IMG/VR virus record: IMGVR_UViG_3300036770_005043
Span: 1 to 59,211 of that record
Source of the DNA: a virus
Direction: 5' to 3' (one strand)
DNA length: 59,211 nucleotides
How positions within the stretch are numbered: the stretch's first letter is position 1; each line of letters begins with the position of its first letter. The position numbers and the translations under genes are program-made. Below, piece by piece: positions 1-59,211 of the stretch. The notes beneath the pieces were generated by a model that was not told the origin of the DNA, made no database searches, and saw nothing but the letters and a program-made list of their open reading frames with translations.

Positions 1-1722
1 CGTATTGTTGTAAAACAAAGCAATTTGCGCGCTACCCGTGCCTTCAACAGCAAGAACTTTATCAGTCGCATTTCCACCCGTAGATGTGCGGCCTATTGCC
101 AAGCCTCCCGTCGCTTCCAGCGTCATCTTGGGGTCGCCAAACGTGATGGTGTTGCCTGCGGTGCCGGAGGGGGCGGTGAAGAATTTGTGCGTACCATCGT
201 CCTGCACATAAAAAGTCGCGGCATCGGAGATTTTGTATTTCCAATTAGAGCCGTCGTAATGTGCGTTTGCACCAACGTAAATGTTTGGCGTTGAACTTCC
301 CTGCGCTGCAATAAACGCACCGGCTCCACCAAGTTGCATCGCGGGGGCAATTGTACTCCACGCCGACGGCGTGACGCCGAGGCCGAGGTTGCCGGAGGAG
401 TCGATACGCATACGTTCGGCTGCGTTCACCGTAAACGACATATTGTTTGTTGCGTGGTTGTACCCAATCACTGCAACGTTGTTGTCGGCACTATCTGCAA
501 ACAGGATGCCAGAGTCGCTAGAAGCGCCAGCACCGATTGTTAGATATGTATTTGAGGTACTCTGGAGGACGGCCTTTGAATCAGAATTTGGTGTCCCCCC
601 GTAAGCCGGGCCGACACTCAGCGGTGCATTCGGGCTACTCGTCCCGATGCCGACGTTGCCGTCGCTGCCTTGGAGGAAGAATGCGTGGGTGTTGGTGTCG
701 GATTCAACCCGAAAATCCACATCCGCGCCAAGCTCATTGACGACGACACCGCCGTTCAGGGTGGAGCCGGAGGAGACGGTGAGGGCGTCTGCGGACACGT
801 CATCCACGTAAGCCGTGCCGTCGACGTACAGATCTTTCCACTCAGAACCCGAGGCGCCGAGATCGTAGGTATTGTCGGCAGACGGAATGAGGCTAGAGGC
901 CACGTCGGCGTTGACGGTGACGGTATCCGAGGCGTCAGAGCCAAGAATTACGTTGCCGTTAGCGTCTAAGGTTGTGAACTTACCGGAGTTGCGGACGCTC
1001 TCGCCGATTTGGACGTTATCCAGCGTGCCGCCGTTGATGTCGGCGGTATCAGCAACGAGGCTGTCGATGTTGGCGGTGCCATCAACGAACAGGTCCTTCC
1101 ACTCAGAGCCCACGGCACCCAGGTCATAGCTGTCGTCCGCGGAGGGGATGAGGTTAGAGGCCACATCCGCGTTAACCGTCACGGTGTCCGAAGCATCCGA
1201 GCCGATCGTGGTGTTGCCCGTTGAGGACAGCGTCGTAAAAGCACCCGTGGAAGCGCTATTTGCACCGATCGGCGTGCCGTCAATGGCGCCACCGTTGATA
1301 TCAACAAAGTCATCCATCAAGACGACGTTGGTGCCGTCGACATAAAGGTGAGCCTTGAGGCCGTTCGGTACCGTGATACCGGTACCCGCGGAGGTTTTGA
1401 CCGTAATGCTTTGGCTACCGGTCGTGTTGTTCTGGACGATATACTGTTTCTGAATCGTCGGGACGATCATTTCCCGAGTCGCGGTGAGGCTTCCCGTGGA
1501 AGTGACATTCAGGACCAGCGCACGGGCCGCCTGGGCGGCGTTGTCGTCCGTATACGACAGGGTGAGGTTGGCATCAGAACCGAAGTTCGGGTTACCATAC
1601 CCTACGATGGCCTGCTCGAGCGTCGTGCCGAGGTTGGTGTTCGTGATCGTGCCCCAGGTCCCGGCGTTTTCGCCCGTTGCTTGGAGCTCGATCTTCAGAT
1701 TTGTCGAATATGAACTAGGCAT
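1..1722 (-). CDS. Tail fibre protein with C-terminal S74 chaperone, N-terminal 574 codons (continues at right end of window)
   Basis: An uninterrupted leftward frame begins at an ATG at 1722 and stays open to base 1. It continues in the same frame through the 25-base terminal overlap into 58245-59186, giving 888 codons (887 aa). The N-terminus (MPSSYSTNLKIELQATGENAGTWG as read) resembles the virion-attachment end of many phage fibres. Two copies of a roughly 80-residue unit centred on YDLG..GSEWKDL(Y/F)VDGTA lie at about 820-1210, followed by GIGTSSP and RMRIDSSGNLG repeats typical of beta-rich fibres. The protein would bind the host surface. It lies 14 bases downstream of the 22-aa-repeat protein gene. 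The fibre role is well supported; the receptor cannot be inferred. Confidence 0.88.
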   Translation of the reverse strand, partial: MPSSYSTNLKIELQATGENAGTWGTITNTNLGTTLEQAIVGYGNPNFGSDANLTLSYTDDNAAQAARALVLNVTSTGSLTATREMIVPTIQKQYIVQNNTTGSQSITVKTSAGTGITVPNGLKAHLYVDGTNVVLMDDFVDINGGAIDGTPIGANSASTGAFTTLSSTGNTTIGSDASDTVTVNADVASNLIPSADDSYDLGAVGSEWKDLFVDGTANIDSLVADTADINGGTLDNVQIGESVRNSGKFTTLDANGNVILGSDASDTVTVNADVASSLIPSADNTYDLGASGSEWKDLYVDGTAYVDDVSADALTVSSGSTLNGGVVVNELGADVDFRVESDTNTHAFFLQGSDGNVGIGTSSPNAPLSVGPAYGGTPNSDSKAVLQSTSNTYLTIGAGASSDSGILFADSADNNVAVIGYNHATNNMSFTVNAAERMRIDSSGNLGLGVTPSAWSTIAPAMQLGGAGAFIAAQGSSTPNIYVGANAHYDGSNWKYKISDAATFYVQDDGTHKFFTAPSGTAGNTITFGDPKMTLEATGGLAIGRTSTGGNATDKVLAVEGTGSAQIALFYNNT

Positions 1723-1736
1723 GTGCGTCGATTCCC

Positions 1737-2444
1737 TTATGTCGGAATTTGTGTCCAGACCACGGCATTTCCGTCGTTGACTAGCACCCAATTTTGTGCC
1801 TGTGAGTCATCGACATTTTGCCAGTTGGCTGTCTGGTTGTCATCAATCACGCTCCAGACAAGGACTTCTCCGACCTCGCCTGTTGCAAAAACCCCTGTTA
1901 CCACTACATCGACGTCGGCAGTGACGACAACGGTGCCAACTTCCGCCGTGGCAGACAGGGTACTGAGTGAAACCTTGGCGTTGCCCGTCAAGCTGACAGT
2001 GCCAACTTGTCCCGTGGCTTCAACGCCGGTCAATGTGACGTTGGCATCGCCCGTGACATCCACCTGACCCAGCTGCGTCGTGCCTTGGACGCCGGTCAGG
2101 GTGACATTGGCGTCCGCAGTGGTGGTGACGGTGCCGACTTCGCCGGTTGCTTCGACGCCGGTGAGCGAGACATTGGCGTCACCGGTCACGGCTACATCGC
2201 CAAGGCCCATGGTGGCCTCAAGGCCGGTGACTAAAACGTCCGCGTTAGCTGTGACGGTGACAGTGCCGACCGAGGCGGTGGCCTCAAGGCCGGTAACGGA
2301 CGTGTTCGCGTCCGCCGTAATAACAACCGTGCCAACCTCGCCCGTGCCCGTGGGCAGTGCCGCAAGGCTCTCGCCCCAAGGATCGTCGCCCCAGCCTACG
2401 CCAGAGGCATTCCACCCTTGGAAAGCAACGACGGCATCGGTCAC
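1737..2444 (-). CDS. Virion-associated 22-residue tandem-repeat protein
   Basis: This 235-aa protein has a 37-residue head, seven tandem 22-residue repeats (about residues 38-191, consensus GTVTVTADANVxVTGVEATGEV) and a tail of about 44 residues containing two NW motifs (TANWQNV, AQNWVLV). The regular alternation of Val/Thr with Gly suggests a beta-solenoid or beta-prism shaft. It sits between a beta-sandwich structural protein and the tail fibre, all leftward and closely spaced, so a tail-fibre accessory or fibre-anchor role is plausible. That is an inference from position and repeat type; no enzymatic motif is visible. Confidence 0.75.
   Translation of the reverse strand: MTDAVVAFQGWNASGVGWGDDPWGESLAALPTGTGEVGTVVITADANTSVTGLEATASVGTVTVTANADVLVTGLEATMGLGDVAVTGDANVSLTGVEATGEVGTVTTTADANVTLTGVQGTTQLGQVDVTGDANVTLTGVEATGQVGTVSLTGNAKVSLSTLSATAEVGTVVVTADVDVVVTGVFATGEVGEVLVWSVIDDNQTANWQNVDDSQAQNWVLVNDGNAVVWTQIPT
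1872..2333 (-). repeat. Seven 66-bp tandem repeats inside the 235-aa protein gene
   Basis: The repeats code for seven 22-residue units. The DNA copies are diverged but keep the same 66-base phase, with recurring blocks such as gccggtcaatgtgacgttgg and its variants. Copy number could change by recombination or be miscounted in a short-read assembly. Confidence 0.8.
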
Positions 2445-2453
2445 TGTCGCCTC

Positions 2454-2891
2454 TTAGGCGATGCGAATGATCGCGGACGTCGAATCGGCGGTGGGGAAGA
2501 TGACGGTGAAGGTGCCGTTCGTGGAAGTTTTGGCTCCACTGAAGTCCAGCACGCATACCGCGGGGTCTCCCGCTGCGGTGTCGTTGTAGATCAACGCGCC
2601 ATAGGCCGTAATCGTCGCACTCGTAAACGAAATATCCGCAAAATCCGTGAAAGCGGTGGTGCCGCTGGACGTTGGGGTAACGTTCGTGAGCGTTCCGCCG
2701 CCTGCTGCATAGGTGCCTGAGTTGGCCACCTCGTCGGAAGACGTGTAGGCAGTGGTTGAAGCGTTAAATGACGCGTTATTGTCGTACAGCGCGAGCTTAA
2801 ACGTGTCGCCAGTACCGTTGGTAAAGTCGTGCACGCCCTTCAAAAGCTCCACTTTGAAGCTGGTGCACATGAAGTTTCCACTGAAGGCCAT
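2454..2891 (-). CDS. Small beta-rich virion structural protein
   Basis: This 145-aa protein begins MAFSGNFMCTSFKVELL and contains FKLALYDN, TSSDEVANSGTYAAGGG, FTDFADISFTSATITAYGALIYND and a C-terminal FTVIFPTADSTSAIIRIA. I recognise this arrangement from structural proteins of aquatic phages, where it is usually found near the tail genes. The composition (Thr/Ser/Ala-rich, alternating hydrophobics) indicates a beta-sandwich. It stops 9 bases before the 22-aa-repeat gene begins. The virion location is fairly secure; its exact position in the particle is unknown. Confidence 0.75.
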   Translation of the reverse strand: MAFSGNFMCTSFKVELLKGVHDFTNGTGDTFKLALYDNNASFNASTTAYTSSDEVANSGTYAAGGGTLTNVTPTSSGTTAFTDFADISFTSATITAYGALIYNDTAAGDPAVCVLDFSGAKTSTNGTFTVIFPTADSTSAIIRIA

Positions 2892-2893
2892 GC

Positions 2894-3181
2894 TTATTCT
2901 CCTAACAAATGAACCAGCTCTGGATGACCGGCTTCACGAAGGCGATTGGCCTGCGTAATCCGGTCCTGTTCGACTGCTTCTTTAAGATAAAACTCCACAA
3001 CATGCTGAATACGGGCCTTGAAGGCCAGCGCCTGCTCGCGCACGAGCGGGTGCGACTGGTCCCCGACCGAAATAATCTTGTCCGCGGCCCGTTGGGCAAG
3101 CTCCTCGGGCGTCCAGCCACGGCCACTGGCCGTGTGAACCTGCACACCTTGAAGAAATGCGGCGGAAGAAACGTCGATCAT
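2894..3181 (-). CDS. Small helical head/tail-region protein of unknown function
   Basis: This 95-aa protein (MIDVSSAAFLQGVQVHTASG...) has a long charged helix, DQSHPLVREQALAFKARIQHVVEFYLKEAVEQDRITQANRLREAG, and no membrane segment or catalytic motif. The start overlaps the stop of the adaptor gene by 4 bases (ATGA), so the two are translationally coupled. Similar short helical proteins sit beside adaptor genes in other podovirus-like phages. A structural or assembly role is inferred from position only. Confidence 0.65.
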   Translation of the reverse strand: MIDVSSAAFLQGVQVHTASGRGWTPEELAQRAADKIISVGDQSHPLVREQALAFKARIQHVVEFYLKEAVEQDRITQANRLREAGHPELVHLLGE

Positions 3182-3834
3182 GGGCCCGGAGACTCCGATT
3201 TAATGGGTATGCGAATCATACCATCGCGGTATTCGTCGCGGCGGCGTCGGCCTTGCTGTTCGATGCCGAGGCCTTGGATCGCTTGCCGGTACGAGTTGTT
3301 GAAGTACTGCAACATCTCCGGCGGTCCCTTCGTATAGCTGTACGCTTGGATCAAACAGGCATAAAGCAGCGCTTCCGGCGCGTTAGTGCTAATCCAAGTC
3401 GTTGGTGTTGCAGGGGACAACTGTGTTGGGCGGTAGATATAGCCCAATTCGACGGCATAATCGGCCGCGGGCGTCGGTGCAATGTAAAACGTGTTCTGGT
3501 CCCACACGGAATAGTACTTCGGCACGCCTGTAGAGGAGCCGTTCGGCCAATATTCCTTCATGAACGACGTGTCACGGAAGTCTAGGAATATCTGCTGCCC
3601 ATCGACCGTGATCATCATGTAGCGATGCGTCAAAAGATCCGCTGGCGCCGACAAAAACTTGTTGCCGGTCGTCATATTGGCGGCTACTTCAAGCTTGAAT
3701 ACGTCCAAGTCGATCTCGCGAAGGATCTGGTTCTCCGCCATCGTGATAAACGTATTGATCACCGAGTTGGAGAACACATTCGCGTCCACCTCGGTGTAGT
3801 TTCGGATGTTTGTGACCAGTTCGTCGTACGTCAT
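3178..3834 (-). CDS. Head-tail adaptor, gp4-like (second of two)
   Basis: This 218-aa protein begins MTYDELVTNIRNYTEVDANVFSNSVINTFITMAENQILREID, the helical opening typical of phage connector adaptors that dock under the portal. A beta-rich middle follows (YYSVWDQNTFYIAPTPAADYAVELGYIYRP), then a helical segment rich in Ala, Tyr and Gln and a basic tail (GRRRRDEYRDGMIRIPIK). It overlaps the next and previous genes by 4 bases. With the 221-aa protein upstream it probably forms the ring(s) between portal and nozzle. The adaptor assignment is fairly good; which ring it forms is unknown. Confidence 0.75.
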   Translation of the reverse strand: MTYDELVTNIRNYTEVDANVFSNSVINTFITMAENQILREIDLDVFKLEVAANMTTGNKFLSAPADLLTHRYMMITVDGQQIFLDFRDTSFMKEYWPNGSSTGVPKYYSVWDQNTFYIAPTPAADYAVELGYIYRPTQLSPATPTTWISTNAPEALLYACLIQAYSYTKGPPEMLQYFNNSYRQAIQGLGIEQQGRRRRDEYRDGMIRIPIKSESPGP

Positions 3835-4181
3835 GTCGTCGTCACCGTCACAGCCCCGACCTTGGCATCGCCAATCAAAGGCTGTCCTTCAATGTAAGGA
3901 CGCATATCGTTGGTATTACGCGCTGTACCAAAGCTTTGAAACGCGCTAAAGCCTGGCGCGCCTACGAACACGGACACCGGTTCAATGCGATCGGGCCGCG
4001 GATCTTGCAAAGCAATGGCATCGCCTGTGTAACGAAGCGGATCCAACTGCGGCTCTTTCGGCTCGTAGTCGTCTGGGCAAACCATGAAGCCTCGCCAGTT
4101 CTTGCGAAGCACGGTGTACTTATACCGCTGGCCGCAGTAGTCGCAGAGGCCGTAGGAAAATTTGCCCGTTGCGAAGGCCAT
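3831..4181 (-). CDS. Small protein with a Cys pair between two adaptor genes
   Basis: This 116-aa protein carries CDYCGQRYKYTVLRKNWRGFMVCPDDY near residues 13-40. The CxxC and the later Cys look like half of a zinc ribbon. The rest is Pro/Gly-rich with no enzyme motif. It is coupled by an ATGA overlap to the adaptor downstream and lies 1 base after the adaptor upstream, so it is probably a head-tail joining accessory. A fourth metal ligand is not obvious; Asp or His could serve. Confidence 0.7.
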   Translation of the reverse strand: MAFATGKFSYGLCDYCGQRYKYTVLRKNWRGFMVCPDDYEPKEPQLDPLRYTGDAIALQDPRPDRIEPVSVFVGAPGFSAFQSFGTARNTNDMRPYIEGQPLIGDAKVGAVTVTTT

Positions 4182-4182
4182 G

Positions 4183-4848
4183 TCAGTACCCCAGGTCCGG
4201 TACGAACTGGACGCTGGCCGTATCGCGATCTTCGTCCGCGGCGCGCTTGAAATCTTCTTCGTAGATTGCCTTCAACGCAGCGGTCCGGTCTGGCGCAAAC
4301 TTCAAAGAAAGTTGGTACGCCAGTCCCGACACAAGGCAAGGCAGGAAGCGGAAGTTGATGTCCGTCGTATTGGTGTACGAACCAGCATCTTGGATGCGGC
4401 GTATCCGATAGTATACAAAGGTATAGTTTTGATCTGCCGCAGGATAGAAGAACACCTTTGGAATGTTCGTTCGCTGCACGTAGAACTGTGCAGGCCGCGC
4501 TTGTGTCGTCTTATCAGGGACGTTCAAGTAGTCAGAACGGCTGATTCGCTCGATGTAGATATCGGTCGAGGGGCTAGTCCCTGGGTCACGAATGACCGCA
4601 GACAGCACGTTAACCGTATCGGCATCCAAGGTGATTTCATTGACGCCCTGGGTCAGTGCGTAGGTCGCCTGTTCAATCGTCCACAGGTTTAGGCCTCGAT
4701 TGGCCCAATCAAGGAATAGTAGGTTCAGCGAGCGGCGTGCGGAGTTAAGCTGATAGCCGCTTGTTCCCCGCATGCCGCAACGCTCGAAGGCCTCTTCAAC
4801 CAAATCATCGATCGACAGGTTGAAGTCTGTGGTGCCGGAGGTCGCCAT
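4183..4848 (-). CDS. Head-tail adaptor, P22 gp4-like (first of two)
   Basis: This 221-aa protein contains the features I associate with the P22 gp4-like tail accessory factor: FNLSIDDLVEEAFERCGMRGTSG near residues 8-30, then RRSLNLLFLDWANRGLNLWTIEQ, a beta-rich middle (VFFYPAADQNYTFVYYRIRRIQDAG) and a final helix (YQLSLKFAPDRTAALKAIYEEDFKRAADEDRD). In P22 this protein closes the portal after packaging. Location between the Lys-rich small proteins and the second adaptor supports a connector role. Confidence 0.82.
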   Translation of the reverse strand: MATSGTTDFNLSIDDLVEEAFERCGMRGTSGYQLNSARRSLNLLFLDWANRGLNLWTIEQATYALTQGVNEITLDADTVNVLSAVIRDPGTSPSTDIYIERISRSDYLNVPDKTTQARPAQFYVQRTNIPKVFFYPAADQNYTFVYYRIRRIQDAGSYTNTTDINFRFLPCLVSGLAYQLSLKFAPDRTAALKAIYEEDFKRAADEDRDTASVQFVPDLGY

Positions 4849-4852
4849 TCAA

Positions 4853-5104
4853 TCAACCGCAAGATCCGCCTTCACGCATCTTCCGGACCTTTTTCTTTTT
4901 GGCCATGCCGCCCTTCTTGTAGCCCTTGACCATACCGCCGCCCATCATACCCATGGCCATTTTCTTGTGCTGATTTACATCACCACCCATAGCCATCATT
5001 ACAGGTCCGGTCTTCTTGCTGGGCTCAGAAACCATACGGTTCTTTGGACCTTTTCCAACGCATCCGCCGCCTTTGGTCGCGGCTCCCATTCCACGTCCAG
5101 CCAT
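4853..5104 (-). CDS. Met/Gly/Lys-rich small protein
   Basis: Translation from the ATG at 5104 gives 83 aa beginning MAGRGMGAATKGGGCVGKG. The protein is dominated by Met, Gly and Lys, with clusters MMAMGG, KKMAMGMMGGGM and KKGGMAKKKKVRKMREGG. An upstream in-frame ATG at 5137 would place 11 extra residues inside the preceding gene and lacks a better ribosome site, so I chose 5104. The strong positive charge suggests binding to DNA or to capsid interior surfaces, but no known domain is visible. Confidence 0.68.
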   Translation of the reverse strand: MAGRGMGAATKGGGCVGKGPKNRMVSEPSKKTGPVMMAMGGDVNQHKKMAMGMMGGGMVKGYKKGGMAKKKKVRKMREGGSCG

Positions 5105-5105
5105 T

Positions 5106-5270
5106 TTACTTACCTCGCATCGCGCGGCCGGCGGCATCTTTGCTCTTACGCTTCATCGCGCGGCCTTTTTTGTCCATCATCCCGCCCTTTTTCATCTTGC
5201 CAACGCCGTCGGCTGCAAAAGCGGGGACCATTTTGTTCCCTTTCTTAACCATCTTCATCTTGCCAGGCAT
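5106..5270 (-). CDS. Met/Lys-rich basic small protein
   Basis: A 54-aa protein (MPGKMKMVKKGNKMVPAFAA...GVGKMKKGGMMDKKGRAMKRKSK) starts at the ATG at 5270, preceded by AGGAG about 8 bases upstream. The in-frame start at 5303 has no such site. It is highly basic and Met-rich like its neighbour, and the two share the KKGGM block, suggesting related proteins from an old duplication. Such proteins recur in aquatic phage structural regions; function is unknown. Confidence 0.68.
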   Translation of the reverse strand: MPGKMKMVKKGNKMVPAFAADGVGKMKKGGMMDKKGRAMKRKSKDAAGRAMRGK

Positions 5271-5290
5271 GTGTATGCTCCTAATTACGA

Positions 5291-5590
5291 CTAACACTTC
5301 CACCGGCGGCGAGCTTGACGGATCCGACTGTTCGGATCCTTAGCCGCTTTCGGATACATCTTCATCTGGCCCGCCGAGCGCGCACAAAATGACTTGCGTC
5401 GTTTCGCCCGCGCAGGGCTTGGGTTCGATTCAGTCACCGCGGTCTGGAGCTTACTGCCCGGGTTCGCCCGTCGGTATGCTGCCACACCTTTTTTGGTCAT
5501 CCCCGCACCGCTTTTCGTGGAGCGAAAATTGCCACTCTTAACAGACGTGGCAATCCCCATTCCGCGTTTCGCCGTGCGGCGAGACGTCAC
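5291..5590 (-). CDS. Basic Cys-containing small protein of a widespread aquatic-phage family
   Basis: This 99-aa protein contains NPGSKLQTAVTESNPSPARAKRRKSFCARSAGQMKMYPKAA and ends DPNSRIRQARRRWKC. The motif order NPGSKLxTAV, RRKSFCAR, DPNSRI and RRWxC is one I recognise from hypothetical proteins of cyanophages and related marine viruses. Two conserved Cys residues and many Arg/Lys hint at nucleic-acid or metal binding. The start overlaps the stop of the 100-aa structural protein by 4 bases. No function can be assigned. Confidence 0.75.
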   Translation of the reverse strand: MTSRRTAKRGMGIATSVKSGNFRSTKSGAGMTKKGVAAYRRANPGSKLQTAVTESNPSPARAKRRKSFCARSAGQMKMYPKAAKDPNSRIRQARRRWKC

Positions 5591-5889
5591 GCAGCGGCTC
5601 CGCCTACAAACAGGACGGTTACGCTAGTGACGTTGGCATCTGCCAAGTCCACGTAAACGCCGTCTTTAAACAGAATGCCGTCATCCGGAATGATCAAGTC
5701 ATGCGCGCCTGCCGCAGCGGGCGTCGTCAGGCTCAACAAAACCGTGCCGCTTGATCCACCGGTCTTCAGGGTAAAAGAAGATCCCGTGACGGTGGTGGTG
5801 AAGTACACCCCCTGCACACGGGTGCGCCCGTTCACGGCATCGCCGGATGCCGTGACGGTTTTAGCACTCAGGTCACTCGCGAAGCTCAT
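5587..5889 (-). CDS. Small beta-sandwich virion protein
   Basis: This 100-aa protein (MSFASDLSAKTVTASGDAVNGRTRVQGVYFTTTVTGSSFTLKTGG...) is almost wholly alternating hydrophobic and small polar residues, ending VTSVTVLFVGGAAA. The pattern matches short beta-sandwich structural proteins of aquatic phages, probably decorating the head or tail. It is coupled to the basic 99-aa gene by a 4-base overlap. Confidence 0.7.
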   Translation of the reverse strand: MSFASDLSAKTVTASGDAVNGRTRVQGVYFTTTVTGSSFTLKTGGSSGTVLLSLTTPAAAGAHDLIIPDDGILFKDGVYVDLADANVTSVTVLFVGGAAA

Positions 5890-5901
5890 GACAAGCTCCT
5901 A

Positions 5902-6612
5902 TTAACGGGTCGCGGCGGCGAAGATGTAGTCAACCTTCGTTGAACGCGTGCCCGTCGCGCTGCCCGAAACAGACATCGCACCCAGTGCCAACTCCGTGGT
6001 CGGGATGTTGGTGGTGTGGGTCGCCACAAGCTGGCGGTTCACGTAAAAGCCCACCTGCCCGGTGCTTTGCACACGGAAACCGAGGGTGACATAGGTGTCA
6101 TCGACGAGGTCCACCAACGAATCGGTTGAAGTCTCGGTGCCGCCTGATTCGGTTTTGCAAAGGATCGACGCATCGCCATCATTGACTTGGAACACGATGC
6201 GATCGGCAGCGGCCAACATGGCCTCTGGGTTCGTCGCAAAGTTCACCGTCAAGCCAACACAAATGTCAGTCTGGTCGGCATCGTTGCACTGCAACTTGGT
6301 CTCAAACCAAACCACCTTGTCGGCCTGTACCTTGAACACTTCGTTGCCCTGCACCGAAGCGCCATCGTCGTCAGTCGTCGCGGCAGAGGTTAGTTCAAGA
6401 ACGCCGTTGACCGTATCGGCTACGATACCGGCCGTGGCGCCAGAGTCTTTGACCACGGTCCAATCGTTTGTGCTATCCAGCGCAACGCCCAAAAAGTCGT
6501 CCATGTACACGACGACGTCGTTGTCCGCGCCAATGGTAAGGTCCGTTCCCCAAGCGCCGGTAGCGCCCTTGCCCGAGTACTGAAGCGGGCCAGAATAATG
6601 CGTAGCAGCCAT
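5902..6612 (-). CDS. Virion structural protein with lectin-like beta-jelly-roll fold
   Basis: This 236-aa protein has an N-terminal segment (HYSGPLQYSGKGATGAWGTDL) followed by a concanavalin-A-like pattern: VVVYMDDFLGVALDSTNDWTVVKD, VVWFETKLQCNDADQTDICVGLTV, DRIVFQVNDGDASILCKTESGG, DDTYVTLGFRVQSTGQVGFYVN and ELALGAMSVSG. Such domains occur in phage decoration and fibre proteins and may bind glycans. It is the first gene after the strong terminator downstream of the capsid gene, and its 109-base leader contains an inverted repeat, so it may have separate control. Confidence 0.75.
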   Translation of the reverse strand: MAATHYSGPLQYSGKGATGAWGTDLTIGADNDVVVYMDDFLGVALDSTNDWTVVKDSGATAGIVADTVNGVLELTSAATTDDDGASVQGNEVFKVQADKVVWFETKLQCNDADQTDICVGLTVNFATNPEAMLAAADRIVFQVNDGDASILCKTESGGTETSTDSLVDLVDDTYVTLGFRVQSTGQVGFYVNRQLVATHTTNIPTTELALGAMSVSGSATGTRSTKVDYIFAAATR

Positions 6613-6634
6613 GTTGTCCTCACATGCGAGTTAA

Positions 6635-6677
6635 GTACATCTGTCTGCATGTCGTCAGCCGGGCCTGTCAGATGTAC
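6635..6677. repeat. Inverted repeat in the leader of the lectin-like gene
   Basis: The arms gtacatctg (6635-6643) and cagatgtac (6669-6677) are perfect 9-base complements separated by 25 bases. They lie between the terminator at 6722-6749 and the start codon at 6612. They could form an RNA hairpin in the 5' leader or serve as an operator. No T-run follows in either direction, so it is not a terminator. Confidence 0.6.
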
Positions 6678-6721
6678 CGGTTTGTCCCGGGGTAATTGCA
6701 CTATACGTCAGTAATCTAGAT

Positions 6722-6749
6722 AAAAAAAGGGGGTCTTTCGACCCCCTTT
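6722..6749 (-). terminator. Strong intrinsic terminator after the major capsid gene
   Basis: Read leftward the sequence forms a 10-bp stem (aaagggggtc paired with gacccccttt) with a GAAA tetraloop, followed directly by a run of seven T. It lies 16 bases after the capsid stop codon. It should limit read-through from the capsid operon into the small head/tail genes. Because the stem ends in A/T pairs it may also work weakly rightward. Confidence 0.92.
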
Positions 6750-6764
6750 AGTTTGGCTGAGCGA

Positions 6765-7673
6765 TTAAGCCGCGCCGGGTGAGCCAAAGATTCCGCGAGG
6801 ATCGCTGAATCCAAAGCTGTAGCGCTCGCGCGCCTTGTACCGCACGTTGCCGGTATCAAAATCTCCTTCGAAACCGGTCTTGATCGCTACGCGCTGGAAC
6901 ATCTTCATGCCGTTCGGGGCATCGGTCTTGATGAACCATGCGTCCGGATCGGTCAAGAAGTGGTTCACAGAGTAGCCCTGCGGCACCATGCCCATGTTCT
7001 TCACGGCGTTGATGTCGTTGTCCGCAGTGCCGACACGGAGGGTCGACTTGAGAATGCGGTCAGCCGTGAACATCAGCTCTTTCGGGATGATGAGCTTCAA
7101 GCCTTGAACAGCGATCTTCAGCCCACGCTCGTCGGTGAAGGCGGCGATGTCGATCAACGCCTGCTCCAGCGAGGTTTCGCTGAGGTCAGCCGAGACAGAC
7201 AGCTCGTTGCGGAGGTTCGGGCCCGACAGGGTCGGGTGATCGTCCGCGCAAAGCGGCTTGCCGTCGCCACCGACCGAGGTGTCAAACGCGCCGTTAAGCA
7301 CGCTGGCAGCCTTGATCTGCTTGGTTTGCGCCATGGAACGAGCCAGCGCCTTGGTGTAACGCGCCGAGAGACGGTCGTAGAGGTTGTCCTCCACGGCTTC
7401 TTCGGTGAGCGAGAACGCCAACGCGATCGTCTCGTGCGTATAGCGAGCGGTGTAGACTTCCTGCGCCTGGTCGTAAGCGACGCCAGCGCCTTCGGTCTTA
7501 ACTGGAGCTTCGGCGAAGCCGGACTCCATCACCTCTTCTTCAAACGCACGATCCGAGGTTTCTACCGAGTAGATCTCGGCATGCTCGTTTTCGTAGTTCT
7601 TGTACTCGAGGCCGAAGAGGGCGTTCAAGCCCGGCTCCAGCTCCTTAACAAGTTGTGCACGTGAAATTGCCAT
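6765..7673 (-). CDS. Major capsid protein (HK97 fold, gpT-like)
   Basis: This 302-aa protein begins MAISRAQLVKELEPGLNALFGLEYKNYENEHAEIYSVETSDRAFEEEV. It continues with a typical capsid core: EEAVEDNLYDRLSARYTKALARSMAQTKQIKAASVLN, DDHPTLSGPNLRNEL, LKLIIPKELMFTADRILKS and AWFIKTDAPNGMKMFQRVAIKTGFEGDFDTGNVRYKARERYSFGFSDPRGIFGS. I recognise this as the Mu gpT-like capsid type common in phages with large portals. Length is normal. AAGGGG precedes the ATG. A strong terminator follows, and the decoration protein and scaffold genes lie upstream in the expected order. Confidence 0.95.
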   Translation of the reverse strand: MAISRAQLVKELEPGLNALFGLEYKNYENEHAEIYSVETSDRAFEEEVMESGFAEAPVKTEGAGVAYDQAQEVYTARYTHETIALAFSLTEEAVEDNLYDRLSARYTKALARSMAQTKQIKAASVLNGAFDTSVGGDGKPLCADDHPTLSGPNLRNELSVSADLSETSLEQALIDIAAFTDERGLKIAVQGLKLIIPKELMFTADRILKSTLRVGTADNDINAVKNMGMVPQGYSVNHFLTDPDAWFIKTDAPNGMKMFQRVAIKTGFEGDFDTGNVRYKARERYSFGFSDPRGIFGSPGAA

Positions 7674-7691
7674 GATTTATGCCCCTTAAAC

Positions 7692-8270
7692 TCAGGTTAC
7701 GGCCTTAACGCCAGTGCTGCCGTACAGGTGCTCGTTGATTTTCACAACGACCACAGCGAAGTCCCCGAGCGCGTTGCCGGGGACATCCCACAAGCCAACG
7801 ATCTTCAGGTTCAATGCTGCCGTATCAGCGATGGTGGACGAATCCAGTTCCATCGAAGACACGCCCGTGGTGGTGCTGCCGCCCGTTCCAATGACATCCG
7901 CGTTCTTGCCGATATCGGCCTGAACGATGTCCTCGTCGGCTTGGATGATGAACAACTGGTTCGGGTCGTCGATCACGTCGGCAATGATCTTGCCGCTGGT
8001 GATGTTGACGCTGCCCGGATAGTAGTTCTTCCAAGTCGGCTTACCGGAGGAAGGGTCCACATAAAAACAGCCGTTAAATACGCCCAAGGCCGCAGCGTGC
8101 GTGCCTGGGTCAAACTTAACGACATACCCGCCTACGATCGTAACCAGGTCGCCCTGGTAGATCGCGCCTGCTTGGTTGTCCTCAATCTCGTAACCGTACT
8201 GCTTCTGGGCACCAGTTGCAGACAAATTGCCGAGAGGACGAAGACCAAAGGCTTTATCTACGTTTGCCAT
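7692..8270 (-). CDS. Capsid-associated structural (decoration-like) protein
   Basis: This 192-aa protein (MANVDKAFGLRPLGNLSATGAQKQYGYEIEDNQAGAIYQGDLV...) lies directly upstream of the capsid gene. The opening phrase with KAFGLRP and the beta-rich body (VTIVGGYVVKFDPGTHAAALGVFNGCFYVDP) are typical of head proteins encoded next to gpT-like capsids in aquatic phages. The most likely role is capsid decoration or stabilisation; direct evidence is lacking. Confidence 0.78.
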   Translation of the reverse strand: MANVDKAFGLRPLGNLSATGAQKQYGYEIEDNQAGAIYQGDLVTIVGGYVVKFDPGTHAAALGVFNGCFYVDPSSGKPTWKNYYPGSVNITSGKIIADVIDDPNQLFIIQADEDIVQADIGKNADVIGTGGSTTTGVSSMELDSSTIADTAALNLKIVGLWDVPGNALGDFAVVVVKINEHLYGSTGVKAVT

Positions 8271-8298
8271 TTGATAGATCCTCTAAAAAAGTTATTCA

Positions 8299-8769
8299 CT
8301 AGCTCTTCGAGCCGCCGAATGAAACGCGGGATCTGCGGGTCGGACGTTCGATGATCATGCTTGAATGAGCATTGCTTTTCATCAATTCGTTGTCCGCAGC
8401 CTGCATTTGGTCGCCCGCTGCCTTTCGGTAATGCGCATTGCGCTCTTCCACGGTTTCTTCAGGGATACGTGCCAGCAACAAACCGCCTACGCTGATGACG
8501 CCAGCGTGACGACCGTCCTGTACTGTTGGGGCGGGAAAGTCAGGGTATTCGTCGCCTCGGACGAGCTCATAGCCTTCGCGCAAGCGCCCGGCAATGTTCG
8601 TTCGATCTTCTACCCCACCTGCCTCAGCCCGAATCCAACGGTGCTTGTATCCCAAAGGAGCGGGAGGCGCATCCAGTCGCGAAGGGGGACTCCAAGGGCG
8701 GCGCCGCGCAGTCTTCTCGCGAGATTCGGATTCACGAGCAGTGCGATTCAGTGTTTTAGCGTCCGACAT
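8299..8769 (-). CDS. Head-region protein with conserved N-terminal RPWxPPSRLDAP motif
   Basis: This 156-aa protein has a basic start (MSDAKTLNRTARESESREKTARRRPWSPPSRLDAP) followed by GYKHRWIRAEAGGVEDRTNIAGRLREGYELVRGDEYPDFP, then GVISVGGLLLARIPEETVEERNAHYRKAAGDQMQAADNELM. I recognise the block HRWIR-E-GGVED--NI--R-REGYE-VR from hypothetical head proteins of aquatic phages. It sits between the scaffold and decoration genes, so it is probably a minor capsid or assembly protein. Confidence 0.75.
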   Translation of the reverse strand: MSDAKTLNRTARESESREKTARRRPWSPPSRLDAPPAPLGYKHRWIRAEAGGVEDRTNIAGRLREGYELVRGDEYPDFPAPTVQDGRHAGVISVGGLLLARIPEETVEERNAHYRKAAGDQMQAADNELMKSNAHSSMIIERPTRRSRVSFGGSKS

Positions 8770-8774
8770 GTGTC

Positions 8775-9677
8775 TTACTCCTTCACGTACTTGGCGTATT
8801 CCTCAAGGGGAACGCCCAGCTTTTTAGCAATTGCCACTTGACTTGGTGTCAACCTGACAGTGCGGCGTGCAGTGTTGTTGATCCCGGAAGCCCGGGAAGC
8901 GGGGGCGACCGTCTGCACGGTTCGGCCACCTCCGTTTAGCGTTCCGCCGCCATTTCCAAACTTTTGCGGAAATGCCTGACGAATACGTTTGTCAAGTTCA
9001 TCATAATACTCGTCTGAATTCGGGTCAACGCCCTCCACTTGAATCAATTGGCGGTGGATGCCCCACGCAGCGTGGGTCATGACGTTGTCCTTACCGTACC
9101 AATTGTTGCGCTCGGCCCACTCTTCCGCCCGCGGGTCGACTTGGCGAGCCTGTTGTACCGGTTGTTGTACCGGTTGTTGAGCTGCGGCCGCTTGTTGAGC
9201 TGCCAACTGCTGGTAATAGGCCTGACGCTGGGCCTCGGCCACGCTGATCTGGCTTTGCTCCATCGTCAAAGCGGTCAAACGCTGCTGGGCCTCGGTTTCC
9301 GTATCTACATCGCCCTCTTCGCGGGCTTTGCGGATAATTTGCTTGAGGGCTATGGCCTGCGTTTCGACGCGGCTCTTCGCCTCGTACAAACGCGCTTCGT
9401 CCGTCTTTTGGTAGCGCTCCTCAAGCTGCTGCGCATGAGCTTGGACTTGCTTGGCATAGTCCAAAGCAGCCTGTTCGCGACGTTGCGTCTCGCGCAGGCG
9501 CGCGGTCAGCTTGTCAATGCGCTTCTTGACCTTGTCGCCGTACTCGTCCAGTTCGCCTTTTTCCGGCTTTTCCGGAGCGACATCGCGAGCGACAGGGTTC
9601 TTGTCGTCCTCGGGTAACTCAACGGTTGCAGGGGATTCGTCTTCCCCTACGTTGTATTCCAATTCCTGATCGTTCAT
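8775..9677 (-). CDS. Scaffolding protein
   Basis: This 300-aa protein is acidic at the N-terminus (MNDQELEYNVGEDESPATVELPEDDKN) and has a long coiled coil at about residues 45-160 (KVKKRIDKLTARLRETQRREQAALDYAKQVQAHAQQLEERY...). An Ala/Gln-rich linker with a repeated VQQPVQQ follows, then a helical C-terminus ending LTPSQVAIAKKLGVPLEEYAKYVKE, the kind of helix-loop-helix that binds capsid subunits. Size, composition and position between the co-chaperonin and capsid genes are those of internal scaffolding proteins. Confidence 0.87.
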   Translation of the reverse strand: MNDQELEYNVGEDESPATVELPEDDKNPVARDVAPEKPEKGELDEYGDKVKKRIDKLTARLRETQRREQAALDYAKQVQAHAQQLEERYQKTDEARLYEAKSRVETQAIALKQIIRKAREEGDVDTETEAQQRLTALTMEQSQISVAEAQRQAYYQQLAAQQAAAAQQPVQQPVQQARQVDPRAEEWAERNNWYGKDNVMTHAAWGIHRQLIQVEGVDPNSDEYYDELDKRIRQAFPQKFGNGGGTLNGGGRTVQTVAPASRASGINNTARRTVRLTPSQVAIAKKLGVPLEEYAKYVKE

Positions 9678-9692
9678 CTCGGGGATCTCCTG

Positions 9693-10157
9693 TTACATGT
9701 GCAGAATGTCTTCGGGGTCGTGGATTTTTCCCAAGACCTCGTCGTCATTGATAAGGCGGATCTCTCCGCCATCGATGGGGATGCGTGCACCGGCGTAGCG
9801 GCCAAAGATGATCCAATCACCTTCCGCGCACCACGCGCCGGTTGGGAATTTGGACTCATCGGCATAGGCCAAGGGACCGAGTTTGAGGACGTAGCCACAA
9901 ACGGTCGCCAGGTTCTGTCGCCTTTGGGTTTCCTCAGCCAGCACGATGCCGCCTTTCGTGCGCTCTGCGCCACGGTACGGGAGAATGGCCATACGCCATC
10001 CCGTAGGATCCGGAATGCGCTTGAGCACAGAGGCATCGAGCTTGTTGGGGTCAAACCCTTCTTGGGTATACGCATCATCCAACGTGGGCACTTTGTTGGC
10101 TTCCTCTTCCTGCCACTTTTGTTCAAGCGCGGTGAGGGGTTTTGCTGGGGTACTCAT
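9693..10157 (-). CDS. GroES-like co-chaperonin
   Basis: This 154-aa protein contains the Cpn10 pattern: RIPDPTGWRMAILPYRGAERTKGGIVLAEETQRRQNLATVCGYVLKLGPLAYADE (about residues 47-105), then WCAEGDWIIFGRYAGARIPIDGGEIRLINDDEVLGKIHDPEDI. The TKGGIVL mobile-loop region and the GDWIIFGRYAG strand correspond to GroES family landmarks. It is longer than GroES (about 97 aa) because of a 45-residue N-terminal extension. T4 gp31 is a known phage precedent: it replaces GroES to fold the capsid protein. Location between portal and scaffold genes fits capsid folding. Confidence 0.88.
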   Translation of the reverse strand: MSTPAKPLTALEQKWQEEEANKVPTLDDAYTQEGFDPNKLDASVLKRIPDPTGWRMAILPYRGAERTKGGIVLAEETQRRQNLATVCGYVLKLGPLAYADESKFPTGAWCAEGDWIIFGRYAGARIPIDGGEIRLINDDEVLGKIHDPEDILHM

Positions 10158-10167
10158 AAGTCTCCTG

Positions 10168-10368
10168 TCAGATTGAAAAGCCGTCGTCGTCCGTTCGTGA
10201 CTTCAAAAGCGTCTTCACGGATTCCTCTGCCAGCTTCAATCCTTCAAGACGACCCATCATGAAGCGATAACGCTCCATGTCAGCAATCGTGCCGTTCAGG
10301 ATGATTTCTTCCGAGCTTTGTCGGAGCTTTCTAAGCTCTTTGAGAACTGCTTCTGCAAAATCAAGCAT
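10168..10368 (-). CDS. Small helical protein beside the co-chaperonin
   Basis: This 66-aa protein (MLDFAEAVLKELRKLRQSSEEIILNGTIADMERYRFMMGRLEGLKLAEESVKTLL...) is predicted to be two helices with a coiled-coil flavour. Related short proteins lie between portal and capsid genes in other aquatic phages. It is 10 bases upstream of the GroES-like gene, so it is likely co-expressed. Function is unknown. Confidence 0.7.
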   Translation of the reverse strand: MLDFAEAVLKELRKLRQSSEEIILNGTIADMERYRFMMGRLEGLKLAEESVKTLLKSRTDDDGFSI

Positions 10369-10382
10369 GGGTAGGTTCCATG

Positions 10383-10409
10383 AAAAGCAGACGGTTTAGC
10401 GCACCGTCT
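10383..10409 (-). terminator. Weak intrinsic terminator or attenuator after the DUF6496-like gene
   Basis: Read leftward, AGACGGT pairs with ACCGTCT around a 7-base loop and is followed by GCTTTTC. The stem is good but the T-run is only four bases, so it probably lowers rather than stops transcription from the portal region into the co-chaperonin and scaffold genes. Confidence 0.5.
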
Positions 10410-10423
10410 GATAGCGCTTTTGA

Positions 10424-10672
10424 TCAGTATATCTTAACGGGGCGGTTGCCGTCCTTTTTCTTGACGGTACGCACAGGCCCCATCACGCCGCCTTTGCCCT
10501 TCTTGCGAGCGCGGCCGGCTTCCGAATACGCAATCGCAGCCGCCTGCTTTGCCGCAGCGCGCTTGCTCTTAGGCTTGCTCGTGCCAATGCGGCCGGTACG
10601 GCCAAACGAGCTCATCATCTCGCCAATGTTTTCACTGACGACCTTGTTGCTTCGACCCTTTTTAAGCGGCAT
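10424..10672 (-). CDS. Basic small protein, DUF6496-like
   Basis: The ATG at 10672 lies 11 bases inside the end of the portal gene and opens an 82-aa frame: MPLKKGRSNKVVSENIGEMM... then SKPKSKRAAAKQAAAIAYSEAGRARKKGKGG. A longer reading from 10981 is rejected because its extra part only mirrors the portal frame. The block KxxxxKQAxAIAxSEAGR is what I associate with DUF6496. It is strongly basic and has no catalytic motif. Function is unknown. Confidence 0.75.
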   Translation of the reverse strand: MPLKKGRSNKVVSENIGEMMSSFGRTGRIGTSKPKSKRAAAKQAAAIAYSEAGRARKKGKGGVMGPVRTVKKKDGNRPVKIY

Positions 10673-12998
10673 TGCGGCCTCCTTGTGCCTTAGCCATTTG
10701 AAGTTGCAGTTTCTGCTGATCGATCTGCATCGACTGCTGTGCCTTTTGCGATTCAAGCTGTAGCTTCTGCTGATCCAACTGCATCTTGGCCTGATCGGCC
10801 GCGGCGCGTTGATCCAGTTCCTGTTTCTTGAGCGCGACCAACGGGTCTTCGCCGCCGCCTGCCGCTTCGCCAGAGAGCTGGCCTTGCAGGGCTTTGACTT
10901 CCTGCATGTAGGTTGCGCAACGGATCGCGACCATGCCTTCTTTTTGCAAAGCGGAGACCATGCGGTTGGGATCTGTCCCATAGGTTTTGAACAAGTCCGC
11001 TTCCACGTCTTCTTCGGCCTTGATACGAATGTGCTCGAGGATGTGCTGCTGGAGTTCCATGGCCGCCATGGGATTCGACTGAAGAATCGGCGACATGCCC
11101 ATCATCAAGTGGTTGACGATATGCGCATCGTGCTGTTGGCCGGCAAACGCCTTCAGTTTCATCCCGTTGAGTACAGACGAGTTCTCAGAGGCAGGGTCCC
11201 GCGGCATTTGATTGTTTTGCGGAACCAAAATCCCGTCGATATCTCGCACATTGAGCGCCGCGTACACGCGATAGTACGCTTCGTACATGTTGTGCATCTG
11301 CGGAGCGCTTTGCGCCATCTGCAATTGCATCTGTGCGAGCTGAATCCGCTGCGCGGTGCTGAAAATGTTGGGGTCGGCGACCGGCAACACGGAGACCATG
11401 TTGTCGAAGTCCGTGCGCTTGACCTTGCGGCTCGCTCCCGGCACGTCGTACGGGTACTCGTCCGGCATGTACATGCCGAAACCTTCAAAGAGTAGCCGAA
11501 ACTCCAACGACTGCGCGTAGTGCAGGCGTTTGTGGATAGCCGACATGACCATTGAGCCGCGTTCCAAGAGCGCGAGCGTCGTTCCCACCTGCGCGTACTG
11601 GTTTCCGTCGCCCACCTGCATGTCCGCGGTGCTGGAAAGGCGCTTTCCGGCGTCCACCAAAAAGCCAAGCAGCGAAAACAGCACTTGGCTCGGCTCTTTG
11701 TACGGCAGCGGCAGCAAAGAAGACTGCAATTCCGCGCCACCGGCGTCAATGTCACGCCATTCGCCAGGCTGGATCGGATCTGAGTCGTCCGCAATGCGCG
11801 CACCCTTGGCTTTGAAGCCCGCGGGCAGGTTAGCGAGCGTTCCTGCGTCCAAAAGTTGGCGCAATGCGCTGCTGGACGCCTTGGAAAGGCCGCCAATCAA
11901 GTGCACGAAGCCCAAACCGTAGGCGCCGGGGCCTTCGACGAGCACGTAATGCACAAAATAGTTGCGTCGGCAGCACTCTGGGTCGCCTTCGCGCCAGTTT
12001 CGGCGGATTCCAACGACCTGAAGCGTGTCTTCGGCCAGTGTCACGACGTACGGAAGCTTAATTCCGGTTGGTTCGCCGTCTTCATTGACGTCTTCAAAGC
12101 CCGGAATGTCCAAATCGACCAGCATTTCAAGCAAAAAGATCTCGCCGACCTCAGAAGTCGGCTGAATTCCGACGATTTTGTCGACGGCTTCTTGGATTTG
12201 ATCGCCGCTTGCGGGCATCGACTGGTCGTCTATGGCGATATCAAGGTATTCGCCTGCGACAACGCGCTTTCGGAACTCGTTGGAGTCCATCGCAATGCGA
12301 TGAGTAAGCCGTGGGCACTGCGAAACGACGCTCGAACCGCTGTACGGGATGTAAACATCGTCCGCCAAACACAGTTTGGAGACCATTCGGCGCAGTTGTT
12401 GGTCGTAATAGACCTTCTTGAAGGTCGATCCGCCGTATCCGGTGTAGTACAGGAGCTGATCAAATTCCGGTGTGTACTCTTCCATCACCGTCGTGATCTG
12501 ATAATTCATGAAATCCTGCACGCGAGAGGCCTGCTGAAACTTGTCCACGGTCTCTTTGCCCAGGATTTGCGTGCGGACGGGGCCGCCGGCGGGCATCAGC
12601 TCCTTAAATGCCTGCGATTGGAACTGAATAATGGCCTCTTGCAACATCGGATGGGCCACGCCCGACGCACCGCGGAAGGGGCGGGTGCGCTCTTCCATGC
12701 GAAGACCCAGCAGATCCAGGCCTTTGGCGTACATCTGCTCCCAATCCGAGCGCGATCCCTTGTCCGCCTCGAACATCGCCGACACGTCTAACGCGATACG
12801 GCTCAGGACGAGCGGGTCGATAACCTCGGCAAGGTTGGCGTAGAAGTCGACTTCCTTCGCCGTCTCCTCTCCAATCTCGATCGTCGCGCCACCTTCCTCG
12901 TCCAAAATGACTTCGACGTCCGGCAAAGGCGCTTCGCCCTCGGCAATGACCAAGATGCCGCCGTCAGGCGCGGGGTTAACTGATTTATCAATTGGCAT
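10662..12998 (-). CDS. Portal protein (P22 gp1-like)
   Basis: This 778-aa protein matches the size of P22-type portals. Landmarks are RSDWEQMYAKGLDLLGLRMEERTRPFRGASGVAHPMLQEAIIQFQSQAFKELMPAGGPVRTQI (about residues 82-146), the GYGGSTFKKVYYD strand, the GAYGLGFVHLIGGLSKASSSALRQLLDAGTLANLPAGFKAKGAR segment, and a C-terminal Gln-rich coiled coil (AKMQLDQQKLQLESQKAQQSMQIDQQKLQLQM), comparable to the barrel helix. It forms the dodecameric packaging vertex. The order terL, giant protein, portal, scaffold, capsid is conventional apart from the giant gene. AGGA precedes the ATG. Confidence 0.94.
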   Translation of the reverse strand: MPIDKSVNPAPDGGILVIAEGEAPLPDVEVILDEEGGATIEIGEETAKEVDFYANLAEVIDPLVLSRIALDVSAMFEADKGSRSDWEQMYAKGLDLLGLRMEERTRPFRGASGVAHPMLQEAIIQFQSQAFKELMPAGGPVRTQILGKETVDKFQQASRVQDFMNYQITTVMEEYTPEFDQLLYYTGYGGSTFKKVYYDQQLRRMVSKLCLADDVYIPYSGSSVVSQCPRLTHRIAMDSNEFRKRVVAGEYLDIAIDDQSMPASGDQIQEAVDKIVGIQPTSEVGEIFLLEMLVDLDIPGFEDVNEDGEPTGIKLPYVVTLAEDTLQVVGIRRNWREGDPECCRRNYFVHYVLVEGPGAYGLGFVHLIGGLSKASSSALRQLLDAGTLANLPAGFKAKGARIADDSDPIQPGEWRDIDAGGAELQSSLLPLPYKEPSQVLFSLLGFLVDAGKRLSSTADMQVGDGNQYAQVGTTLALLERGSMVMSAIHKRLHYAQSLEFRLLFEGFGMYMPDEYPYDVPGASRKVKRTDFDNMVSVLPVADPNIFSTAQRIQLAQMQLQMAQSAPQMHNMYEAYYRVYAALNVRDIDGILVPQNNQMPRDPASENSSVLNGMKLKAFAGQQHDAHIVNHLMMGMSPILQSNPMAAMELQQHILEHIRIKAEEDVEADLFKTYGTDPNRMVSALQKEGMVAIRCATYMQEVKALQGQLSGEAAGGGEDPLVALKKQELDQRAAADQAKMQLDQQKLQLESQKAQQSMQIDQQKLQLQMAKAQGGRNAA

Positions 12999-13039
12999 GT
13001 TGGTATCCTAGTCAATCAGCGCGTTGAAAACAACGCGGG

Positions 13040-16000
13040 CTAGTCTTGATCGCGGAACAAGCGACGAACAAACTCTACAAGCTGTTGGTTATCCATGCCT
13101 TGCACAAAGTTTTCCGCGCCCGGGACATCTTGTGGAGCCTGTGGCAGTTGACCAATACCTTGTTGCTCAGGCGGAACTTGCTGGACGGGCGGCGCTTGTT
13201 GTTCGGGGGCCTCTCTTCCGATTGGCTGAGGCTGGCCCAAACGCGCCCTGACGTTAAACCTTAGCTCGTCCGCCTTTTGTTTTTTATAGGCCAACGCTAA
13301 CGGAGGAAGAAACGAGTCGCTCTCGTTAATGTTTTGGATCCCAAGCTTGTTAAAAAGACTTACTAACTCTTGACCATAGGGGGCCGGCATTACGTTGCCT
13401 GTTGCACGTCCAGCTCCACGAATCTGAGAAGCAACTTTAGGAGCGCCCGGAATATTAAAGACTTCAACGGTAGTAACGGGGCGCCCTCGTTGGTCACGAA
13501 GTGAATATATCTCTACTTCTCCGTCTAAAAACTGCTGGTGCTTTTGTGGGCCATACATTCCGTCTCTTGCATACCCGCCAACGGAATGACCAAGGTATGC
13601 GCCCTCAATCGCGGTAGCTTCTGCGTCTGTGATTCTTCTCCAAGTAAATCCCGGGTGGGGGGCGCTTTCAGGATAGGAAATTAAAGGCTCACTTACCCCT
13701 TCTAGGTATACCTTTGGATCAACCGGCTTGTTGTCTCTGATTCGTTGAACAACCGCCTGACGTGCTCGTATTTGTTCTGTCTTTTTAACAGATCCTTTGA
13801 TGGCATCCTCGTACCGCAGTTTTTTAATTTCGCGAGGGGATAACGTCGCCAAATAATCAATCAACTCTTTTTCACTAAGGATTTCTTTAAGAGCAGGGTC
13901 TATTGTCCTAACATCGTATATAGGTTGGCCTTTCTCAATGGCTGTTCGCAGTGACTTGGGCAGGGTGGAAGGATCGGCTAAGGCTAGGGCCGCCATTTCT
14001 CTGCTAGGGGTAGTGTAGTCAGCGGATACTAGCAATTCCTTCGGACTAGTGAGGGCCTTGGCTTGTTCAGGATGCACATAGCCTACGTAGGAAACGTCCG
14101 GGTTTACTTCGGTTGCGCGAACCCCCTCATTAATTAACTTTTGCTGCATAAGCTCTTTGAGGTCTCGTTGAGCTGTGCTTACTTGATCAGTCACAGAATA
14201 CCGACCGGTGGGCGTTCCTATTGTTTCTCTGCCTATAACTGTCCCTTTCATGCCCGTCATTCGATCGTAAATACGATTGATGTCTTCTAGTGCTTGAACT
14301 GCACCGCGGCTTGGGAAAAAACGGGTTTCTCCCGTTTCGGGATTAACGCGGCTTTTGCCCTCTCGTGCGCTAGACACAAGATACTCCCGTATTCCACCGG
14401 GTTGGTTTAGCCGTTCGGTCGAAATCTTCCCTGTTTTTATGGCTTCAAAGATAGGATCATTCTTTGTCCCAAACTGATTGGCATAGTAGTTCCTAACTTT
14501 TGTGTTAAGAAAATCTGCGATTGCGGACGTCTTTTCGGCGTCCATGCCCATTTGAACCCGAAGTTGATTAACATATGTCAAAGCATCATCAATTGTCCTG
14601 GCTACATAGCCCATTGGGGCCCATGATTTGTATTCAGGGGCCTCTCCCACTAACAGCCCGGGAGAGGCAGGCGCTGCGGTTCTTTTTTCAATGGGGACAG
14701 GTGGCGCGTCCGGGAAATCTAAGACGATGCCGTCTCCTGTAGGACGAACTACTTCAGAGCGGGGGGTGCCTTTGGGGACGGGCAGTGGGACGTTCTCGCC
14801 CAGCATTTGCGCAAAGGCCTCGGGGCTTGACGTACCTTGTTTGAGGTAATCGGATACCGCAGCAAGCGCTTTAGCCGCTTCGCCCTTGGGGTCCCCTTTC
14901 GCGCGCTGAGCGGCGGCAATAAAGGCGTCCACCGATTGGGTGTCCATAGCAGGGGCTTGGCCGCGAAGTTCTTCTGGAGATAGTTCACGAATCTTCTGTA
15001 ACGTGCCACGGCCGAAGTCCAGCACTTCGCCGGGTAATGCCGCTAGGCCCCGTAACTGATCCATGAGCCCTGATCCAAAGGCCCCGACTGTACCGGCTAC
15101 GCGAGGGGCTGCGAGGGCCGCTTCTTCAATCTGGTCGGCGTCTGGGTTCATCAAACGCATCAAGCGACGCAACTCTTCTTGGGACGTCTCTCCCGTTTCC
15201 GGGCTGCCTTCGGCGCGTTTAACGGGCGGGATGGTGATGCTCACCGGGCGTCGTACTCCGCGTTTTTGAGCAAGCCAGACTAGGGGGTTATCAGAAAGTG
15301 CGATGTCCCCTTCGTAGTCATATACGTCGTTTACCTGAATCGACCCGTCAGGCATGCGCTTAAACCTAAAGGTGCCTAACGTGTTTCTGAGACTCCCAGA
15401 CGGTCCGATATTAAAATCGGAATCCAAGACGTCCAGAGGCAGGCTACCGTCCGCCATGTTGCGGCGAATGAACTCACGGTGGTGAGCGTAGCTCGCAATG
15501 CCCGGCAGCTCTTTCCCCGTCTTTTTGCTTCTTACCGGGTTCTTTTCTGCGAGATCAATAAACGCCCGCAGCTTCTCCAGTTCTTCTGAAGAAAAGTCCT
15601 TAGTCGTCAGCGGCGCTTGTTTTTTTTTATTGCTCAAGACGGATTCCAGGTACGTCCGTACCTGAAGGGGTAGGATAGCGGAGTCCGCTTCACCGCCTTC
15701 TGCAAAGCGGCGGGTCATCAGGTCACCCATGCGGCTTAGGGTTTCTTTGCCAAAAGTGTTACGCATCAGATCCTTCGCTGACATCGCATCGCGCGAGCGC
15801 ACGTTCTCCGACATCTTCAAAAGTTCTGCCAGGGTGTCGGGTGCGCGCTCTGGCCCTTGGGCCGTGGTCAACGACTCAAGCTCCATGGCCATACCCTTCG
15901 CAGTGCCCTTGTCCGTCTTCTTCTCGATCGGACGACGCGTCGTGCGCTTAACGGTCTGCGACACAGGGGTGGACGAGAACTCAGTGGTCGAGGTTCCCTC

Positions 16001-17977
16001 GCCAGACTTCAACGCGTTCAGGAGCGCACGCGCTGACTCAAAGTTTTTGATAGAGTCCTTGTAGGTTTCTTTGGCCTCGCCCTTGAGCAAATCTTCCAAG
16101 GTGACGTCGCCACCTTTGGAGTAGCCCGGCGGACGGACCGCGCCGGGTGACAGGATGATGTTCCCAAAACGATCCGTGTAGTAGCCTAAGTTCTCCGCGC
16201 CGCCTAAGATCGTTGGCGAGAGATTCGGGTTTGCGGCGATCGCCTGCAAAGGCAAATCGCTCGTGCGGAGGCTCGGCAAATCCATGCTGGTGGGAATCGT
16301 CCCCGGCGTGAGTCCGCCTGGCGTTGGCGTGAAGTACGGGGTCGAGGTTCCCGCGCCCGGGGGTACAGGCAGTGGATTGGCAATGTAGCCCGGGGTCGGG
16401 ATGTCCGTCACCGGGATGCCGCCAGAAGTTGGAGGCGGGGTGCTAGAGATCGGGGGCGGCGTGTAGATCGGAATGCCGCCGACATCAGAGGGCGGGGCGG
16501 GGATGCTGACGTCGGGGCCTTTTGTGCCACCGCCCCCGCGCGACGGACCGCCGGGCTTCCCGCCGACGTCCTTACGCAAGCGAGCGATGAGCCGGCCGAT
16601 GTCCGAGTTGGGGTCGACCGTGCCGATCAGGTCAAAGAAACTCGGGCCACGGGGACGCTGTATGCCCGGCTTTTCATCGCGGTCATCGACCCCGTTGTTA
16701 TTGGCATCGATGAAATCGCCTGTGCGAACGCCACGATCCTCTTCTACGGGAGGTTGGATTCCTCGCGAAGGCGGCGTTGGGGGCGGAGGCGGTGGCTGCG
16801 GCAACGGGCTGTCGATTAAGCCCGGCGGGACCACGGCCGCAGGAGGGGGCGGGGGTGGAACAGGAGCAGGCGCCGGTACGGATGCCGGTGGGGGCGGGGC
16901 CGGTGGTGGAGGAGGCGGTGGGGTGACAATAGGCGTCACCGGAATAGGTGGTTCCGGCTCTGGTTCTGGTTCCGGCTCTGGTTCTGGTTCCGGCTCCGGA
17001 GGGGGCGGCGGGGGCGGCGGTGGCGGGGGCTGGCTCCCCGGCGGGCCTTGTGTCCAATCGTACCCAGACGGCAGCATCTGACACGACTGGCTAATCGGAT
17101 TGAAGTAATATCCCGGCGGGCAGCCACCACCGAGATCGGGGTTGCTGCGGGGGTCGATGCCGCCAGGGGTCTGTGTTAGGTCCTGCCGGGCTCGTTCCTG
17201 AGCGGCGCGGGCTTGTTCCGCGATCCGCTGTGCTTGGGCGACACGAGCGGCTTCGGCTTGGCGGATTTGTTCCAGCCGGTCTCGCTCTTCCTGTGCCGCC
17301 CGTTCTTGGGCCACGCGGCGGGCTTCTTCTTGCGCAGCGCGGGCAGCGGCTTCTCTCTCCTCGCGATCCCTCATTTGTTCCTGAGCGCGGCGGGCAGCGG
17401 CTTCTTCCTGCGCACGACGGGCGGCTTCCTGCTCTTGAGCGCGGCGAGCATTGGCGGCTTCCGCTTCACGCATCTGGCGGGCGATTTCCGCCTCACGCGC
17501 CTGCTGGCTCATATCCTGATACGGCTGCGTGGGCGCGGTCGGAGTGAAGCCGGCGAAGTCCGCGAGTTCTTCTGCCGCGGTTCGTGGGCCTTGAGCCACG
17601 GGCCGTGTCGCAGGGGGCGGAACGGTGATGGTCTGGGCCGTCGCTCGAGTCGGCGGTAGGCCGGGCATCTGTGCCGGCGGTCCACCAAAGGGAGGCATCG
17701 GTGCAGTGGGGGCTGTTGGATCAGTCGGTGCTGTTGGAGGAGCGGTAGGCTGTTGGGCCTGTTGCTGCGCTAAAAGACGGTTAAGCGCATCGTACGGAAT
17801 GAAAAAATACTCTGGCAATCCGGTCTGCGGATTAACTGTGCCACTGCCGCCCATAGCGGACAGCATCTGCCGAGCAGACGGGGAGAGATACGCCAATTGC
17901 GTATCGCCATAGCGTCCGGCTTCTGCCAGACGGCGGATCAATGCCGCTGTGTTGTCTTTCACTATACTACCCCGCAA
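13040..17977 (-). CDS. Giant (1645-aa) mosaic virion-associated protein with PcfJ-like C-terminal region
   Basis: Modules in order: residues about 14-58, RLAEAGRYGDTQLAYLSPSA...GGSGTVNPQTGLPEYFF, shared with the 757-aa protein; a Pro/Thr linker; an Ala/Arg/Glu coiled coil (about 155-270); CPPGYYFNPISQSC (about 286-299); a polyproline and (EP)n stalk (about 318-345); a calcium-loop-like DANNNGVDDRDE; Pro/Gly linkers; RRFAEGG; a globular region; and, at about 1443-1530, a PcfJ-like block (HSVGGYARDGMYG, DGEVEIYSLRDQRGRPVTTVEV). The start may be TTG 17977, after GGGAGGG, or GTG 17962. It lies between terL and portal, so it is probably a virion or ejected protein. Function is unproven. Confidence 0.82.
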   Translation of the reverse strand: MRGSIVKDNTAALIRRLAEAGRYGDTQLAYLSPSARQMLSAMGGSGTVNPQTGLPEYFFIPYDALNRLLAQQQAQQPTAPPTAPTDPTAPTAPMPPFGGPPAQMPGLPPTRATAQTITVPPPATRPVAQGPRTAAEELADFAGFTPTAPTQPYQDMSQQAREAEIARQMREAEAANARRAQEQEAARRAQEEAAARRAQEQMRDREEREAAARAAQEEARRVAQERAAQEERDRLEQIRQAEAARVAQAQRIAEQARAAQERARQDLTQTPGGIDPRSNPDLGGGCPPGYYFNPISQSCQMLPSGYDWTQGPPGSQPPPPPPPPPPPEPEPEPEPEPEPEPEPPIPVTPIVTPPPPPPPAPPPPASVPAPAPVPPPPPPAAVVPPGLIDSPLPQPPPPPPTPPSRGIQPPVEEDRGVRTGDFIDANNNGVDDRDEKPGIQRPRGPSFFDLIGTVDPNSDIGRLIARLRKDVGGKPGGPSRGGGGTKGPDVSIPAPPSDVGGIPIYTPPPISSTPPPTSGGIPVTDIPTPGYIANPLPVPPGAGTSTPYFTPTPGGLTPGTIPTSMDLPSLRTSDLPLQAIAANPNLSPTILGGAENLGYYTDRFGNIILSPGAVRPPGYSKGGDVTLEDLLKGEAKETYKDSIKNFESARALLNALKSGEGTSTTEFSSTPVSQTVKRTTRRPIEKKTDKGTAKGMAMELESLTTAQGPERAPDTLAELLKMSENVRSRDAMSAKDLMRNTFGKETLSRMGDLMTRRFAEGGEADSAILPLQVRTYLESVLSNKKKQAPLTTKDFSSEELEKLRAFIDLAEKNPVRSKKTGKELPGIASYAHHREFIRRNMADGSLPLDVLDSDFNIGPSGSLRNTLGTFRFKRMPDGSIQVNDVYDYEGDIALSDNPLVWLAQKRGVRRPVSITIPPVKRAEGSPETGETSQEELRRLMRLMNPDADQIEEAALAAPRVAGTVGAFGSGLMDQLRGLAALPGEVLDFGRGTLQKIRELSPEELRGQAPAMDTQSVDAFIAAAQRAKGDPKGEAAKALAAVSDYLKQGTSSPEAFAQMLGENVPLPVPKGTPRSEVVRPTGDGIVLDFPDAPPVPIEKRTAAPASPGLLVGEAPEYKSWAPMGYVARTIDDALTYVNQLRVQMGMDAEKTSAIADFLNTKVRNYYANQFGTKNDPIFEAIKTGKISTERLNQPGGIREYLVSSAREGKSRVNPETGETRFFPSRGAVQALEDINRIYDRMTGMKGTVIGRETIGTPTGRYSVTDQVSTAQRDLKELMQQKLINEGVRATEVNPDVSYVGYVHPEQAKALTSPKELLVSADYTTPSREMAALALADPSTLPKSLRTAIEKGQPIYDVRTIDPALKEILSEKELIDYLATLSPREIKKLRYEDAIKGSVKKTEQIRARQAVVQRIRDNKPVDPKVYLEGVSEPLISYPESAPHPGFTWRRITDAEATAIEGAYLGHSVGGYARDGMYGPQKHQQFLDGEVEIYSLRDQRGRPVTTVEVFNIPGAPKVASQIRGAGRATGNVMPAPYGQELVSLFNKLGIQNINESDSFLPPLALAYKKQKADELRFNVRARLGQPQPIGREAPEQQAPPVQQVPPEQQGIGQLPQAPQDVPGAENFVQGMDNQQLVEFVRRLFRDQD

Positions 17978-18001
17978 GGCCCTCCCGCGTCATTCTAGCC
18001 G

Positions 18002-19465
18002 TCAATAATACTCGGGGACAAGCTCTTGCTGTTTGGGGCTATCCGGGTAGTCCGATTCTAGGCTAATAAAGTTTCCGGCCCGAAACCTCATTAAGGCCTG
18101 CGTGGTCGAGTCCACCATGTCGTCGTAGTCGCCATTAGGAAACGACGCGCACTCCTCGATCAGCTCTTCCGCCCACAACGTTTCAGGTGCCCAGACCATC
18201 CCTGACTCCAAGATCGGCGCGACAGAGTTAGCACGGCTGACTTTGTCGGTGCCAGCGCGGCGACCGCCGGGGTTGTACATCGTGACAGGGATGCCTGCGC
18301 GACGAAGTTCCTGTTGCAGGGTAACACCGGTTGCCTTGGCTTCGATCAGCACGTTATCGGGGTTCCAGTGTTTGTATTCGTCTTTGGCGATGCGCTTCAA
18401 TTCAGGAAAGTCCCACCGACCGCGTTTGACATCGAGCAGGATGATATTCGGCCCTGAGTCTTGGTCCGGGTAAAACACGCCCCACGTCGTAATCGCCGAG
18501 AAGTCAGCCGTCTCTTTTTTGCTATAGGCGGTGTCGTAGCTCTGGATGATGTAGTTCACGACCGGCGGGTCATCGTGTGGCCACACGCGCCACCACTCAC
18601 GTTTCAAGATTGCGCCCTCGTCGTTCGTGGGTTGCTGCTGATACATCGCATTCCACTTTTGCGCGGACAAGCTCGCCTTAACGGCTTCTAGCTCCTCGAT
18701 CTTCCAGAACTCCGGCCACAGGGGGTTACCGCTTGGCAGGATGGCAGGGAACTCGATCACCTCCCAACGATCCGCGGAGCGATTGGCTTGGGCCTTGAGC
18801 AGGCGTGCCGTTAAATCTTTGGTTCCCCAACGGGTCATGACAAGGACAATTGCCCCGCCAGGCTGCAAACGCGTACGCGGACCGCCTTGGTACCAGTCCC
18901 AGGCGTTGTCCAGTGCAAGATCGCTCATCGCGTCTTGTTCCGAGTGCGGATCGTCAATGATCAAAATATCCGCACCGCGTCCGGTTACGGCACCGCCCAC
19001 GCCAACGGCAAAGTAACTACCGCCCTTGTTGGTATCCCAACGGCCCGCGGCCTTGCTGTCTTGCTTGAGCAGGACCTCGGGAAACAATTCTTTGTAGCGA
19101 TCGCTGTCCATGAGATCGCGCACTTTGCGACCGAACTTCACCGCAAGCTCTGCCGTGTGGGTCGCCTCTAGGGCTTGCAGGGCAGGATTTCTGCCCATGA
19201 GGTACGCGGGCAGTAGGTAGGACGCGAACTCAGACTTCGTGTGACGAGGCGGCATGTTCACGATCAGCCGCTTCAGCGTGCCTTTGGCAATGCGATCGAA
19301 AGCACTGGCCATGCGCTTGTGGTGTTCACCAAGGATCGCGGAGGGCCAGACGTAGCGCACGAAGTCGATGAAGTGATTACGGGCCTTGTCTTGCGTCTCA
19401 AGGAGCATGAGCCGGTATTCCAGCTTCGCCATCTCCTCTTCGACTTCCTTCGGGATTGCGCTCAT
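18002..19465 (-). CDS. terL: Terminase large subunit
   Basis: This 487-aa protein has a packaging ATPase domain with Walker A MPPRHTKS (71-78), Walker B ILIIDD (167-172) and the coupling motif TRWG (211-214). A RNase H-like nuclease domain follows, with SYDTAYSKK (Asp311), VLIEAKATG (Glu374) and DYDDMVDSTTQA (Asp448/449/452). Length is normal. It drives ATP-dependent DNA translocation through the portal and cuts the concatemer. The small subunit is 6.2 kb away instead of adjacent. The gene follows a long non-coding region with a perfect palindrome 17 bases before the start codon; the ribosome site is weak. Confidence 0.96.
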   Translation of the reverse strand: MSAIPKEVEEEMAKLEYRLMLLETQDKARNHFIDFVRYVWPSAILGEHHKRMASAFDRIAKGTLKRLIVNMPPRHTKSEFASYLLPAYLMGRNPALQALEATHTAELAVKFGRKVRDLMDSDRYKELFPEVLLKQDSKAAGRWDTNKGGSYFAVGVGGAVTGRGADILIIDDPHSEQDAMSDLALDNAWDWYQGGPRTRLQPGGAIVLVMTRWGTKDLTARLLKAQANRSADRWEVIEFPAILPSGNPLWPEFWKIEELEAVKASLSAQKWNAMYQQQPTNDEGAILKREWWRVWPHDDPPVVNYIIQSYDTAYSKKETADFSAITTWGVFYPDQDSGPNIILLDVKRGRWDFPELKRIAKDEYKHWNPDNVLIEAKATGVTLQQELRRAGIPVTMYNPGGRRAGTDKVSRANSVAPILESGMVWAPETLWAEELIEECASFPNGDYDDMVDSTTQALMRFRAGNFISLESDYPDSPKQQELVPEYY

Positions 19466-19481
19466 TCAAAGTCCGTTGCGT

Positions 19482-19501
19482 AAAAATTTGCGCAAATTTT
19501 T
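19482..19501. promoter_or_regulatory. Perfect 20-nt palindrome upstream of terL
   Basis: The sequence aaaaatttgcgcaaattttt is its own reverse complement over all 20 bases. It starts 17 bases upstream of the terL ATG. Such a long perfect palindrome by chance in about 60 kb is very unlikely. It could be an operator for a dimeric regulator, the base of an mRNA hairpin that hides the terL start, or a packaging-recognition element. No protein partner can be named. Confidence 0.75.
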
Positions 19502-19551
19502 GCACGAGTTGACAAGTTAATCAAAGGGGGCTGTTTTTTCTACTGGGGGTA

Positions 19552-19563
19552 CCCCCCCCCCCC
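19552..19563. repeat. Homopolymer run of 12 C
   Basis: Twelve C follow directly on GGGGGTA. Such runs are prone to length variation in replication and to sequencing error, so the count should be treated as uncertain. Confidence 0.85.
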
Positions 19564-19644
19564 TAATTGTGTTTGGCCGTTCATTGACTATCTGAAATAG
19601 AGCTTTAGCTCCAACCTTGGCGCAAGCGCCGTGTTTTTTGGACC

Positions 19645-19672
19645 CCGCCCGCCGCCCGCCGCCCGCCGCCCG
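19645..19672. repeat. Four tandem copies of CCGCCCG
   Basis: The 7-base unit is repeated exactly four times, at 19645, 19652, 19659 and 19666, at the edge of the GC-rich island. It may be a slippage product or a binding array. Confidence 0.85.
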
Positions 19673-19887
19673 CGCGGAGCGCCGCACGGTCCAGCGCTCG
19701 CGATCGATCGCGATCCGGCGTGTACGTTAACCGGATGACATACACGGCCCGCGGATCGCGGCCCAGCCGGCGCCGATCACGGCCACCGGATCGCCGACAA
19801 CCGGCGCCGTCGACGCCAACACTTCACCGATCCCGAGTTGACCGGCCGCGGTCCACGGTCCACGCGCCGCAGCTGGAGCGCCGCGGT

Positions 19888-19950
19888 CCACGCATCACCA
19901 GGGCGAGCGCCGGCGAGCTCACCGGCCCACGCATCACCAGGGCGAGCGCC
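19888..19950. repeat. 24-nt direct repeat in the GC-rich island
   Basis: The segments 19888-19911 and 19927-19950 are identical over 24 bases, beginning ccacgcatcacc and ending gcgagcgcc. The start-to-start distance is 39 bases. No coding explanation is apparent. Confidence 0.85.
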
Positions 19951-20216
19951 ACGGATCGAGGCCGACGGCCGACGGGCCGAGCGCCACGGATCACGGTCCA
20001 CGGGGGCGAGAGCGTGGGGAGTATTTAAAGGCGCAAGGGCCAAGGGCCTTGCGCCCGCCACGGCTGGGACGCCGATCCGGCCGGCCAGCGGGGAGCGCTC
20101 GACGACGGCCAGCGGGAAGGGCTCAGGGCGAAGGGGTGCCGGAATGCGATACCGCACGGGCCCAGCAGGGCCCAGCGGAGCCCGCAGGGCGTGCCGGTCC
20201 GGATTCCCGCGGGCAT

Positions 20217-20240
20217 AAAAAAGGCCGCCCGAAGGCGGCC
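20217..20240 (-). terminator. Intrinsic terminator ending the early cassette
   Basis: Read leftward, GGCCGCC pairs with GGCGGCC around a TTCG tetraloop and is followed by six T. It lies 26 bases after the stop of the last early-cassette gene and separates that unit from the terL leader. Confidence 0.9.
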
Positions 20241-20266
20241 CGAGTGTGGCCGATAGCGGCCGAGGC

Positions 20267-20521
20267 CTAGCCGCCGTGGCGCTCCAAAAAGGCGTCGACG
20301 GTTGGCGCGAGTCGATCGAGCCAGCGCATGACGCTCTCGGGTATGTCGTCGCCACACTCGCCACACTCGCCCGTGGATAGGGCGCACCAGTAGGTAGCCG
20401 TGCGGCCATGCGGACCGTGCAGCAGGGCGGGCGTGCCGCTGCCCGCGTTATCGGGATCGATCTCCCTGCTGTCGAGCTCAAGACGGTACGCGCCGCACGT
20501 GTACGTTTTCCGCTCGCTCAC
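20267..20521 (-). CDS. Small Cys-containing protein of unknown function
   Basis: This 84-aa protein begins at a GTG (20521) that overlaps the previous stop (GTGA). The sequence SERKTYTCGAYRLELDSREIDPDNAGSGTPALLHGPHGRTATYWCALSTGECGECGDDIPESVMRWLDRL contains several Cys (CGECGDD), suggesting a metal site or disulfides. It is the last gene before a strong terminator. No family is recognised with confidence. Confidence 0.65.
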   Translation of the reverse strand: MSERKTYTCGAYRLELDSREIDPDNAGSGTPALLHGPHGRTATYWCALSTGECGECGDDIPESVMRWLDRLAPTVDAFLERHGG

Positions 20522-20808
20522 GACCGCACCCCCTGCACGGCGCGCGCCGCGGCTTCGAGCTCGCCGATGATGCGATCACGCATCGCGTAATCGGGGATCG
20601 CCGCCCACTCGCAGCCCGTCTCGTTATAGTCGTAAGCGCGCATAACGGCCCGCTGAGTGAGCTCGCAAGGCGTGGCCGTCACGTACCGAATGCCGCGGTC
20701 GACGTCGACAAAAACGACGCGGCCGTCGTCCAGCTGGGTCGCTGCGATCCGCTGGCCGGCTTCGGTGTACCAACGGCCGGTGTTAAACGAAAGAATTTTC
20801 TGAGTCAT
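20518..20808 (-). CDS. Small protein of unknown function, downstream of DUF932
   Basis: The ATG at 20808, preceded by GAAGGTG, gives 96 aa: MTQKILSFNTGRWYTEAGQR, then VVFVDVDRGIRYVT and YDYNETGCEWAAIPD. A longer reading to 21012 would cross an intrinsic terminator and is rejected. Similar small proteins accompany DUF932 genes on phages and plasmids. The mRNA leader shares the motif ATACAGCTAGAA with the DUF932 gene leader, and a terminator lies just upstream, so the gene probably has its own promoter. Function is unknown. Confidence 0.7.
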   Translation of the reverse strand: MTQKILSFNTGRWYTEAGQRIAATQLDDGRVVFVDVDRGIRYVTATPCELTQRAVMRAYDYNETGCEWAAIPDYAMRDRIIGELEAAARAVQGVRS

Positions 20809-20886
20809 GTTTTCACCTTCTAGCTGTATATCCACGGGGCACCGCGCCCCGCGGGGGGATGTCAAGTATCGCAAAGCCTGCACCAT

Positions 20887-20911
20887 AAAAAAAGGGCCCC
20901 GTGAGGGGCCC
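20887..20911 (-). terminator. Intrinsic terminator after the zinc-ribbon gene
   Basis: Read leftward, GGGCCCC pairs with GGGGCCC around a TCAC loop and is followed by seven T. It lies 19 bases after the stop at 20930 and before the start at 20808, dividing the early cassette into two transcription units. Confidence 0.9.
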
Positions 20912-20929
20912 TCGAAGGCGAGCGCGGGA

Positions 20930-21127
20930 TCACGCCGCGCAGTCGATTGGCCGGCCGTCGCCCGAGGTCTCGCAAGCTGCGCAGTACCAATAGAGCGGGG
21001 CCGCGCCGTCATCCGGCTCGACGTAGACCAGCTCGTGATCGAGGCGCTCGACGTACCAGCTCGGGATCGCGACCTGAGCGGGGCCCGAGCACTCCGGACA
21101 CGCCCAGCGGGAACCGGCCGAGCTCAT
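20930..21127 (-). CDS. Zinc-ribbon small protein
   Basis: This 65-aa protein has CPEC near residue 10 and CAAC near residue 49, a classical two-CxxC zinc ribbon (MSSAGSRWACPECSGPAQVAIPSWYVERLDHELVYVE...YWYCAACETSG). The start overlaps the DUF932 stop (ATGA). It may bind nucleic acid or a protein partner; DUF932 coupling suggests a joint early role. Confidence 0.75.
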   Translation of the reverse strand: MSSAGSRWACPECSGPAQVAIPSWYVERLDHELVYVEPDDGAAPLYWYCAACETSGDGRPIDCAA

Positions 21128-22212
21128 GCCGCCCAGTCCAGAATGTCGCCGGCGCTGGCTTCAAATTCCACGCGGTCGGCCGTCCACGGGATCGAGCGTG
21201 CGTACGCGGTCGCGCCGGTTACCGCATCCCATGCGGTCTCGATCGGGCGGCCCTCTTCCTGCTCGTGCACGGCCTTGATCCGCGCGGCCACGCGAGGCCC
21301 GAACCGGCTAGCCAAGAATTGATCGACCTTTTCGAGCTTCGCCGACTGCGCAGCACGCAAGGCCGTCGTGACGTTCGCGGCGCTTGCGCGTGAATACTCC
21401 AGCAGGGCCGGCGCGGCCTCTTCGAGGAACCGATCCGGAGCGCTGGCAGTGTGACGGATTGAAATTTCGTCGAGCTCGTGAGCGCCCCAGACAATCCGAT
21501 TCGCGCAGACGTAGTCAAAAAGGAAAGTTTTAATTTTTAGCGCGCTCGCACCGGTCTCGGAATTGGTAACGAAAAACCCGCGGGCGAGCTCTCCGGTCTT
21601 GCCGTCACGCCGGTTGGGTAGTTCGATCCGGTTAACTTCGTCGGCCAAGAAAACGAACATATCGCGATCGCCAGCAAAAAGCGTCGTATTAGCCTGAGTG
21701 ATCGGGACACGCTGGCCAAACTCGGCCGGCACGCGAAAGTCGCCGGTGACACCATCCCCGAACCGATCTTCGAGGGCGCGCACCACGTCCACGTTCCAAA
21801 TGCGGCCGTAGCGCGGGCCTGTGGCCGCCCTGAGCTCGACACCATCCGAGCCCCGCGTGAGCAGCACGCCCGTGTCGATCGCGTCGCGCTCGACCCTGAG
21901 CCCGTAATTTAAACAATCCGCAGCGAGCGGGGCGGGCAGGCTCCGAAGGTACGCGGCCGGCGCGCCACTGAGCGCGGCCAGCTGGCCGAATGCCCAATTG
22001 CTGGGGGCCGCTGGGTTACCCTGCGGACCCTCGATCACAAGGCCCTTATTATCGTCGGTTGGGACGACGCCCAGCCGGCGCGAGCTCACAACCAGCGCCC
22101 GAGAATTCGCGCGCAGGTCCTCAAGCTTTGCGCGCATTTGCGGGAGGCTGGTAAATCGCTCTTCGGCCGGACGGGTAGCCCATTGGCGAGAAGCTTGCAT
22201 TAATGTGGTCAT
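21124..22212 (-). CDS. DUF932-family protein
   Basis: This 362-aa protein shows the order of features I associate with DUF932: an N-terminal VPTDDNKGLVIEG-like segment, FGQLAALSGAPAAYLRSLPAPLAADCLNYGL (about residues 74-104), RAATGPRYGRIWNVDVVRAL, then DMFVFLADEVNRIELPNRRDGKTGELARGFFVTNSETGASALKIKTFLFDYVCANRIVWGA. The family is common on plasmids and phages, sometimes near recombination genes, but its activity is not established. A hairpin and the leader motif ATACAGCTAGAA lie upstream of the start. Confidence 0.88.
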   Translation of the reverse strand: MTTLMQASRQWATRPAEERFTSLPQMRAKLEDLRANSRALVVSSRRLGVVPTDDNKGLVIEGPQGNPAAPSNWAFGQLAALSGAPAAYLRSLPAPLAADCLNYGLRVERDAIDTGVLLTRGSDGVELRAATGPRYGRIWNVDVVRALEDRFGDGVTGDFRVPAEFGQRVPITQANTTLFAGDRDMFVFLADEVNRIELPNRRDGKTGELARGFFVTNSETGASALKIKTFLFDYVCANRIVWGAHELDEISIRHTASAPDRFLEEAAPALLEYSRASAANVTTALRAAQSAKLEKVDQFLASRFGPRVAARIKAVHEQEEGRPIETAWDAVTGATAYARSIPWTADRVEFEASAGDILDWAA

Positions 22213-22240
22213 GGTTTTAATCCTCTTTTCTAGCTGTATG

Positions 22241-22262
22241 CTCGGGGCGAAATTACCCCGAG
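22241..22262. promoter_or_regulatory. Hairpin in the DUF932 gene leader
   Basis: CTCGGGG and CCCCGAG form a perfect 7-bp stem with an 8-base loop. In leftward RNA it precedes ATACAGCTAGAA and an AGAGG ribosome site. The same motif after a GC hairpin occurs upstream of the gene at 20808, so this is probably a shared leader element. There is no T-run, so it is not a terminator. Confidence 0.5.
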
Positions 22263-22300
22263 CGCTGATATTAGCCTAAAAAATAAAAAGTAAACAACCC

Positions 22301-22987
22301 TTACGGCGCGCCAATGTCGCCGACGACGTGATGACGCAACAATGAGCCCGAGGGGAGCTCACGCGCGAAGCGTTCGAGCGCGGCCGCATCATCAGGGGCC
22401 CCAGCGCCAACCGTAGCGCGCCACTGCATGGCGACCGGACCGCCAGCGCCGTAGCACCCGCCCTTTTGATCCGTTCCCACGCGCGCCGCTTGCTGGCCGT
22501 GAGCTTCAAAGACAACAACAAAATCACGATCAGGGCGAGCACATAGCGGATCGCCGTTCCCGCAATTCGAGCACGTGATCCGATCCGACACCTCAGCAGG
22601 ACAGCGAACGAACCGCACGCCCTCGACCTTTTTAGCCCAGCGCTCGCCCTTCGCAACCGTGAGCACGGCCGGCCGGCCGAGCTTGCGCGCATGTAGCGCG
22701 CTCGCAAGAGAATCGGCCGAAAAGTTTATAACGGTCTCGCCCGCGACCGGTGCGGGTAACTTTTCGGCGGGAAAGTGTGAATAGGTGAACGCCTTCCCGT
22801 TCCGAGGGACTGCACGGCGCAGGGCCGACAAATAGCGCTTATCGATTTTGCGCACGGCCGCGGCTGGCTGGGGATTCAGCGGGCACGACGCAGGACACGT
22901 GCCGAACATGTTCACGGCGCCGGCGCGGTATGTCACCGCAATGGGTCCGGTTTTCCGGTTCGCGGATTGTCTGACGGTTTTTAACAT
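22301..22987 (-). CDS. Cys-rich early protein of unknown function
   Basis: This 228-aa protein has a conserved-looking N-terminal NMFGTCPASCPLNP (about residues 26-39), an NFSADSLASALHARKLGRPAVLTVAKGERWAKKVEGVRFVRCPAE centre, and a second Cys cluster ITCSNCGNGDPLCARPDRDFVVVFEAHG, followed by GGCYGAGG. The Cys pairs may bind zinc or an Fe-S cluster. I have seen proteins with the FGTCPASCPLNP opening in phages of Burkholderia-type hosts but cannot assign a function. A strong AGAAAGGAGA site precedes the ATG. Confidence 0.75.
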   Translation of the reverse strand: MLKTVRQSANRKTGPIAVTYRAGAVNMFGTCPASCPLNPQPAAAVRKIDKRYLSALRRAVPRNGKAFTYSHFPAEKLPAPVAGETVINFSADSLASALHARKLGRPAVLTVAKGERWAKKVEGVRFVRCPAEVSDRITCSNCGNGDPLCARPDRDFVVVFEAHGQQAARVGTDQKGGCYGAGGPVAMQWRATVGAGAPDDAAALERFARELPSGSLLRHHVVGDIGAP

Positions 22988-23169
22988 GCAGGTTTTCTCC
23001 TTTCTCGTTTAAGTTCCTCACAGCAAAAACAATCGCCGCACCCACATATCCGACCGACTGCAACGCGCTCACGTCGCAGCCATTCTCCGCGGGACGGCTC
23101 TTGCCTTACAGGCTCAACCAATAAAAGCAGTCGGTTACCGACTGCAAACAGGGTTGATTTTCCGTCCAT
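22981..23169 (-). CDS. Small protein with a C-terminal Cys cluster
   Basis: This 62-aa frame from the ATG at 23169 (MDGKSTLFAVGNRLLLLVEPVRQEPSRG...) ends with CGCGDCFCCEELKRERRKPAC, an unusual cluster of six Cys that suggests metal binding. The start is coupled to the upstream gene (TGATG) and the end overlaps the next gene by 7 bases. A GTG start at 23172 is also possible. Confidence 0.6.
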   Translation of the reverse strand: MDGKSTLFAVGNRLLLLVEPVRQEPSRGEWLRRERVAVGRICGCGDCFCCEELKRERRKPAC

Positions 23170-23330
23170 CACACTCCCCCCTCTGCCTCGGCACTCATGA
23201 TGTCCAACGTTTTAGTCAGGAATTCGACCTCCTGCTCCAAATCCTTAACCCGCAACTCCAACTCATATATCCGCGCATCGCGCTTGCCGATCTCCTGCAC
23301 GATTGCCGTTGTAATCTCTCTGACTTCCAT
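23169..23330 (-). CDS. 53-aa coiled-coil protein
   Basis: The frame opens at the ATG at 23330, 12 bases after the previous stop with GGAG in between. It encodes MEVREITTAIVQEIGKRDAR followed by a heptad-like helix (IYELELRVKDLEQEVEFLTKTLDIM) and AEAEGGV. It probably dimerises. It is coupled downstream by TGATG. Function is unknown. Confidence 0.65.
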   Translation of the reverse strand: MEVREITTAIVQEIGKRDARIYELELRVKDLEQEVEFLTKTLDIMSAEAEGGV

Positions 23331-23342
23331 CGCTCGTACTCC

Positions 23343-23474
23343 TCAAACAATAGAAAAACAGCCGAGCCATTCACGATAGGCGCGCTGGTCTTCAATCCGC
23401 AGGACGCACCAAACACCGTTAACTTCACGAGCAACACAAATGTCGCCGCGCTTCCAGTTTTTCCAACCGAGCAT
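23343..23474 (-). CDS. 43-aa early protein
   Basis: This frame starts at the ATG at 23474 after a perfect AGAAAGGAGA site and encodes MLGWKNWKRGDICVAREVNG then VWCVLRIEDQRAYREWLGCFSIV. It has Trp/Cys-rich beta-like character. The ribosome site and tight spacing to the coiled-coil gene support expression. No family is recognised. Confidence 0.62.
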   Translation of the reverse strand: MLGWKNWKRGDICVAREVNGVWCVLRIEDQRAYREWLGCFSIV

Positions 23475-23532
23475 GATTGCTTTCTCCTTTCTTAGGTAGG
23501 CCCGCCATGGGCCCGAGCGCTAATACTGGCAC

Positions 23533-23565
23533 AAAAGAAAAGGCCGGCACAAGTGGCGGCCCGAT
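23533..23565 (-). terminator. Probable intrinsic terminator after the helical repeat gene
   Basis: Read leftward, GGGCCGCCACTTGTGCCGGCC can fold with GGCCG pairing to CGGCC and an extended, mismatched inner stem, followed by TTTTCTTTT. It lies between the stop at 23589 and the 43-aa gene. The stem has one mismatch, so strength is uncertain. Confidence 0.55.
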
Positions 23566-23588
23566 CGGTTAGTTACTACAGCTCAGGA

Positions 23589-24026
23589 CTAGGTCCCCTC
23601 CGCAAGAATCGAAACAGACAGCCGCGAGGCCGCCAGCCTTTTGATCAGTGCCGCGGCGAGATCATCAAGATCGATATGCGTCGCGACTTCGTCGGCCCCG
23701 ATCGCTTCGGCAATATCGGCGACATTGAAATACTCGGAAACATCCCGCAAAGAAATATTCTCTGCGACACGCTCCGCGACTTCGTCCGCATCCATCGCTT
23801 CGGCAACATCAGAGGCGGTCAGGTATATCTTGCGCGCCACATTGTCGGCCACTTCGCTCATGTCAAGATCGGTCGCGATTCGATCAGTCACGCGGTCGAT
23901 CACTTCGTCAGGGTTGAGGGCTGGGGGCTGCTCGCCGATTGTTTTCTTAACTTCGGTGAGCACCAACGGCGTGATTTCACGCGCCAAAGATTGAACTAAA
24001 GCCTCGATAATCGGATTAATATCCAC
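23589..24026 (-). CDS. Acidic helical repeat protein
   Basis: This 145-aa protein uses a GTG start at 24026 placed after AGAAAGGAGA. After MDINPIIEALVQSLAREITPLV it shows degenerate repeats of an amphipathic acidic helix: DEVIDRVTDRIATDLDMSEVADNV, DVAEAMDADEVAERVAENI, DIAEAIGADEVATHIDLDDLAAALIKRL. Each contains D/E-V-A. The repeats may form a helical solenoid or oligomer. Function is unknown; an early regulatory or inhibitory role is possible but not shown. Confidence 0.68.
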   Translation of the reverse strand: MDINPIIEALVQSLAREITPLVLTEVKKTIGEQPPALNPDEVIDRVTDRIATDLDMSEVADNVARKIYLTASDVAEAMDADEVAERVAENISLRDVSEYFNVADIAEAIGADEVATHIDLDDLAAALIKRLAASRLSVSILAEGT

Positions 24027-24027
24027 G

Positions 24028-24219
24028 TCAATTTCTCCTTTCTAAGTAATCGCCGGCGGCGATCTGTTCACAATATTGAACCTGAGCGCTGTACGTGTCA
24101 ACCAGTGCACGCGCCGCGGCCAATGCCGCAATGTGGTCGGGGTCCGGATCATCCTCAATTTGATCGAGGGCCCAGCTCAACGCGTCCACCAGCTCGCCGA
24201 TCGCTTCGGGGCTCACCAC
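24028..24219 (-). CDS. Small acidic helical protein
   Basis: A 63-aa frame from GTG 24219 encodes MVSPEAIGELVDALSWALDQIEDDPDPDHIAALAAARALVDTYSAQ. It overlaps the stop of the 120-aa gene by 7 bases and stops 2 bases before the next start. The composition is protein-like and acidic, consistent with an early host-takeover micro-protein. No family is recognised. Confidence 0.6.
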   Translation of the reverse strand: MVSPEAIGELVDALSWALDQIEDDPDPDHIAALAAARALVDTYSAQVQYCEQIAAGDYLERRN

Positions 24220-24575
24220 TGCACCCGATCGGATCGCTGAAGCTGGCGCACCGCCTCCAGCCTTTCAGGTGAGCCGAGCTCGTACACGTCGCCCGCGGCA
24301 TCGACGCCGGCAAAACATACCCACTCGCTGGACTCCAACGCCTCGAGCTCAGCTTCTAGCAGCGCCTCGAGCTCGCCTTCGTCCGCGTCACAATCCAGCC
24401 GGCGCGCTTCCATGATCGCTTCGATGTATTCATCGCGCTCTGTTTCCGCTTCGGCCTTAGTGTCAAACAGCAGGGGCTGGCTCTCGCCGTGCTCGTCAGT
24501 CTCCAAAGAAACGAACGCGCCAGAAAGCGTATCCGTGACATTGGCCCAGCCTGTGCGCACAAATGTCTTGCTCAT
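24213..24575 (-). CDS. Acidic early protein of unknown function
   Basis: This 120-aa protein (MSKTFVRTGWANVTDTLSGAFVSLETDEHGESQPLLFDTKAEAETERDEYIEAIMEARR...) has a beta-rich first half and a very acidic helical middle (EGELEALLEAELEALESSEWVCFAGVD). The start overlaps the upstream stop (ATGA). It resembles small acidic phage proteins that sometimes mimic DNA, but nothing specific supports that here. Confidence 0.65.
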   Translation of the reverse strand: MSKTFVRTGWANVTDTLSGAFVSLETDEHGESQPLLFDTKAEAETERDEYIEAIMEARRLDCDADEGELEALLEAELEALESSEWVCFAGVDAAGDVYELGSPERLEAVRQLQRSDRVQW

Positions 24576-24751
24576 ACGTGCACCTCCATCGCAGCCACAA
24601 GGTGCCCTAGGTCCTCATCGCTCATATTGGCAAAACCGCGGAAGCCGTGCTCCAGATAGTGCAGCAGCAATAGATCGTCTTCGCCGTTCAGGATCGAGCC
24701 GGCGATTTCATTGACCAGTAGGTCGATGTTCTTTTGTCGAATGGTTCGCAT
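24572..24751 (-). CDS. 59-aa early protein, YLxHGFxGF family copy A
   Basis: The frame from ATG 24751 encodes MRTIRQKNIDLLVNEIAGSILNGEDD, then LLLLHYLEHGFRGFANMSDEDLGHLVAAMEVHV. The stretch YLEHGFRGFANMSDEDL closely matches YLQHGFAGFETRSDEDL in the 68-aa protein 130 bases upstream, so the two are paralogues. It is coupled by ATGA to the 120-aa gene. Function is unknown. Confidence 0.68.
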   Translation of the reverse strand: MRTIRQKNIDLLVNEIAGSILNGEDDLLLLHYLEHGFRGFANMSDEDLGHLVAAMEVHV

Positions 24752-24769
24752 GGTTTTCTCACTTTCTGT

Positions 24770-24877
24770 TCATTTGTTTCTGTTGCTAATAAGTGCAAGC
24801 CAGCCCATGTAGGCCGCCAGCTTGACCCATTCCCAAAACGATACGCGATCAGGACTTGGCTTTTTTCTGACAACCAC
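24770..24877 (-). CDS. Possible 35-aa micro-protein with a hydrophobic segment
   Basis: A GTG at 24877, eight bases after GAGGAGGG, opens MVVRKKPSPDRVSFWEWVKL, then AAYMGWLALISNRNK. The hydrophobic stretch between the two basic ends could be a membrane anchor. A TTG at 24879 in another frame gives a 63-aa reading that runs into the paralogue gene and looks less protein-like. The call is tentative. Confidence 0.4.
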   Translation of the reverse strand: MVVRKKPSPDRVSFWEWVKLAAYMGWLALISNRNK

Positions 24878-24879
24878 AA

Positions 24880-25086
24880 CTAGCCCTCCTCGTCCTCACC
24901 GAACACCCGCCGCCATTCTTCCGCAAGGTCCTCATCCGATCGGGTCTCAAATCCAGCGAAGCCATGCTGCAAATAGCTTTTAAGTACTACATGGCCATTA
25001 TCCCTGTCTTCGGTCATCAGGTAGTCGATCAATTCACTGGCCAAAGCATCCGCGGCCTGTTCTTTCGTGAAATCTTTGTATCTCAT
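24880..25086 (-). CDS. 68-aa early protein, YLxHGFxGF family copy B
   Basis: The sequence MRYKDFTKEQAADALASELIDYLMTEDRDNGHVVLKSYLQHGFAGFETRSDEDLAEEWRRVFGEDEEG shares the core YLxHGFxGFxxxSDEDL with the 59-aa protein downstream. It is helical and acidic. The start is coupled by ATGA to the upstream 53-aa gene. The paralogue pair argues that both are real genes. Confidence 0.7.
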   Translation of the reverse strand: MRYKDFTKEQAADALASELIDYLMTEDRDNGHVVLKSYLQHGFAGFETRSDEDLAEEWRRVFGEDEEG

Positions 25087-25244
25087 GACTGCACCTCCTC
25101 GACCTCTTGCGTTTCGACGCGATCGGTACCTAGTAGCGCAGCCGCCTCGGCTTTCGCTTCGACAGCTGCTTGCTCTTCGGTATCTGCTTCGACAATGACG
25201 GTACGCAGAACGCGTGCGTCGACTGTGACTGCATAGGTTTTCAT
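25083..25244 (-). CDS. 53-aa early protein
   Basis: The ATG at 25244 follows AGAAAGGAGA and encodes MKTYAVTVDARVLRTVIVEA, then DTEEQAAVEAKAEAAALLGTDRVETQEVEEVQS. The beta-hairpin start and helical Ala/Glu-rich end resemble a small ferredoxin-like half domain. A leader hairpin (CTGGGATGTTCCAG) precedes the ribosome site. Function is unknown. Confidence 0.66.
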   Translation of the reverse strand: MKTYAVTVDARVLRTVIVEADTEEQAAVEAKAEAAALLGTDRVETQEVEEVQS

Positions 25245-25307
25245 CTAGGTCTCCTTTCTATCTTTCTCTGCTGGAACATCCCAGCAACTCAAATCTATAA
25301 CAGGTTG

Positions 25308-25730
25308 CTAGGCCTCTGCAAGTGTATAGCCCACCATTGCCCACGGGACTTCCCCATAGTGCCACGCGGCGATCGGCTGCGTGTCGACGCCCGCCTTCAC
25401 AAGGTCCATGACCTGCGCGCCAGAATACAAAAGCAGCACGCCTTCTTTGCTTGCGGGTTTACCAAACGGAACGAACAACACCAGAATGAAGGTCCTAAAG
25501 CCCTGCTCCGCGTGCCGGTGATGGAAGGCGATCTGATGCGGGGACAGTCGGACCTTGCGGCCGTGCTTGACCACTTTCAGCTCAACAGGGACGAACTCGC
25601 CCGATTGCTTCAGGGCAATAAAACAATCCGGAATGCCAAGATTTACCCGTGATTCAATTCGGGTAATAAGGCAGTTTGGGAGGTTTTCTTTCAGCCTCTG
25701 GTACAGGCTCGTCTCGGGTTTCGCTGGCAT
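25308..25730 (-). CDS. PD-(D/E)XK nuclease, VRR-NUC or resolvase-like
   Basis: This 140-aa protein has the nuclease core: RIESRVNLGIPDCFIALKQSGEFVPVELKVVKHGRKVRLSPHQIAFHHRHAEQG. The Asp of IPDC and the Glu/Lys of VELK form the PD-(D/E)XK signature, and Gln of SPHQ is the usual later helix residue. It probably cleaves branched DNA or processes ends. The start lies 77 bases inside the terS gene in another frame, an unusually long overlap; no shorter start keeps the family's N-terminal helix. Confidence 0.78.
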   Translation of the reverse strand: MPAKPETSLYQRLKENLPNCLITRIESRVNLGIPDCFIALKQSGEFVPVELKVVKHGRKVRLSPHQIAFHHRHAEQGFRTFILVLFVPFGKPASKEGVLLLYSGAQVMDLVKAGVDTQPIAAWHYGEVPWAMVGYTLAEA

Positions 25731-26370
25731 CTACTGTTTCCTCGGCTTCCTCAACGTCTGCGTCCTCATGCTCGATGACAAGAGGCTCTTCGACGCTGTC
25801 GCGCACTTGCTCTGGCGTGACGTCGATGATCGGACCGCCGCCGTAGAGCTTCTTGATTTCCTCGAGCTTGCGCATGACCTCTTCCTTGCTCATGGAATCG
25901 ATCGTGCCGTGCCTGATCTCCTTGCGATCAATGTAGATCGTCCCAAGGGCCTGCCCACGGCGATACTCGGCCTGTACCGCAGCGCCATAGGCTCCTGCCG
26001 CCAGTGCCTGATCGCGAATCACCTGTAGGTCGCGCATGTGTCGCTCGTACGTCGTCCCGTACTTCTCTGCCATCTCGGCTCGCGCCTTCTGGATGGCCGC
26101 GACAATGTGCGGGTTCTTATCAGGGTCGGTCAGCTCCTCGGCTTTCTTCTTAGCGCTCTTGACGTTCCACCCTGCACGGATCACGGCCTCCTGCAACGTC
26201 ACGTGACCGTCTCCTGCCACGAACTCGTTAACGAACTTCCACTCCTGCGTCGTAAGCTCCTTGCGTTTATGCGGCTTCACAGGCCGTGAGAGCTTCTCTA
26301 GGGTCTTAGGCTGTATGCCCCTACCTATCTTGCTGCTGAACTCCCTGTCGGCCTTGCTGCGCATCTTCAT
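25654..26370 (-). CDS. terS: Terminase small subunit
   Basis: From the ATG at 26370, coupled to the upstream stop (ATGA), the product is 238 aa. The terminase_2-type DNA-binding part is LTTQEWKFVNEFVAGDGHVTLQEAVIRAGWNVKSAKKKAEELTDPDKNPHIVAAIQKARAEMAEKYG, the usual helix-turn-helix with the RAGW motif. An oligomerisation helix follows (DLQVIRDQALAAGAYGAAVQAEYRRGQALG). The acidic Pro-rich tail carries the overlap with the nuclease gene. A longer reading from 26448 is possible but would bury the start in the 71-aa gene. terS recognises the packaging site and loads TerL. Confidence 0.88.
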   Translation of the reverse strand: MKMRSKADREFSSKIGRGIQPKTLEKLSRPVKPHKRKELTTQEWKFVNEFVAGDGHVTLQEAVIRAGWNVKSAKKKAEELTDPDKNPHIVAAIQKARAEMAEKYGTTYERHMRDLQVIRDQALAAGAYGAAVQAEYRRGQALGTIYIDRKEIRHGTIDSMSKEEVMRKLEEIKKLYGGGPIIDVTPEQVRDSVEEPLVIEHEDADVEEAEETVDASETRDEPVPEAERKPPKLPYYPN

Positions 26371-26582
26371 GCCACTCTCCAGACCCGCCAGCCATTCTCG
26401 ACGCGTCGACAAGAGAATTTGGTCCCATGGCGCTTGGAGTACATCCACGCGGCGCTGCGGGCGTTCTTGGCGGACTCCACGTCCGGTAGCAAAAAGCTGT
26501 CCCCGATCTGCATGACAGGGAAGGGGTATTTCTCCCGCTGGGTTTCCGTCGGAATCGGGATTCCAGAGTCAACTATCAACAT
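26367..26582 (-). CDS. Small protein with YPFxxMxxGDSF motif
   Basis: This 71-aa protein contains REKYPFPVMQIGDSFLLPDVESAKNARSAAWMYSKRHGTKFSCRRVENGWRVWRVA. I recognise the pattern YPF..M..GDSF....., SA..A...+.+RHG.KF..R....G.RVWR as a small family found in many phages. It is the first gene leftward of the divergent control region, so it should be among the earliest products. Its ATG has no strong Shine-Dalgarno sequence. Confidence 0.75.
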   Translation of the reverse strand: MLIVDSGIPIPTETQREKYPFPVMQIGDSFLLPDVESAKNARSAAWMYSKRHGTKFSCRRVENGWRVWRVA

Positions 26583-26636
26583 GTAACTAGTGTAACGGAG
26601 GCAACTTCAGGGCGTCCAGCCTATTTGAGGCGATTT

Positions 26637-26671
26637 TATATAGCTATTTCTAGACATTGGACACGTTCAAA
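26637..26671 (-). promoter_or_regulatory. Leftward promoter-like element (box plus TATA)
   Basis: Read leftward: TTTGAACGTGTC, then 15 bases, then GCTATATAAAAT. The box and spacing are identical to the rightward element at 26808-26842. The TATATA matches a sigma70 -10. There is no TTGACA 17 bases upstream; the box may be an activator site. It would drive the 71-aa gene, terS and the early cassette. Confidence 0.6.
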
Positions 26672-26706
26672 CGTAGCAATTTGAGACGCCATTGCATCCC
26701 AGAGAA

Positions 26707-26784
26707 ATTACACCATTACACTTCTAAAAACATACTGTAACCATACTTAACTCATTGTTTCTATTAGGTTATTACACCATTACA
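26707..26784. repeat. Two 14-nt direct repeats between the divergent promoters
   Basis: ATTACACCATTACA occurs at 26707-26720 and 26771-26784, 64 bases apart start to start (about six DNA turns). The placement between two outward promoter-like elements suggests operators or initiator-binding sites. Confidence 0.75.
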
Positions 26785-26807
26785 TTGCACTACTACTATT
26801 TGTTGCT

Positions 26808-26842
26808 TTTGAACGTGTCTAAAGTGGCTGAGAGGCTATAAG
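26808..26842 (+). promoter_or_regulatory. Rightward promoter-like element (box plus TATA)
   Basis: TTTGAACGTGTC is followed after 15 bases by GCTATAAGAAAC. This repeats the leftward element in inverted orientation with the same internal spacing. It would transcribe the HNH-like gene at 27034. Confidence 0.6.
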
Positions 26843-27033
26843 AAACCCCCTGTAATGCCCTTGACCCGTGATCCGCGGCCCTTTCTGTCTCATCCACACA
26901 ACAAAACCCCCTCTCTTGTCTCCTTTCTACAACAAACTTGCCTTTCCGCCTCCCCCTCCCCCATAATGCGCAAAGCCCAAGTGCTGCAAACACTCGGGCT
27001 TCACTTCCCAGCCGTTGTATGGAGCACAACCGC

Positions 27034-27342
27034 ATGAGCAGACCTGATGATAACACCCTAGAAACCATCCGCGCCTCGCTGGAATACCACGACACCGCCG
27101 TCGGCGCCCTCATCTGGAAGATCGGCCGCAAGAAAGGCGAACTCGCAGGGTCCTTCGTCGGCCCCCACAAAGAGCTTCGCGTACGCGTTAACGGCCAGTC
27201 CCTGTCCGCCGCCAAGATCGTCTGGTTCTTGGTCCTTGGCTGGTGGCCCGAGAACCGTCTCCGCCGTGTCAATCTCGACTACGACGACATCCGAATCGAC
27301 AACCTAGAAGAAACTCACCGCCGCGAGGGCCCAGGGCGGTAA
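27034..27342 (+). CDS. Degenerate HNH-like protein
   Basis: This 102-aa rightward protein has the HNH_3-type scaffold: YHDTAVGALIWKIGRKKGELAGSFV, RVRVNGQSLSAAKIVWFLVLGWWPENRLRRVNLDYDDIRIDNLEE. In active members the segment reads HxNGxxxDNRxxNL; here it is RVNLDYDDIRIDNL, so the metal-binding His and Gly are missing. It may be a non-cutting DNA-binding protein derived from an HNH nuclease. GGAG lies 9 bases before the ATG. Its stop codon adjoins a terminator of the opposing operon. It is the only rightward gene in the left half. Confidence 0.78.
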   Translation: MSRPDDNTLETIRASLEYHDTAVGALIWKIGRKKGELAGSFVGPHKELRVRVNGQSLSAAKIVWFLVLGWWPENRLRRVNLDYDDIRIDNLEETHRREGPGR

Positions 27343-27371
27343 AAAAACCCCGCCTCTCTCGAGGCGGGGTC
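27341..27371 (-). terminator. Intrinsic terminator of the leftward replication operon
   Basis: Read leftward, ACCCCGCCTC pairs with GAGGCGGGGT around a four-base loop (GAGA) and is followed by seven T. It overlaps the stop codon of the rightward HNH gene and lies 49 bases after the last leftward gene, so it blocks traffic from the replication operon into the control region. Confidence 0.9.
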
Positions 27372-27419
27372 CGTGGCACGTGAGCAGGGGTTGCTCACAA
27401 GTGGTAGCGGCCACGCAAC

Positions 27420-27647
27420 CTACTGGACGTCCCCTCCCATCGCCTCGCGAAAACGCCCCTCCAGCATCCTCGCCGCCATACTGGCAGGCATGACGTCCCC
27501 AAACTCAATGTCAGAGAACTCCCGCGGCCCCTGTAGGAGGCCGGGGATATACAGCACCGGCCCGATCATGGCGTACTGCACGCCATCCAGCGTCACCACC
27601 GTGACCTGCACCAGCCGATCGTCGTCCTCTGTCGTCACGAGATTCAT
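27420..27647 (-). CDS. Small early protein of unknown function
   Basis: This 75-aa protein (MNLVTTEDDDRLVQVTVVTLDGVQYAMIGPVLYIPGLLQGPREFSDIEFGDVMPASMAARM...) is beta-rich then helical. It is the last gene of the leftward replication operon and overlaps the previous stop by 4 bases. No motif is recognised. Confidence 0.65.
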   Translation of the reverse strand: MNLVTTEDDDRLVQVTVVTLDGVQYAMIGPVLYIPGLLQGPREFSDIEFGDVMPASMAARMLEGRFREAMGGDVQ

Positions 27648-27829
27648 CCCGTCTTCTCCTCAATCCCTGCAAGCTGCTTGCGTAACCGCGTGAGCTCCTC
27701 GGTCAGCGCCTCCGCGAAGACCGCCTGTACCTCAATGCGTCGCCGCAACCCGTAGATATACTCCCTCAAGAGAACATTCTCCACCTGAATCGGCGGATCC
27801 TCGGTCGTCCAATTTAAGAAGGGCTTCAT
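27644..27829 (-). CDS. Small coiled-coil protein
   Basis: This 61-aa protein (MKPFLNWTTEDPPIQVENVLLREYIYGLRRRIEVQAVFAEALTEELTRLRKQLAGIEEKTG) has a helical second half with heptad spacing, likely a dimer. It overlaps both neighbours by 4 bases (ATGA). Function is unknown. Confidence 0.68.
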   Translation of the reverse strand: MKPFLNWTTEDPPIQVENVLLREYIYGLRRRIEVQAVFAEALTEELTRLRKQLAGIEEKTG

Positions 27830-28302
27830 CGTGGCGTCCCCCGTAATCGATCGGCGACAAGTGTCGCGTAACCGGCAATGTCATCCCAGTTGTCAATCTT
27901 ATTGGGATTGCCGTTCACAATGCGAGAAAGCTTCGTCGCAATCATTTCAAGCGCCTCCCATTGGTCCTCCCCCATCACCGTCCCTGCCTCGTGAGCATGG
28001 TCCGTGATCACCGATTTGAGCTTCTGCGCAAGTCGCGCATTGTCCACAAAGAGACCGTAGTCCTTGGCCCGTGAGCCGAGGATCGTGTCAATCTCTGAGA
28101 AGACCTCTTTGAAAGTCAAGGCCACGCCGTCCTCATCGGATTCTTTGTTCATCTCGTCGCGAATGCAGAAAACATCGGAAAAACTAGCATTAAAATGACC
28201 GCATACTGAGGCAATCGTCGCAGCAGGGTTATCAAAGAAATACTGCCTGATCAAAACTTTAAGCTCAGGAGTCATCTCCTGAAGCGGTGTTGGCTCATTC
28301 AT
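27826..28302 (-). CDS. DUF6378-like protein
   Basis: This 158-aa protein has an N-terminal helical part (ELKVLIRQYFFDNPAATIASVCGHFNASFSDVFCIRDEM, possibly winged-helix-like). The C-terminal domain reads ILGSRAKDYGLFVDNARLAQKLKSVI, then QWEALEMIATKLSRIVNGNPNKIDNWDDIAGYATLVADRL. The pattern R-K-YG-F-N-A, M--KLSRI--G--NK-DNW-DIAGY is what I know as DUF6378, a frequent phage protein of unknown activity related in appearance to MazG-like helical proteins. A perfect AGAAAGGAGA site precedes the ATG. Confidence 0.8.
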   Translation of the reverse strand: MNEPTPLQEMTPELKVLIRQYFFDNPAATIASVCGHFNASFSDVFCIRDEMNKESDEDGVALTFKEVFSEIDTILGSRAKDYGLFVDNARLAQKLKSVITDHAHEAGTVMGEDQWEALEMIATKLSRIVNGNPNKIDNWDDIAGYATLVADRLRGTPR

Positions 28303-28351
28303 CCCTCGCTCTCCTTTCTCATGTGGGAGAGCCTTTGTAGCATGAAACGAA

Positions 28352-28726
28352 TTAAAGCTTCAACTTCTTTCTTTTGCGATGGCGCGTACGGTGCTCGTTC
28401 CAGTGCAGGATTCGATGGCAATTAGCACAAAGCGGAATGCAATTCTCTGTCGCTTCTTTGATGGCAAGCGGAAGGTTATTGTTTCGGCTCACAAGCTCCT
28501 GCACCGCATGCTCCTTGGTCCCTGGGTGGTGAAAGTCGATCACCGCAGGGTGCTGCATCCCACAATGCGCGCATCGCTGCTTCGCCTTAAACGCCGTCCA
28601 CTCCGCCCGTATCCGATCCTTCTGCTGCCTCGATCGCCGGATCTGCTGCGCCTTATTCTTGAGATAATGCCGGCGGGAATACGCCCTCTGGCGCTCGCGC
28701 CGTGTCTCAGGGTCCTTGTACGGCAT
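28352..28726 (-). CDS. HNH endonuclease
   Basis: This 124-aa protein is basic and carries the zinc-containing HNH core: CAHCGMQHPAVIDFHH, then HAVQELVSRNNNLPLAIKEATENCIPLCANCHRILHW. Two CxxC pairs (CAHC, CANC) bind zinc; the first His of DFHH, an Asn in the helix region and the His of CHRILH make the HNH site. It could be a free-standing homing nuclease or assist packaging or recombination. It is intact, unlike the rightward HNH-like gene. Confidence 0.85.
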   Translation of the reverse strand: MPYKDPETRRERQRAYSRRHYLKNKAQQIRRSRQQKDRIRAEWTAFKAKQRCAHCGMQHPAVIDFHHPGTKEHAVQELVSRNNNLPLAIKEATENCIPLCANCHRILHWNEHRTRHRKRKKLKL

Positions 28727-28729
28727 GAC

Positions 28730-29158
28730 CTAAAGCGCCCGCTTCCAATAGAGCGTCTTGGCGTAAGCGTACTCGATCGGCGGGGTGTAAAGCTTGAAGC
28801 CACAGGCGATGAGGTTATTGGCGCTGGGATGGTTATCCGTCGTATCGGACACCGCAAGCTTGTAGCCCGCTCGCCGTGCCCAGTTGAGCCGCACGCGGAT
28901 AAGACGCTTCTGTAAGCCCTGCCCTCGGTACGCGGGCAGGAGCCCAGATCGGGAGAGGTAAATCCCGCGGGCGTGCTGGAGGGAGGGCGTCGCACAGGCA
29001 AACCCCACGTGCAACGAGCCGTGGTCCATGAGCCACCAGACGCCGTCTTCCGGAAAGTACAACCGATCCGAAGGAAGACAGGCCTTCTGTAGCGTCGTCA
29101 AAAGGCGTCGCCCAGCGTCGCCCTTCGCCGAGATGCGATAACACCGAAAACCCCCCAT
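28730..29158 (-). CDS. GNAT-family N-acetyltransferase
   Basis: This 142-aa protein has the acetyl-CoA signature LSRSGLLPAYRGQGLQKRLIRVRLNWARRAGYKLAVSDTTDNHPSANNLIACGFKLY: motif A is RGQGLQKRL, with the strand before it, and ANNLIACGFK is motif B. It would transfer an acetyl group to a small molecule or a protein. Phage GNAT enzymes can modify host or own proteins; the substrate here is unknown. The start codon lies inside a small GC hairpin without a Shine-Dalgarno sequence, so translation may be controlled. Confidence 0.85.
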   Translation of the reverse strand: MGGFRCYRISAKGDAGRRLLTTLQKACLPSDRLYFPEDGVWWLMDHGSLHVGFACATPSLQHARGIYLSRSGLLPAYRGQGLQKRLIRVRLNWARRAGYKLAVSDTTDNHPSANNLIACGFKLYTPPIEYAYAKTLYWKRAL

Positions 29159-29166
29159 AACGGGGG
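29152..29166 (-). promoter_or_regulatory. Hairpin enclosing the start codon of the GNAT gene
   Basis: In leftward RNA CCCCC-GUUAU-GGGGG folds with the AUG (29158-29156) at the loop/stem edge, followed by GUUUU. No ribosome site precedes it. It may throttle translation or act as a weak terminator. Confidence 0.45.
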
Positions 29167-29184
29167 AAAGTATAAAATAAAAAG

Positions 29185-29484
29185 TTAGATCGGGGAGTGG
29201 TAGTCGATGACCAATTGGACCGCGGCGATATAGCGGTCGAGCTCCGCAAGGTCGGCGGCTTTGTCTTGGGAAAAGACCGCCGTGCCACGGCCCGTGGCAC
29301 GTTTGCGACGGTCCGCTTTCAGGTTATCCAGCGTCTGGTTCAGCATGTAAAGCGTACAGTGCTCCATGAACTCCACCGGAAGCTCAATCAGATAGTCCCC
29401 TTTTGGGACCTTCTGCTTACGGGCCTTCTTGGTCTCAGGGTGGTCCTTGCCGAGGATCTTCTCGAGCACCGCTTGGCGGCTCAT
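29185..29484 (-). CDS. Small helical protein of unknown function
   Basis: The start at 29484 is coupled (ATGA) to the upstream gene, giving 99 aa: MSRQAVLEKILGKDHPETKKARKQKVPKGDYLIELPVEFMEHCTLYMLNQTLDNLKADRRKRATG... A longer frame to 29520 lies inside the neighbour and is rejected. It is mixed charge, mostly helical, with no known motif. Confidence 0.66.
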   Translation of the reverse strand: MSRQAVLEKILGKDHPETKKARKQKVPKGDYLIELPVEFMEHCTLYMLNQTLDNLKADRRKRATGRGTAVFSQDKAADLAELDRYIAAVQLVIDYHSPI

Positions 29485-29702
29485 GACAGGACCTCCACGT
29501 GGGACTCCGTCTCGATCCACACCCGAGCGCCGCAGGAGAGCGGCTTGTCAGGGGAGTAGACCACCCGCGACGGGCCGTTAATGACGACGTCCTTGGCGTA
29601 GGTATTGGATTTATAGTTCTTAATCGTCAGCACCGGCTCCTGCGTCCCGTTCTTCAGGTTCTTGCGGATGACGTGCTGGTTCACGTGGATGATCGTCTTC
29701 AT
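29481..29702 (-). CDS. Small beta-rich protein
   Basis: This 73-aa protein (MKTIIHVNQHVIRKNLKNGTQEPVLTIKNYKSNTYAKDVVINGPSRVVYSPDKPLSCGARVWIETESHVEVLS) looks like a compact beta barrel. I recognise the phrase HVNQHVIRKN-KNG---PVLT+K from phage hypothetical proteins. It is coupled on both sides by short overlaps. Function is unknown. Confidence 0.72.
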   Translation of the reverse strand: MKTIIHVNQHVIRKNLKNGTQEPVLTIKNYKSNTYAKDVVINGPSRVVYSPDKPLSCGARVWIETESHVEVLS

Positions 29703-29914
29703 GGCGCTATCCCTCGTTTCCGAATCTCAAACACGACAATCGGGGCATCCCATTCTTCCGCAATCTTAATACACTCCGCCCGCTCTGCGCCGGCCACCAT
29801 CGCCGCGAAGGTCTCCAATTGCTCGACGGTCGTCAACCTAAAGTCAAACGGGTTGTCGTTACCGTGCAAGAGGATCGCCTCTTGGGCCATGGCAATGATC
29901 TCATCGCGGGTCAT
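29699..29914 (-). CDS. MTRDEII-type early protein, copy 1
   Basis: From the ATG at 29914, coupled to the upstream stop, it encodes 71 aa: MTRDEIIAMAQEAILLHGND..., then TVEQLETFAAMVAGAERAECIKIAEEWDAP. The N-terminal helix and the FAAxVAxAERxxC block match the neighbour at 29911-30150, so they are paralogues of a family common in phages of proteobacteria. Function is unknown. An upstream ATG at 29959 is inside the neighbour and rejected. Confidence 0.72.
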   Translation of the reverse strand: MTRDEIIAMAQEAILLHGNDNPFDFRLTTVEQLETFAAMVAGAERAECIKIAEEWDAPIVVFEIRKRGIAP

Positions 29915-30150
29915 GACGCTTTCCTCCCACGGATGGCATTGGCCACACCACTCGGACATGACTCACAAGTTGGCTCGTAACTCTCAGCCACCAACGCACA
30001 CGCCTCACGCTCGGCTGCGGCAACGAGGGCGGCAAAGCGTTCAACGTCCATACACAACGGCATAATCGATTCATTTTTCTGGTACGGGCTGTGGCGACCT
30101 GTCGCCGCTCCTGCCTCTCGCGCCAGTCGGATGATGTCGTCGCGGGTCAT
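29911..30150 (-). CDS. MTRDDII-type early protein, copy 2
   Basis: This 79-aa protein begins MTRDDIIRLAREAGAATGRH and has MDVERFAALVAAAEREACALVAESYEPTCESCPSGVANAIRGRK. The C-terminal CESC-type pair may bind metal. It is a paralogue of the downstream gene. The first 11 coding bases, ATGACCCGCGA, are identical in four successive genes here. Confidence 0.75.
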   Translation of the reverse strand: MTRDDIIRLAREAGAATGRHSPYQKNESIMPLCMDVERFAALVAAAEREACALVAESYEPTCESCPSGVANAIRGRKAS

Positions 30151-30359
30151 GGCTTCTTCTCCGTGACTTCAGACACACCAAGCCCAACTATCTTTTCAAA
30201 GCAGCACTCCATGCAGAAATGCCTGACATTGCCGTCGGCAACGCGGTTGAATGTAACGACGCTGGTGATCGTCCCGTGAACGGGGCAATCGTATTCGGGT
30301 TGCACAATGACCATACGATCTCCTTCCATCGCCCATCCGATACTGTAGTCGCGGGTCAT
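30147..30359 (-). CDS. Small Cys-rich MTRD-start protein
   Basis: The start at 30359 gives 70 aa: MTRDYSIGWAMEGDRMVIVQPEYDCPVHGTITSVVTFNRVADGNVRHFCMECCFEKIVGLGV... The residues CPVH and CMECC form a likely zinc site. It is coupled both up- and downstream by ATGA-type overlaps. The longer frame to 30467 overlaps a coupled 27-aa gene and is rejected. Function is unknown. Confidence 0.68.
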   Translation of the reverse strand: MTRDYSIGWAMEGDRMVIVQPEYDCPVHGTITSVVTFNRVADGNVRHFCMECCFEKIVGLGVSEVTEKKP

Positions 30360-30439
30360 AGCACCGCCCTCATCAGTGCAAAACCAAGCATGAAAGACAC
30401 TACACACAGGGCTGCATCTATCCATTCTTCGCGGGTCAT
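30356..30439 (-). CDS. 27-aa single-membrane-segment micro-protein
   Basis: The frame from ATG 30439, preceded by AGGAGGAC, encodes MTREEWIDAALCVVSFMLGF then ALMRAVL: an acidic start and one hydrophobic helix. It shares the first 11 bases with three other genes and is coupled at both ends (ATGA). A membrane micro-protein of this kind could regulate host membrane enzymes or superinfection; this is speculation from shape. Confidence 0.55.
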   Translation of the reverse strand: MTREEWIDAALCVVSFMLGFALMRAVL

Positions 30440-30612
30440 GGCTTGTCCTCCTGAGCCAGCGCAGCACGAAGGTTCAGGATCTTCTCCGAAAGATCCCCGT
30501 CCTGCTCGATCTCTTCCAAATCCCGACAGCTACCCCACTCGGCGTCGATCATGACAGCCCATCTCTCGAGTAACTTCAGCGCATCTTCTGCGGCGTTGCG
30601 TAAATCGCTCAT
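30436..30612 (-). CDS. Small helical early protein
   Basis: The ATG at 30612 follows AGAAAGGAGA and gives 58 aa: MSDLRNAAEDALKLLERWAVMIDAEWGSCRDLEEIEQDGDLSEKILNLRAALAQEDKP. The helical pattern with L..AA..AL..LE.W is common in phage small proteins. An upstream start at 30651 would overlap the neighbour. Function is unknown. Confidence 0.7.
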   Translation of the reverse strand: MSDLRNAAEDALKLLERWAVMIDAEWGSCRDLEEIEQDGDLSEKILNLRAALAQEDKP

Positions 30613-30632
30613 CGTCTTTCTCCTTTCTATAC

Positions 30633-30830
30633 TTAAGGCTCTCTCACCCATTCATTGTTTCGGGCCTGCTCGTCTCGGAGCTGCTCCTCGAGGTCCTTGA
30701 TCCGTGAGACATAGTACTTGATCCGTTCACGAAGATCCCGAATCTCATGCTGATACTCACTGACCGTATGCGATCGCGCATCCCACTCACGCTCCCATGC
30801 GCCCGCCTCGGATTCTTTGTCCACCATCAT
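30633..30830 (-). CDS. Coiled-coil small protein
   Basis: This 65-aa protein (MMVDKESEAGAWEREWDARSHTVSEYQHEIRDLRERIKYYVSRIKDLEEQLRDEQARNNEWVREP) is nearly all coiled coil. It is coupled by ATGA to the membrane-anchored gene upstream, which also has a coiled coil, so the two may interact. Function is unknown. Confidence 0.68.
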   Translation of the reverse strand: MMVDKESEAGAWEREWDARSHTVSEYQHEIRDLRERIKYYVSRIKDLEEQLRDEQARNNEWVREP

Positions 30831-31006
30831 AAAAACCCCCGTGCCGCGTAATAGCCAAGTGCCACTCCAACCAAAAGCCCCACTAGCAGTAAGGCAATCT
30901 CCACAGCAATCCCGTCCTTCTCCCGATCTCGGTAGGCGAGGATCACCTGCTGCATGTACTCCACTTCTGCTTCAAGCTCCGTGATCCGTTCGTAGAGGTC
31001 CTTCAA
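30827..31006 (-). CDS. 59-aa coiled-coil protein with C-terminal membrane segment
   Basis: A TTG at 31006 follows GGAGGGAGGG by six bases and overlaps the previous stop. The product is MKDLYERITELEAEVEYMQQ, VILAYRDREKDGIAVEIALL, LVGLLVGVALGYYAARGFL: an acidic coiled coil and then one membrane helix. The topology resembles small phage membrane proteins. It may pair with the coiled-coil protein encoded next. The TTG start is supported by the very strong ribosome site. Confidence 0.6.
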   Translation of the reverse strand: MKDLYERITELEAEVEYMQQVILAYRDREKDGIAVEIALLLVGLLVGVALGYYAARGFL

Positions 31007-31119
31007 AAGTAATCCCTCCCTCCTCGAGAACAGCGCCAGTTGGGGTTAGGCACATGCCGCCAGGAATAATCCCGACACGCCTTAAACTCCCGCCACAGTC
31101 GTCGCAAGGTTCGCATCAT
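31003..31119 (-). CDS. 38-aa basic micro-protein
   Basis: From ATG 31119 (or 31116) it encodes MMRTLRRLWREFKACRDYSW then RHVPNPNWRCSRGGRDYF. It is Arg/Trp-rich with an amphipathic N-terminal helix. Its end contains the ribosome site of the next gene (GGAGGGAGGG), and both ends overlap neighbours, as in the rest of the operon. Function is unknown. Confidence 0.55.
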   Translation of the reverse strand: MMRTLRRLWREFKACRDYSWRHVPNPNWRCSRGGRDYF

Positions 31120-31298
31120 CGCTTTTCCCTCAACGCTTTGGTATGCAGCCAGCCATTGGCCGTGGGCCGATAACCCACCGCCACGAGCGCCTCTTCGCTA
31201 CGGCAATAGCCGTCCTTGCGCTTATGCAACCGGAAACTATCGGGATTAGCAAACACCTGTTTGCATTCCGTACATCGTCGAACTCTGGGTGTCGTCAT
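31116..31298 (-). CDS. Small zinc-finger protein
   Basis: This 60-aa protein contains CTECKQVFANPDSFRLHKRKDGYC (residues about 9-32), a C2HC zinc-finger spacing (Cys-x2-Cys, His, Cys). It is basic and could bind nucleic acid. The start is coupled to the previous stop. Related single-finger proteins are frequent in aquatic phages. Target unknown. Confidence 0.76.
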   Translation of the reverse strand: MTTPRVRRCTECKQVFANPDSFRLHKRKDGYCRSEEALVAVGYRPTANGWLHTKALREKR

Positions 31299-31489
31299 TT
31301 CTCTCTTTCTCCTAGCATTGCATCGGCCATAAAGTAGGCCCGCTCCGCGATCAAAAGCTCATTCTCGAGCTTGGTCTTGGCGATGATTGCTTTCATCGCT
31401 TCGATCGCCATGTGATCGCGTAACGTCAGCCCACCGTGTAATTTAATCTGTCCTGAATCATCCACAATCCTATCAGGAAAAATATTCAT
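31295..31489 (-). CDS. Small protein with IAERAYFMADAML motif
   Basis: This 64-aa protein (MNIFPDRIVDDSGQIKLHGGLTLRDHMAIEAMKAIIAKTKLENELLIAERAYFMADAMLGEREK) ends with a helix I recognise from many phage hypothetical proteins (A..AY..ADAML..RE). Function is unknown. It is 4 bases after the 76-aa gene. Confidence 0.74.
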   Translation of the reverse strand: MNIFPDRIVDDSGQIKLHGGLTLRDHMAIEAMKAIIAKTKLENELLIAERAYFMADAMLGEREK

Positions 31490-31492
31490 TTT

Positions 31493-31723
31493 TTACTCTT
31501 TGGTATAAAACTCTAATATTTCATCTTCGATCAACATCCTCTGTTCCTCTGGGATGGCCTTCGTAATATTGATCTTCTTAGTTTTGCCGTTTTTCTGTTT
31601 AAAGAGAACGTTAATCTCCGTAATGTCCACCATACCCGGCAGGACTGCACCACTGACATAAAGCGGATCCAGATTCTCATAGAGCACCTCGACGTCTAGG
31701 GTAAGTTCGGTGTCATGCTTCAT
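31493..31723 (-). CDS. Small acidic beta-rich protein
   Basis: The start at 31723, with GGGAG seven bases upstream, gives 76 aa: MKHDTELTLDVEVLYENLDPLYVSGAVLPGMVDITEINVLFKQKNGKTKKINITKAIPEEQ... It is beta-rich then helical. An earlier in-frame start at 31741 is less well placed. I know no function. Confidence 0.66.
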   Translation of the reverse strand: MKHDTELTLDVEVLYENLDPLYVSGAVLPGMVDITEINVLFKQKNGKTKKINITKAIPEEQRMLIEDEILEFYTKE

Positions 31724-32147
31724 CGCGTGTCTCCCGTGCATTGATTCGCGCTAGAAGCTCCGCTTCTTTGTAGGTCTTTTCAAACAGCTCATCGATCAAA
31801 GGCGTGATAATGGCGCCCATCCCCGCCTTGTAGAACTTCTGAAGCTCTTTGATCTTGTGGTACGTCTCCATATGGATGGAGATCGTCTTGAAACTTACCC
31901 GCGTTCGCTTGGAAGGCGAGTAGCGGCCTGGGTACCGGTACTTTCGCTTCCGTCGATTGCGCCATGTGTACGCCTTCAGCTCTTGAAGGCGCTCGCGCGC
32001 AGACTCATCGCCTTCCTCGACGCGCTTGGTTAAGCGCTGGACCCCGAGCCGCGGGAAACGCTTGTTGAAGTCGTCGTAGTTAAGATTCATCCACTTCAAG
32101 CCCTTTGGCAAAGGCTTTTTGGAAGCTTGTGGTTTGGGTGAACTCAT
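31713..32147 (-). CDS. Basic protein with possible ribbon-helix-helix domain
   Basis: This 144-aa protein has a strongly basic middle (TWRNRRKRKYRYPGRYSPSKRTR) and then VSFKTISIHMETYHKIKELQKFYKAGMGAIITPLIDELFEKTYKEA. The strand-helix-helix order with K-ISIH-ETYHKIKEL resembles CopG/Arc-type DNA-binding domains. It could be an early regulator, for example at the palindrome or the direct repeats. This is an inference. It is preceded by AGAAAGGAGA. Confidence 0.66.
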   Translation of the reverse strand: MSSPKPQASKKPLPKGLKWMNLNYDDFNKRFPRLGVQRLTKRVEEGDESARERLQELKAYTWRNRRKRKYRYPGRYSPSKRTRVSFKTISIHMETYHKIKELQKFYKAGMGAIITPLIDELFEKTYKEAELLARINARETRDEA

Positions 32148-32199
32148 AAGTGTCTCCTTTCTTGATTTCTACCCTAACAGCTCGATACCAGAGATGCAA

Positions 32200-34068
32200 C
32201 TACGATTTCGCTTCGCCCCACGAAGGACCAATCTCAACATCCACTCGGGAGGGGACCTCGAGCGTCACAGCCTCCCGCATGATCCGTGCGGCTTCCTCCG
32301 CTTCTTCGCGGGTGTTGACGCTGACGGCTACTTCGTCATGCACCTGAAGGAGAAGACGAAAGCCGGCTTTGTTGAGCGCCACCATCGCGGCTTTGGTCTG
32401 ATCCGCGGCGGATCCCTGAATGAGGCGGTTGAGGCCCTTGTAGGTCATCGCCCGCTTGATCCTTGGTCCGTATTCCACGACGGCTTGCTCACGCGGCAGT
32501 GCCTTGTTCACGCCCCATTCGATCGGTTCCCAGAGCGGGAAGCGGCACTTGCGTCCCAAGAGCGTGCGGATCGAACCATTGGAGGCAGGATGCTCGATGC
32601 GACGCATGACCGCATCGATCGTCCCGCGAAGGAAAGGCACCTTGGCATGGAAGGTCCCAATCAGCTCGCCGGCTTCATCCAAGGGTAGGTCAAGCGAGTT
32701 AGCTAACTTCTGCTTGCCCATGCCGTACATGAGGCCAAGGCCAATGGTCTTGGCGGCCTTACGGGAAATACCTGCGAGGTCCGCTACCATTTGGTGGAAG
32801 TCGGTGTCGGGGTTGGTGCGATAGGCATCGGCCATACGTTCCGCCCCAGGAAGCTCCAGTAGCGCCGCGTAGTGCACCAAGAGCCGTGGTTCTTGAGCCG
32901 AGAAGTCATTCGCCGCCCAGAGCTGGCCCTCTTCGGGAAGAAAGAGCGAGCGGACCATCGGGCCGATCACCTCATGGCGAGCGGGCACCTGCTGGAGGTT
33001 GGGGTTATTCATCGACAGACGCCCTGTCACCGTGCCGCCGCCCTCGGAGCGGAGCTGGTTAATATGCGGATGGATCCGCCCATCAGCGCTACTGTGGTCG
33101 AGATACGGCCCCAAGAACGTGCCGTGCGTCTTGTTGAACTCCCGCGCTTCGATAATCAGCTTGGCCACAGGATGCTCGTGGGAGTCCAAGAAGGTCTTCG
33201 TGAAGCTTGGAAGGCCGGTCGCGGTCTTGGGGTACGGCAACCCGAGCTTGTCAAAGGCCTTGGCGATGCTCGCCGCGGCCCAGATGTCAACTTTTTCGCC
33301 AGAAATTAACTTGATCTGTTTGATATGTTCGTTTTCTTGACGTTTGAAATCCTGAATCAGCTTCTCGCAGTGGTCTCTATCGAAACGGATACCTTGATAG
33401 GTGAGGTCGATTAAGACGGGCAGGAGCTCTGTCTCGAGCGTGAAGATGGATTCCACTTCCTCTTTGCGCAGGAGCGGCTTTAGGTGATGCCAAAGCTTGA
33501 GCGTTAGCGCGGCGTCTTGCTCGGCGTAGTCGCCGACGTACATCGCGGGGAGCTTCCAAAGCTCTTTCTTTGCGTGCACGCCAAAGTCGGAGGCGGCGTC
33601 TTTGAGTCCTTGTTCGGACTTAACCTCTTTGAGGTAATCAAACCCCAGACTGTTGAGCGCATAGCTGTAGCGGTTCTCATCCAAGAGCGGCGCCGCCAGC
33701 ATAGTATCGTATATGTTACCATTGACCGTGAACCCTGAAGCGCGAAGCCAGCCTAAATCATAGGCCGCATTGTGCATGATCTTATCGCAGGGTAATTCAA
33801 GGACTTTCTTGATCCAACGATTGACGATCCTCTCATCGAGGTTGCCACCACCTTGGTGCGCGATCGGGAAGTAGCCCTTCCAGCCATCCACTGCCACCGC
33901 GTAGCCGACGATGAAGCCATCCTTGCGAGGCCAGCCTGGGCCCATCGACTCCATGTGCGGATCGCAGGTTTCCAAGTCGATCGCAATCTCTGTCGCCGCG
34001 GAAAGGTCGGGGAAAGAAGAAGGAGGCACCCACTCAGACGGGCGTTGGAAGAGAGGGACACTATTCAT
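32200..34068 (-). CDS. DNA polymerase, family A, with 3'-5' exonuclease
   Basis: This 622-aa enzyme has an exonuclease domain with AIDLETCDP (Asp31, Glu33), HNAAYDLGWL (Asp104) and YAEQD (Tyr181, Asp185). The polymerase domain has motif A ANDFSAQEPRLL (Asp388), motif B SRKAAKTIGLGLMYG (Arg436, Lys440, Tyr448) and motif C LQVHDEVAV (His577-Glu579). No 5'-3' nuclease domain is present, as usual for phage enzymes. The residue matching E. coli Phe762 is Leu444, a variant described for slower or temperate-type phages. It replicates phage DNA. It overlaps the helicase gene by 4 bases. Confidence 0.96.
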   Translation of the reverse strand: MNSVPLFQRPSEWVPPSSFPDLSAATEIAIDLETCDPHMESMGPGWPRKDGFIVGYAVAVDGWKGYFPIAHQGGGNLDERIVNRWIKKVLELPCDKIMHNAAYDLGWLRASGFTVNGNIYDTMLAAPLLDENRYSYALNSLGFDYLKEVKSEQGLKDAASDFGVHAKKELWKLPAMYVGDYAEQDAALTLKLWHHLKPLLRKEEVESIFTLETELLPVLIDLTYQGIRFDRDHCEKLIQDFKRQENEHIKQIKLISGEKVDIWAAASIAKAFDKLGLPYPKTATGLPSFTKTFLDSHEHPVAKLIIEAREFNKTHGTFLGPYLDHSSADGRIHPHINQLRSEGGGTVTGRLSMNNPNLQQVPARHEVIGPMVRSLFLPEEGQLWAANDFSAQEPRLLVHYAALLELPGAERMADAYRTNPDTDFHQMVADLAGISRKAAKTIGLGLMYGMGKQKLANSLDLPLDEAGELIGTFHAKVPFLRGTIDAVMRRIEHPASNGSIRTLLGRKCRFPLWEPIEWGVNKALPREQAVVEYGPRIKRAMTYKGLNRLIQGSAADQTKAAMVALNKAGFRLLLQVHDEVAVSVNTREEAEEAARIMREAVTLEVPSRVDVEIGPSWGEAKS

Positions 34069-35579
34069 AGACGAAAGCCTTTTCTAAAGTCTTTGGGAAG
34101 AACGAGATGCAGGGTCTGCTTCGCTCGCGTGATGCCGACGTACAGCAAACGGTTGATGTCGTCCGCGTTGCGTTCGTACTCTTGCGCGAACTTGATCGAG
34201 AGATCCGTGATCAGTAAGACGTTATCCGCCTCACCGCCTTTGGCACCGTGGATCGTCGAGAGCTTGATCGGCACCTTGCCCGTGACCTTCACGCCGCGGC
34301 GAAGAAGCGCGATCAGATAATTGCGCTTGTCTTCAGCGATCTTGGTCAGCGCTTCGTGCCAGATCGCATCGGTCTGTAGGCCATGGTCCGTGGTCAGTGA
34401 CTCGTGTGTATACAATGTATCTACACTCGCCGTCTTCAGCCCCTTATGCCCACGCTTCACCGCGGAGGAGTCGAGGTATTTGTAGATGATCTTCACGGTG
34501 TCGTAAGGCACTTCACCGCCCTTGCGCAGACGCTCCCAGCCTATGACGGCCTGAAGCACAGACTCTGGGATGCTCCGTTGTCCGTGGCGCTCGAAGAGTA
34601 GCCCTTGGGACTTCAGCCACTCATGCATGTCGGTCAGCATGTAGTTTGCGGCAGCGAGGACGAGCCACTCGCCCTGGGTGATATCGACGTGATGGAAGTC
34701 GTTGTAGTACGTAATCGTCCCGCCTTCGGTACGAGGCTTCCACACCTTCGGTTGGCGTTTGCGAATCCGGTTCACTATCTGATCGGCGAGCGCGTGGATC
34801 TTTGACGGCACGCGGTAGGATTGCTCGAGGACTCTGACGTCGCCCTCCAAGGTCAAGAACGAATCGACATCGGCGCCTGCCCACGTGTAGACCGCCTGGT
34901 CGTCATCGCCTGCGATGTACGTATGCTGGGCTCGTTCAATCAGCTCCTTCACCAGCGCCCACTGCAAGCGGGAGAGGTCCTGCGCTTCGTCGATGATCAG
35001 CGTTTTAAGCGAAGGCAGCCGGTCGGGCTCATCTAAAATCTTCTCCAAAAGATCGGTAAAATCCAGCAATCCCCGTGAGGCTTTGTAATGCCGATAGGCC
35101 CGATCTACATATTCAAAATGATACCACTCGATCGACATGCTACTTTCGTTGTAGTGCTGGCGCAGGTCCTTGCCCCGCACACGGGCGATGTTGACTTCGT
35201 TCAGGACAGGGTGCGTCGCCTTGACGGCAAACTCCTCTTCACCCTGCTCAATGCCCAGCTCAATCCCCGCCTCTTTAGCGAACTCTGCATAGTGCTCAGG
35301 GCCCATCATGTCTTTGCCTGTGATACCCAGGCAGCGGTAGGCAAGTGAGTGCAGGGTGCGAAACCACGGGAAGTCTAAATCCGGATTTAACGCAGGGAAC
35401 TTCCGAATCGCCCGATCGCGCGCTTCGGTTGCGGCCTTACGAGTAAACGCAAAGTAACCGATCTTCGTCGGGTGGATCTCGGCGGACAATTCCTCTTGAA
35501 CGACGGAGAGGAGGTAGGTCGTCTTGCCTGAGCCCGGCGGGCCAAAGACCTTAGTTATCTTCGTCGTCATCTTCGTCAT
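34065..35579 (-). CDS. UvrD/Rep-like superfamily 1 helicase
   Basis: The product is 504 aa from the ATG at 35579, chosen because AAAGG lies five bases upstream; 35600 or 35570 are alternatives. Motifs seen: I GPPGSGKTT, Ia GYFAFTRKAATEA, II LIIDEAQDLSRLQW, III AGDDDQAVYTWAGADV, IV VLEQSYRVPSKI, V STIHGAKGGEADNVLLITDLS and VI LLYVGITRAKQTL. This is a complete 3'-5' ssDNA-translocating helicase, shorter than UvrD because the 1B/2B insertions are reduced. It probably unwinds forks for the phage polymerase; no DnaB-type helicase was found. Confidence 0.93.
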   Translation of the reverse strand: MTKMTTKITKVFGPPGSGKTTYLLSVVQEELSAEIHPTKIGYFAFTRKAATEARDRAIRKFPALNPDLDFPWFRTLHSLAYRCLGITGKDMMGPEHYAEFAKEAGIELGIEQGEEEFAVKATHPVLNEVNIARVRGKDLRQHYNESSMSIEWYHFEYVDRAYRHYKASRGLLDFTDLLEKILDEPDRLPSLKTLIIDEAQDLSRLQWALVKELIERAQHTYIAGDDDQAVYTWAGADVDSFLTLEGDVRVLEQSYRVPSKIHALADQIVNRIRKRQPKVWKPRTEGGTITYYNDFHHVDITQGEWLVLAAANYMLTDMHEWLKSQGLLFERHGQRSIPESVLQAVIGWERLRKGGEVPYDTVKIIYKYLDSSAVKRGHKGLKTASVDTLYTHESLTTDHGLQTDAIWHEALTKIAEDKRNYLIALLRRGVKVTGKVPIKLSTIHGAKGGEADNVLLITDLSIKFAQEYERNADDINRLLYVGITRAKQTLHLVLPKDFRKGFRL

Positions 35580-35841
35580 CAAACCTTTCTTCGAGTTCAT
35601 CCCAGCCCAAAGGCCAGACGATCAATGGCGTGTCCTCGCCGACATAGGCGCCGAGGATGTTGAAGTCGACGTACTCCGCAGCCTCTTCAAAGGTCGCGTT
35701 GTCGCGGGCCATCAAAATACTGATGATGGCATCGCCGTCATAGATCAACGTGTCGACTTGCGTCGAGCCCCCGTCCTCGTCTCGCTGCCACACAGACGCC
35801 ACGCCAAACATTGCGGCATCAAACCCATCCAGCTTTTTCAT
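35551..35841 (-). CDS. Small acidic protein between primase and helicase
   Basis: This 96-aa protein (MKKLDGFDAAMFGVASVWQRDEDGGSTQVDTLIYDGDAIISILMARDNATFEEAAEYVDFNILGAYVGEDTPLIVWPL...) has an acidic tail ERFDDEDDDEDN. The tail overlaps the helicase start region by 29 bases. The segment AAEYVDFNILGAYVGEDTP is one I recognise from small phage proteins. Coupling to the helicase suggests a replication accessory; unproven. Confidence 0.72.
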   Translation of the reverse strand: MKKLDGFDAAMFGVASVWQRDEDGGSTQVDTLIYDGDAIISILMARDNATFEEAAEYVDFNILGAYVGEDTPLIVWPLGWDELEERFDDEDDDEDN

Positions 35842-37373
35842 TAGAAAGGACTCCTGCTGCGTTTTTGCTCAGGCGTGTCAAACGGTGCATCCTGCCGTTC
35901 AAAACGCGGTATCCGCCAACACCGTGTCGCGCGGTTCTTTAGGAAAAGGCTAATCGGCTCACCGCCCATCTCACGTAAGCGCTGCGCCATCTTGGGCAGC
36001 GTCATGCCTTTGAAGTTGTTACGGTTGAGATGCGCTTCGAGGTCCTTCATACGGAAGTAGGTGCGGCCCTCTTCGTCGTTCGTCCAAGGCCGGCCCAAGA
36101 GGACTTCGTCGCGATCCATCGCCTGCTGCAAGTGCGTGCAGAACTCTTCAAGCAAATCATTGAAGCGGCCGGTGAGCGTCGTGTCCTCACTGGCTACGGT
36201 GATCTGCTCGGTCTCCACCATCTCGGTCAGCAATGCATTCAGGAGCTGCTCCCAGTCAGCTTTCTTCACGGCTGGCGGGAGGACGTTCAATCGCTCGACG
36301 CACGCCTTTTGGAAAGCGATCTGGTTGAAGAGGCTCTCTGTATCCAATTCGATACGCTTGCCGTTGACATCCAAGAACCACAGAGGCGGTTCGCTTGCGT
36401 ACTTGGATAACGCAGAGAGCTCTGGGGAGTCTGGCCCGTGAGCCCCGATCCCATACTTACGAGTCCTGCAAAGACCACTATTGCAAAAACTATTGAGCGG
36501 CGCGTCTTTGCACCGGTACTTGTACTCTTTCTTGCTGATCTGTTTGATCAGTGTCTGCACTTCATGGTTGGGCAATGGTGGACTGACATACTTGTAGTTG
36601 TACTCCACCATCAAGTTGTCCCAGGTCGCAGATTGCGCCCGCTTGAGATACAAACCGATATTAAATAGCGCGTTGTTCCGTGTTCCTTCAGGCACGCCTT
36701 GTGCGCAGATGGCCTGTAGACACGGCGGACCATCCTTGATCGGTGATTCAGGCGCCTTGGGCTCTTCAGGGAACTTGATATCTTTGTCCTGCACGAACTT
36801 GTCGTAAAGGGCATAGAACTCTTCGAGCGTTACCGCGTTGCCTTCGTCGTCAAAGGCATAGCGCATCGTGTCATCGCCGCCGAAATACGGCAGATTCAGG
36901 AAGTTACCGGTATCGCCACGTTCGACGAGAATCTCCGCCTGCTTCGGGAAGATCTCACGGCCTGCTTCGCCCAGTAGCGCCGCAGCGGCTTTCAGATACC
37001 GCTGCATATCTGCCGCGGGGATGGGTTCTTTGACAAATAGGAATACGTGCGCGCCGCCTGACTTACTGCGGCACACAACGAGGGGGAGCTCGAGGCTACG
37101 GATCTTTTTGATCAGACCCGCATGGTCAAGAGGGTATTGATCAATGTCGATGCATCCCCAGATGCAAGAGTTGTCTGCCCGGATGGGGATGATGCCGAGC
37201 GAGGGCTCAACGCCCTCAAGATGCTTCTGCCAAAGGTCGTCCGTCGGAGGCTTACGTACAACGACAGCTTTGCCTGCCTTCTTGCCGTTGCTCTTGTCAC
37301 CTTCGATCCTGTACGTTCCATAGGCGATGTCCAAGCCCGAGAATATTGCTTTGAAACGTGTAATGTCCGTCAT
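35841..37373 (-). CDS. TOTE-type archaeo-eukaryotic primase
   Basis: This 510-aa protein has an AEP core: SLGIIPIRADNSCIWGCIDIDQYPLD with the metal motif DxD (Asp76, Asp78), CRSKSGGAHVFLFV (SGxH motif, His109) and ILVERGDTGNFLNLPYFGG. A PriCT-like segment follows: VPEGTRNNALFNIGLYLKRA. A Cys-containing stretch (RCKDAPLNSFCNSGLCRTRKYG) may bind zinc or Fe-S. The C-terminal 170 residues are helical, without helicase motifs. Primases of this TOTE conflict-system type occur in phages and make primers, sometimes with DNA synthesis ability. It is coupled to the acidic protein and next to polymerase and helicase genes. Confidence 0.88.
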   Translation of the reverse strand: MTDITRFKAIFSGLDIAYGTYRIEGDKSNGKKAGKAVVVRKPPTDDLWQKHLEGVEPSLGIIPIRADNSCIWGCIDIDQYPLDHAGLIKKIRSLELPLVVCRSKSGGAHVFLFVKEPIPAADMQRYLKAAAALLGEAGREIFPKQAEILVERGDTGNFLNLPYFGGDDTMRYAFDDEGNAVTLEEFYALYDKFVQDKDIKFPEEPKAPESPIKDGPPCLQAICAQGVPEGTRNNALFNIGLYLKRAQSATWDNLMVEYNYKYVSPPLPNHEVQTLIKQISKKEYKYRCKDAPLNSFCNSGLCRTRKYGIGAHGPDSPELSALSKYASEPPLWFLDVNGKRIELDTESLFNQIAFQKACVERLNVLPPAVKKADWEQLLNALLTEMVETEQITVASEDTTLTGRFNDLLEEFCTHLQQAMDRDEVLLGRPWTNDEEGRTYFRMKDLEAHLNRNNFKGMTLPKMAQRLREMGGEPISLFLKNRATRCWRIPRFERQDAPFDTPEQKRSRSPF

Positions 37374-37444
37374 TTCTTCTTTCTCGCAAGAGAAGGCCTA
37401 CTCGTGGCGGGGTAGGGGAAGATACCACTTTCGGCCCCCGGTTC

Positions 37445-38215
37445 TTAGAAAGGAGCCGACTCCGAGGAGCCTTCCTCACCCTCATGCTTCACCTTGACGG
37501 TGCCAGAGGAAACCGATTGCGAGAATGCCTTGGCGGTCTCGTAAAGACCTTGGTCTTCCACGGTGCCAATGCGCTCCACTTCCCAACCGAACCACTTACC
37601 TTTGTCATTCGACTCCGGTTGAGTGGTTAAGCGGTACATTTGGCTGTACATCGGCGGGGTGAAAAGACCGTTACGGCCGGTCAGTTTCACCGACTGCATC
37701 ATGCTGTTCCACTTGCGGCTCTTCTTGAGCTGCGTGGACTTCATGACAATCAAAGCAGGCGAGGGGGAGCCGTCTGCTTCTACCACCATCACGTAGTGAT
37801 TGGCGGTGTTCTCGATGTAGTTGCCGTTATCCAAATAGTCCTTGTTCTCCCCTGGCTCGCGATGGGTCTTTGACAAGATATCGCTCGTCGAGGGGTAGAT
37901 ATGGATCGGCGCACCCGATCCGCTGCCACGTGGCGCCCATTCAATGTACTGACGGACGTACGCGCAAGGGATGACGGTGATGCCTTTCTTGCCATCATAG
38001 AGCTGGCCGGTGACGCTGTTGTAGATCATGCCGGGAAGAGCGCCATCGATCGCGCCGACTTCGGGGGAGGTGTTCGTCAAAAGACGAAGAAACGGAAGCG
38101 CAAAGTCTTCCTGATTCATGCCCGCAAAACTATCGCGAGCATCCTCCTCAAAAGCTGAGGCAAGTACCAATGCGGTGGATTGCTCCACCTTCTCTGCAAG
38201 TGCTGATTTAGCCAT
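37445..38215 (-). CDS. Probable ssDNA-binding protein
   Basis: This 256-aa protein (MAKSALAEKVEQSTALVLASAFEEDARDSFAGMNQEDFALPFLRLLTNTSPEVG...) has a beta-rich core (GMIYNSVTGQLYDGKKGITVIPCAYVRQYIEWAPRG, HYVMVVEADGSPSPALIVMKSTQLKKSRKW, YSQMYRLTTQPESNDKGKWFGWEVERIG) and an acidic tail ending EEGSSESAPF. An acidic C-terminus ending in Phe is typical of phage and bacterial SSB proteins. Its place beside primase and exonuclease-type genes supports this. The fold assignment is inferred, not proven. Confidence 0.68.
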   Translation of the reverse strand: MAKSALAEKVEQSTALVLASAFEEDARDSFAGMNQEDFALPFLRLLTNTSPEVGAIDGALPGMIYNSVTGQLYDGKKGITVIPCAYVRQYIEWAPRGSGSGAPIHIYPSTSDILSKTHREPGENKDYLDNGNYIENTANHYVMVVEADGSPSPALIVMKSTQLKKSRKWNSMMQSVKLTGRNGLFTPPMYSQMYRLTTQPESNDKGKWFGWEVERIGTVEDQGLYETAKAFSQSVSSGTVKVKHEGEEGSSESAPF

Positions 38216-38235
38216 GTTTCGTGATCCTTGGTTAG

Positions 38236-38790
38236 TTAAACAGATTTAATCGTCGCTTTTTTGCCAATGAAGGCACCGAACAGTTCTGTGGGGAACTCTT
38301 CGCCACGCTCCACTCGCTCTTTGACCCAAGCCTTGAGGGTTTGGGGTTCTACCTTCTCAGCCTGCGCAGCGGGGTAGCCTTGCTGACCGAGGAGATCCAG
38401 TAGACGAACACAAAGCTCGTCTTCGCCGCGGCCGAAACGGACGCTGACGGTGTTTTTGATGATGTCGTCGAAGCCATGATCGCGCAGCCACTGGAACGCC
38501 TCTGCGCGGCGGGCCTCACTGATTGAAGCACTATAGAACGGCTTGATGTCGATGCTGCTGCCGTCTTCCATCTTGAAGGACGACATGCCGAGCTGAGCCA
38601 GAGCCTCGGGCAGCGCTTCTTCGGTGATCTTGCGGTACTGGTTTTTCCGCTCCTTCACCGTTTCTTCGAGGTCGTCGATCTCCTTCTCTAAGAGCTTGGC
38701 CCGTCGTGCGAGGGCCGATATCCCAGAGATATCATCGTCTTGAACCTTTAAAGCGCCAGCATCATTTTCAAATAAACTCGTGAGAGTCAT
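38236..38790 (-). CDS. Coiled-coil replication-region protein
   Basis: The start at 38790, after AGAAAGGAGAATATG, gives 184 aa. It has a coiled coil (SALARRAKLLEKEIDDLEETVKERKNQYRKITEEALPEALAQLG) followed by SSFKMEDGSSIDIKPFYSASISEARRAEAFQWLRDHGFDDIIKN and VSVRFGRGEDE. I recognise this arrangement from phage genomes where it lies next to the SSB-like gene; the coiled-coil start resembles Gam-like end-binding proteins. A role in recombination or end protection is possible. Confidence 0.74.
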   Translation of the reverse strand: MTLTSLFENDAGALKVQDDDISGISALARRAKLLEKEIDDLEETVKERKNQYRKITEEALPEALAQLGMSSFKMEDGSSIDIKPFYSASISEARRAEAFQWLRDHGFDDIIKNTVSVRFGRGEDELCVRLLDLLGQQGYPAAQAEKVEPQTLKAWVKERVERGEEFPTELFGAFIGKKATIKSV

Positions 38791-39112
38791 CATATTCTCC
38801 TTTCTTGAAGAGGTCGATTTCTAACGGGATATAGCGCCGTTCGCGTTTATCCCACTTCAGGCACTTGTAGCGCCCGTTATTCTTGAACGCCGCCACTGCG
38901 CAGCACAAGCCTATCGCAGATGGATCGCCGATCAACAATAAATAGTCGTCGTCCGTGAACTTGTCAAGTTTGCGCTGGATGCGCCTGACTGTCGGGGCGA
39001 CGGAAAAAGCAATCTGCGCATTAGGCGGCAGAATGGTTTCAATCTTGCCGTAGTCCAATGCGCTCGCAATGTTGTGTTGCAGCGTCTCAGAAACTACGTA
39101 AACTGTAGGCAC
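38768..39112 (-). CDS. Small protein of unknown function at the head of the replication operon
   Basis: This 114-aa protein (MPTVYVVSETLQHNIASALDYGKIETILPPNAQIAFSVAPTVRRIQRKLDKFTDDDYLLLIGDPSAIGLCCAVAAFKNNGRYKCLKWDKRERRYIPLEIDLF) shows beta-alpha alternation; YLLLIGDPSAIGLC looks like a Rossmann-type strand-turn. I recognise the C-terminal phrase YKCLKWDK-ERRY-P-E-DL from aquatic phages. It is the first leftward gene of the operon and starts after AGAAAGGAGA. Function is unknown. Confidence 0.76.
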   Translation of the reverse strand: MPTVYVVSETLQHNIASALDYGKIETILPPNAQIAFSVAPTVRRIQRKLDKFTDDDYLLLIGDPSAIGLCCAVAAFKNNGRYKCLKWDKRERRYIPLEIDLFKKGEYDDSHEFI

Positions 39113-39195
39113 GTTCGTTCTCCTTTCTCAAAACGAGGAACGAGAGTAGACTAACACAACGGGCAATGCAAGCCCCTAGAAAGCGAGAGGCCAAC

Positions 39196-40647
39196 ATGAG
39201 TAAGTTTTTGGAAACGTATCCGTTTAAGAATAAGCCGTTTGTCCACCAGGCTGCGTATTTGCAGCGTTTCTGGGATTTTCCTGTTGCCGCGTTGTTCGCG
39301 GACACCGGAACGGGGAAAAGTTTCATGTTAATCAACAACATAGCAATGTTGTACGACCAGGGAAAAATAAACGCCGCATTGATCGTGGCGCCCAAGGGCG
39401 TGTACCGCAACTGGAGCGGCATTGAAATCCCTAAGCACATGCCCACGCACGTTGAGCATCGTGTAGCGCTGTGGTCAGCAACGCCACGCAAGGCAGAGCA
39501 GGCGGCGCTTGATTCTTTGTTCGAGGTCACTGAGGACTTAAAAATCCTCATAATGAACATAGAAGCTTTTTCAACCACTAAGGGCACAAAGTTTGCTCAA
39601 AGGTTTTTGTTTGCGCATGACGCAATGATGGCGATCGACGAGTCAACAACGATTAAGACACCAAACAGCAAACGCAGCAAAAATACTGAAAAAACAGGCA
39701 AAGAGGCAAGATACCGGCGCATCATGACGGGATCCCCTGTGACAAAGTCTCCGTTGGATCTTTATCAACAGTGCGCCTTCTTGTCCGACGCGTGTCTTGA
39801 TTCTCCGTCTTATTACGCGTTTCAAGCCCGCTACGCTTTAACGATAGAAAAACGAGTTGCTACGCATAGCTTTAAGAAGATTGTGGGTTATCAAAGATTA
39901 GATGAACTCAAAGAAAAGCTGGATAGATTTAGTTTCCGCGTTCGCAAAGAGGAGTGTTTTGACCTTCCTGATAAGATTTTCCTGAAGCGTGAGGTGGAGC
40001 TCACCCCTGAACAAAGAAAAGCCTACGATCAAATGGTTCACCAGGCTTTGGTTACGTTAGAGCAGGGTTTGAGCAGCACGGTTAACGTGCTTACTCAAAT
40101 CATGCGCTTGCAACAGATAGTTTGTGGGCACGTCACGTTAGATAACGGGCAGACTGTGTCTTTGCGAAATGGGCGTATTGATGAAATGCTTGCCGCGATC
40201 GAAGAGGCGGATGGAAAAGTCATCATCTGGGCGCACTTTAGACAAGACATCGAGGCCATCAAGTTGGCGCTTTCTAAGAAGTACGGAATGAACTCCGTAG
40301 CCACTTACTTCGGTGACACCGGAGGCGAGGAGCGAGCAGAGATAGTAAACCGTTTTCAGGACCCTGAAGATGAACTTCGGTTTTTTGTCGGCCAACCCAG
40401 GACGGGGGGATACGGCCTCACGTTAACCGCCGCACATACCATGATCTACTATTCCAATAGCTATGACCTCGAGGTACGTCTCCAGTCAGAGGCCCGCATT
40501 GATCGGTATGGACAAACAAACAAGATGACCTACATCGACTTGGTCTCGCCTAATACGGTGGACGAGAAAATCGTCGAGGCCCTTCAGAAGAAAATGGATA
40601 TCGCAAACCTGGTTTTGGGGGAGGATGCACGTGACTGGATCAAGTGA
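39196..40647 (+). CDS. SNF2-type superfamily 2 helicase
   Basis: The product is 483 aa from the ATG at 39196, preceded by GAGAGG. Motifs: I LFADTGTGKSFM (36-44), Ia VAPKGVYRNW, II MAIDESTTIK (DES replaces DEAH), III IMTGSPVTKSPLD, IV KVIIWAHFRQDIEAI, V GQPRTGGYGLTLTAAHTMIYYSNSYDLEVRLQSEARIDRYGQ, containing motif VI. The seven-motif set is complete, so it should be an ATP-driven dsDNA translocase. Phage homologues are thought to help recombination or replication restart. It reads rightward against its neighbours and has a lower GC look. Confidence 0.93.
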   Translation: MSKFLETYPFKNKPFVHQAAYLQRFWDFPVAALFADTGTGKSFMLINNIAMLYDQGKINAALIVAPKGVYRNWSGIEIPKHMPTHVEHRVALWSATPRKAEQAALDSLFEVTEDLKILIMNIEAFSTTKGTKFAQRFLFAHDAMMAIDESTTIKTPNSKRSKNTEKTGKEARYRRIMTGSPVTKSPLDLYQQCAFLSDACLDSPSYYAFQARYALTIEKRVATHSFKKIVGYQRLDELKEKLDRFSFRVRKEECFDLPDKIFLKREVELTPEQRKAYDQMVHQALVTLEQGLSSTVNVLTQIMRLQQIVCGHVTLDNGQTVSLRNGRIDEMLAAIEEADGKVIIWAHFRQDIEAIKLALSKKYGMNSVATYFGDTGGEERAEIVNRFQDPEDELRFFVGQPRTGGYGLTLTAAHTMIYYSNSYDLEVRLQSEARIDRYGQTNKMTYIDLVSPNTVDEKIVEALQKKMDIANLVLGEDARDWIK

Positions 40648-40689
40648 CATGTGGTAGGATTGCCCTATGGTATATCGGAGAGGTTTCCT

Positions 40690-41175
40690 ATGGCACTTCG
40701 TCACGGGCATACGCGGGCACGAGAAGTAAACGGCAAGCGCAGATGGTCTAGTCTGTACATTCGCTTCATGAACCTGAAGGCCCGTTGCGTTCGGCCTAGC
40801 GATCCGGATTACATTAGATACGGAGCAAAAGGCATCACGGTTTGCGATCGCTGGCTAAAAGGAGAGGATGGCCTGACGGGGTTTGAGTGTTTTTTGGCGG
40901 ACATAGGAGAACCCCCGTTTGAAAAGGCCACCATTGATCGTATTGATTCAACAAAGGGATACAGCCCAGAGAATTGTCGATGGGCCTCCGCAAAAGAGCA
41001 GGGGAATAACAGAAGGACCAACCGCTGGGTTGAGATAGACGGCGTACGTAGGACAGTACAACAGTGGTCTGAGGTCAGTGGGGTCGGACCAAAAACTATC
41101 ATTTATCGCCTTAACAAAGGCATTCCCGCTAAAGCCGCGGTTTTTACCAAGCCTGACTATGCAAAGAGGTGGTGA
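40690..41175 (+). CDS. HNH-like/AP2-like homing-type protein
   Basis: The start at 40690, with GGAGAGG upstream, gives 161 aa. The core is RWSSLYIRFMNLKARCVRPSDPDYIRYGAKGITVCDRWLKGEDGLTGFECFLADIGEPPFEKATIDRIDSTKGYSPENCRWASAKEQGNNRRTNRWVEIDG, followed by a helix-turn-helix-like VRRTVQQWSEVSGVGPKTIIYRLNKG. This layout (RC.....YG..GI.VC.RW...F..F..D.G, DRID...GY...NCRWA...EQ..N+R) occurs in free-standing phage homing proteins. It sits between the helicase and exonuclease genes like an inserted homing gene. An upstream start at 40651 is less likely. Confidence 0.8.
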   Translation: MALRHGHTRAREVNGKRRWSSLYIRFMNLKARCVRPSDPDYIRYGAKGITVCDRWLKGEDGLTGFECFLADIGEPPFEKATIDRIDSTKGYSPENCRWASAKEQGNNRRTNRWVEIDGVRRTVQQWSEVSGVGPKTIIYRLNKGIPAKAAVFTKPDYAKRW

Positions 41176-41892
41176 ATGGTTGATCTGATCCCTATCCGTA
41201 GACTCTACAAGTACGAACGCCTCGAGCGGGTCGATAGCCCAGAGGGCCGGCGGTACGTGGACGGTAATGCGAATGCATTGCCTAGCGTCACCACCATCCT
41301 GTCGGGAACGAAGGACAAGTCGGGCCTTGACGCGTGGGCCGCGAGGGTTGGTGCTGCGGAAGCGAACCGGATTAAGAACGAAGCTGCCGCGGTCGGCACG
41401 CACATGCATAACGTCATCGAGCGGATGATCGCCTACCGTGACCTGCCGAGGCCCACTAACTGGCTCATGGTCCGTGGTTATGAGATGGGTTATCGGCTCA
41501 TAAACGAGTATTTCTTGAACCTTAACGAGATCTGGGGCTCAGAAGTGCCGCTGTATTACCCGGCTAAGTACGCAGGAACCACGGATTTGGTCGGTATTTA
41601 CCGCGGGAATCCTGCGATCGTCGACTTCAAACAGTCGCTCAAGCCCAAAAAGCACGAGTGGATTGAGGACTACTTCCACCAGCTTGCCGCCTACGCGCTT
41701 GCGCACGATGCGGTGCATGGCACCACCATCAAACACGGCTACGTGCTGATCGCGCTACAGAGCGGAGGCACGCAGGAATTCAGCACCAGTGGCGCCGAAT
41801 TTGAGCGGTATAAAGAAGCTTGGATGAAACGCGTGGAGGCGTTTAACCCGCCATCGGCGGCATCCCCGCCTGAACCGCAGCCGCCCCCGTAA
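41176..41892 (+). CDS. RecB/Cas4-like PD-(D/E)XK exonuclease
   Basis: This 238-aa protein has the Cas4/RecB-type motifs: LPSVTTILSGTKDKSGLDAW, VGTHMHNVIE (His78), EVPLYY (Glu123), YAGTTDLVGIY (Asp137), AIVDFKQS (Asp150, Lys152) and QLAAYALA (Gln169, Tyr173). Length is normal for phage recombination exonucleases. It probably resects DNA ends with the SSB and helicases. It begins directly after the HNH-like stop. Its last 50 bases overlap the end of the convergent 1367-aa gene, an unusual overlap coding Pro/Ala-rich tails on both strands. Confidence 0.92.
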   Translation: MVDLIPIRRLYKYERLERVDSPEGRRYVDGNANALPSVTTILSGTKDKSGLDAWAARVGAAEANRIKNEAAAVGTHMHNVIERMIAYRDLPRPTNWLMVRGYEMGYRLINEYFLNLNEIWGSEVPLYYPAKYAGTTDLVGIYRGNPAIVDFKQSLKPKKHEWIEDYFHQLAAYALAHDAVHGTTIKHGYVLIALQSGGTQEFSTSGAEFERYKEAWMKRVEAFNPPSAASPPEPQPPP

Positions 41893-44800
41893 TCGGATCA
41901 AACGGGAAGAGCTGCTGGAGCATCATCCGGCTTTGCGTGGTCGGTGGAGCGCCGCCTCCGGCTGGAGGCCCGCCCGCAGGAGGTGCCCCGGACGGCATGC
42001 CCGGCATGCCACGGGTCGCCGGAGCGGGGGGAGAGGGTCTCCCGCGCAGTCGATTGTAGACGTCGTCCAAGGTTTGAAGCTGTTCACTTGCGGTCCCGCC
42101 CCTGGCCTCCCGACGTCGTTGTAGCAGTTCTTGCCGTTCTGCTTCTCGCTCCTCCTCAGTGGGAGCTTGCACGTAACGCTGAACAGCGCCGGGGGCTACT
42201 GTCGGGGAAAACAGCAAGCCGAAGACAATCCTTCCGAGATTGCGCTTCTCGTCATTGCTCAAGTCCTTTCGCAACAGTTGTGCCGTCAGCTCCGGGTCTT
42301 TGGCAACCTCGAGGAGCATAGTCATCTGCTGCTGAGACGGCATTCTCTTAAAGATACGTTCTGCGTTTTTAATAACGCGGGACGCAAAGCTCAGAGAACC
42401 CGGGCCTCCGGGGCTAATCATTCCTGCAAATCGAGCGGAGAGCTGTGTAATTGCAAGCTCCTCAAGAGTACTCATATTAGACGTGGGCAAGTTTTCAGCG
42501 CCCGACACCACCCCAGACCTGAGCCTTTTTTCGATCTGAAGAGAAGCATCTAAAAGCTTCTTCATGTTTGCGGCTTGCTCTGCTGTCACCAGCCCTTCTT
42601 GGACCATTAGTGACATCAAAGTCGGAAACGTTCTCTGACCTGCCCCCTTTAAGGGACTATACAACGCCTGCCGATATGCTTGGGGGTCAAACAAAGAAAC
42701 GACTTCGCCATCGGGAAGGGTCCTGGTGTCAAACCCTTTAGCCTTAGCGAAAGCGTAGCTCATTAAAATGGACTGTAGCCCTTCTCTGGCTTGCAGCTTT
42801 TCTGCCGCGGTAGCCGTGGTAGAGCTGTTGATCTCGAACAGGAGATCCTTAATAGCCCCAACCGGTCGATTGCTACTTAATGCATCGTACACGGGACCAA
42901 ACGGATCTTCGTTCTTCCCGTCTGCGCCTATTAAATCCGCAAAAATCTTCTGGTTACGCAGCGTGTAGTTGGCTTTGCTGGCCGGATCCATAACCTCTTC
43001 AAGCGCCTGTTGAGCACGAGAAATATTGGAAAACTCTTCCGCCAGCCCAAGCTCTTCAATCAAATCACGATTACGTTCCCTGAAGGTATCAAACTTCTTC
43101 AGGTTAATAAGCCGCCGCCCGTCTTTCAGCTCCGTTGTTTCCGAAGCCAAGCTACGCATCAACCGCTGCTGTGACCCCAGCACGGAGTTAATGATTTCAC
43201 TCGGATCGAGGGTTCCGGGCCTGCGCTTTTTTGAAAAATCGTCTAGTGCTGATTCAGGAACGAGGGTCGGCAACCCCTGGGCACGCGCCTGCTCATCCAC
43301 CCGAAGTAGTTGAGAAGTGATGTCCTCGATAGACATGTCTCGAGTGATGCCTTTCGCCGCCAGCTCGTTAATCGACTCAATATTGCCGATAAAAGGCGAA
43401 AGACGATCGCGAACCACCCCGGTCCAGACCCTGTTGACGAAAAGGTCTTGACGCAGCGCATCAACGATTTCGCTATCGGTTATCTCGTTGTAGTCCTGCT
43501 TTTGAGGGAAGTATCCCGCATCAAATACACGTTGACGAACAGCATCCATGCCGGCTTCAGGGGGAACGATTAACCGCCCACCGACGTTTTCAACGGGCCG
43601 CACGAGGCCCCGCAACGTGCGGTTGGTGATGTCTTGCGCTGCAAGTTCTCCCCCTACATCTGCGATCCCTCCCGTGCGCTTAATGAATTCAGCCAAAGGA
43701 ACCGCGGAAGCTCCTGCCTTTCGTTCGGCGACAGAGAAAACGGCTCGGCTAACCTGAGCAGGATTGTTGAGGTCGATCGCTTTTGTTCTGCGCAGCGAAT
43801 TAAAAATATCGCGTGCCTCCTGCGCATAAACGGCCTGCACCACGTCTTGCGCCGTGGAGTCTGCGACTAGCTTTTCAGAAAACCGTGCCGCATCCGAGAT
43901 TTCACGCATCCTCATGTAAGCCGCATCCGCTCCGCCCGAAACGGTACGACGGACAAGCGTCTCAGCAGGAATGATCAGTCTTCCTGACCCATCTACATCG
44001 TCAAACTTGCCAGCAAAGGTCCGCGTGAAAACGTCGTGGAAAACTTTTGAGAAGCTTCTTGCTTCCGAAAAGATAGGGTCATCCAACGTTTCTAGGTCAC
44101 GAATGGCGGCGTTTGCCAGTAAGTGATAGACACGCGCACTGTTAGCGTCATTCTGACTAGCAGCGAGGCGAGCCTTTTCCCTAAACTCGCCCGCCGCTTT
44201 AGCAAGGCGATCCGCTTGCAAGTTAGGAACCTCTAAGCCCGCCATTGCGGGGTTAGGGCCTGTCTTGTTGTTGTTGAAATACTCTACGTATTCGGGAGTA
44301 CGTGCGTTTTTCCTATAAGAAGTTCCAAGCTCGCGAAGGTCCTTAAAACCAAGCCCACGCATGTCCGTGACAAGGCCTCTTCGCTGGCCTTTTGAGACGG
44401 GGTCGAGCCCGGCGGTGAGATCTAAATAGGTTTCTGCCAAGTTACTGGCCTTGACCCTATTTGGAACATACCGAGTTCCTGCCTTGTTTAAGCGGAAAGC
44501 AGCAAGGGTTCTCTCCTTATACAACGCATGCATTGTATCTTGAGCGGCCCGTACGACCTTTTCCAAATCGGTCGTTAGGTCATTCGCAATTTCTTCATTA
44601 AGCCTGGATCCGCCTCGACCGAGCCTTTGTGCTTTGTCCGCAGCGACAAAGGCCGCTTGGTCAAAGGCCATTTGAAACAGATTTTGCAGATGGATTTCGC
44701 GTGCTTTTACCGCCTTGAGAACAAGGTCAGGGTTACCGCTTTCCGTCAGGGCCTGAAGGACACCAGCATAGATCTGAAGCCCTCGCTCGCCCATCTCTTT

Positions 44801-45946
44801 TGTTTCGCCAGAAAATTGCGCATTTCTCTGTGCCAACAACCTTTCAAACGCCGTTAACGGGCGATAGTCGATTAATTGGGCAGGCGTTAAACGGACAGGG
44901 CGGCCTGTCTTTGGATCAATAGGCAAATCTGCAATAGCGGCGGTAAGCTCGTCTGCAATTTGATTTGCGGTTCTTATGCCCCTGCCGCCTTCGCTTTCCG
45001 TTGCAACAACGCGCTGAAGGAGCTCCGCAACCTTACGCTCGGTTTTTAGGTCAAGGCCGGACTGCCCAACCATGAATCCATCAAAGATAAACTTGCCGGG
45101 ACTCAATACACCGGCAGCACTCTCTGCCAAAAATTGCGCTAAGGGGCCCCCAACGGGGAACTGATCTGGAGGGAGGGTCGCAACCGCTGTTCCTCCATAG
45201 ATACCTGCATAGGCGCTGATAAGTGCTTCACGCGCCAAGTAAGTGTGAGGGTTGGTTCGAGCAAAATTACCCAACTGCCCGATTAACTGCCCAAAGCGAC
45301 CCGATTGAGCAGATGCGGCGGGAAACACAAACGCTAAAGGGGCACTTAAAGCACTCTCAGTCGCTGTGCGAACGCCTGAGTATATGGGCTGCAACTCCGC
45401 CTCTTTTGGGCGTCTAGCCTCGAAGTCTTCTTCCAAAAGGCTTCGACCATACAACGACGCCCCAAGCCCTGCTAATGTCCCTGCCACGGGCATAAACGGA
45501 GCAAAAGGCCCCGTAAAAGGAGCTATCGCGGTACCCGCTTTCATTCCGCCTGCTATCAGTGCAGTGGACATGCCGCCTTCGATTAAGGCTCGACGATAGG
45601 CCTCAGTTGCCGCTTCCCCATATTGCTCGGAGGTGGGCATCGTGTTTTGTAATTCGTATCCCTGTTCCAAAAGTTTTTGAACAGTGATAACACTGGGGGG
45701 AGCCCGCCCTCCTATCCTTTCTCCGGTTTCCGGATTGATCGAGGGGATCAGTGGCGCTTCTTTGACATCAAAACCCTGGTCCGCCAACGACTGAACAGTT
45801 ACCGGAAATCTTCGAGAAGGCTGAACAGGGGCCGGGGGCGGCGTTTCGTTTTCAAAAGAAACATCCCCGATCCTCGTGACGGTTACATCAGGAGGGGTGT
45901 CCTCTGTCTCAGAGTCCAAGTCTTCAGAACGATAAGGGTCTATCAT
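41843..45946 (-). CDS. Very large internal virion protein (1367 aa)
   Basis: The N-terminal region is acidic, with two related segments: RFPVTVQSLADQGFDVKEAPLIPSINPETGERIGGRAPP and VITVQKLLEQGYELQN. A Gly/Ala-rich, possibly membrane-interacting stretch follows (about residues 125-170: STALIAGGMKAGTAIAPFTGPFAPFMPVAGTLAGLGASLYG). The long helical body (DRLAKAAGEFREKARLAASQNDANSARVY...) has no enzyme motif, and the tail is Pro/Gly/Met-rich (MPGMPSGAPPAGG). Such giants beside the nozzle genes in podoviruses are ejected with the DNA and form a trans-envelope channel. That role is inferred from size and position. Confidence 0.8.
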   Translation of the reverse strand: MIDPYRSEDLDSETEDTPPDVTVTRIGDVSFENETPPPAPVQPSRRFPVTVQSLADQGFDVKEAPLIPSINPETGERIGGRAPPSVITVQKLLEQGYELQNTMPTSEQYGEAATEAYRRALIEGGMSTALIAGGMKAGTAIAPFTGPFAPFMPVAGTLAGLGASLYGRSLLEEDFEARRPKEAELQPIYSGVRTATESALSAPLAFVFPAASAQSGRFGQLIGQLGNFARTNPHTYLAREALISAYAGIYGGTAVATLPPDQFPVGGPLAQFLAESAAGVLSPGKFIFDGFMVGQSGLDLKTERKVAELLQRVVATESEGGRGIRTANQIADELTAAIADLPIDPKTGRPVRLTPAQLIDYRPLTAFERLLAQRNAQFSGETKEMGERGLQIYAGVLQALTESGNPDLVLKAVKAREIHLQNLFQMAFDQAAFVAADKAQRLGRGGSRLNEEIANDLTTDLEKVVRAAQDTMHALYKERTLAAFRLNKAGTRYVPNRVKASNLAETYLDLTAGLDPVSKGQRRGLVTDMRGLGFKDLRELGTSYRKNARTPEYVEYFNNNKTGPNPAMAGLEVPNLQADRLAKAAGEFREKARLAASQNDANSARVYHLLANAAIRDLETLDDPIFSEARSFSKVFHDVFTRTFAGKFDDVDGSGRLIIPAETLVRRTVSGGADAAYMRMREISDAARFSEKLVADSTAQDVVQAVYAQEARDIFNSLRRTKAIDLNNPAQVSRAVFSVAERKAGASAVPLAEFIKRTGGIADVGGELAAQDITNRTLRGLVRPVENVGGRLIVPPEAGMDAVRQRVFDAGYFPQKQDYNEITDSEIVDALRQDLFVNRVWTGVVRDRLSPFIGNIESINELAAKGITRDMSIEDITSQLLRVDEQARAQGLPTLVPESALDDFSKKRRPGTLDPSEIINSVLGSQQRLMRSLASETTELKDGRRLINLKKFDTFRERNRDLIEELGLAEEFSNISRAQQALEEVMDPASKANYTLRNQKIFADLIGADGKNEDPFGPVYDALSSNRPVGAIKDLLFEINSSTTATAAEKLQAREGLQSILMSYAFAKAKGFDTRTLPDGEVVSLFDPQAYRQALYSPLKGAGQRTFPTLMSLMVQEGLVTAEQAANMKKLLDASLQIEKRLRSGVVSGAENLPTSNMSTLEELAITQLSARFAGMISPGGPGSLSFASRVIKNAERIFKRMPSQQQMTMLLEVAKDPELTAQLLRKDLSNDEKRNLGRIVFGLLFSPTVAPGAVQRYVQAPTEEEREAERQELLQRRREARGGTASEQLQTLDDVYNRLRGRPSPPAPATRGMPGMPSGAPPAGGPPAGGGAPPTTQSRMMLQQLFPFDPITGAAAVQAGMPPMAG

Positions 45947-45948
45947 TA

Positions 45949-48147
45949 TTACTCCGCCCGTGGAGGGGTAACCTCAAGACGCTCCCATTTACCGTTAGGC
46001 CCTGCTTCCTCATTAAACAACGTCAAGTAGCAGGGGTACCCCGGACGGCAACGAGCGAGCGCTTGCTGAAGTTGCTCATTGGTCTGAATTGGATGTACGC
46101 CAATAGCGTCAATCATATCCTGAAAAATCTGAGCTCTCTCAAGATATTTTTGTCGTGTGTCGATTCCGTAGTTCTGGAGCCGCGGGCTCTGCAATGCGGT
46201 TTCCAGCTTCTTCGGGTCACGCGCTATGTTAAAAGCATCATCCCTTATCCGTTGCAGGTTTAGGGATAAGCTAACCAGCTCTTTGAAGGCATTTGGCGGG
46301 TTGTTAAGCAATTCCGGGATGCCGTTAATTGCTTTCGTAATTTCTGCTCGCTCTGACGCAAGAATCCGGGAAGCATCCGTGTATTTTGAACGCAAGTCCG
46401 CAGTAATGGTTCGTCCTGTATTGGATAAGCTCGCAGCTCCTCCAAAAGCCTCACCAAACGGAGCCGCAGGGACTTTCGCCAAAGCACGTTGGATGGCGGG
46501 GCCTATTCCGTATCCCGGCAAGACATCCACTAACGTCAGTGGGGGCGGAAGATCCGCGGTAGAAACGTCCAGTCCCGGAGACACTTCACGCCCGCCTAAT
46601 ACCGTGGGACGACCTGCGCCCGCGGTGGGGGGACTGACTACCATATCCTGCCCACCTGCGGCCGGACCAGTTGTAGCCTGGCCCGTGGGCCGTGCCCCTC
46701 CGGCCGTTGGAGAAGGCGCTTGCCCCGCTCCGCCCGCGCCCACATCCCCGAGCTCCAACAAGTAGTTCATGAGTTGCGGGTCAGAGGAAGTGACTTTACG
46801 AACAGTGACGTTCTCAGGGTCCACATAAATATTGAACCCCCTGTTAACCAGCGCCCTTTCCACGTAATTGGGAAGAGAAGGTAATTTAACCGTTTTTTCC
46901 CCGCTCTTGGGGTCCACGGTTTCTATTGGCTGCAAATACTCTTCCACCGCCACTATGAACCCACGATCCTGCGAGGGACTTGTCTGGCCTTTTGAGAAGG
47001 CGGGCGAAAGATTTTGGAACGTCGACATGAGTCTTCCACGTAAACTGCCTCCAAACGCAGAGGACGTTGCGTCCTTGCCTTTCGCCGTCAACAACTTCAT
47101 AACAAGATCGTTGGTTTCTTTGGAGAGCTTCGTGTTGTAATCCGAAAGCTGCTTGCGTTCTTCCTCCCCAGCTTCTAACGCTAACAAACGAACCTGGCGC
47201 TTTTCTTTGTTAAGCTCCTGCAATCGCTGCTGCATGGCCTGCGGAACATCGCTAAACGCGCCTGCAAAACGGGATAATCCTGACCCAGTAAGTACCTCGC
47301 CCCGTGGCCCACGGTTCGCTGCTAGGTTAAGTCCTGCTCGTGCGATGTCGAAAAGGAGGTTGGCCTTAGCCGCTTCGGGGTCACTGCCTAAGAGGCTCTC
47401 GTACTCTGGGATGAGGCCTTCCATCGCCTCTTTTCGAGTCGGAACAGTTTTCTCTCTTCGAGAAAGAAGTTGCCTTGCTCGTTGCTCCGCCATCGCCATG
47501 ACATCTGGGGAGGCCGCGGCAAGATCAAGGAATGAGGAAGGCTCTTCATCATCAAACGGGGTCACGCCCTCCTCGTCGGACCCGTCACGAAAACGTTGGA
47601 CTAAGCCTCCCTCGGCCATGTTGATCGGCGCCTGTCCCCCTCCGGGAGGGGCGCCAGCCCCCATCAGCGCAGCAATCCCCCCATCCTGCGCCGGCGGAGC
47701 GCCCATCGCCGCTTCCATCGGCGGCGCTATCCCGCCTGGAGGGGCGGCAGCCATCGGACCTCCCGGAGGGGCCGGCATCGCCATCGGAGCCTGTGGTCCT
47801 TCGGCTACGGGCCCTGATTGAGGCAGCGCGCCAAGTCCTCCGCCCTGCGCCAGCACGGGTTGAAGCATCGCTAAGACGGCATCCGGCGTTTCCTCTGCGG
47901 CTTGGTCTCCTACGAGGTCCGCAAGTTCCTGACGACGCGCATCGACTGAGCGCATATCGCCACGAAGGGTGTTCATGAGGATTTCGGGGGAGTCTGGACG
48001 ACGGTCGAGCGTTTGCTCAGCCGCTTCGTCGAGGTCCTCCTCGTCTTCCATTTCGTCTTCAAACTCATCCTCGAGCTCGTCTTCGACGTCCATGAACCCT
48101 TGCATGATTCCGACGTTTTCGATGTCGTCTAGCATTTTGTTTTTCAT
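45949..48147 (-). CDS. Large virion protein with acidic head and AEGGL motif (about 732 aa)
   Basis: The N-terminus is very acidic (MDVEDELEDEFEDEMEDEEDLDEAAEQTLDRRPDSPEILMNTLRGDM), followed by Pro/Ala/Gly linkers, INMAEGGLVQRFRDGSDEEGVTPFDDEE, a helical central domain (PDVMAMAEQRARQLLSRREKTVPTRKEAMEGLIPEYESLLG, FDIARAGLNLAANRG, FSDVPQAMQQRLQELNKEKRQVRLLALEAGEEERKQL) and a C-terminal beta/alpha part ending YLTLFNEEAGPNGKWERLEVTPPRAE. The MAEGGLVxRFRxG block is common in internal proteins of aquatic phages. ATG 48147 is preferred; TTG 48156 is also possible. Likely an internal or ejected protein. Confidence 0.8.
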   Translation of the reverse strand: MKNKMLDDIENVGIMQGFMDVEDELEDEFEDEMEDEEDLDEAAEQTLDRRPDSPEILMNTLRGDMRSVDARRQELADLVGDQAAEETPDAVLAMLQPVLAQGGGLGALPQSGPVAEGPQAPMAMPAPPGGPMAAAPPGGIAPPMEAAMGAPPAQDGGIAALMGAGAPPGGGQAPINMAEGGLVQRFRDGSDEEGVTPFDDEEPSSFLDLAAASPDVMAMAEQRARQLLSRREKTVPTRKEAMEGLIPEYESLLGSDPEAAKANLLFDIARAGLNLAANRGPRGEVLTGSGLSRFAGAFSDVPQAMQQRLQELNKEKRQVRLLALEAGEEERKQLSDYNTKLSKETNDLVMKLLTAKGKDATSSAFGGSLRGRLMSTFQNLSPAFSKGQTSPSQDRGFIVAVEEYLQPIETVDPKSGEKTVKLPSLPNYVERALVNRGFNIYVDPENVTVRKVTSSDPQLMNYLLELGDVGAGGAGQAPSPTAGGARPTGQATTGPAAGGQDMVVSPPTAGAGRPTVLGGREVSPGLDVSTADLPPPLTLVDVLPGYGIGPAIQRALAKVPAAPFGEAFGGAASLSNTGRTITADLRSKYTDASRILASERAEITKAINGIPELLNNPPNAFKELVSLSLNLQRIRDDAFNIARDPKKLETALQSPRLQNYGIDTRQKYLERAQIFQDMIDAIGVHPIQTNEQLQQALARCRPGYPCYLTLFNEEAGPNGKWERLEVTPPRAE

Positions 48148-48162
48148 ACCTATCAAGGCCTC

Positions 48163-50091
48163 TTAAAAGAGTCCGGCCGTCTTGGCGCCCGCCGCGGCGG
48201 TAAGCCCCGCTAATCCAATGCCCGCCGCCTGTTGGAAGGGGCTGGCAGCCGGTTGGCTGACTGCGCTCGTCGCCATCTGCGAGGACGGCGCACCGCGGTA
48301 GATATCCGACAAGAACGCGGCTTGCTGGTACGGCGCATAAAGCCGTTGCGTTTGCGTCGCACGTTGCGCATCCAAGAGCTGCTGGTTGTACGCCTGCTGC
48401 GCCTGGCCCACGTTGTAGAGGAAGTTGATGTCGGACTGCTGCATGCCTTGCGCGGCTTGGCCAATGCCGAGCTGCTGAAGGCCCTGCTGACCATATTGTT
48501 GCCCAAATCCACCCAATCCCGCAGCCATTTGCTGGCCGATCCCAAACTGCTGGCCGGCAAGGGCGCCAATGCCCTGTCCAATGTTTTGGAACTGGCCGGA
48601 TTGCTGGCCGTAGATGTTGGCGAGCGCCTGCGCAGCGCTCGTGCGCCCCGCACCTTGCTGCATAAGCAGGTTGGCGATGTTTTGCTGGATGTTGGACTCT
48701 TGCCCGGCCAGTGCGCCTTGTTGTGACGCCAAATTGCCGTAGCCCTGAGCCGCTTGTTGGTACAAATTGGCCGCAGATTGACCCAAACGAGCCTGTTCAA
48801 TGCCGAGCTGTCCGAGGCCCTGTCCCGCAGCGATTTGTTGCTGCGAAAGGCTGCCATAAAGGCCCGCCCCGGCCTGCCCTAACTGGGCTTGTTGCCCTGC
48901 CTGTTGGCCGACCGTTTGGCCGATATTGGCGATCTGCCCTGCGGCAGCTTGCTCGGCCGCCGCACGCTGCGCTTCAAGCCCTCCCATGGCCTGACCGCCC
49001 TGAATGCCGAGCGCGCCGATAGCCTGACCGCCCTGCAAGGCACGCTGTTGCTGCTGCTCAAAGCTCGCCATCGCATTGGCCTGCGCCTGCGAGTAGCCTT
49101 GGCTTAGGAGGTTAGCGATCGTCCCTGCTTTTTGCTCCAAAAGTCCGCGTTCGAGCTCGGCGCGTTGCACGCCTTCCCGCTCACCGCCAAAAGCCCCTGC
49201 ACGCACGGCCTGTGCCGAGAGGCCTTGTTGAGCAATCTCTCCCTGACGGCTGATCTGCCGCATCGTCTCGTCGATAACCTGCTGACGATACGGGTCCATA
49301 AAGGCCTGGGCACGTGAAGGATCGTATCCTCCCATGCCCCCTGCGATTCCACCGATTCCACCGGCAAGCCCACCGGCAATCGCGCCTTGTGCACCGCCCA
49401 TCTGCGGCACACCGGCGGCTCCGCCTGCACGCTGTGCGGCGTTCATCAAAAGTTGTTGAGAGCCTGAGAAATCAGCCCCCATCGCACCTGCCGCCAAGCG
49501 CTGGGCATCGGTCAGGCCTGTAAGTCCCTGAGAAATGGTCGCGGTGGCAGGAAGTAGGTTCGCTTGCGACGAGCGAGCGGCCATGTTTTGTGCGGTCGCC
49601 AGCGCATTGATGCCAGTGCCAATATCCTGATACGCGCCGCCAAAACGGCCCGTGGTATCCGCCTGCAAAGCGCGCTGACCGGCCAGATCCATGTAGCCGA
49701 GGCCCGTGTTGATCTGGCCAATGCCGCCCGACATGCCTGCTGCGGCAGCTCCTGCTTGGCCCATGGCCGCCGCTGCATCGCCAAACTGGGCGCGGGTATC
49801 TGCGCCACGGAGAATGTCTGCCGCTTCACGGGTCATGCCCATGCCGCCGGCCATCGCCTCATTGGCAGATTGGACATACGGCATAAACGCGCCGACGCCC
49901 TGTTGTTGAGCCGCGGCCATCGCGGCCTGCTGGGCGGGAGAGAATCCGGCGACTTGATAGCCCGGGATCTGTTCCGCAAAGCCCGGCTGGAAGGCAAGCT
50001 TTTGCGCTTCCTGAAGCAGTCTCAGCTTATAGGCTTCGATCTCCGGCGCTTCGCGGACAATCTGTTGTTGGATGCTGGTTTCAGTTGCCAT
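48163..50091 (-). CDS. Ala/Gln/Gly-rich internal virion protein (642 aa)
   Basis: The protein begins MATETSIQQQIVREAPEIEAYKLRLLQEAQKLAFQPGFAEQIPGYQVAGFSPAQQAAMAAAQQQGVG. A long body of Ala/Gly/Gln helices follows, including YDPSRAQAFMDPYRQQVIDETMRQISRQGEIAQQGLSAQAVRAGAFGGEREGVQRAELERGLLEQKAGTIANLLSQGYSQAQANA, with many GQAxGxLGxxQ units to the end. I know this family as a conserved structural protein of podovirus-like aquatic phages. The composition is like ejected core proteins that must unfold. No catalytic site is visible. Confidence 0.82.
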   Translation of the reverse strand: MATETSIQQQIVREAPEIEAYKLRLLQEAQKLAFQPGFAEQIPGYQVAGFSPAQQAAMAAAQQQGVGAFMPYVQSANEAMAGGMGMTREAADILRGADTRAQFGDAAAAMGQAGAAAAGMSGGIGQINTGLGYMDLAGQRALQADTTGRFGGAYQDIGTGINALATAQNMAARSSQANLLPATATISQGLTGLTDAQRLAAGAMGADFSGSQQLLMNAAQRAGGAAGVPQMGGAQGAIAGGLAGGIGGIAGGMGGYDPSRAQAFMDPYRQQVIDETMRQISRQGEIAQQGLSAQAVRAGAFGGEREGVQRAELERGLLEQKAGTIANLLSQGYSQAQANAMASFEQQQQRALQGGQAIGALGIQGGQAMGGLEAQRAAAEQAAAGQIANIGQTVGQQAGQQAQLGQAGAGLYGSLSQQQIAAGQGLGQLGIEQARLGQSAANLYQQAAQGYGNLASQQGALAGQESNIQQNIANLLMQQGAGRTSAAQALANIYGQQSGQFQNIGQGIGALAGQQFGIGQQMAAGLGGFGQQYGQQGLQQLGIGQAAQGMQQSDINFLYNVGQAQQAYNQQLLDAQRATQTQRLYAPYQQAAFLSDIYRGAPSSQMATSAVSQPAASPFQQAAGIGLAGLTAAAGAKTAGLF

Positions 50092-50095
50092 AGGG

Positions 50096-52369
50096 TTACG
50101 CCTCTACCGGGCCGCCTTCAAGTTTTCTCATCAAAGAATACATACGCTTGGCGCCCTTGCGCCGTGAGCCGCCGCCCGCGTTACGAACTGCTTTGGCGGT
50201 GAACACAAACTCTCCGTCTGAAAGCATCGCAGGGATGGAATCGGACGTGCCGGTTCCAGGTCCATTGATGGGCCCCGTTTTACGCGGGAAATGCTTAGGC
50301 TGGCCGCCGTTCGCGAGTCCCATGATGCCTTGGTCATTGCTAAGGCGCTGCACGGCAGAAGAGGCGGCTTGCGCGGCCTGCGGACCGCCAAAGAGCATGC
50401 CTTCGGCTTGCGCCACCTGCTGCGGATTGTTCACGGCTTGACGCAAGGAAGAGTCCATCATGCCGCCCTGAGCGGCATACACCGGACGCACGGGGTTGTT
50501 ATACAGCAACGGCACGTTATACATGCCGGAGACGTTATAGGGCTGCGGGATTCCGCCCGGCATGTTGGTCGCTGCGCCCGGTGGTGGCATGTACGTCGGC
50601 GTTGGGCTACGCGGCATCATCCCCACGGATGCGCTAGTGGGCTGCGGCATGCCGCTTGAGGTGCCTGCCTGACCTAATCCATAAGCCGGTGTGGGGACCT
50701 CTGGGTTGTAGGGCTGCAATACCGTGGGCTGTAGGCCGCCTTGGAAAAGTTCCGGATTCTCTCGGATGTAGTCCATCCCCGTGTATCCGCGGTCAAAGAG
50801 CGGAGACTCGTCCACTTCGCCAGCTTTGAATCCGCCCATCGCGCCTGTCAGGGCAAGACCGGTGGCTACGCCTGGCACGTAACGCGCCAGTTTCCCAGAT
50901 TCTACGTTCGGATTGACCAAAAACGCGTTGCTGAAAGTCTCAAATGACGGCTTTTGGAAGAACTCCCCAGCTCGGCCAAAGAAAGTAGAGGGAGTGACCT
51001 GAGCAGGAGCCGTAACAGGGGGCGGCAGTGCCCCTGTTGAAGTGCGCGCAATCTGGAAGGTCTCCGGATCAACGCTGTAGCCCGTGGTAGAGCGGTACGG
51101 AATGGCAGAGATGCCCCCTTCCGTTGCGGCAGGGGCGGCTCCTGCGGTGGGGGCTGTTTCTGCGGTCGGGGCTGTGCCAGCCGTGGGCGCAGTTCCTGCT
51201 GTGCCAGCGGCGGCCTCTGGGGCCGGGGCCTGACTTGCTGTGGTGCCGGTCGCGGCCTGTTGCTGAGCCGCGGCACGATTAGCCATGGCTTGGTTAAAGC
51301 CTGCGGAAACACCCGATTGAAGCCCGAGGCCCAACGCCTCTTGGGTGCCCATTCCAGCAAGACGGCCTACTGCGGCACCGGTTAGCCCTGTGGCAACGCC
51401 CTGCCTTAGCGCACTTCCCGCGGCCCCGATCGGGAGCCTGCTGGCGACAGCAGAGACGGGATTGACGCCGCCGACTGTTCCGCCCGCGCCAAAGTACGAC
51501 ATCGCTGCGTTGACGAGCAGGTTTCGCGCATTGAGCTTTTCGCCTGCGGCGGTGGCAATTAATGCACTTGAAGCGGTCGTGGCGAGCGCCGTAGAGGCCG
51601 CGGTAGCTGCGGCAGTGGAGAGACTTAGCCCTTTTACAGCCGCCCCGGCCGCAGGACCAAGGACCGTGGCGAGTGCCACAGTCGCCACGATGCGCACAAT
51701 CGGGTTTTTTAGAAGCTTTTTAACGGCCTTTTTGACCTTTCTAAAGAGCTTCTTTAAGAAAAACTCACGGAGCCCCGTCTCAGGGTTAATGGTTCCTGAA
51801 CCGCCCATCGCCTTGAGCAAACGGGCTTCTGCGGGGGTAATATGAGCCAAAATGGAGTCGCCATTTCGGCCTTTAGAGGCGAGATATTCGGCAACATCCG
51901 CTAATCCGCCTTCCGCGAAGGCCATTGGCTCCATGCCTTCGACAACCGGACCCATTTCCATGGGTTCCCGGGCACCCTGAGCGCGGCCGGCTTGGTATTC
52001 GTTCAACACCATGATGGCCATGCCAAGGAACGCAGGGTCATACGCCTCGGGCAGGTCATCGTCTTCCATCATCCCTGAGTCAATCAGGCGCTGACGAAGC
52101 TGCGGGTACTCATCCGGGTTTTGCGACATGTACTCGAGGACTTCGAGTAGCGAGGACACCTCAGTCGGGCTGAGGTCCATGTCTTCGATGCTTTCGCGAA
52201 CGGCCCGTCGGACGGCTTCCGCTTGCGCGGGGTCGCCGGAGGACATCCCCAATGCGGTTAACGCGGCATCATAGGTGTCCGCGCTTGAAACGTAGGTAGG
52301 CTGCTGAGGAGCCGTTGGATCCTGCATGGCCTGCCCTTCAGGCAAGCCCATGATGCCTTCATTTTCCAT
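50096..52369 (-). CDS. Large virion protein with shared GGSGTxNPxTG module and basic amphipathic helix (757 aa)
   Basis: Features in order: an acidic helical N-terminus; FAEGGLADVAEYLASKGRNGDSILAHITPAEARLLKAMGGSGTINPETGLREFF (about 151-204), nearly the same module as in the 1645-aa protein; a basic helix FLKKLFRKVKKAVKKLLKN (204-222); a hydrophobic VRIVATVALATVLGPAAGAA (225-244); Ala-rich and Pro/Thr-rich repeats (PTAGTAPTAETAPTAGAAP); and a C-terminal GPGTGTSDSIPAMLSDGEFVFTAKAVRNAG and KRMYSLMRKLE. The C-terminal motif occurs in many phage tail or internal proteins. A leader promoter lies at 52444-52473. A role in envelope penetration is plausible. Confidence 0.8.
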   Translation of the reverse strand: MENEGIMGLPEGQAMQDPTAPQQPTYVSSADTYDAALTALGMSSGDPAQAEAVRRAVRESIEDMDLSPTEVSSLLEVLEYMSQNPDEYPQLRQRLIDSGMMEDDDLPEAYDPAFLGMAIMVLNEYQAGRAQGAREPMEMGPVVEGMEPMAFAEGGLADVAEYLASKGRNGDSILAHITPAEARLLKAMGGSGTINPETGLREFFLKKLFRKVKKAVKKLLKNPIVRIVATVALATVLGPAAGAAVKGLSLSTAAATAASTALATTASSALIATAAGEKLNARNLLVNAAMSYFGAGGTVGGVNPVSAVASRLPIGAAGSALRQGVATGLTGAAVGRLAGMGTQEALGLGLQSGVSAGFNQAMANRAAAQQQAATGTTASQAPAPEAAAGTAGTAPTAGTAPTAETAPTAGAAPAATEGGISAIPYRSTTGYSVDPETFQIARTSTGALPPPVTAPAQVTPSTFFGRAGEFFQKPSFETFSNAFLVNPNVESGKLARYVPGVATGLALTGAMGGFKAGEVDESPLFDRGYTGMDYIRENPELFQGGLQPTVLQPYNPEVPTPAYGLGQAGTSSGMPQPTSASVGMMPRSPTPTYMPPPGAATNMPGGIPQPYNVSGMYNVPLLYNNPVRPVYAAQGGMMDSSLRQAVNNPQQVAQAEGMLFGGPQAAQAASSAVQRLSNDQGIMGLANGGQPKHFPRKTGPINGPGTGTSDSIPAMLSDGEFVFTAKAVRNAGGGSRRKGAKRMYSLMRKLEGGPVEA

Positions 52370-52443
52370 GGTTGTCCTTTCCTCTTTGGGCCATTGACCC
52401 TACAAGGGGTCGCGCGCCGGGAAAGGACGCGTAGATGGCGACT

Positions 52444-52473
52444 ATTATGCTGCGAATCATTAGTTTCTGTCTA
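52444..52473 (-). promoter_or_regulatory. Sigma70-like promoter for the internal virion genes
   Basis: Read leftward: TAGACA, 18 bases, CATAAT (5/6 matches at both boxes). It overlaps the end of the 110-aa gene and lies 75 bases before the 757-aa gene, in a 90-base gap without a gene. The fit is good but unproven. Confidence 0.5.
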
Positions 52474-52792
52474 CTTCTAGGTAGGATAAATGAAAAACGA
52501 CGTCGTCTTCAGACGACTCCACTTCAAGCTCGTCCGTTGCCTCTAGCACACAAGGCACGCCACTAAAGACATCCAAACTGGCGTTGACGGGCAAGAAGGT
52601 GTCCCGCATCAGGTGGTATCCCGTTGATCCGCCCAATGGGTAGACGATGACGGTGATGGTGGCGTCCGCAGAGTTAGCATTTGTCACCCGCAAGGAGCTC
52701 AGAATAGCCGTATTCGCCGCAGGGACCGTGTAAAGAGTGTGGGCAGTCGTCGCCACAGCGATGTGCTGCTTTCGCAGGTATTTATTAGCCAT
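52460..52792 (-). CDS. Small beta-sandwich virion protein
   Basis: This 110-aa protein ([110 protein letters not shown]) is a common structural protein of aquatic phages, recognisable from LYTVPA--TAI-SSLRVTN and SLDVFSGVP-VLEA-D-L-V-SS. It sits next to the nozzle genes and shares one base with the 319-aa gene. It is likely on the tail or head surface. Confidence 0.78.
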   Translation of the reverse strand: MANKYLRKQHIAVATTAHTLYTVPAANTAILSSLRVTNANSADATITVIVYPLGGSTGYHLMRDTFLPVNASLDVFSGVPCVLEATDELEVESSEDDVVFHLSYLEVDRN

Positions 52793-53751
52793 TAGTACAT
52801 CTCCGCGGAAATAAAAGCGAGCGTCATAATGACCGAGGCAATAGCGGGTCTCGTTGGGCTGGTTCCGGCAGAGTAGTGCTCCAAAAACGCTCCCGTTCTA
52901 TCTGACCACCAAGCCATTTCAAGGTATTCCGTCGTGGCGTCGTTAACCGTAAAAATACCAGTAATCGCAGGAACAATATGCGACCAAGTAGTGGCGTTTT
53001 TCCTTTCTACCAAGTCAAATCGGGTGTTACTCAAGGGGTAGTTAACCCCCGCGTTTTTTGCCCAGACTTCAAACTCTCCTACGTCGTTGTCTTGGTTGGA
53101 TACCTGCACACGGAAGTTGACGAGGTATTGGCCGGGGTAGTCGAACTGAATCCTTGAGGCCCGTGATCCGTTGATCGTGATACTTCCGACTTCTTGCGAG
53201 GTTGATACGGTGTAGACCCCTACACCGCCCGTGGTGCCACTGACTTGGGCCACGATCCGCGTTCCTGCCGTAACGCCGGTTCCAGAGATCGTCATTCCAA
53301 GGAGAATAGTCCCCGAAGTTACCGCAGAAACGGTAAGCACCGTTCCTGCTCCGGGCGGGGTACCGTCATCGATCGTCCCTGTAAACACAGCCGTATGGTC
53401 AGCGACCTTGATTCCGTACTCAAAGATAGGACTATCAAAGGTGATGATGTTTTCGGAAGTGGTTCCAATGTTGGACTGGTCTTCTTCCGACATCAGCATG
53501 GCGTAGGGCAATAAGATGCCCGTACTCGGCTGAAAGCCTCGCGTGGTCCCTGCAAAGCCGCCGCCGGCTGACCCGCCACCGCCCGAGAACCATGATCCGG
53601 CTGCCGCGATGTTGTCGCTGACGATAGGGGTGTAGGTGTTGTTGAGCTGAAAGATCACCTGCTCGAGCGAGCGCACGAGCTGGTCAAACTGCTCTGGGCT
53701 ATACCCCTGTGTCGCCGCGTTAGGGAGGCGGACGTTGAAGATCTTACTCAT
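52792..53751 (-). CDS. Tail-region structural protein with inserted beta domain
   Basis: The start at 53751, coupled to the gp10-like stop (ATGA), gives 319 aa: [42 protein letters not shown], then a glycine loop ([12 protein letters not shown]). A domain follows, [73 protein letters not shown], of the recurrent F.G.I...LTV..V.SG.I..G..I.GTGV type found in many phage surface proteins. The C-terminal half is beta-rich. It probably binds the nozzle. The inserted domain interrupts a sequence that otherwise reads straight through (IKVADHT...[14 protein letters not shown]). Confidence 0.78.
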
Positions 53752-55601
53752 CGCAAGCCATCCGGCTTGATGTCGACGCGCATCGTGCCAAAGCGCCAAT
53801 TGGAATCGACGTCACTGCTTTCGATGCGTAGGCTAATCTGCCGCCCGCGTGCACGGGTGTCGACTTTCTGCGTGTTGGGGGCGATGACGTAGGGATCCAA
53901 CGAACTCGGGCTTGCGGTGGCTTGTGGGAAAGGCCGCAAAAGAAGGTGAACGGTGAGGTTGCCGACTTGGTCTTGGAAATCAGGGATAAAGCGGCTCATA
54001 AAGAGCATTTGATCGCCATCGCCAATGTCAAAGTAACCGGATTTGATGAAGGCATTAATCGCCGCGCCATCAGCATTGACGCCGTCTTCTTGGTTATAGA
54101 GCCGTGAGCGACCTGCCGTGAGGCCGTAGATGGTTGACAAGGTTGCCTCTGTGCCATCGGGGTCATACGTCGTCGCCAAGGGCTTATCATAGGTGCCCAT
54201 GTCCGTCCACGCCGTGCGAGGCATCGTACCGACTGACCAGACGTTCTCAAGGTAGTTGTACGTTACGAAACGGTCGATGTAGTCGTTCGTAAACGAGCAA
54301 TACCACCAGGTTACTTCGTTGAACTGGGTGTTGATGCCGACGTGTACCTTTTGGGCCTGCGTAATGTTGATATCTTTGAACACGTAGTCCTGAACGGTGC
54401 AGGGAAGCTTCTTGACCGTACCGTCAAAGACGAAAAACGCGTCCTTGCTCATCCAATAGGCGACGCCGTTGACGTCCGCAGACGCGTGAGGCCCGATACA
54501 GCCGCAGTTGGCGCCGAGCTGTTGAAAACCAAACGTGTAAGGCGGCCCCAGGTATTGCATGCCGTGCAGAGACGTGTCCGTCCAGATCAAAATCTGTCCG
54601 CGTGAACGCAAGGCGGTGATGATCTCGTTGCCATCGGTCAACCGCTGACCGCCTGCGGTGTTGGTAGCGGTTGCGACAAAGCTTTCGATGTCCTCCTGGT
54701 TAGAAAATCGGACAAACATGGGATCTTGCGAGCTCGGCGTGCCGATCGTTGACTCCGTACCAAAACAGACCAGATGGCGGTCCGGAGTGGACACCAACGC
54801 GTACTTGCTTTTAGTCGGCGCATTCGGAATCGCCACGGCGCGCGTGCCAATGCCCGCGGACGTATCCCAGCGGTAGATCCCACCGTCCACGAGCTGCAAG
54901 ATAAGGTCCTCGCCAAAGTTATCGAACTGCCAAACTCGCGAAAAGAGCGATACGCTGGCAGAGGGCGGCCTTGGGGTGCCCCAAGTGGACAGTCCCCACG
55001 TGCCGGTGCCCCAGCCAAAGTCAAAGTAGCTGACGTCGGCACCGACATTGATTTGATATTCCGCATCCGCGGTCCCTGCGGCGCTGGCCGTGGACGATGC
55101 AGCGGTAGGTGAAGCAATGCGGTAGGTATTGGTGGTCAGGACCTCTATGATCTCAAACTCATTCTCTAGATCCGCGTCCGGGATACCACCAGGCGTACCC
55201 GTGACGTTTGAAAAGGTAACAAAGTCGCCCTCTACCGCTTCGTGAGCGGTGTCATTGACGACGACATCCGTTGATCCAGAGGTCGTATCAAAGGTCACGC
55301 CCGTTGTCGTGTCTCGGATGGGGGTGATATCGGCCCACGCGCCGCCGTAAAACACATACACCTTGCGGGAAGTGCCGAGCGCGGCATAAGGAGCGCCGCC
55401 CAGGCCGTTCCACGTGAAGATTTCGCTCGGCATACCGACGAAATAGGTCGAGTTTTCGCCAAAACTCGTCCATCCGCCAAGCTTTTCGGGCAAGCCATAA
55501 CGAAAACGAATGTAGTCGCCGTCGATCCAGCCGCCTTCTGCGCCGTATTCGGTGTTTTGCTTGTCAACGCCGGGTTTTAAGAACAGCCGAAGTAACGGCA
55601 T
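53748..55601 (-). CDS. Tail nozzle / DNA-stabilisation protein, P22 gp10-like
   Basis: This 617-aa protein begins [44 protein letters not shown] and continues with [155 protein letters not shown] and [16 protein letters not shown]. The beta-propeller-like repeats and length match gp10-type packaged-DNA stabilisation proteins that form the tail tube. This is key evidence for a podovirus-type tail. Confidence 0.88.
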
Positions 55602-55610
55602 GAGGCTCTC

Positions 55611-56048
55611 CTACGTAATAGGACCGCCCACGAGCCACGCATCGCAAGTGCGGTCCCCTGCACACTTAAAATGAAACAGCTCACAATAGCCAAGATTGGC
55701 TGCATCCGCCACTTCTTCGGCGTAGTCCTCGTGTTCCTCGTCCTCGGACCGCATACCGTTGGTGATACAGGCCATCATCTGCGGCGTTTGGATAAACGCG
55801 GCGCAGTTTCCACAGCGTGCCTTCTTCGCTTCACGCACGGTCGTGCCCCAAAGCTCCGCTTTGCCCTGCCAAAAGGCGCGGGATTCGGACTCTGGGTTCA
55901 AGGGACCGTAGCCATACTCCTTGATGGCATGATTTCGGTTCTCAAGATTGACGTGCACGTCCTGCGTCGCCTCGGGACAGCCCTTTTGGCCCTTCTCGTA
56001 GGACTTGCGAATCTCCTGACCGATCGCGTCTTTCTTTACGCTCGCCAT
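55611..56048 (-). CDS. Cys-rich protein with HiPIP-like cysteine pattern
   Basis: This 145-aa protein has CGNCAAF (about residue 79), MACI, GYCELFHFKCAGDRTCDAWLVGGP near the end. The spacing C-x2-C, C, then G-(Y/W)-C is like high-potential iron-sulfur proteins, though a zinc site is equally possible. The N-terminal part (NRNHAIKEYGYGPLNPESESRAFWQGKAELWG) is conserved in related phage proteins as I recall them. It is encoded beside the nozzle gene. An Fe-S protein in a virion region would be unusual. Confidence 0.76.
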   Translation of the reverse strand: MASVKKDAIGQEIRKSYEKGQKGCPEATQDVHVNLENRNHAIKEYGYGPLNPESESRAFWQGKAELWGTTVREAKKARCGNCAAFIQTPQMMACITNGMRSEDEEHEDYAEEVADAANLGYCELFHFKCAGDRTCDAWLVGGPIT

Positions 56049-56051
56049 AAC

Positions 56052-56285
56052 TCACCTGTATTGCGCGGTTTTACGCGCAATGGATCTTGGTTGTTTAACA
56101 AACTGCTTGCCTTTTCTCTTGCCCTTTCGTTTAGCCGCCGTCGTGCGAGCATACTCCTGCGGAGTTAGTGCCTTAATCGCCGCTTCCGGCAAGTAACGTT
56201 CTCCTGTTTTGCTCGAGGGCTTGCCTGACTTGGTTCGCCACTTTTGGGCGGTCCATTCTTTAAGCGATCGCTGCGGTGCGCGCAT
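56052..56285 (-). CDS. Small basic protein with WTxQKWRTKSGKPS motif
   Basis: This 77-aa protein (MRAPQRSLKEWTAQKWRTKSGKPSSKTGERYLPEAAIKALTPQEYARTTAAKRKGKRKGKQFVKQPRSIARKTAQYR) belongs to a family I recognise from many marine phages: the phrases WT-QKWRTKSGKPS--TGERYLPEAAIK-LTP-EYA-TT and GKQFVKQP are strongly conserved. Function is unknown; the charge suggests nucleic-acid binding. Confidence 0.84.
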   Translation of the reverse strand: MRAPQRSLKEWTAQKWRTKSGKPSSKTGERYLPEAAIKALTPQEYARTTAAKRKGKRKGKQFVKQPRSIARKTAQYR

Positions 56286-56287
56286 GG

Positions 56288-56482
56288 TTAGTCCCTATAG
56301 CCGCCGCCTGCGGCCTTGTAACGCTTAGCCAAAAGCTGTGCCTTCCTCGCGGACCAACGGCCTGCGCCTGTGCCCTGTGTATTAGCGGCCTTAATCGAAT
56401 TGAATAAGCGTTTACGCAGCTCTGGCTTCGTGTAATTGCCTGCTGCGTTAACCTTGGACTTAGTTTTAATTTTACGCTTCAT
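56288..56482 (-). CDS. Small basic protein with NAAGNYTKPELRKRLFN motif
   Basis: This 64-aa protein (MKRKIKTKSKVNAAGNYTKPELRKRLFNSIKAANTQGTGAGRWSARKAQLLAKRYKAAGGGYRD) is another conserved basic protein of aquatic phages, identifiable by KPE-RKRLF--IKA---G---G-WSARKAQLLAK-YK--GGGYR. It usually accompanies the 77-aa type gene, as here. Function is unknown. Confidence 0.84.
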   Translation of the reverse strand: MKRKIKTKSKVNAAGNYTKPELRKRLFNSIKAANTQGTGAGRWSARKAQLLAKRYKAAGGGYRD

Positions 56483-56694
56483 GGTAGGGTCGCTCCTCGA
56501 GAGGCGGGCGTCGTCGTCACGGAGATTTCCACATTCTGCCGCAGCGATAAGGGATTGCCGCAGTCAGCGCAAGTGTCTGCATCCAGCTCCGACTCATCAA
56601 GATCGTAGCCGCATGCTGCGCAGAGGATGTCGATGACATGGGCCGGCTCAATGAGGCCTTGGTCCGTGATCCGCGGGGCATTTACCGTTTTCAT
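56479..56694 (-). CDS. Zinc-ribbon small protein
   Basis: This 71-aa protein has CAAC (about residue 25) and CADC (about 42), a two-CxxC zinc ribbon (DILCAACGYDLDESELDADTCADCGNPLSLRQNVEISVTT). The start is 12 bases downstream of the endolysin stop and the end is coupled by ATGA to the basic protein gene. Function is unknown. Confidence 0.78.
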   Translation of the reverse strand: MKTVNAPRITDQGLIEPAHVIDILCAACGYDLDESELDADTCADCGNPLSLRQNVEISVTTTPASRGATLP

Positions 56695-56706
56695 CGCATC
56701 ACGCCT

Positions 56707-57081
56707 CTAGTAGGACCAGCAATTTGGGCGAGGGGCCTCAGTCAGTGTATCCAAATGGATAAACCTGCCTGATGTCTTTTGGTTCACACCAATGCCGGTA
56801 AAGCCCAAGGCAAAGGCATGTTTCATCAACTCGTACGCCTGCTGTCCATCTACTGCGACATCGCAAGCACAGCCTGACGAATGTGCGCCGGGTTTAATCT
56901 TCTTGGCTTCAATCGGATGCTGCGCGCAACGGAACCCGCTCGTAATTCTCATCGGCTTGCCATACGCCATCCGCAGTGCCTGCAACTTCGCCATAAACGC
57001 AGGGGTCATCTGGTTGGCACCGCAGTGAGTGCAGTCGAATTCGGCTTTAGTAAAGTTCGGATAGATGCCCCAATCAATCAT
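56707..57081 (-). CDS. Endolysin, M15-family peptidase
   Basis: This 124-aa protein (MIDWGIYPNFTKAEFDCTHCGANQMTPAFMAKLQALRMAYGKPMRITSGFRCAQHP...) carries the M15_3 zinc site: GAHSSGCACD (His67, Asp74) and RFIHLD (His109, Asp111). It would cut the L-Ala-D-Glu or D-Ala links in peptidoglycan. There is no signal peptide, so release depends on the holin encoded directly upstream (4-base overlap). Size and context are typical. Confidence 0.93.
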   Translation of the reverse strand: MIDWGIYPNFTKAEFDCTHCGANQMTPAFMAKLQALRMAYGKPMRITSGFRCAQHPIEAKKIKPGAHSSGCACDVAVDGQQAYELMKHAFALGFTGIGVNQKTSGRFIHLDTLTEAPRPNCWSY

Positions 57082-57476
57082 TTCGACACCCCTTTGAACT
57101 TCTCAAAGGTACGCAAGCCACCCAGTCCTAACATGCCCAATAGAATCGTCATTAGGCTATCCATATCAAAGACCGGCAGGGGCGGCAGGACTTCACCACT
57201 TAGGATGACCAAGAACGACACGACGGGATATAAAACAAAATGCCACGCAAGGGCCACGCCGCAAGTCCAGCCTATAAACGGACGCCAGCCAGCCACGAAC
57301 GGGCTACGGTTACCGGCTTCGGCTTTATTAACTTCGATCTGACCCTTGGCAATCTCTTGAGCATGTCGCTCTGACATCGTGGCGAGTTCATGCGCGAGCT
57401 TTGCTTTCTGGTCTTTGTCCTCAATGAACTTATCCAGAAGCTGCGTGATGGGGCCAATTAAGGTTTGGACAATCAT
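57078..57476 (-). CDS. Holin, 3-TM family (GTA holin-like)
   Basis: This 132-aa protein has a charged helical N-terminus (KFIEDKDQKAKLAHELATMSERHAQEIAKGQIEVNKAEAGNRSPFVAGWRPFIGW) and hydrophobic segments at about residues 66-93 and 106-122, ending LMTILLGMLGLGGLRTFEKFKGV. The phrase AEAGN-S-FVAGWRPFIGW-CG-AL is diagnostic of the 3TM holin family known from gene transfer agents and many phages. It makes the membrane lesions that release the endolysin. Confidence 0.92.
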   Translation of the reverse strand: MIVQTLIGPITQLLDKFIEDKDQKAKLAHELATMSERHAQEIAKGQIEVNKAEAGNRSPFVAGWRPFIGWTCGVALAWHFVLYPVVSFLVILSGEVLPPLPVFDMDSLMTILLGMLGLGGLRTFEKFKGVSK

Positions 57477-57700
57477 TTCTTGTCCTCTTTGTCATCCAGC
57501 TTGTCGTTGATTCGCATTAACATTGCTTTGATTTCGTCAATGTCAGCGCGGTAGTCCACACGGGTGACATAGGTCAACGGCATGGCACGGACATCTTTAT
57601 CCAACCGTTCGATAGAGCGGGAGATGTTGTTCAAGATCCACCCGCCAAACATACCGGCTACACCGACAACGATGTTAAAGAGAATCTGTCCGTCTTCCAT
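57473..57700 (-). CDS. Small membrane protein of the lysis block
   Basis: This 75-aa protein (MEDGQILFNIVVGVAGMFGGWILNNISRSIERLDKDVRAMPLTYVTRVDYRADIDEIKAMLMRINDKLDDKEDKK) has one N-terminal membrane helix and a coiled tail. Related proteins accompany 3TM holins. It could be an antiholin or inner-membrane spanin; a signal-anchor with a long helical tail fits the second, although no outer-membrane lipoprotein partner was found. Coupled to the holin gene by ATGA. Confidence 0.75.
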   Translation of the reverse strand: MEDGQILFNIVVGVAGMFGGWILNNISRSIERLDKDVRAMPLTYVTRVDYRADIDEIKAMLMRINDKLDDKEDKK

Positions 57701-57701
57701 C

Positions 57702-57881
57702 TCATAAACTCCGTACCAAGACTGTTGCCAACCAGCTAATCACTGCTCCTGCTGAAAGCCATAACAGCTTCTCTACCCAACTCATGCGTTGCTCTAAACG
57801 ATAGACCCGCGACTCCACGGCTTTGATCTTGTGACCATAGTCCGTCTTTAAGATCCGCAGGTCTTTCGCTTCAACGGTCAT
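57702..57881 (-). CDS. 59-aa membrane micro-protein of the lysis block
   Basis: The frame from ATG 57881 encodes MTVEAKDLRILKTDYGHKIK, AVESRVYRLEQRMSWVEKLL, WLSAGAVISWLATVLVRSL: a coiled N-terminal half and a C-terminal membrane helix, the mirror-image topology of the 75-aa protein. The two may interact through their coils. It is coupled to the upstream gene by ATGA. Confidence 0.65.
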   Translation of the reverse strand: MTVEAKDLRILKTDYGHKIKAVESRVYRLEQRMSWVEKLLWLSAGAVISWLATVLVRSL

Positions 57882-58033
57882 TGCTCTGTTGCGCCTTCCG
57901 GCTTCGGCACCTGCGGCTCTGCCTGTTCTTTAATCTTCATCACCAAAGGCCAAGCACCGGATTTCGTGGGCAGGTCGCCCAACACTTGCAGGATGGCATT
58001 TACTTCTTCAATGCTGAGTTCTAGCTTAATCAT
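57878..58033 (-). CDS. 51-aa protein with EEVNAILQVLGDLP motif
   Basis: The frame from ATG 58033 encodes MIKLELSIEEVNAILQVLGD, then LPTKSGAWPLVMKIKEQAEPQVPKPEGATEQ. I recognise the phrase L-IEEVNAIL--LG-LP--SGA--L--KI--QAEPQ from many phage tail/lysis regions. It is small, soluble and of unknown function. Both ends are coupled by ATGA. Confidence 0.76.
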   Translation of the reverse strand: MIKLELSIEEVNAILQVLGDLPTKSGAWPLVMKIKEQAEPQVPKPEGATEQ

Positions 58034-58245
58034 TGTTTTCCCTTTTCATGTAACGCCTGCGTCGTAATCACCCGCAACACCAAATTCGCCATCGCCCCGA
58101 CCAACAAAATGCTGGCGGCAACGTCTTGCCCGAATAGCACCGTGAGGTTTCCTGCGAACATTTCCAAACTAGCCAGCAACGCCAGCAGGACGTTCCACCA
58201 AACGGTTTTGCTTTTCAGTGCGCCTTTCAAAGTTTGCATGTCCAT
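58030..58245 (-). CDS. Two-segment membrane protein, holin-like
   Basis: This 71-aa protein (MDMQTLKGALKSKTVWWNVLLALLASLEMFAGNLTVLFGQDVAASILLVGAMANLVLRVITTQALHEKGKQ) has hydrophobic segments at about residues 18-32 and 42-60. KSKTVWWN is a common start in phage membrane proteins encoded near lysis genes. It might be a second holin or an antiholin. It overlaps the tail-fibre stop (TAATG). Confidence 0.76.
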   Translation of the reverse strand: MDMQTLKGALKSKTVWWNVLLALLASLEMFAGNLTVLFGQDVAASILLVGAMANLVLRVITTQALHEKGKQ

Positions 58246-59211
58246 TAGTTAGCTCCTTCAAGTGCGGCAACTCTTGCGCGTAGGGATTGGATTTCCTTGA
58301 CCAGCATTGGGACGAGTTTGCTGTAGTCCACGCCCCAAGCGCGTTCTACTTCTTCACCATCATCTCCGACCGTAACGGCTTCTGGCGCAACAGCGTGAAG
58401 GTCTTGGGCAATCGCCCCATATCGCGTATGCCCGCCAGCCTTCCAATCGTGTTTGACGATTTCAATAGCATCAATAACTGAACCCGCATCATCGGCTGGA
58501 GCAATGTTTTCTTTTAATCGACGGTCAGATGAAGTGTTATAAGCCGTCAATGTTCCATTGCTAGTGATTGAGCCTCTTGTTGTACGGCTTACTTTATCGG
58601 CAAATTCAATAAAATATATTGTCCCAGTGTCTACAGCGTTCCACACTGAAATTGTTTGCGTGCCAGCCGTCGCGTTTTTAACGCTTAACGCGCCTTGACT
58701 TGCTGTTGTTCTTACAATATCTACGGCAGAAACAACTCCACCATAAGTGCCGTTTGAAGTCGTCCCAACCAGCAAATCCCCCCCGCTCGTGATGCGTGCG
58801 CGTTCGGCAACAGTGCCAGCGTTATTTGTATAAAACCCCGTGTAACTGCTTAGTGCAGTTGTTGATGTGTTTTCACGGAGAAACGCGATAGACCCTAGTG
58901 CCTTACTACCGGCTGTAACAGCGGTAGATAGCGCCTCAACAATACCGCCTTGGTCTGCCGTCGTCGTAGAGCTTTGCAGGGAAATAATGGTATTCCCAGA
59001 ACCGCCCATTAAAAACTTTGTTCCTGCGCCACCGTTCCATACTGTGGTGCTAGTCGTCCCAACCAGCAAATTCCCCGACGAGTCGATGCGTGCGCGTTCG
59101 GTGTTGTTGGTGTTGAATACAAGCGGCAGATTTTGAACGCTGCTTAAAACCGTATTAGATGAGTTTGAATAAAGATATGCACCATTCGTATTGTTGTAAA
59201 ACAAAGCAATT
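58245..59211 (-). CDS. Tail fibre protein, C-terminal part with peptidase S74 domain (continues from base 1)
   Basis: This open frame enters from the right edge and ends at TAA 58245-58247; with the left-end part it makes one 887-aa protein. This piece contains repeats (ERARIDSSGNLLVGTTS, ERARITSGGDLLVGTTS) and the C-terminal intramolecular chaperone: NTSSDRRLKENIAPADD, DWKAGGHTRYGAIAQDLHAVAPEAV, WGVDYSKLVPMLVKEIQSLRARVAALEG. The Ser-Lys pair (about residues 794 and 799) would cleave the trimerisation domain after folding. A start at 59204 (TTG) would be an artefact of the window edge. Confidence 0.92.
   Translation of the reverse strand, partial: IALFYNNTNGAYLYSNSSNTVLSSVQNLPLVFNTNNTERARIDSSGNLLVGTTSTTVWNGGAGTKFLMGGSGNTIISLQSSTTTADQGGIVEALSTAVTAGSKALGSIAFLRENTSTTALSSYTGFYTNNAGTVAERARITSGGDLLVGTTSNGTYGGVVSAVDIVRTTASQGALSVKNATAGTQTISVWNAVDTGTIYFIEFADKVSRTTRGSITSNGTLTAYNTSSDRRLKENIAPADDAGSVIDAIEIVKHDWKAGGHTRYGAIAQDLHAVAPEAVTVGDDGEEVERAWGVDYSKLVPMLVKEIQSLRARVAALEGAN

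Follow-up and report, generated by a model that had tools for sequence, protein, structure and literature searches.

In the complex cosB site of phage lambda, the elements follow the order R3-I1-R2-R1, in which I1 is the IHF site and R2 is inverted, and the bend introduced by IHF lets the dimeric small terminase subunit (TerS) engage both sides of the site (PMC4669245). In the pac site of phage P1, repeats are combined with an IHF site in a bent complex (PMC10028697).

The locus described here was found in the window, that is, the entire 59,211-base IMG/VR record of a virus of aquatic bacteria. The locus resembles complex cosB in that repeats flank an IHF-like site, the next repeat is inverted and the last one is direct, and in that the array lies upstream of terS in the same orientation. 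It differs from lambda cosB in the repeats, which are 5-9-nt units and are more closely spaced, and no cosN or cohesive ends were seen here. We know of no counterpart of the mirror-image arms of this locus in lambda-type cosB. The similarity to P1 pac consists in the combination of short repeats with an IHF site, and headful packaging would suit the apparently permuted map; however, P1 pac is located inside the pacA gene and contains Dam-site hexamers, whereas the site described here lies between genes, has other repeats and possesses mirror arms. In a limited literature search, no published description of such a site was apparent. From the sequence comparisons, we tentatively interpret the locus as a single composite, non-coding, cis-acting site for terminase loading (packaging initiation) of the pac/cosB type, acting with IHF and embedded within fast-evolving arms; we put the probability of this interpretation at about 0.42.

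The site and its surroundings

The features of the site and the adjacent genes are the following.

26607-26871, no strand: whole mirror-symmetric composite site, with imperfect 73-nt arms at 26607-26679 and 26799-26871
26633-26679, minus: outward arm towards o26367 and terS; box TTTGAACGTGTC at 26660-26671, 15-nt spacer, GCTATATAAAA
26800-26846, plus: outward arm towards the HNH-like gene; box TTTGAACGTGTC at 26808-26819, 15-nt spacer, GCTATAAGAAAC
26771-26784, minus (the terS strand): direct repeat TGTAATGGTGTAAT, with GTAAT units at positions -23 and -15 relative to the bend site
26748-26760, minus: IHF-like bend site AAACAATGAGTTA, one mismatch to WATCAANNNNTTR
26736-26743, plus: inverted repeat unit CTGTAACC, at the position of the inverted ATTAC unit of relatives
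26707-26720, minus: second copy of the direct repeat TGTAATGGTGTAAT, terS-proximal relative to the bend site
26694-26704, minus: CTCTGGGATGC block, at the position of CTGGGRTGCGCGCGCG in relatives
26370-26582, minus: o26367, 71-aa protein; Pfam DUF7303, below the cut-off only
25654-26448, minus: terS, terminase small subunit; phrog_51 (E 5.6e-7) and, below the cut-off, Pfam Terminase_2 (E 2.3e-4)
27034-27342, plus: HNH-like endonuclease gene on the opposite side; phrog_99 (E 9.3e-15) for the longer ORF 26938-27342
27347-27365, minus: terminator-like hairpin and T-run, closing the leftward run of genes that approaches the site

The preliminary description of this DNA reported one leftward and one rightward copy of the box followed, at equal spacing, by GCTATA, with two 14-nt direct repeats between them. 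These coordinates are exact: GCTATA follows each box after 15 nt (26644-26639 on the minus strand and 26835-26840 on the plus strand), the two boxes are the only exact copies in the record, and the two repeats (ATTACACCATTACA, at 26707-26720 and 26771-26784) are 64 nt apart. We also agree that what precedes the TATA does not correspond to a standard -35 element. The mirror symmetry extends further than originally noted, to a 26-nt inverted pair (81%; 26654-26679 and 26800-26825) that sits inside the imperfect 73-nt arm alignment, and the score of this alignment, 21, was reached in none of 2,000 dinucleotide shuffles (mean 7.7, maximum 15). The box pair belongs to a larger composite site, of which it is the conspicuous portion; this site covers approximately positions 26,600-26,880 and is located between the HNH-like gene (plus strand) and the o26367-TerS genes (minus strand). 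Three features did not figure in the first reading, namely the near-IHF site at 26748-26760, the constant spacing of the repeats and their linkage to terS. In view of these, packaging initiation is no less likely a function than the promoters or the origin proposed there.

To the left of the site, the minus strand encodes o26367 and TerS, followed by terL and portal- and capsid-type genes; to the right, the HNH-like gene (HNH_3 in Pfam, with an E of only 0.058) is followed by minus-strand genes, the run of which ends in the terminator-like hairpin. The o26367 protein is predicted to adopt a beta-alpha-beta-beta fold, and the comparison with the PDB yielded no informative match, none being better than E 0.6. 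A sigma-70-like -10 element (TACACT; TAGACT in many relatives), identified by eye, lies at 26590-26597 and ends 6-7 nt before the o26367 start codon, a distance that would give a leaderless mRNA. The region was rejected as a member of a known RNA family: Rfam produced only sub-threshold matches, confined to the 27,347-27,365 terminator region (ncS54 and anti-hemB, 27308-27383, minus strand), which are most likely due to chance. In the interval between the portal gene and terL, a 1,645-aa ORF (13040-17977, minus strand) has no Pfam or PHROG match; Phage DSL-LC04 encodes an 825-aa PcfJ-like protein in its place.

A megablast search with positions 20,000-34,000 of the window against deposited phages gave no match. 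At the protein level (helicase, TerS, TerL), the best match among deposited phages is Phage DSL-LC04 (helicase 67%, TerL 76%), a metagenome-assembled lake phage deposited as circular; the more distant cultured relatives are the Pelagibacter phages HTVC023P and HTVC027P.

Layout, spacing and position next to terS

Many environmental phages and Phage DSL-LC04 have the same layout immediately upstream of terS, and HTVC023P has it with other letters. Read towards terS, it consists of an outward left arm, an A/T-rich tract, two to three direct GTAAT repeats and the bend site, followed by an inverted repeat, a direct repeat, a CTGGGRTGCGCGCGCG-type block, an A/T tract, an outward right arm and o26367/terS; AT-rich tracts flank the core in most relatives. 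The expectation that the elements would be conserved in relatives holds for the architecture and fails for the letters of the box. The full box-N15-GCTATA pattern was detected in only one further IMG/VR contig, which comes from a near-identical relative and contains the same pair, so that the letters of the box are private to this phage, whereas the layout is widely conserved.

The spacing of the GTAAT repeats relative to the bend site is nearly invariant. Measured over 72 regions from the bend site, an anchor for which up to two mismatches were tolerated and which was partly picked for nearby repeats, making the bend-site statistics partly circular even though exact spacing was not imposed, direct GTAA[TG] units are found at -32 (43 regions), -23 (43) and -15 (64), inverted [AC]TTAC units at +27 (40), +28 (7) and +29 (8), and the direct repeat beyond the bend at +47 (36) and +48 (8). 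Subject to the same circularity, the IHF consensus WATCAANNNNTTR is matched exactly in 23 of 39 representatives, compared with 0.27 in shuffles (maximum 4), and the letters at its NNNN positions vary freely. A relaxed search detected no IHF-like motif in 65 of the 121 core matches listed; in many of these, the bend position is occupied by another motif, around TATGCGGG. In the distant members of the set (L285-L403), TATGCGGG-type sequences replace the IHF-like motif and may be where a different bending protein binds. In each of the nine genomes with the core-plus-bend pattern, it is present as a single copy, apart from an additional weak match in G001.

At least 121 DNA stretches match the pattern of core repeats. 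Among the 121 matches listed, TerS is encoded downstream on the same strand in 114 and an o26367-like gene alone is found in two; in the remaining five, the sequence ends within 240 bases. Hence every listed match with sufficient flanking sequence adjoins terS or o26367 rather than replication genes. In deposited phages, blastn with the core yielded only two weak, short matches. The only bacterial-genome match comes from a 58-kb contig of an Armatimonadetes metagenome-assembled genome (L403, CAIRTT010000055.1), probably a phage that was binned along with it.

The architecture also occurs in HTVC023P (MN698239, about 11,620-11,845), the TerS of which is 36% identical over the aligned part. Upstream of its terS, mirror arms (27 nt, 78%) surround other repeats, ACTAGGAAAA, and the mirror-arm score is reached in one of 2,000 shuffles. 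The IMG/VR relatives of HTVC023P also possess mirror arms and repeats, with a weak result in the arm permutation test described below (p = 0.054). In HTVC027P and 023Pt_psg01, inspection of the regions preceding terS, or preceding the gene run to which terS belongs, revealed no such site. The layout stays constant while the letters change, across freshwater phages and HTVC023P, a cultured phage that infects the marine bacterium Pelagibacter and in which the site is amenable to experiment. To our knowledge, packaging and late-gene control in such phages have been little studied.

The paired arms

The elements singled out in the preliminary description are a true mirror-related pair: the pair is conserved, with TATA-like outer ends, and in the relatives whose genes were read it has divergent genes on both sides. 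The outer ends of the arms retain the TATA-like element (TATAGGAA, TATATAAAA, TAACTAAAA) and the upstream box varies. By lineage, the letters of the arms change, for example, TAGACCCTAAAAAAGTCTAACTAAAA, AAATAGAATT...GAGTGTATCTATAGGAA in DSL-LC04 and TTTTTTTACARRAAGTTTAYCTTAGTAAA in L207. Within a genome, by contrast, the two arms match. In a permutation test on 39 representatives sharing less than 80% identity, the mean score was 19.7 for arms of the same genome versus 11.1 across genomes, and the observed mean was not attained in any of 20,000 permutations (maximum 14.3; p = 5e-5, the floor of the test). One arm type is common to some of the representatives and, in many of those, the best match of an arm is not its own partner. 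Whole-genome scans of ten genomes detected no second copy of the arms.

Pairs of closely related phages with different arms bear on the identity of a possible reader of these sequences. L005 and L008, at 94-96% identity across most of 13 kb, have the same o26367 but different arms; DSL-LC04 and G014 are near-identical phages that also have different arms. TerS was considered as the reader and set aside given that it is near-identical in L088 and L092 and 97% identical in L200 and L202, with different arms in both cases. The identity of o26367 in L005 and L008 disfavors this protein in the same role; its two homologs share 64% and 44% identity in the comparison of DSL-LC04 with G014. The HTH/DUF6378 protein (27826-28302) was likewise discarded, its homolog being near-identical in L005 and L008, as was an HTH-annotated regulator of DSL-LC04 (22429-23046) that is 97% identical in G014. 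Taken together, the L005/L008, DSL-LC04/G014 and L088/L092 pairs argue against TerS, o26367 and the HTH/DUF6378 protein as arm readers. A separate observation on L005 (17725-18585) and L008 (18135-18931) is that the left-hand gene and the control region are swapped as one cassette.

It is possible, albeit doubtful, that these arms define a class of mirror-armed control sites not described before, in which a conserved bent core next to terS is combined with two outward arms, both of which change in concert from lineage to lineage under a single fast-evolving, phage-encoded or host-adapted reader, coupling the start of packaging (or late transcription) to that reader. The paired arms constitute a natural record of co-evolution that could be used to identify the arm-reading factor.

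Proposed packaging initiation and the alternatives

The cosB-like order of elements upstream of terS is the reason that we favor a terminase-loading site. Under the proposed mechanism, TerS would bind the GTAAT repeats, and a bend made at the central site by IHF or a protein of similar action would let the direct repeats on one side meet the inverted and direct repeats on the other. The same central bend would place the outer mirror arms next to each other, within reach of a two-fold complex capable of holding the pair; use of the arms in this manner and cutting of the DNA by the terminase are, like the binding of TerS and IHF, predictions of the model. The ends of relatives' contigs scatter around the circular map, with no sharp cluster at the site, so that a fixed cos end was rejected and the locus is not classed as a cos site; being drawn from metagenome contigs, this is indirect evidence on the genome ends.

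Several observations go against packaging initiation. The linkage to terS could be inherited synteny, and no cleavage site was identified. The IHF-like site of the window has a mismatch, distant lineages carry another motif at that position, the site is not seen in the respective regions of HTVC027P and 023Pt_psg01, and the permutation result for the HTVC023P group is weak. The fast-evolving, TATA-ended mirror arms are a feature that packaging initiation leaves without explanation.

Under a possible, if less likely, alternative, the arms are two outward phage-specific promoters, each comprising a TATA-like start element and a lineage-specific box, with the central repeats and IHF forming a shared regulatory complex that serves terS and the late genes in one direction and the HNH-like gene in the other. 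The retention of the TATA-like outer ends next to an upstream box that is variable yet matched within each genome fits this possibility, as such a combination would suit the requirements of a phage-specific polymerase or activator. With promoters of single-subunit phage RNA polymerases, the arms share a conserved TATA/TATAGGGA end next to a variable upstream box. Also compatible are the divergent left-hand gene (with the site read towards terS) in the window, DSL-LC04, L005, L008 and HTVC023P and the terminator-like hairpin that closes the leftward gene run ahead of the site. However, unlike in single-subunit polymerase promoters, the box of the window is too distant (about -31 to -20 upstream, taking the TATA as -4 to -1), and there are only two copies per genome. 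The proposal of the preliminary description that the arms are promoters gains no support from the scan of the window, in which neither arm has a sigma-70 match (-35 and -10 hexamers at 16-18 nt), nor from the presence of one arm pair per genome instead of a promoter set; the exact box, tried as the signature of such a set, yields only the one pair in the record. Furthermore, sigma-70-like -10 elements were recognized by eye close to the o26367 start codon in the window and several relatives, and L005 and L008 differ in their arms despite the shared o26367 and the high overall identity. A search for T7-type RNA polymerase (PF00940) gave no match in ten records, a weak negative because the control genomes gave none either. 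Inward intrinsic terminators were considered as well, given that a hairpin with a T-tract is apparent by eye in the arms of some relatives, and were rejected because the arms of the window and DSL-LC04 lack this appearance.

An origin of replication, also raised in the preliminary description, appears unlikely. In such an origin, GTAAT iterons, an IHF bend and AT-rich flanks would form an initiator complex, and the arms would prime or load replication in both directions. The parts list is that expected of an iteron origin: a single-copy, non-coding locus with tandem repeats, an IHF-like site, AT-rich tracts in most relatives and arms with two-fold symmetry. Unlike iteron and IHF origins, the site is linked to terS, the listed core matches with sufficient flank adjoining terS or o26367 rather than replication genes, and no adjacent initiator gene was recognized. 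Nor does the site coincide with a skew switch: the mean GC skew of ten genomes rotated to the site has the same sign on either side, although such switches are often weak in phages. Packaging, promoter and origin functions may also be combined in this site.

Finally, it is highly improbable that the arms simply pair as a long RNA or DNA stem in which complementarity alone is selected and the letters drift freely: the match within genomes with divergence between them is the pattern of a stem too, and the region of the window outperforms its shuffles in folding, with z of -3.6 and -2.0 for the two strands, but 126 of the 211 arm mismatches are transversions, which do not pair and so argue against simple base pairing, the wobble-compatible mismatches show little strand bias (48 vs 37), and the TATA-like outer ends are conserved more than pairing requires.

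With regard to packaging initiation, GGACCAC heptamers were examined as a cut site unique to the region and were rejected because they are dispersed elsewhere too. Tandem 7-nt units of the form GGRYCNN (e.g. GGATCACGGGTCAAGG) occur at 19846, 26859-26881, 51654 and 56657 and recur in relatives, where a cluster of such units lies near the left arm in most of the regions read.

Follow-up and report, generated by a model that had tools for sequence, protein, structure and literature searches.

Four small genes of a 59-kb virus contig, analysed over its full length of 59,211 bases (the window), begin with the same 11 bases, and comparison with related contigs makes it probable that they belong to a set of relay-translated gene cassettes which recombine at short coding boxes. 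In the main gene family the boxes would have two roles, as the framework of a protein predicted to fold into three helices and as joints where phages exchange two variable segments (V1 and V2). The contig is from a freshwater-type phage, its family-A DNA polymerase has 78% amino acid identity to that of DSL-LC04, the nearest named phage, and it also encodes helicases, primase, exonuclease, terminase, portal and tail tape-measure-like genes. No start box was found in the corresponding region of DSL-LC04. On the minus strand near the variable stretch we also observed a small Cys-containing, zinc-finger-like protein (31116-31298), a GNAT-type acetyltransferase (28730-29158, Pfam PF00583) and an HNH-like ORF (28352-28726) which only some of the close relatives have. 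The same variable slot of relatives holds large TPR-like genes of variable size (L006:10047-11216, L173:489-2336, L175:745-2613) and, nearby, glycosyltransferase-like genes (L169:3968-4648, L173:3392-4069), all of them beside small cassettes.

The 11-mer ATGACCCGCGA was found exactly at 30439, 30359, 30150 and 29914 on the minus strand, and every copy is a gene start (Table 1). The original prediction had noted that these four starts share 11 bases and had proposed a search for further copies; only 0.02 copies are expected in the window, four were reached in 0 of 100 shuffles, and no fifth copy was present among all 59,211 bases, so the observation was borne out. It had counted three starts that overlap an upstream stop as ATGA; the overlap is real and is found at all four (stops end at 30436, 30356, 30147 and 29911). 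A Shine-Dalgarno-like GGAGG, GAGGG or GGAGA is located 12-13 nt before each of the four ATGs, within the preceding gene. The 27-aa and 70-aa proteins (B27 and C70), which had been described as unrelated to the others, are indeed non-members of the family formed by the other two (family HMM E 0.06 and 0.05 in a four-sequence search), and none of the four genes received a function from PHROGs or Pfam. An identical 6,237-bp stretch including all four copies is present on another contig, L086. Five ATGACCCGCGA starts lie inside 2.1 kb at L031:13330-15597, exceeding the copy number of the window, and at L270:3930 the 11-mer is internal to a family gene whose relatives have MIRDGWRQCAEGQ; this may be a copy of the start box placed within a gene.

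Table 1. Genes, boxes and Shine-Dalgarno-like sequences of the variable stretch (window positions).
Feature	Position	Strand	Remark
Start box copy 1 (gene B27)	30429..30439	-	exact 11-mer
Start box copy 2 (gene C70)	30349..30359	-	exact 11-mer
Start box copy 3 (gene D79)	30140..30150	-	exact 11-mer
Start box copy 4 (gene E71)	29904..29914	-	exact 11-mer
A58, 58 aa, without box, upstream of B27	30436..30612	-	homologues have MTRDDIT, MIRDDIT or MNRDDIT fused before the same body
B27, 27-aa membrane-like peptide	30356..30439	-	moved as a unit; 87% identity to L167 copy, which has other neighbours
C70, 70-aa Cys-rich protein	30147..30359	-	body conserved, N-termini swapped in relatives
D79, three-box modular family member	29911..30150	-	family HMM E 2e-28; recombinant by four-way comparison
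E71, second three-box family member	29699..29914	-	family HMM E 1.8e-19
D79 start box (MTRDDII)	30130..30150	-	predicted helix 1 is residues 3-12
D79 V1 variable segment	30043..30129	-	whole N-half 98% to L088, 52% to L014; lowest model confidence at residues 21-30
D79 mid box (ERFAALVAAAEREAC), putative recombination joint	29998..30042	-	within predicted helix 2; AAERE invariant; switch point
D79 V2 variable segment	29935..29997	-	C-half 89% identical to L089, 41% to L088
D79 end box (IRGR; IRARG in most members)	29923..29934	-	codons make the putative GGAGG Shine-Dalgarno of E71
E71 mid box (ETFAAMVAGAERAEC)	29771..29815	-	
B27 Shine-Dalgarno-like GGAGG, inside A58	30447..30451	-	
C70 Shine-Dalgarno-like GAGGG, inside B27	30367..30371	-	
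D79 Shine-Dalgarno-like GGAGA, inside C70	30158..30162	-	same 3' end precedes B27 in L167
F73 (phrog_8676), syntenic, closes variable stretch	29481..29702	-	ATGA overlap here too

D79 and E71 are paralogues, hence their common start, and fall under one family profile which B27 and C70 do not match. Genes of this family consist of a start box (ATGACCCGCGACGACATCAT), V1, a mid box (FAALVAAAEREAC), V2 and an end box (IRARG), with the consensus MTRDDIIRMAREAG - variable - LERFAALVAAAEREACAKVCE - variable - A.AIRARG, and the AAERE of the mid box is invariant across 55 members. In IMG/VR, at least 433 of the 599 stretches that match the pattern encode relatives of the family, as many as four or more copies are adjacent in relatives, and members also occur in bacterial genomes including Delftia acidovorans and Polaromonas sp. 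OV174, the latter being an example with the end box. Among the 55 members there was no PHROGs match at E 1e-3, no PADLOC match, and only isolated single-member matches in Pfam. Tblastn of D79 and of the family consensus against named phages returned nothing, to which the BLAST low-complexity filter may contribute, and a literature text search for the protein motifs gave unrelated words only. AlphaFold2 predicts three helices for D79 (H3-12, H30-58 and H68-78, mean pLDDT 79.5), which coincide with the three boxes, and the first variable loop has the lowest confidence of the model; a fold search with this model found nothing significant in the PDB, and matches in BFVD were to uncharacterised uncultured-phage proteins only.

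The end box appears to be a hidden Shine-Dalgarno sequence for the following gene. In the 174 family genes with an IRxRG end, the Arg before Gly is encoded by AGG in 147, compared with 10.1% of the other Arg codons in these genes (p 7e-117). This AGG precedes the next ATG by 11 nt in 105 genes and by 14 nt in 23, and 129 of the genes overlap the next one by 4 nt. From the AGG bias and its spacing, therefore, the conserved C-terminus would act, at least in part, as a nucleotide signal to the gene behind it.

Within the family genes, V1 and V2 assort almost freely. When DNA sequences were split at the mid box, a similar C-half was retained in 1 of the 42 pairs with similar N-halves, a similar N-half in 1 of the 15 pairs with similar C-halves, and after exclusion of the boxes V2 was unrelated in 15 of 17 V1-similar pairs. 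A four-way recombinant set was recognised at the DNA level, composed of the window's D79 (N1C1), L088 (N1C2), L014 (N2C1) and L031 (N2C2): D79 and L088 share 98% of the N-half and 41% of the C-half, L014 and L031 share 90% and 48%, and C-half identity is 80% between L088 and L031 and 70% between D79 and L014. Moreover, L089 has the C-half of D79 (89%) behind a different N-half, and the V1 of E71 was found again in L131, joined to a different C-half. In the near-identical phages L013 and L031 (upstream identity 389/400), two adjacent genes carry one V1-only and one V2-only replacement, the first with start box 30/30, V1 28/60 and V2 plus end 122/123, and the second with V1 48/51 and V2 plus end 89/195; in L008 and L032, V2 is replaced after preceding identities of 396/400 and 125/126. 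The discontinuities within family genes are located at the mid box, the sequence common to both partners at a switch point spans only some 30-40 bp, and the variation consists of the replacement of whole segments differing in length. Start boxes running directly into end boxes, MTRDDIIRARGSK in L311 and MTRDDIIRARGQA in L335, look like minigene scars; such collapsed units fit what would be expected of a deletion between ATCATCCG and GCCATCCG, by which they probably arose. No reverse transcriptase of a diversity-generating retroelement was found among the 20 larger window proteins scanned.

The start box also stands ahead of at least six unrelated non-family protein types. Among 1,707 non-family ATG genes of family-bearing loci, nine began with it, compared with 0.58 expected (a count that assumes codons 2-4 to be independent) or 0.07 by the internal in-frame rate; nearly all relatives are metagenome contigs, and some loci were chosen for containing the family. 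Codon choice at the start box is more uniform than amino-acid identity requires, the MTR[DE] starts being written with ACC-CGC in 32 of 54 family genes (3.9 expected) and in 8 of 20 non-family genes (2.0 expected). Homologues of C70 have a common body (IIKQPEYDCPVHG...) and begin with MTRDYSIG in the window, with MTRDDITMP in L093 and L170, and elsewhere with MNRGDAK, MSSNDAK, MTTQPN, MTEQPN, MSLDDIT, MNHGN or MNTEEF; homologues of A58 read ATGACC-GACCTACGC in L170 versus ATGACCCGCGACGACATCACC-GACCTACGC in L358, and the LLELAAKAAG and GRW families have members both with and without the start box. Judged from these alignments, the box has been joined in frame to the bodies of unrelated genes (the Cys protein, A58, and the LLELAAKAAG and GRW families). 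In the window itself, B27 and C70 have only 11-12 box bases in common, and therefore chance is possible for these two individually. The idea of a reused start cassette with swapped tails thus holds for the reuse of the start, and tails do change behind the box, but in the main family they are exchanged at the second conserved box in mid-gene.

Small genes are also swapped whole, exactly at stop/start joints, and as often at joints that lack the 11-mer as at those that have it. Between related contigs, 89 of 217 ends of high similarity (41%, 8% expected) lay no more than 10 nt from the start of a small gene, and 126 of 222 beginnings (57%, 14.7% expected) fell in the interval running from 30 nt ahead of a start to 10 nt behind it, the breakpoints being deduplicated by local context only and the gene starts called by a simple script of our own with a bonus for 4-nt overlaps. 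Similarity ended at the last ATGA base or one base beyond in 28 cases, compared with 0 of 1,332 at ATGAs inside small genes. B27, for example, follows A58 in the window and C70 in L167 and L168, with exact joints, and the 3' end of C70 precedes D79, B27 and A58-type genes. The original prediction took the 11-mer itself for the site of gene gain and loss, which found no support in breakpoint frequencies at ATGA joints of 13/108 (12%) with the box and 43/433 (10%) without it; at this equal density, the test gave no sign that the 11-mer matters specially for the exchange of whole genes. Gains and losses exactly at 11-mers, which relatives had been expected to display, account for only 6 of 102 register-keeping exchanges as box against box, with 20 of box against another start and 76 without any box. 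A special role of the ATGA tetranucleotide was tested as well, and ATGA joints had no significant excess of breakpoints over spaced ATG starts with a Shine-Dalgarno sequence (6.3% vs 3.1%, p 0.2).

We propose that an early operon has a hypervariable stretch here, made up of small cassettes that are chained to one another by translation. The final codons of each gene would contain the Shine-Dalgarno sequence for the gene behind it, and its stop would be the TGA of the ATGA overlap, so that any unit could be placed behind any other and still be translated. What the sequences show directly are the boxes, the free assortment of V1 and V2, the four-way set, starts grafted on other bodies, a Shine-Dalgarno sequence coded by AGG and the position of breakpoints at joints; the mechanisms that follow are interpretation. 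Swaps within a gene would come from homologous recombination of the annealing type at the boxes, exchanges of whole genes at ATGA joints would be illegitimate or short-homology events kept because translation is preserved, and the variable loops may face changing host targets as interaction surfaces. Rad52-like phage recombinases have been shown experimentally to make mosaics between diverged homologous sequences (PMC3945230), and in that assay recombination in a 67%-identity region with a longest perfect stretch of 11 bp fell below the detection threshold; 11 bp alone are therefore probably too short, and the longer start box plus the mid box would be a more plausible recombination substrate. 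In contrast to that relaxed system, no Rad52-like recombinase was identified in the window, nor any annealing recombinase with confidence; a PD-(D/E)XK exonuclease is encoded at 41176-41889. Pam3 gp34-like and gp33-like proteins adjoin the primase (about 37445-38215 and 38236-38790, minus strand), and the gp34-like model is beta-rich and weakly resembles ssDNA-binding folds. The former, Pam3_Gp34 (37448-38215), was considered as a single-strand-binding or annealing candidate and gave no confident fold match.

The strongest competitor, which we regard as a serious possibility short of an even chance, is illegitimate recombination followed by selection: exchanges would occur anywhere, only joints that keep frame, Shine-Dalgarno sequence and coupling would survive, and the 11-mer would be an inherited family start. 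Selection for intact genes could indeed explain where whole genes are exchanged, with the DNA sequence playing no part. Breakpoints that are as dense at joints lacking the box as at joints having it, the lack of a significant difference at non-overlapping ATG starts and the absence of any box from most register-keeping exchanges all agree with this account. It leaves unexplained, however, why V1 and V2 assort freely exactly at the mid box and why the box grafted on other bodies is identical at the nucleotide level. Going beyond recombination at boxes, the boxes may be an evolved, integrase-free combinatorial system which makes three-helix proteins from swappable V1/V2 loops and plugs the units into a translational relay; we hold this stronger version to be doubtful.

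That the start box (ACCCGCGA) is a translation-initiation or regulatory element under selection, comparable to the start-associated sequences of Cluster K mycobacteriophages, seems unlikely: it is always directly at the start codon and its ACC-CGC is more uniform than codon usage predicts, but it is absent from most ATGA joints of the same operons, the Shine-Dalgarno sequence lies upstream and outside of it, and the window lacks the mycobacteriophage motif. Simple tandem duplication of one gene followed by divergence, with the four starts as remnants of common ancestry, accounts for the paralogy of D79 and E71 and for the four or more adjacent copies in relatives; the homologues of B27 and C70 have other starts and other neighbours, the halves of one family gene differ in their closest relatives, and the four-way recombinants contradict it as a full account, which makes it quite improbable. 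Still less probable are assembly chimaeras joined at short repeats, which could mimic recombinants in a set consisting almost wholly of metagenome contigs; the stretches shared at the switch points are short, several arrangements recur in separate contigs (L093/L094/L095, L167/L168, L171/L172), and end-box members are also found in bacterial genomes. Chance, or convergence of GC-rich genomes on MTR[DE] at the amino-acid level, to which isolated MTRDDI starts in unrelated phage genes (e.g. L262, L303 and L344) could be ascribed, is the least credible account in view of the expectations given above for the window and for the non-family genes.

The nearest precedent is the idea that short conserved boundary sequences underlie phage mosaicism, put forward by Susskind & Botstein 1978 and Clark et al. 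2001 (HK620), as cited in PMC3029335, and the likeness lies in the exchange of different genes at short conserved sequences at gene edges. The mycobacteriophages Island3 and Brujita provide a case of about 50 bp, in which gp67 and gp68 have 18 C-terminal residues in common (PMC3029335). Here, in contrast, the joints are coding boxes within one abundant family (start, middle and end), the segments assort intragenically, and the end box would double as the Shine-Dalgarno sequence of the next gene; the joints thus differ from known boundary mosaicism in being coding, intragenic and threefold, with one doubling as a ribosome-binding site. The SAS/ESAS of Cluster K mycobacteriophages (PMC3203893) likewise repeat a short sequence, the 13-bp GGGATAGGAGCCC, at the starts of several unrelated small genes of the non-structural region, but lie upstream of the start and contain the Shine-Dalgarno sequence, whereas the present repeat begins with the start codon and is translated; GGGATAGGAGCCC had no match in the window with up to 2 mismatches allowed. 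Domain shuffling in phages (ICP1 Odn, PMC8263062; tail fibres, endolysins) also yields proteins from joined gene halves, whereas the unit here is an early protein of 60-100 aa with two segments, three conserved boxes and several copies per genome.

These genes bring to light a very abundant phage gene family which is absent from PHROGs and Pfam, with a C-terminal protein motif whose sequence would be largely explained by its encoding the ribosome-binding site of the next gene. They offer a concrete, testable case for the old question of whether phage mosaicism is guided by short conserved stretches at the edges of genes or its boundaries only mirror selection. If the combinatorial system were true, the phages would obtain new host-interaction proteins at a high rate with expression unbroken.
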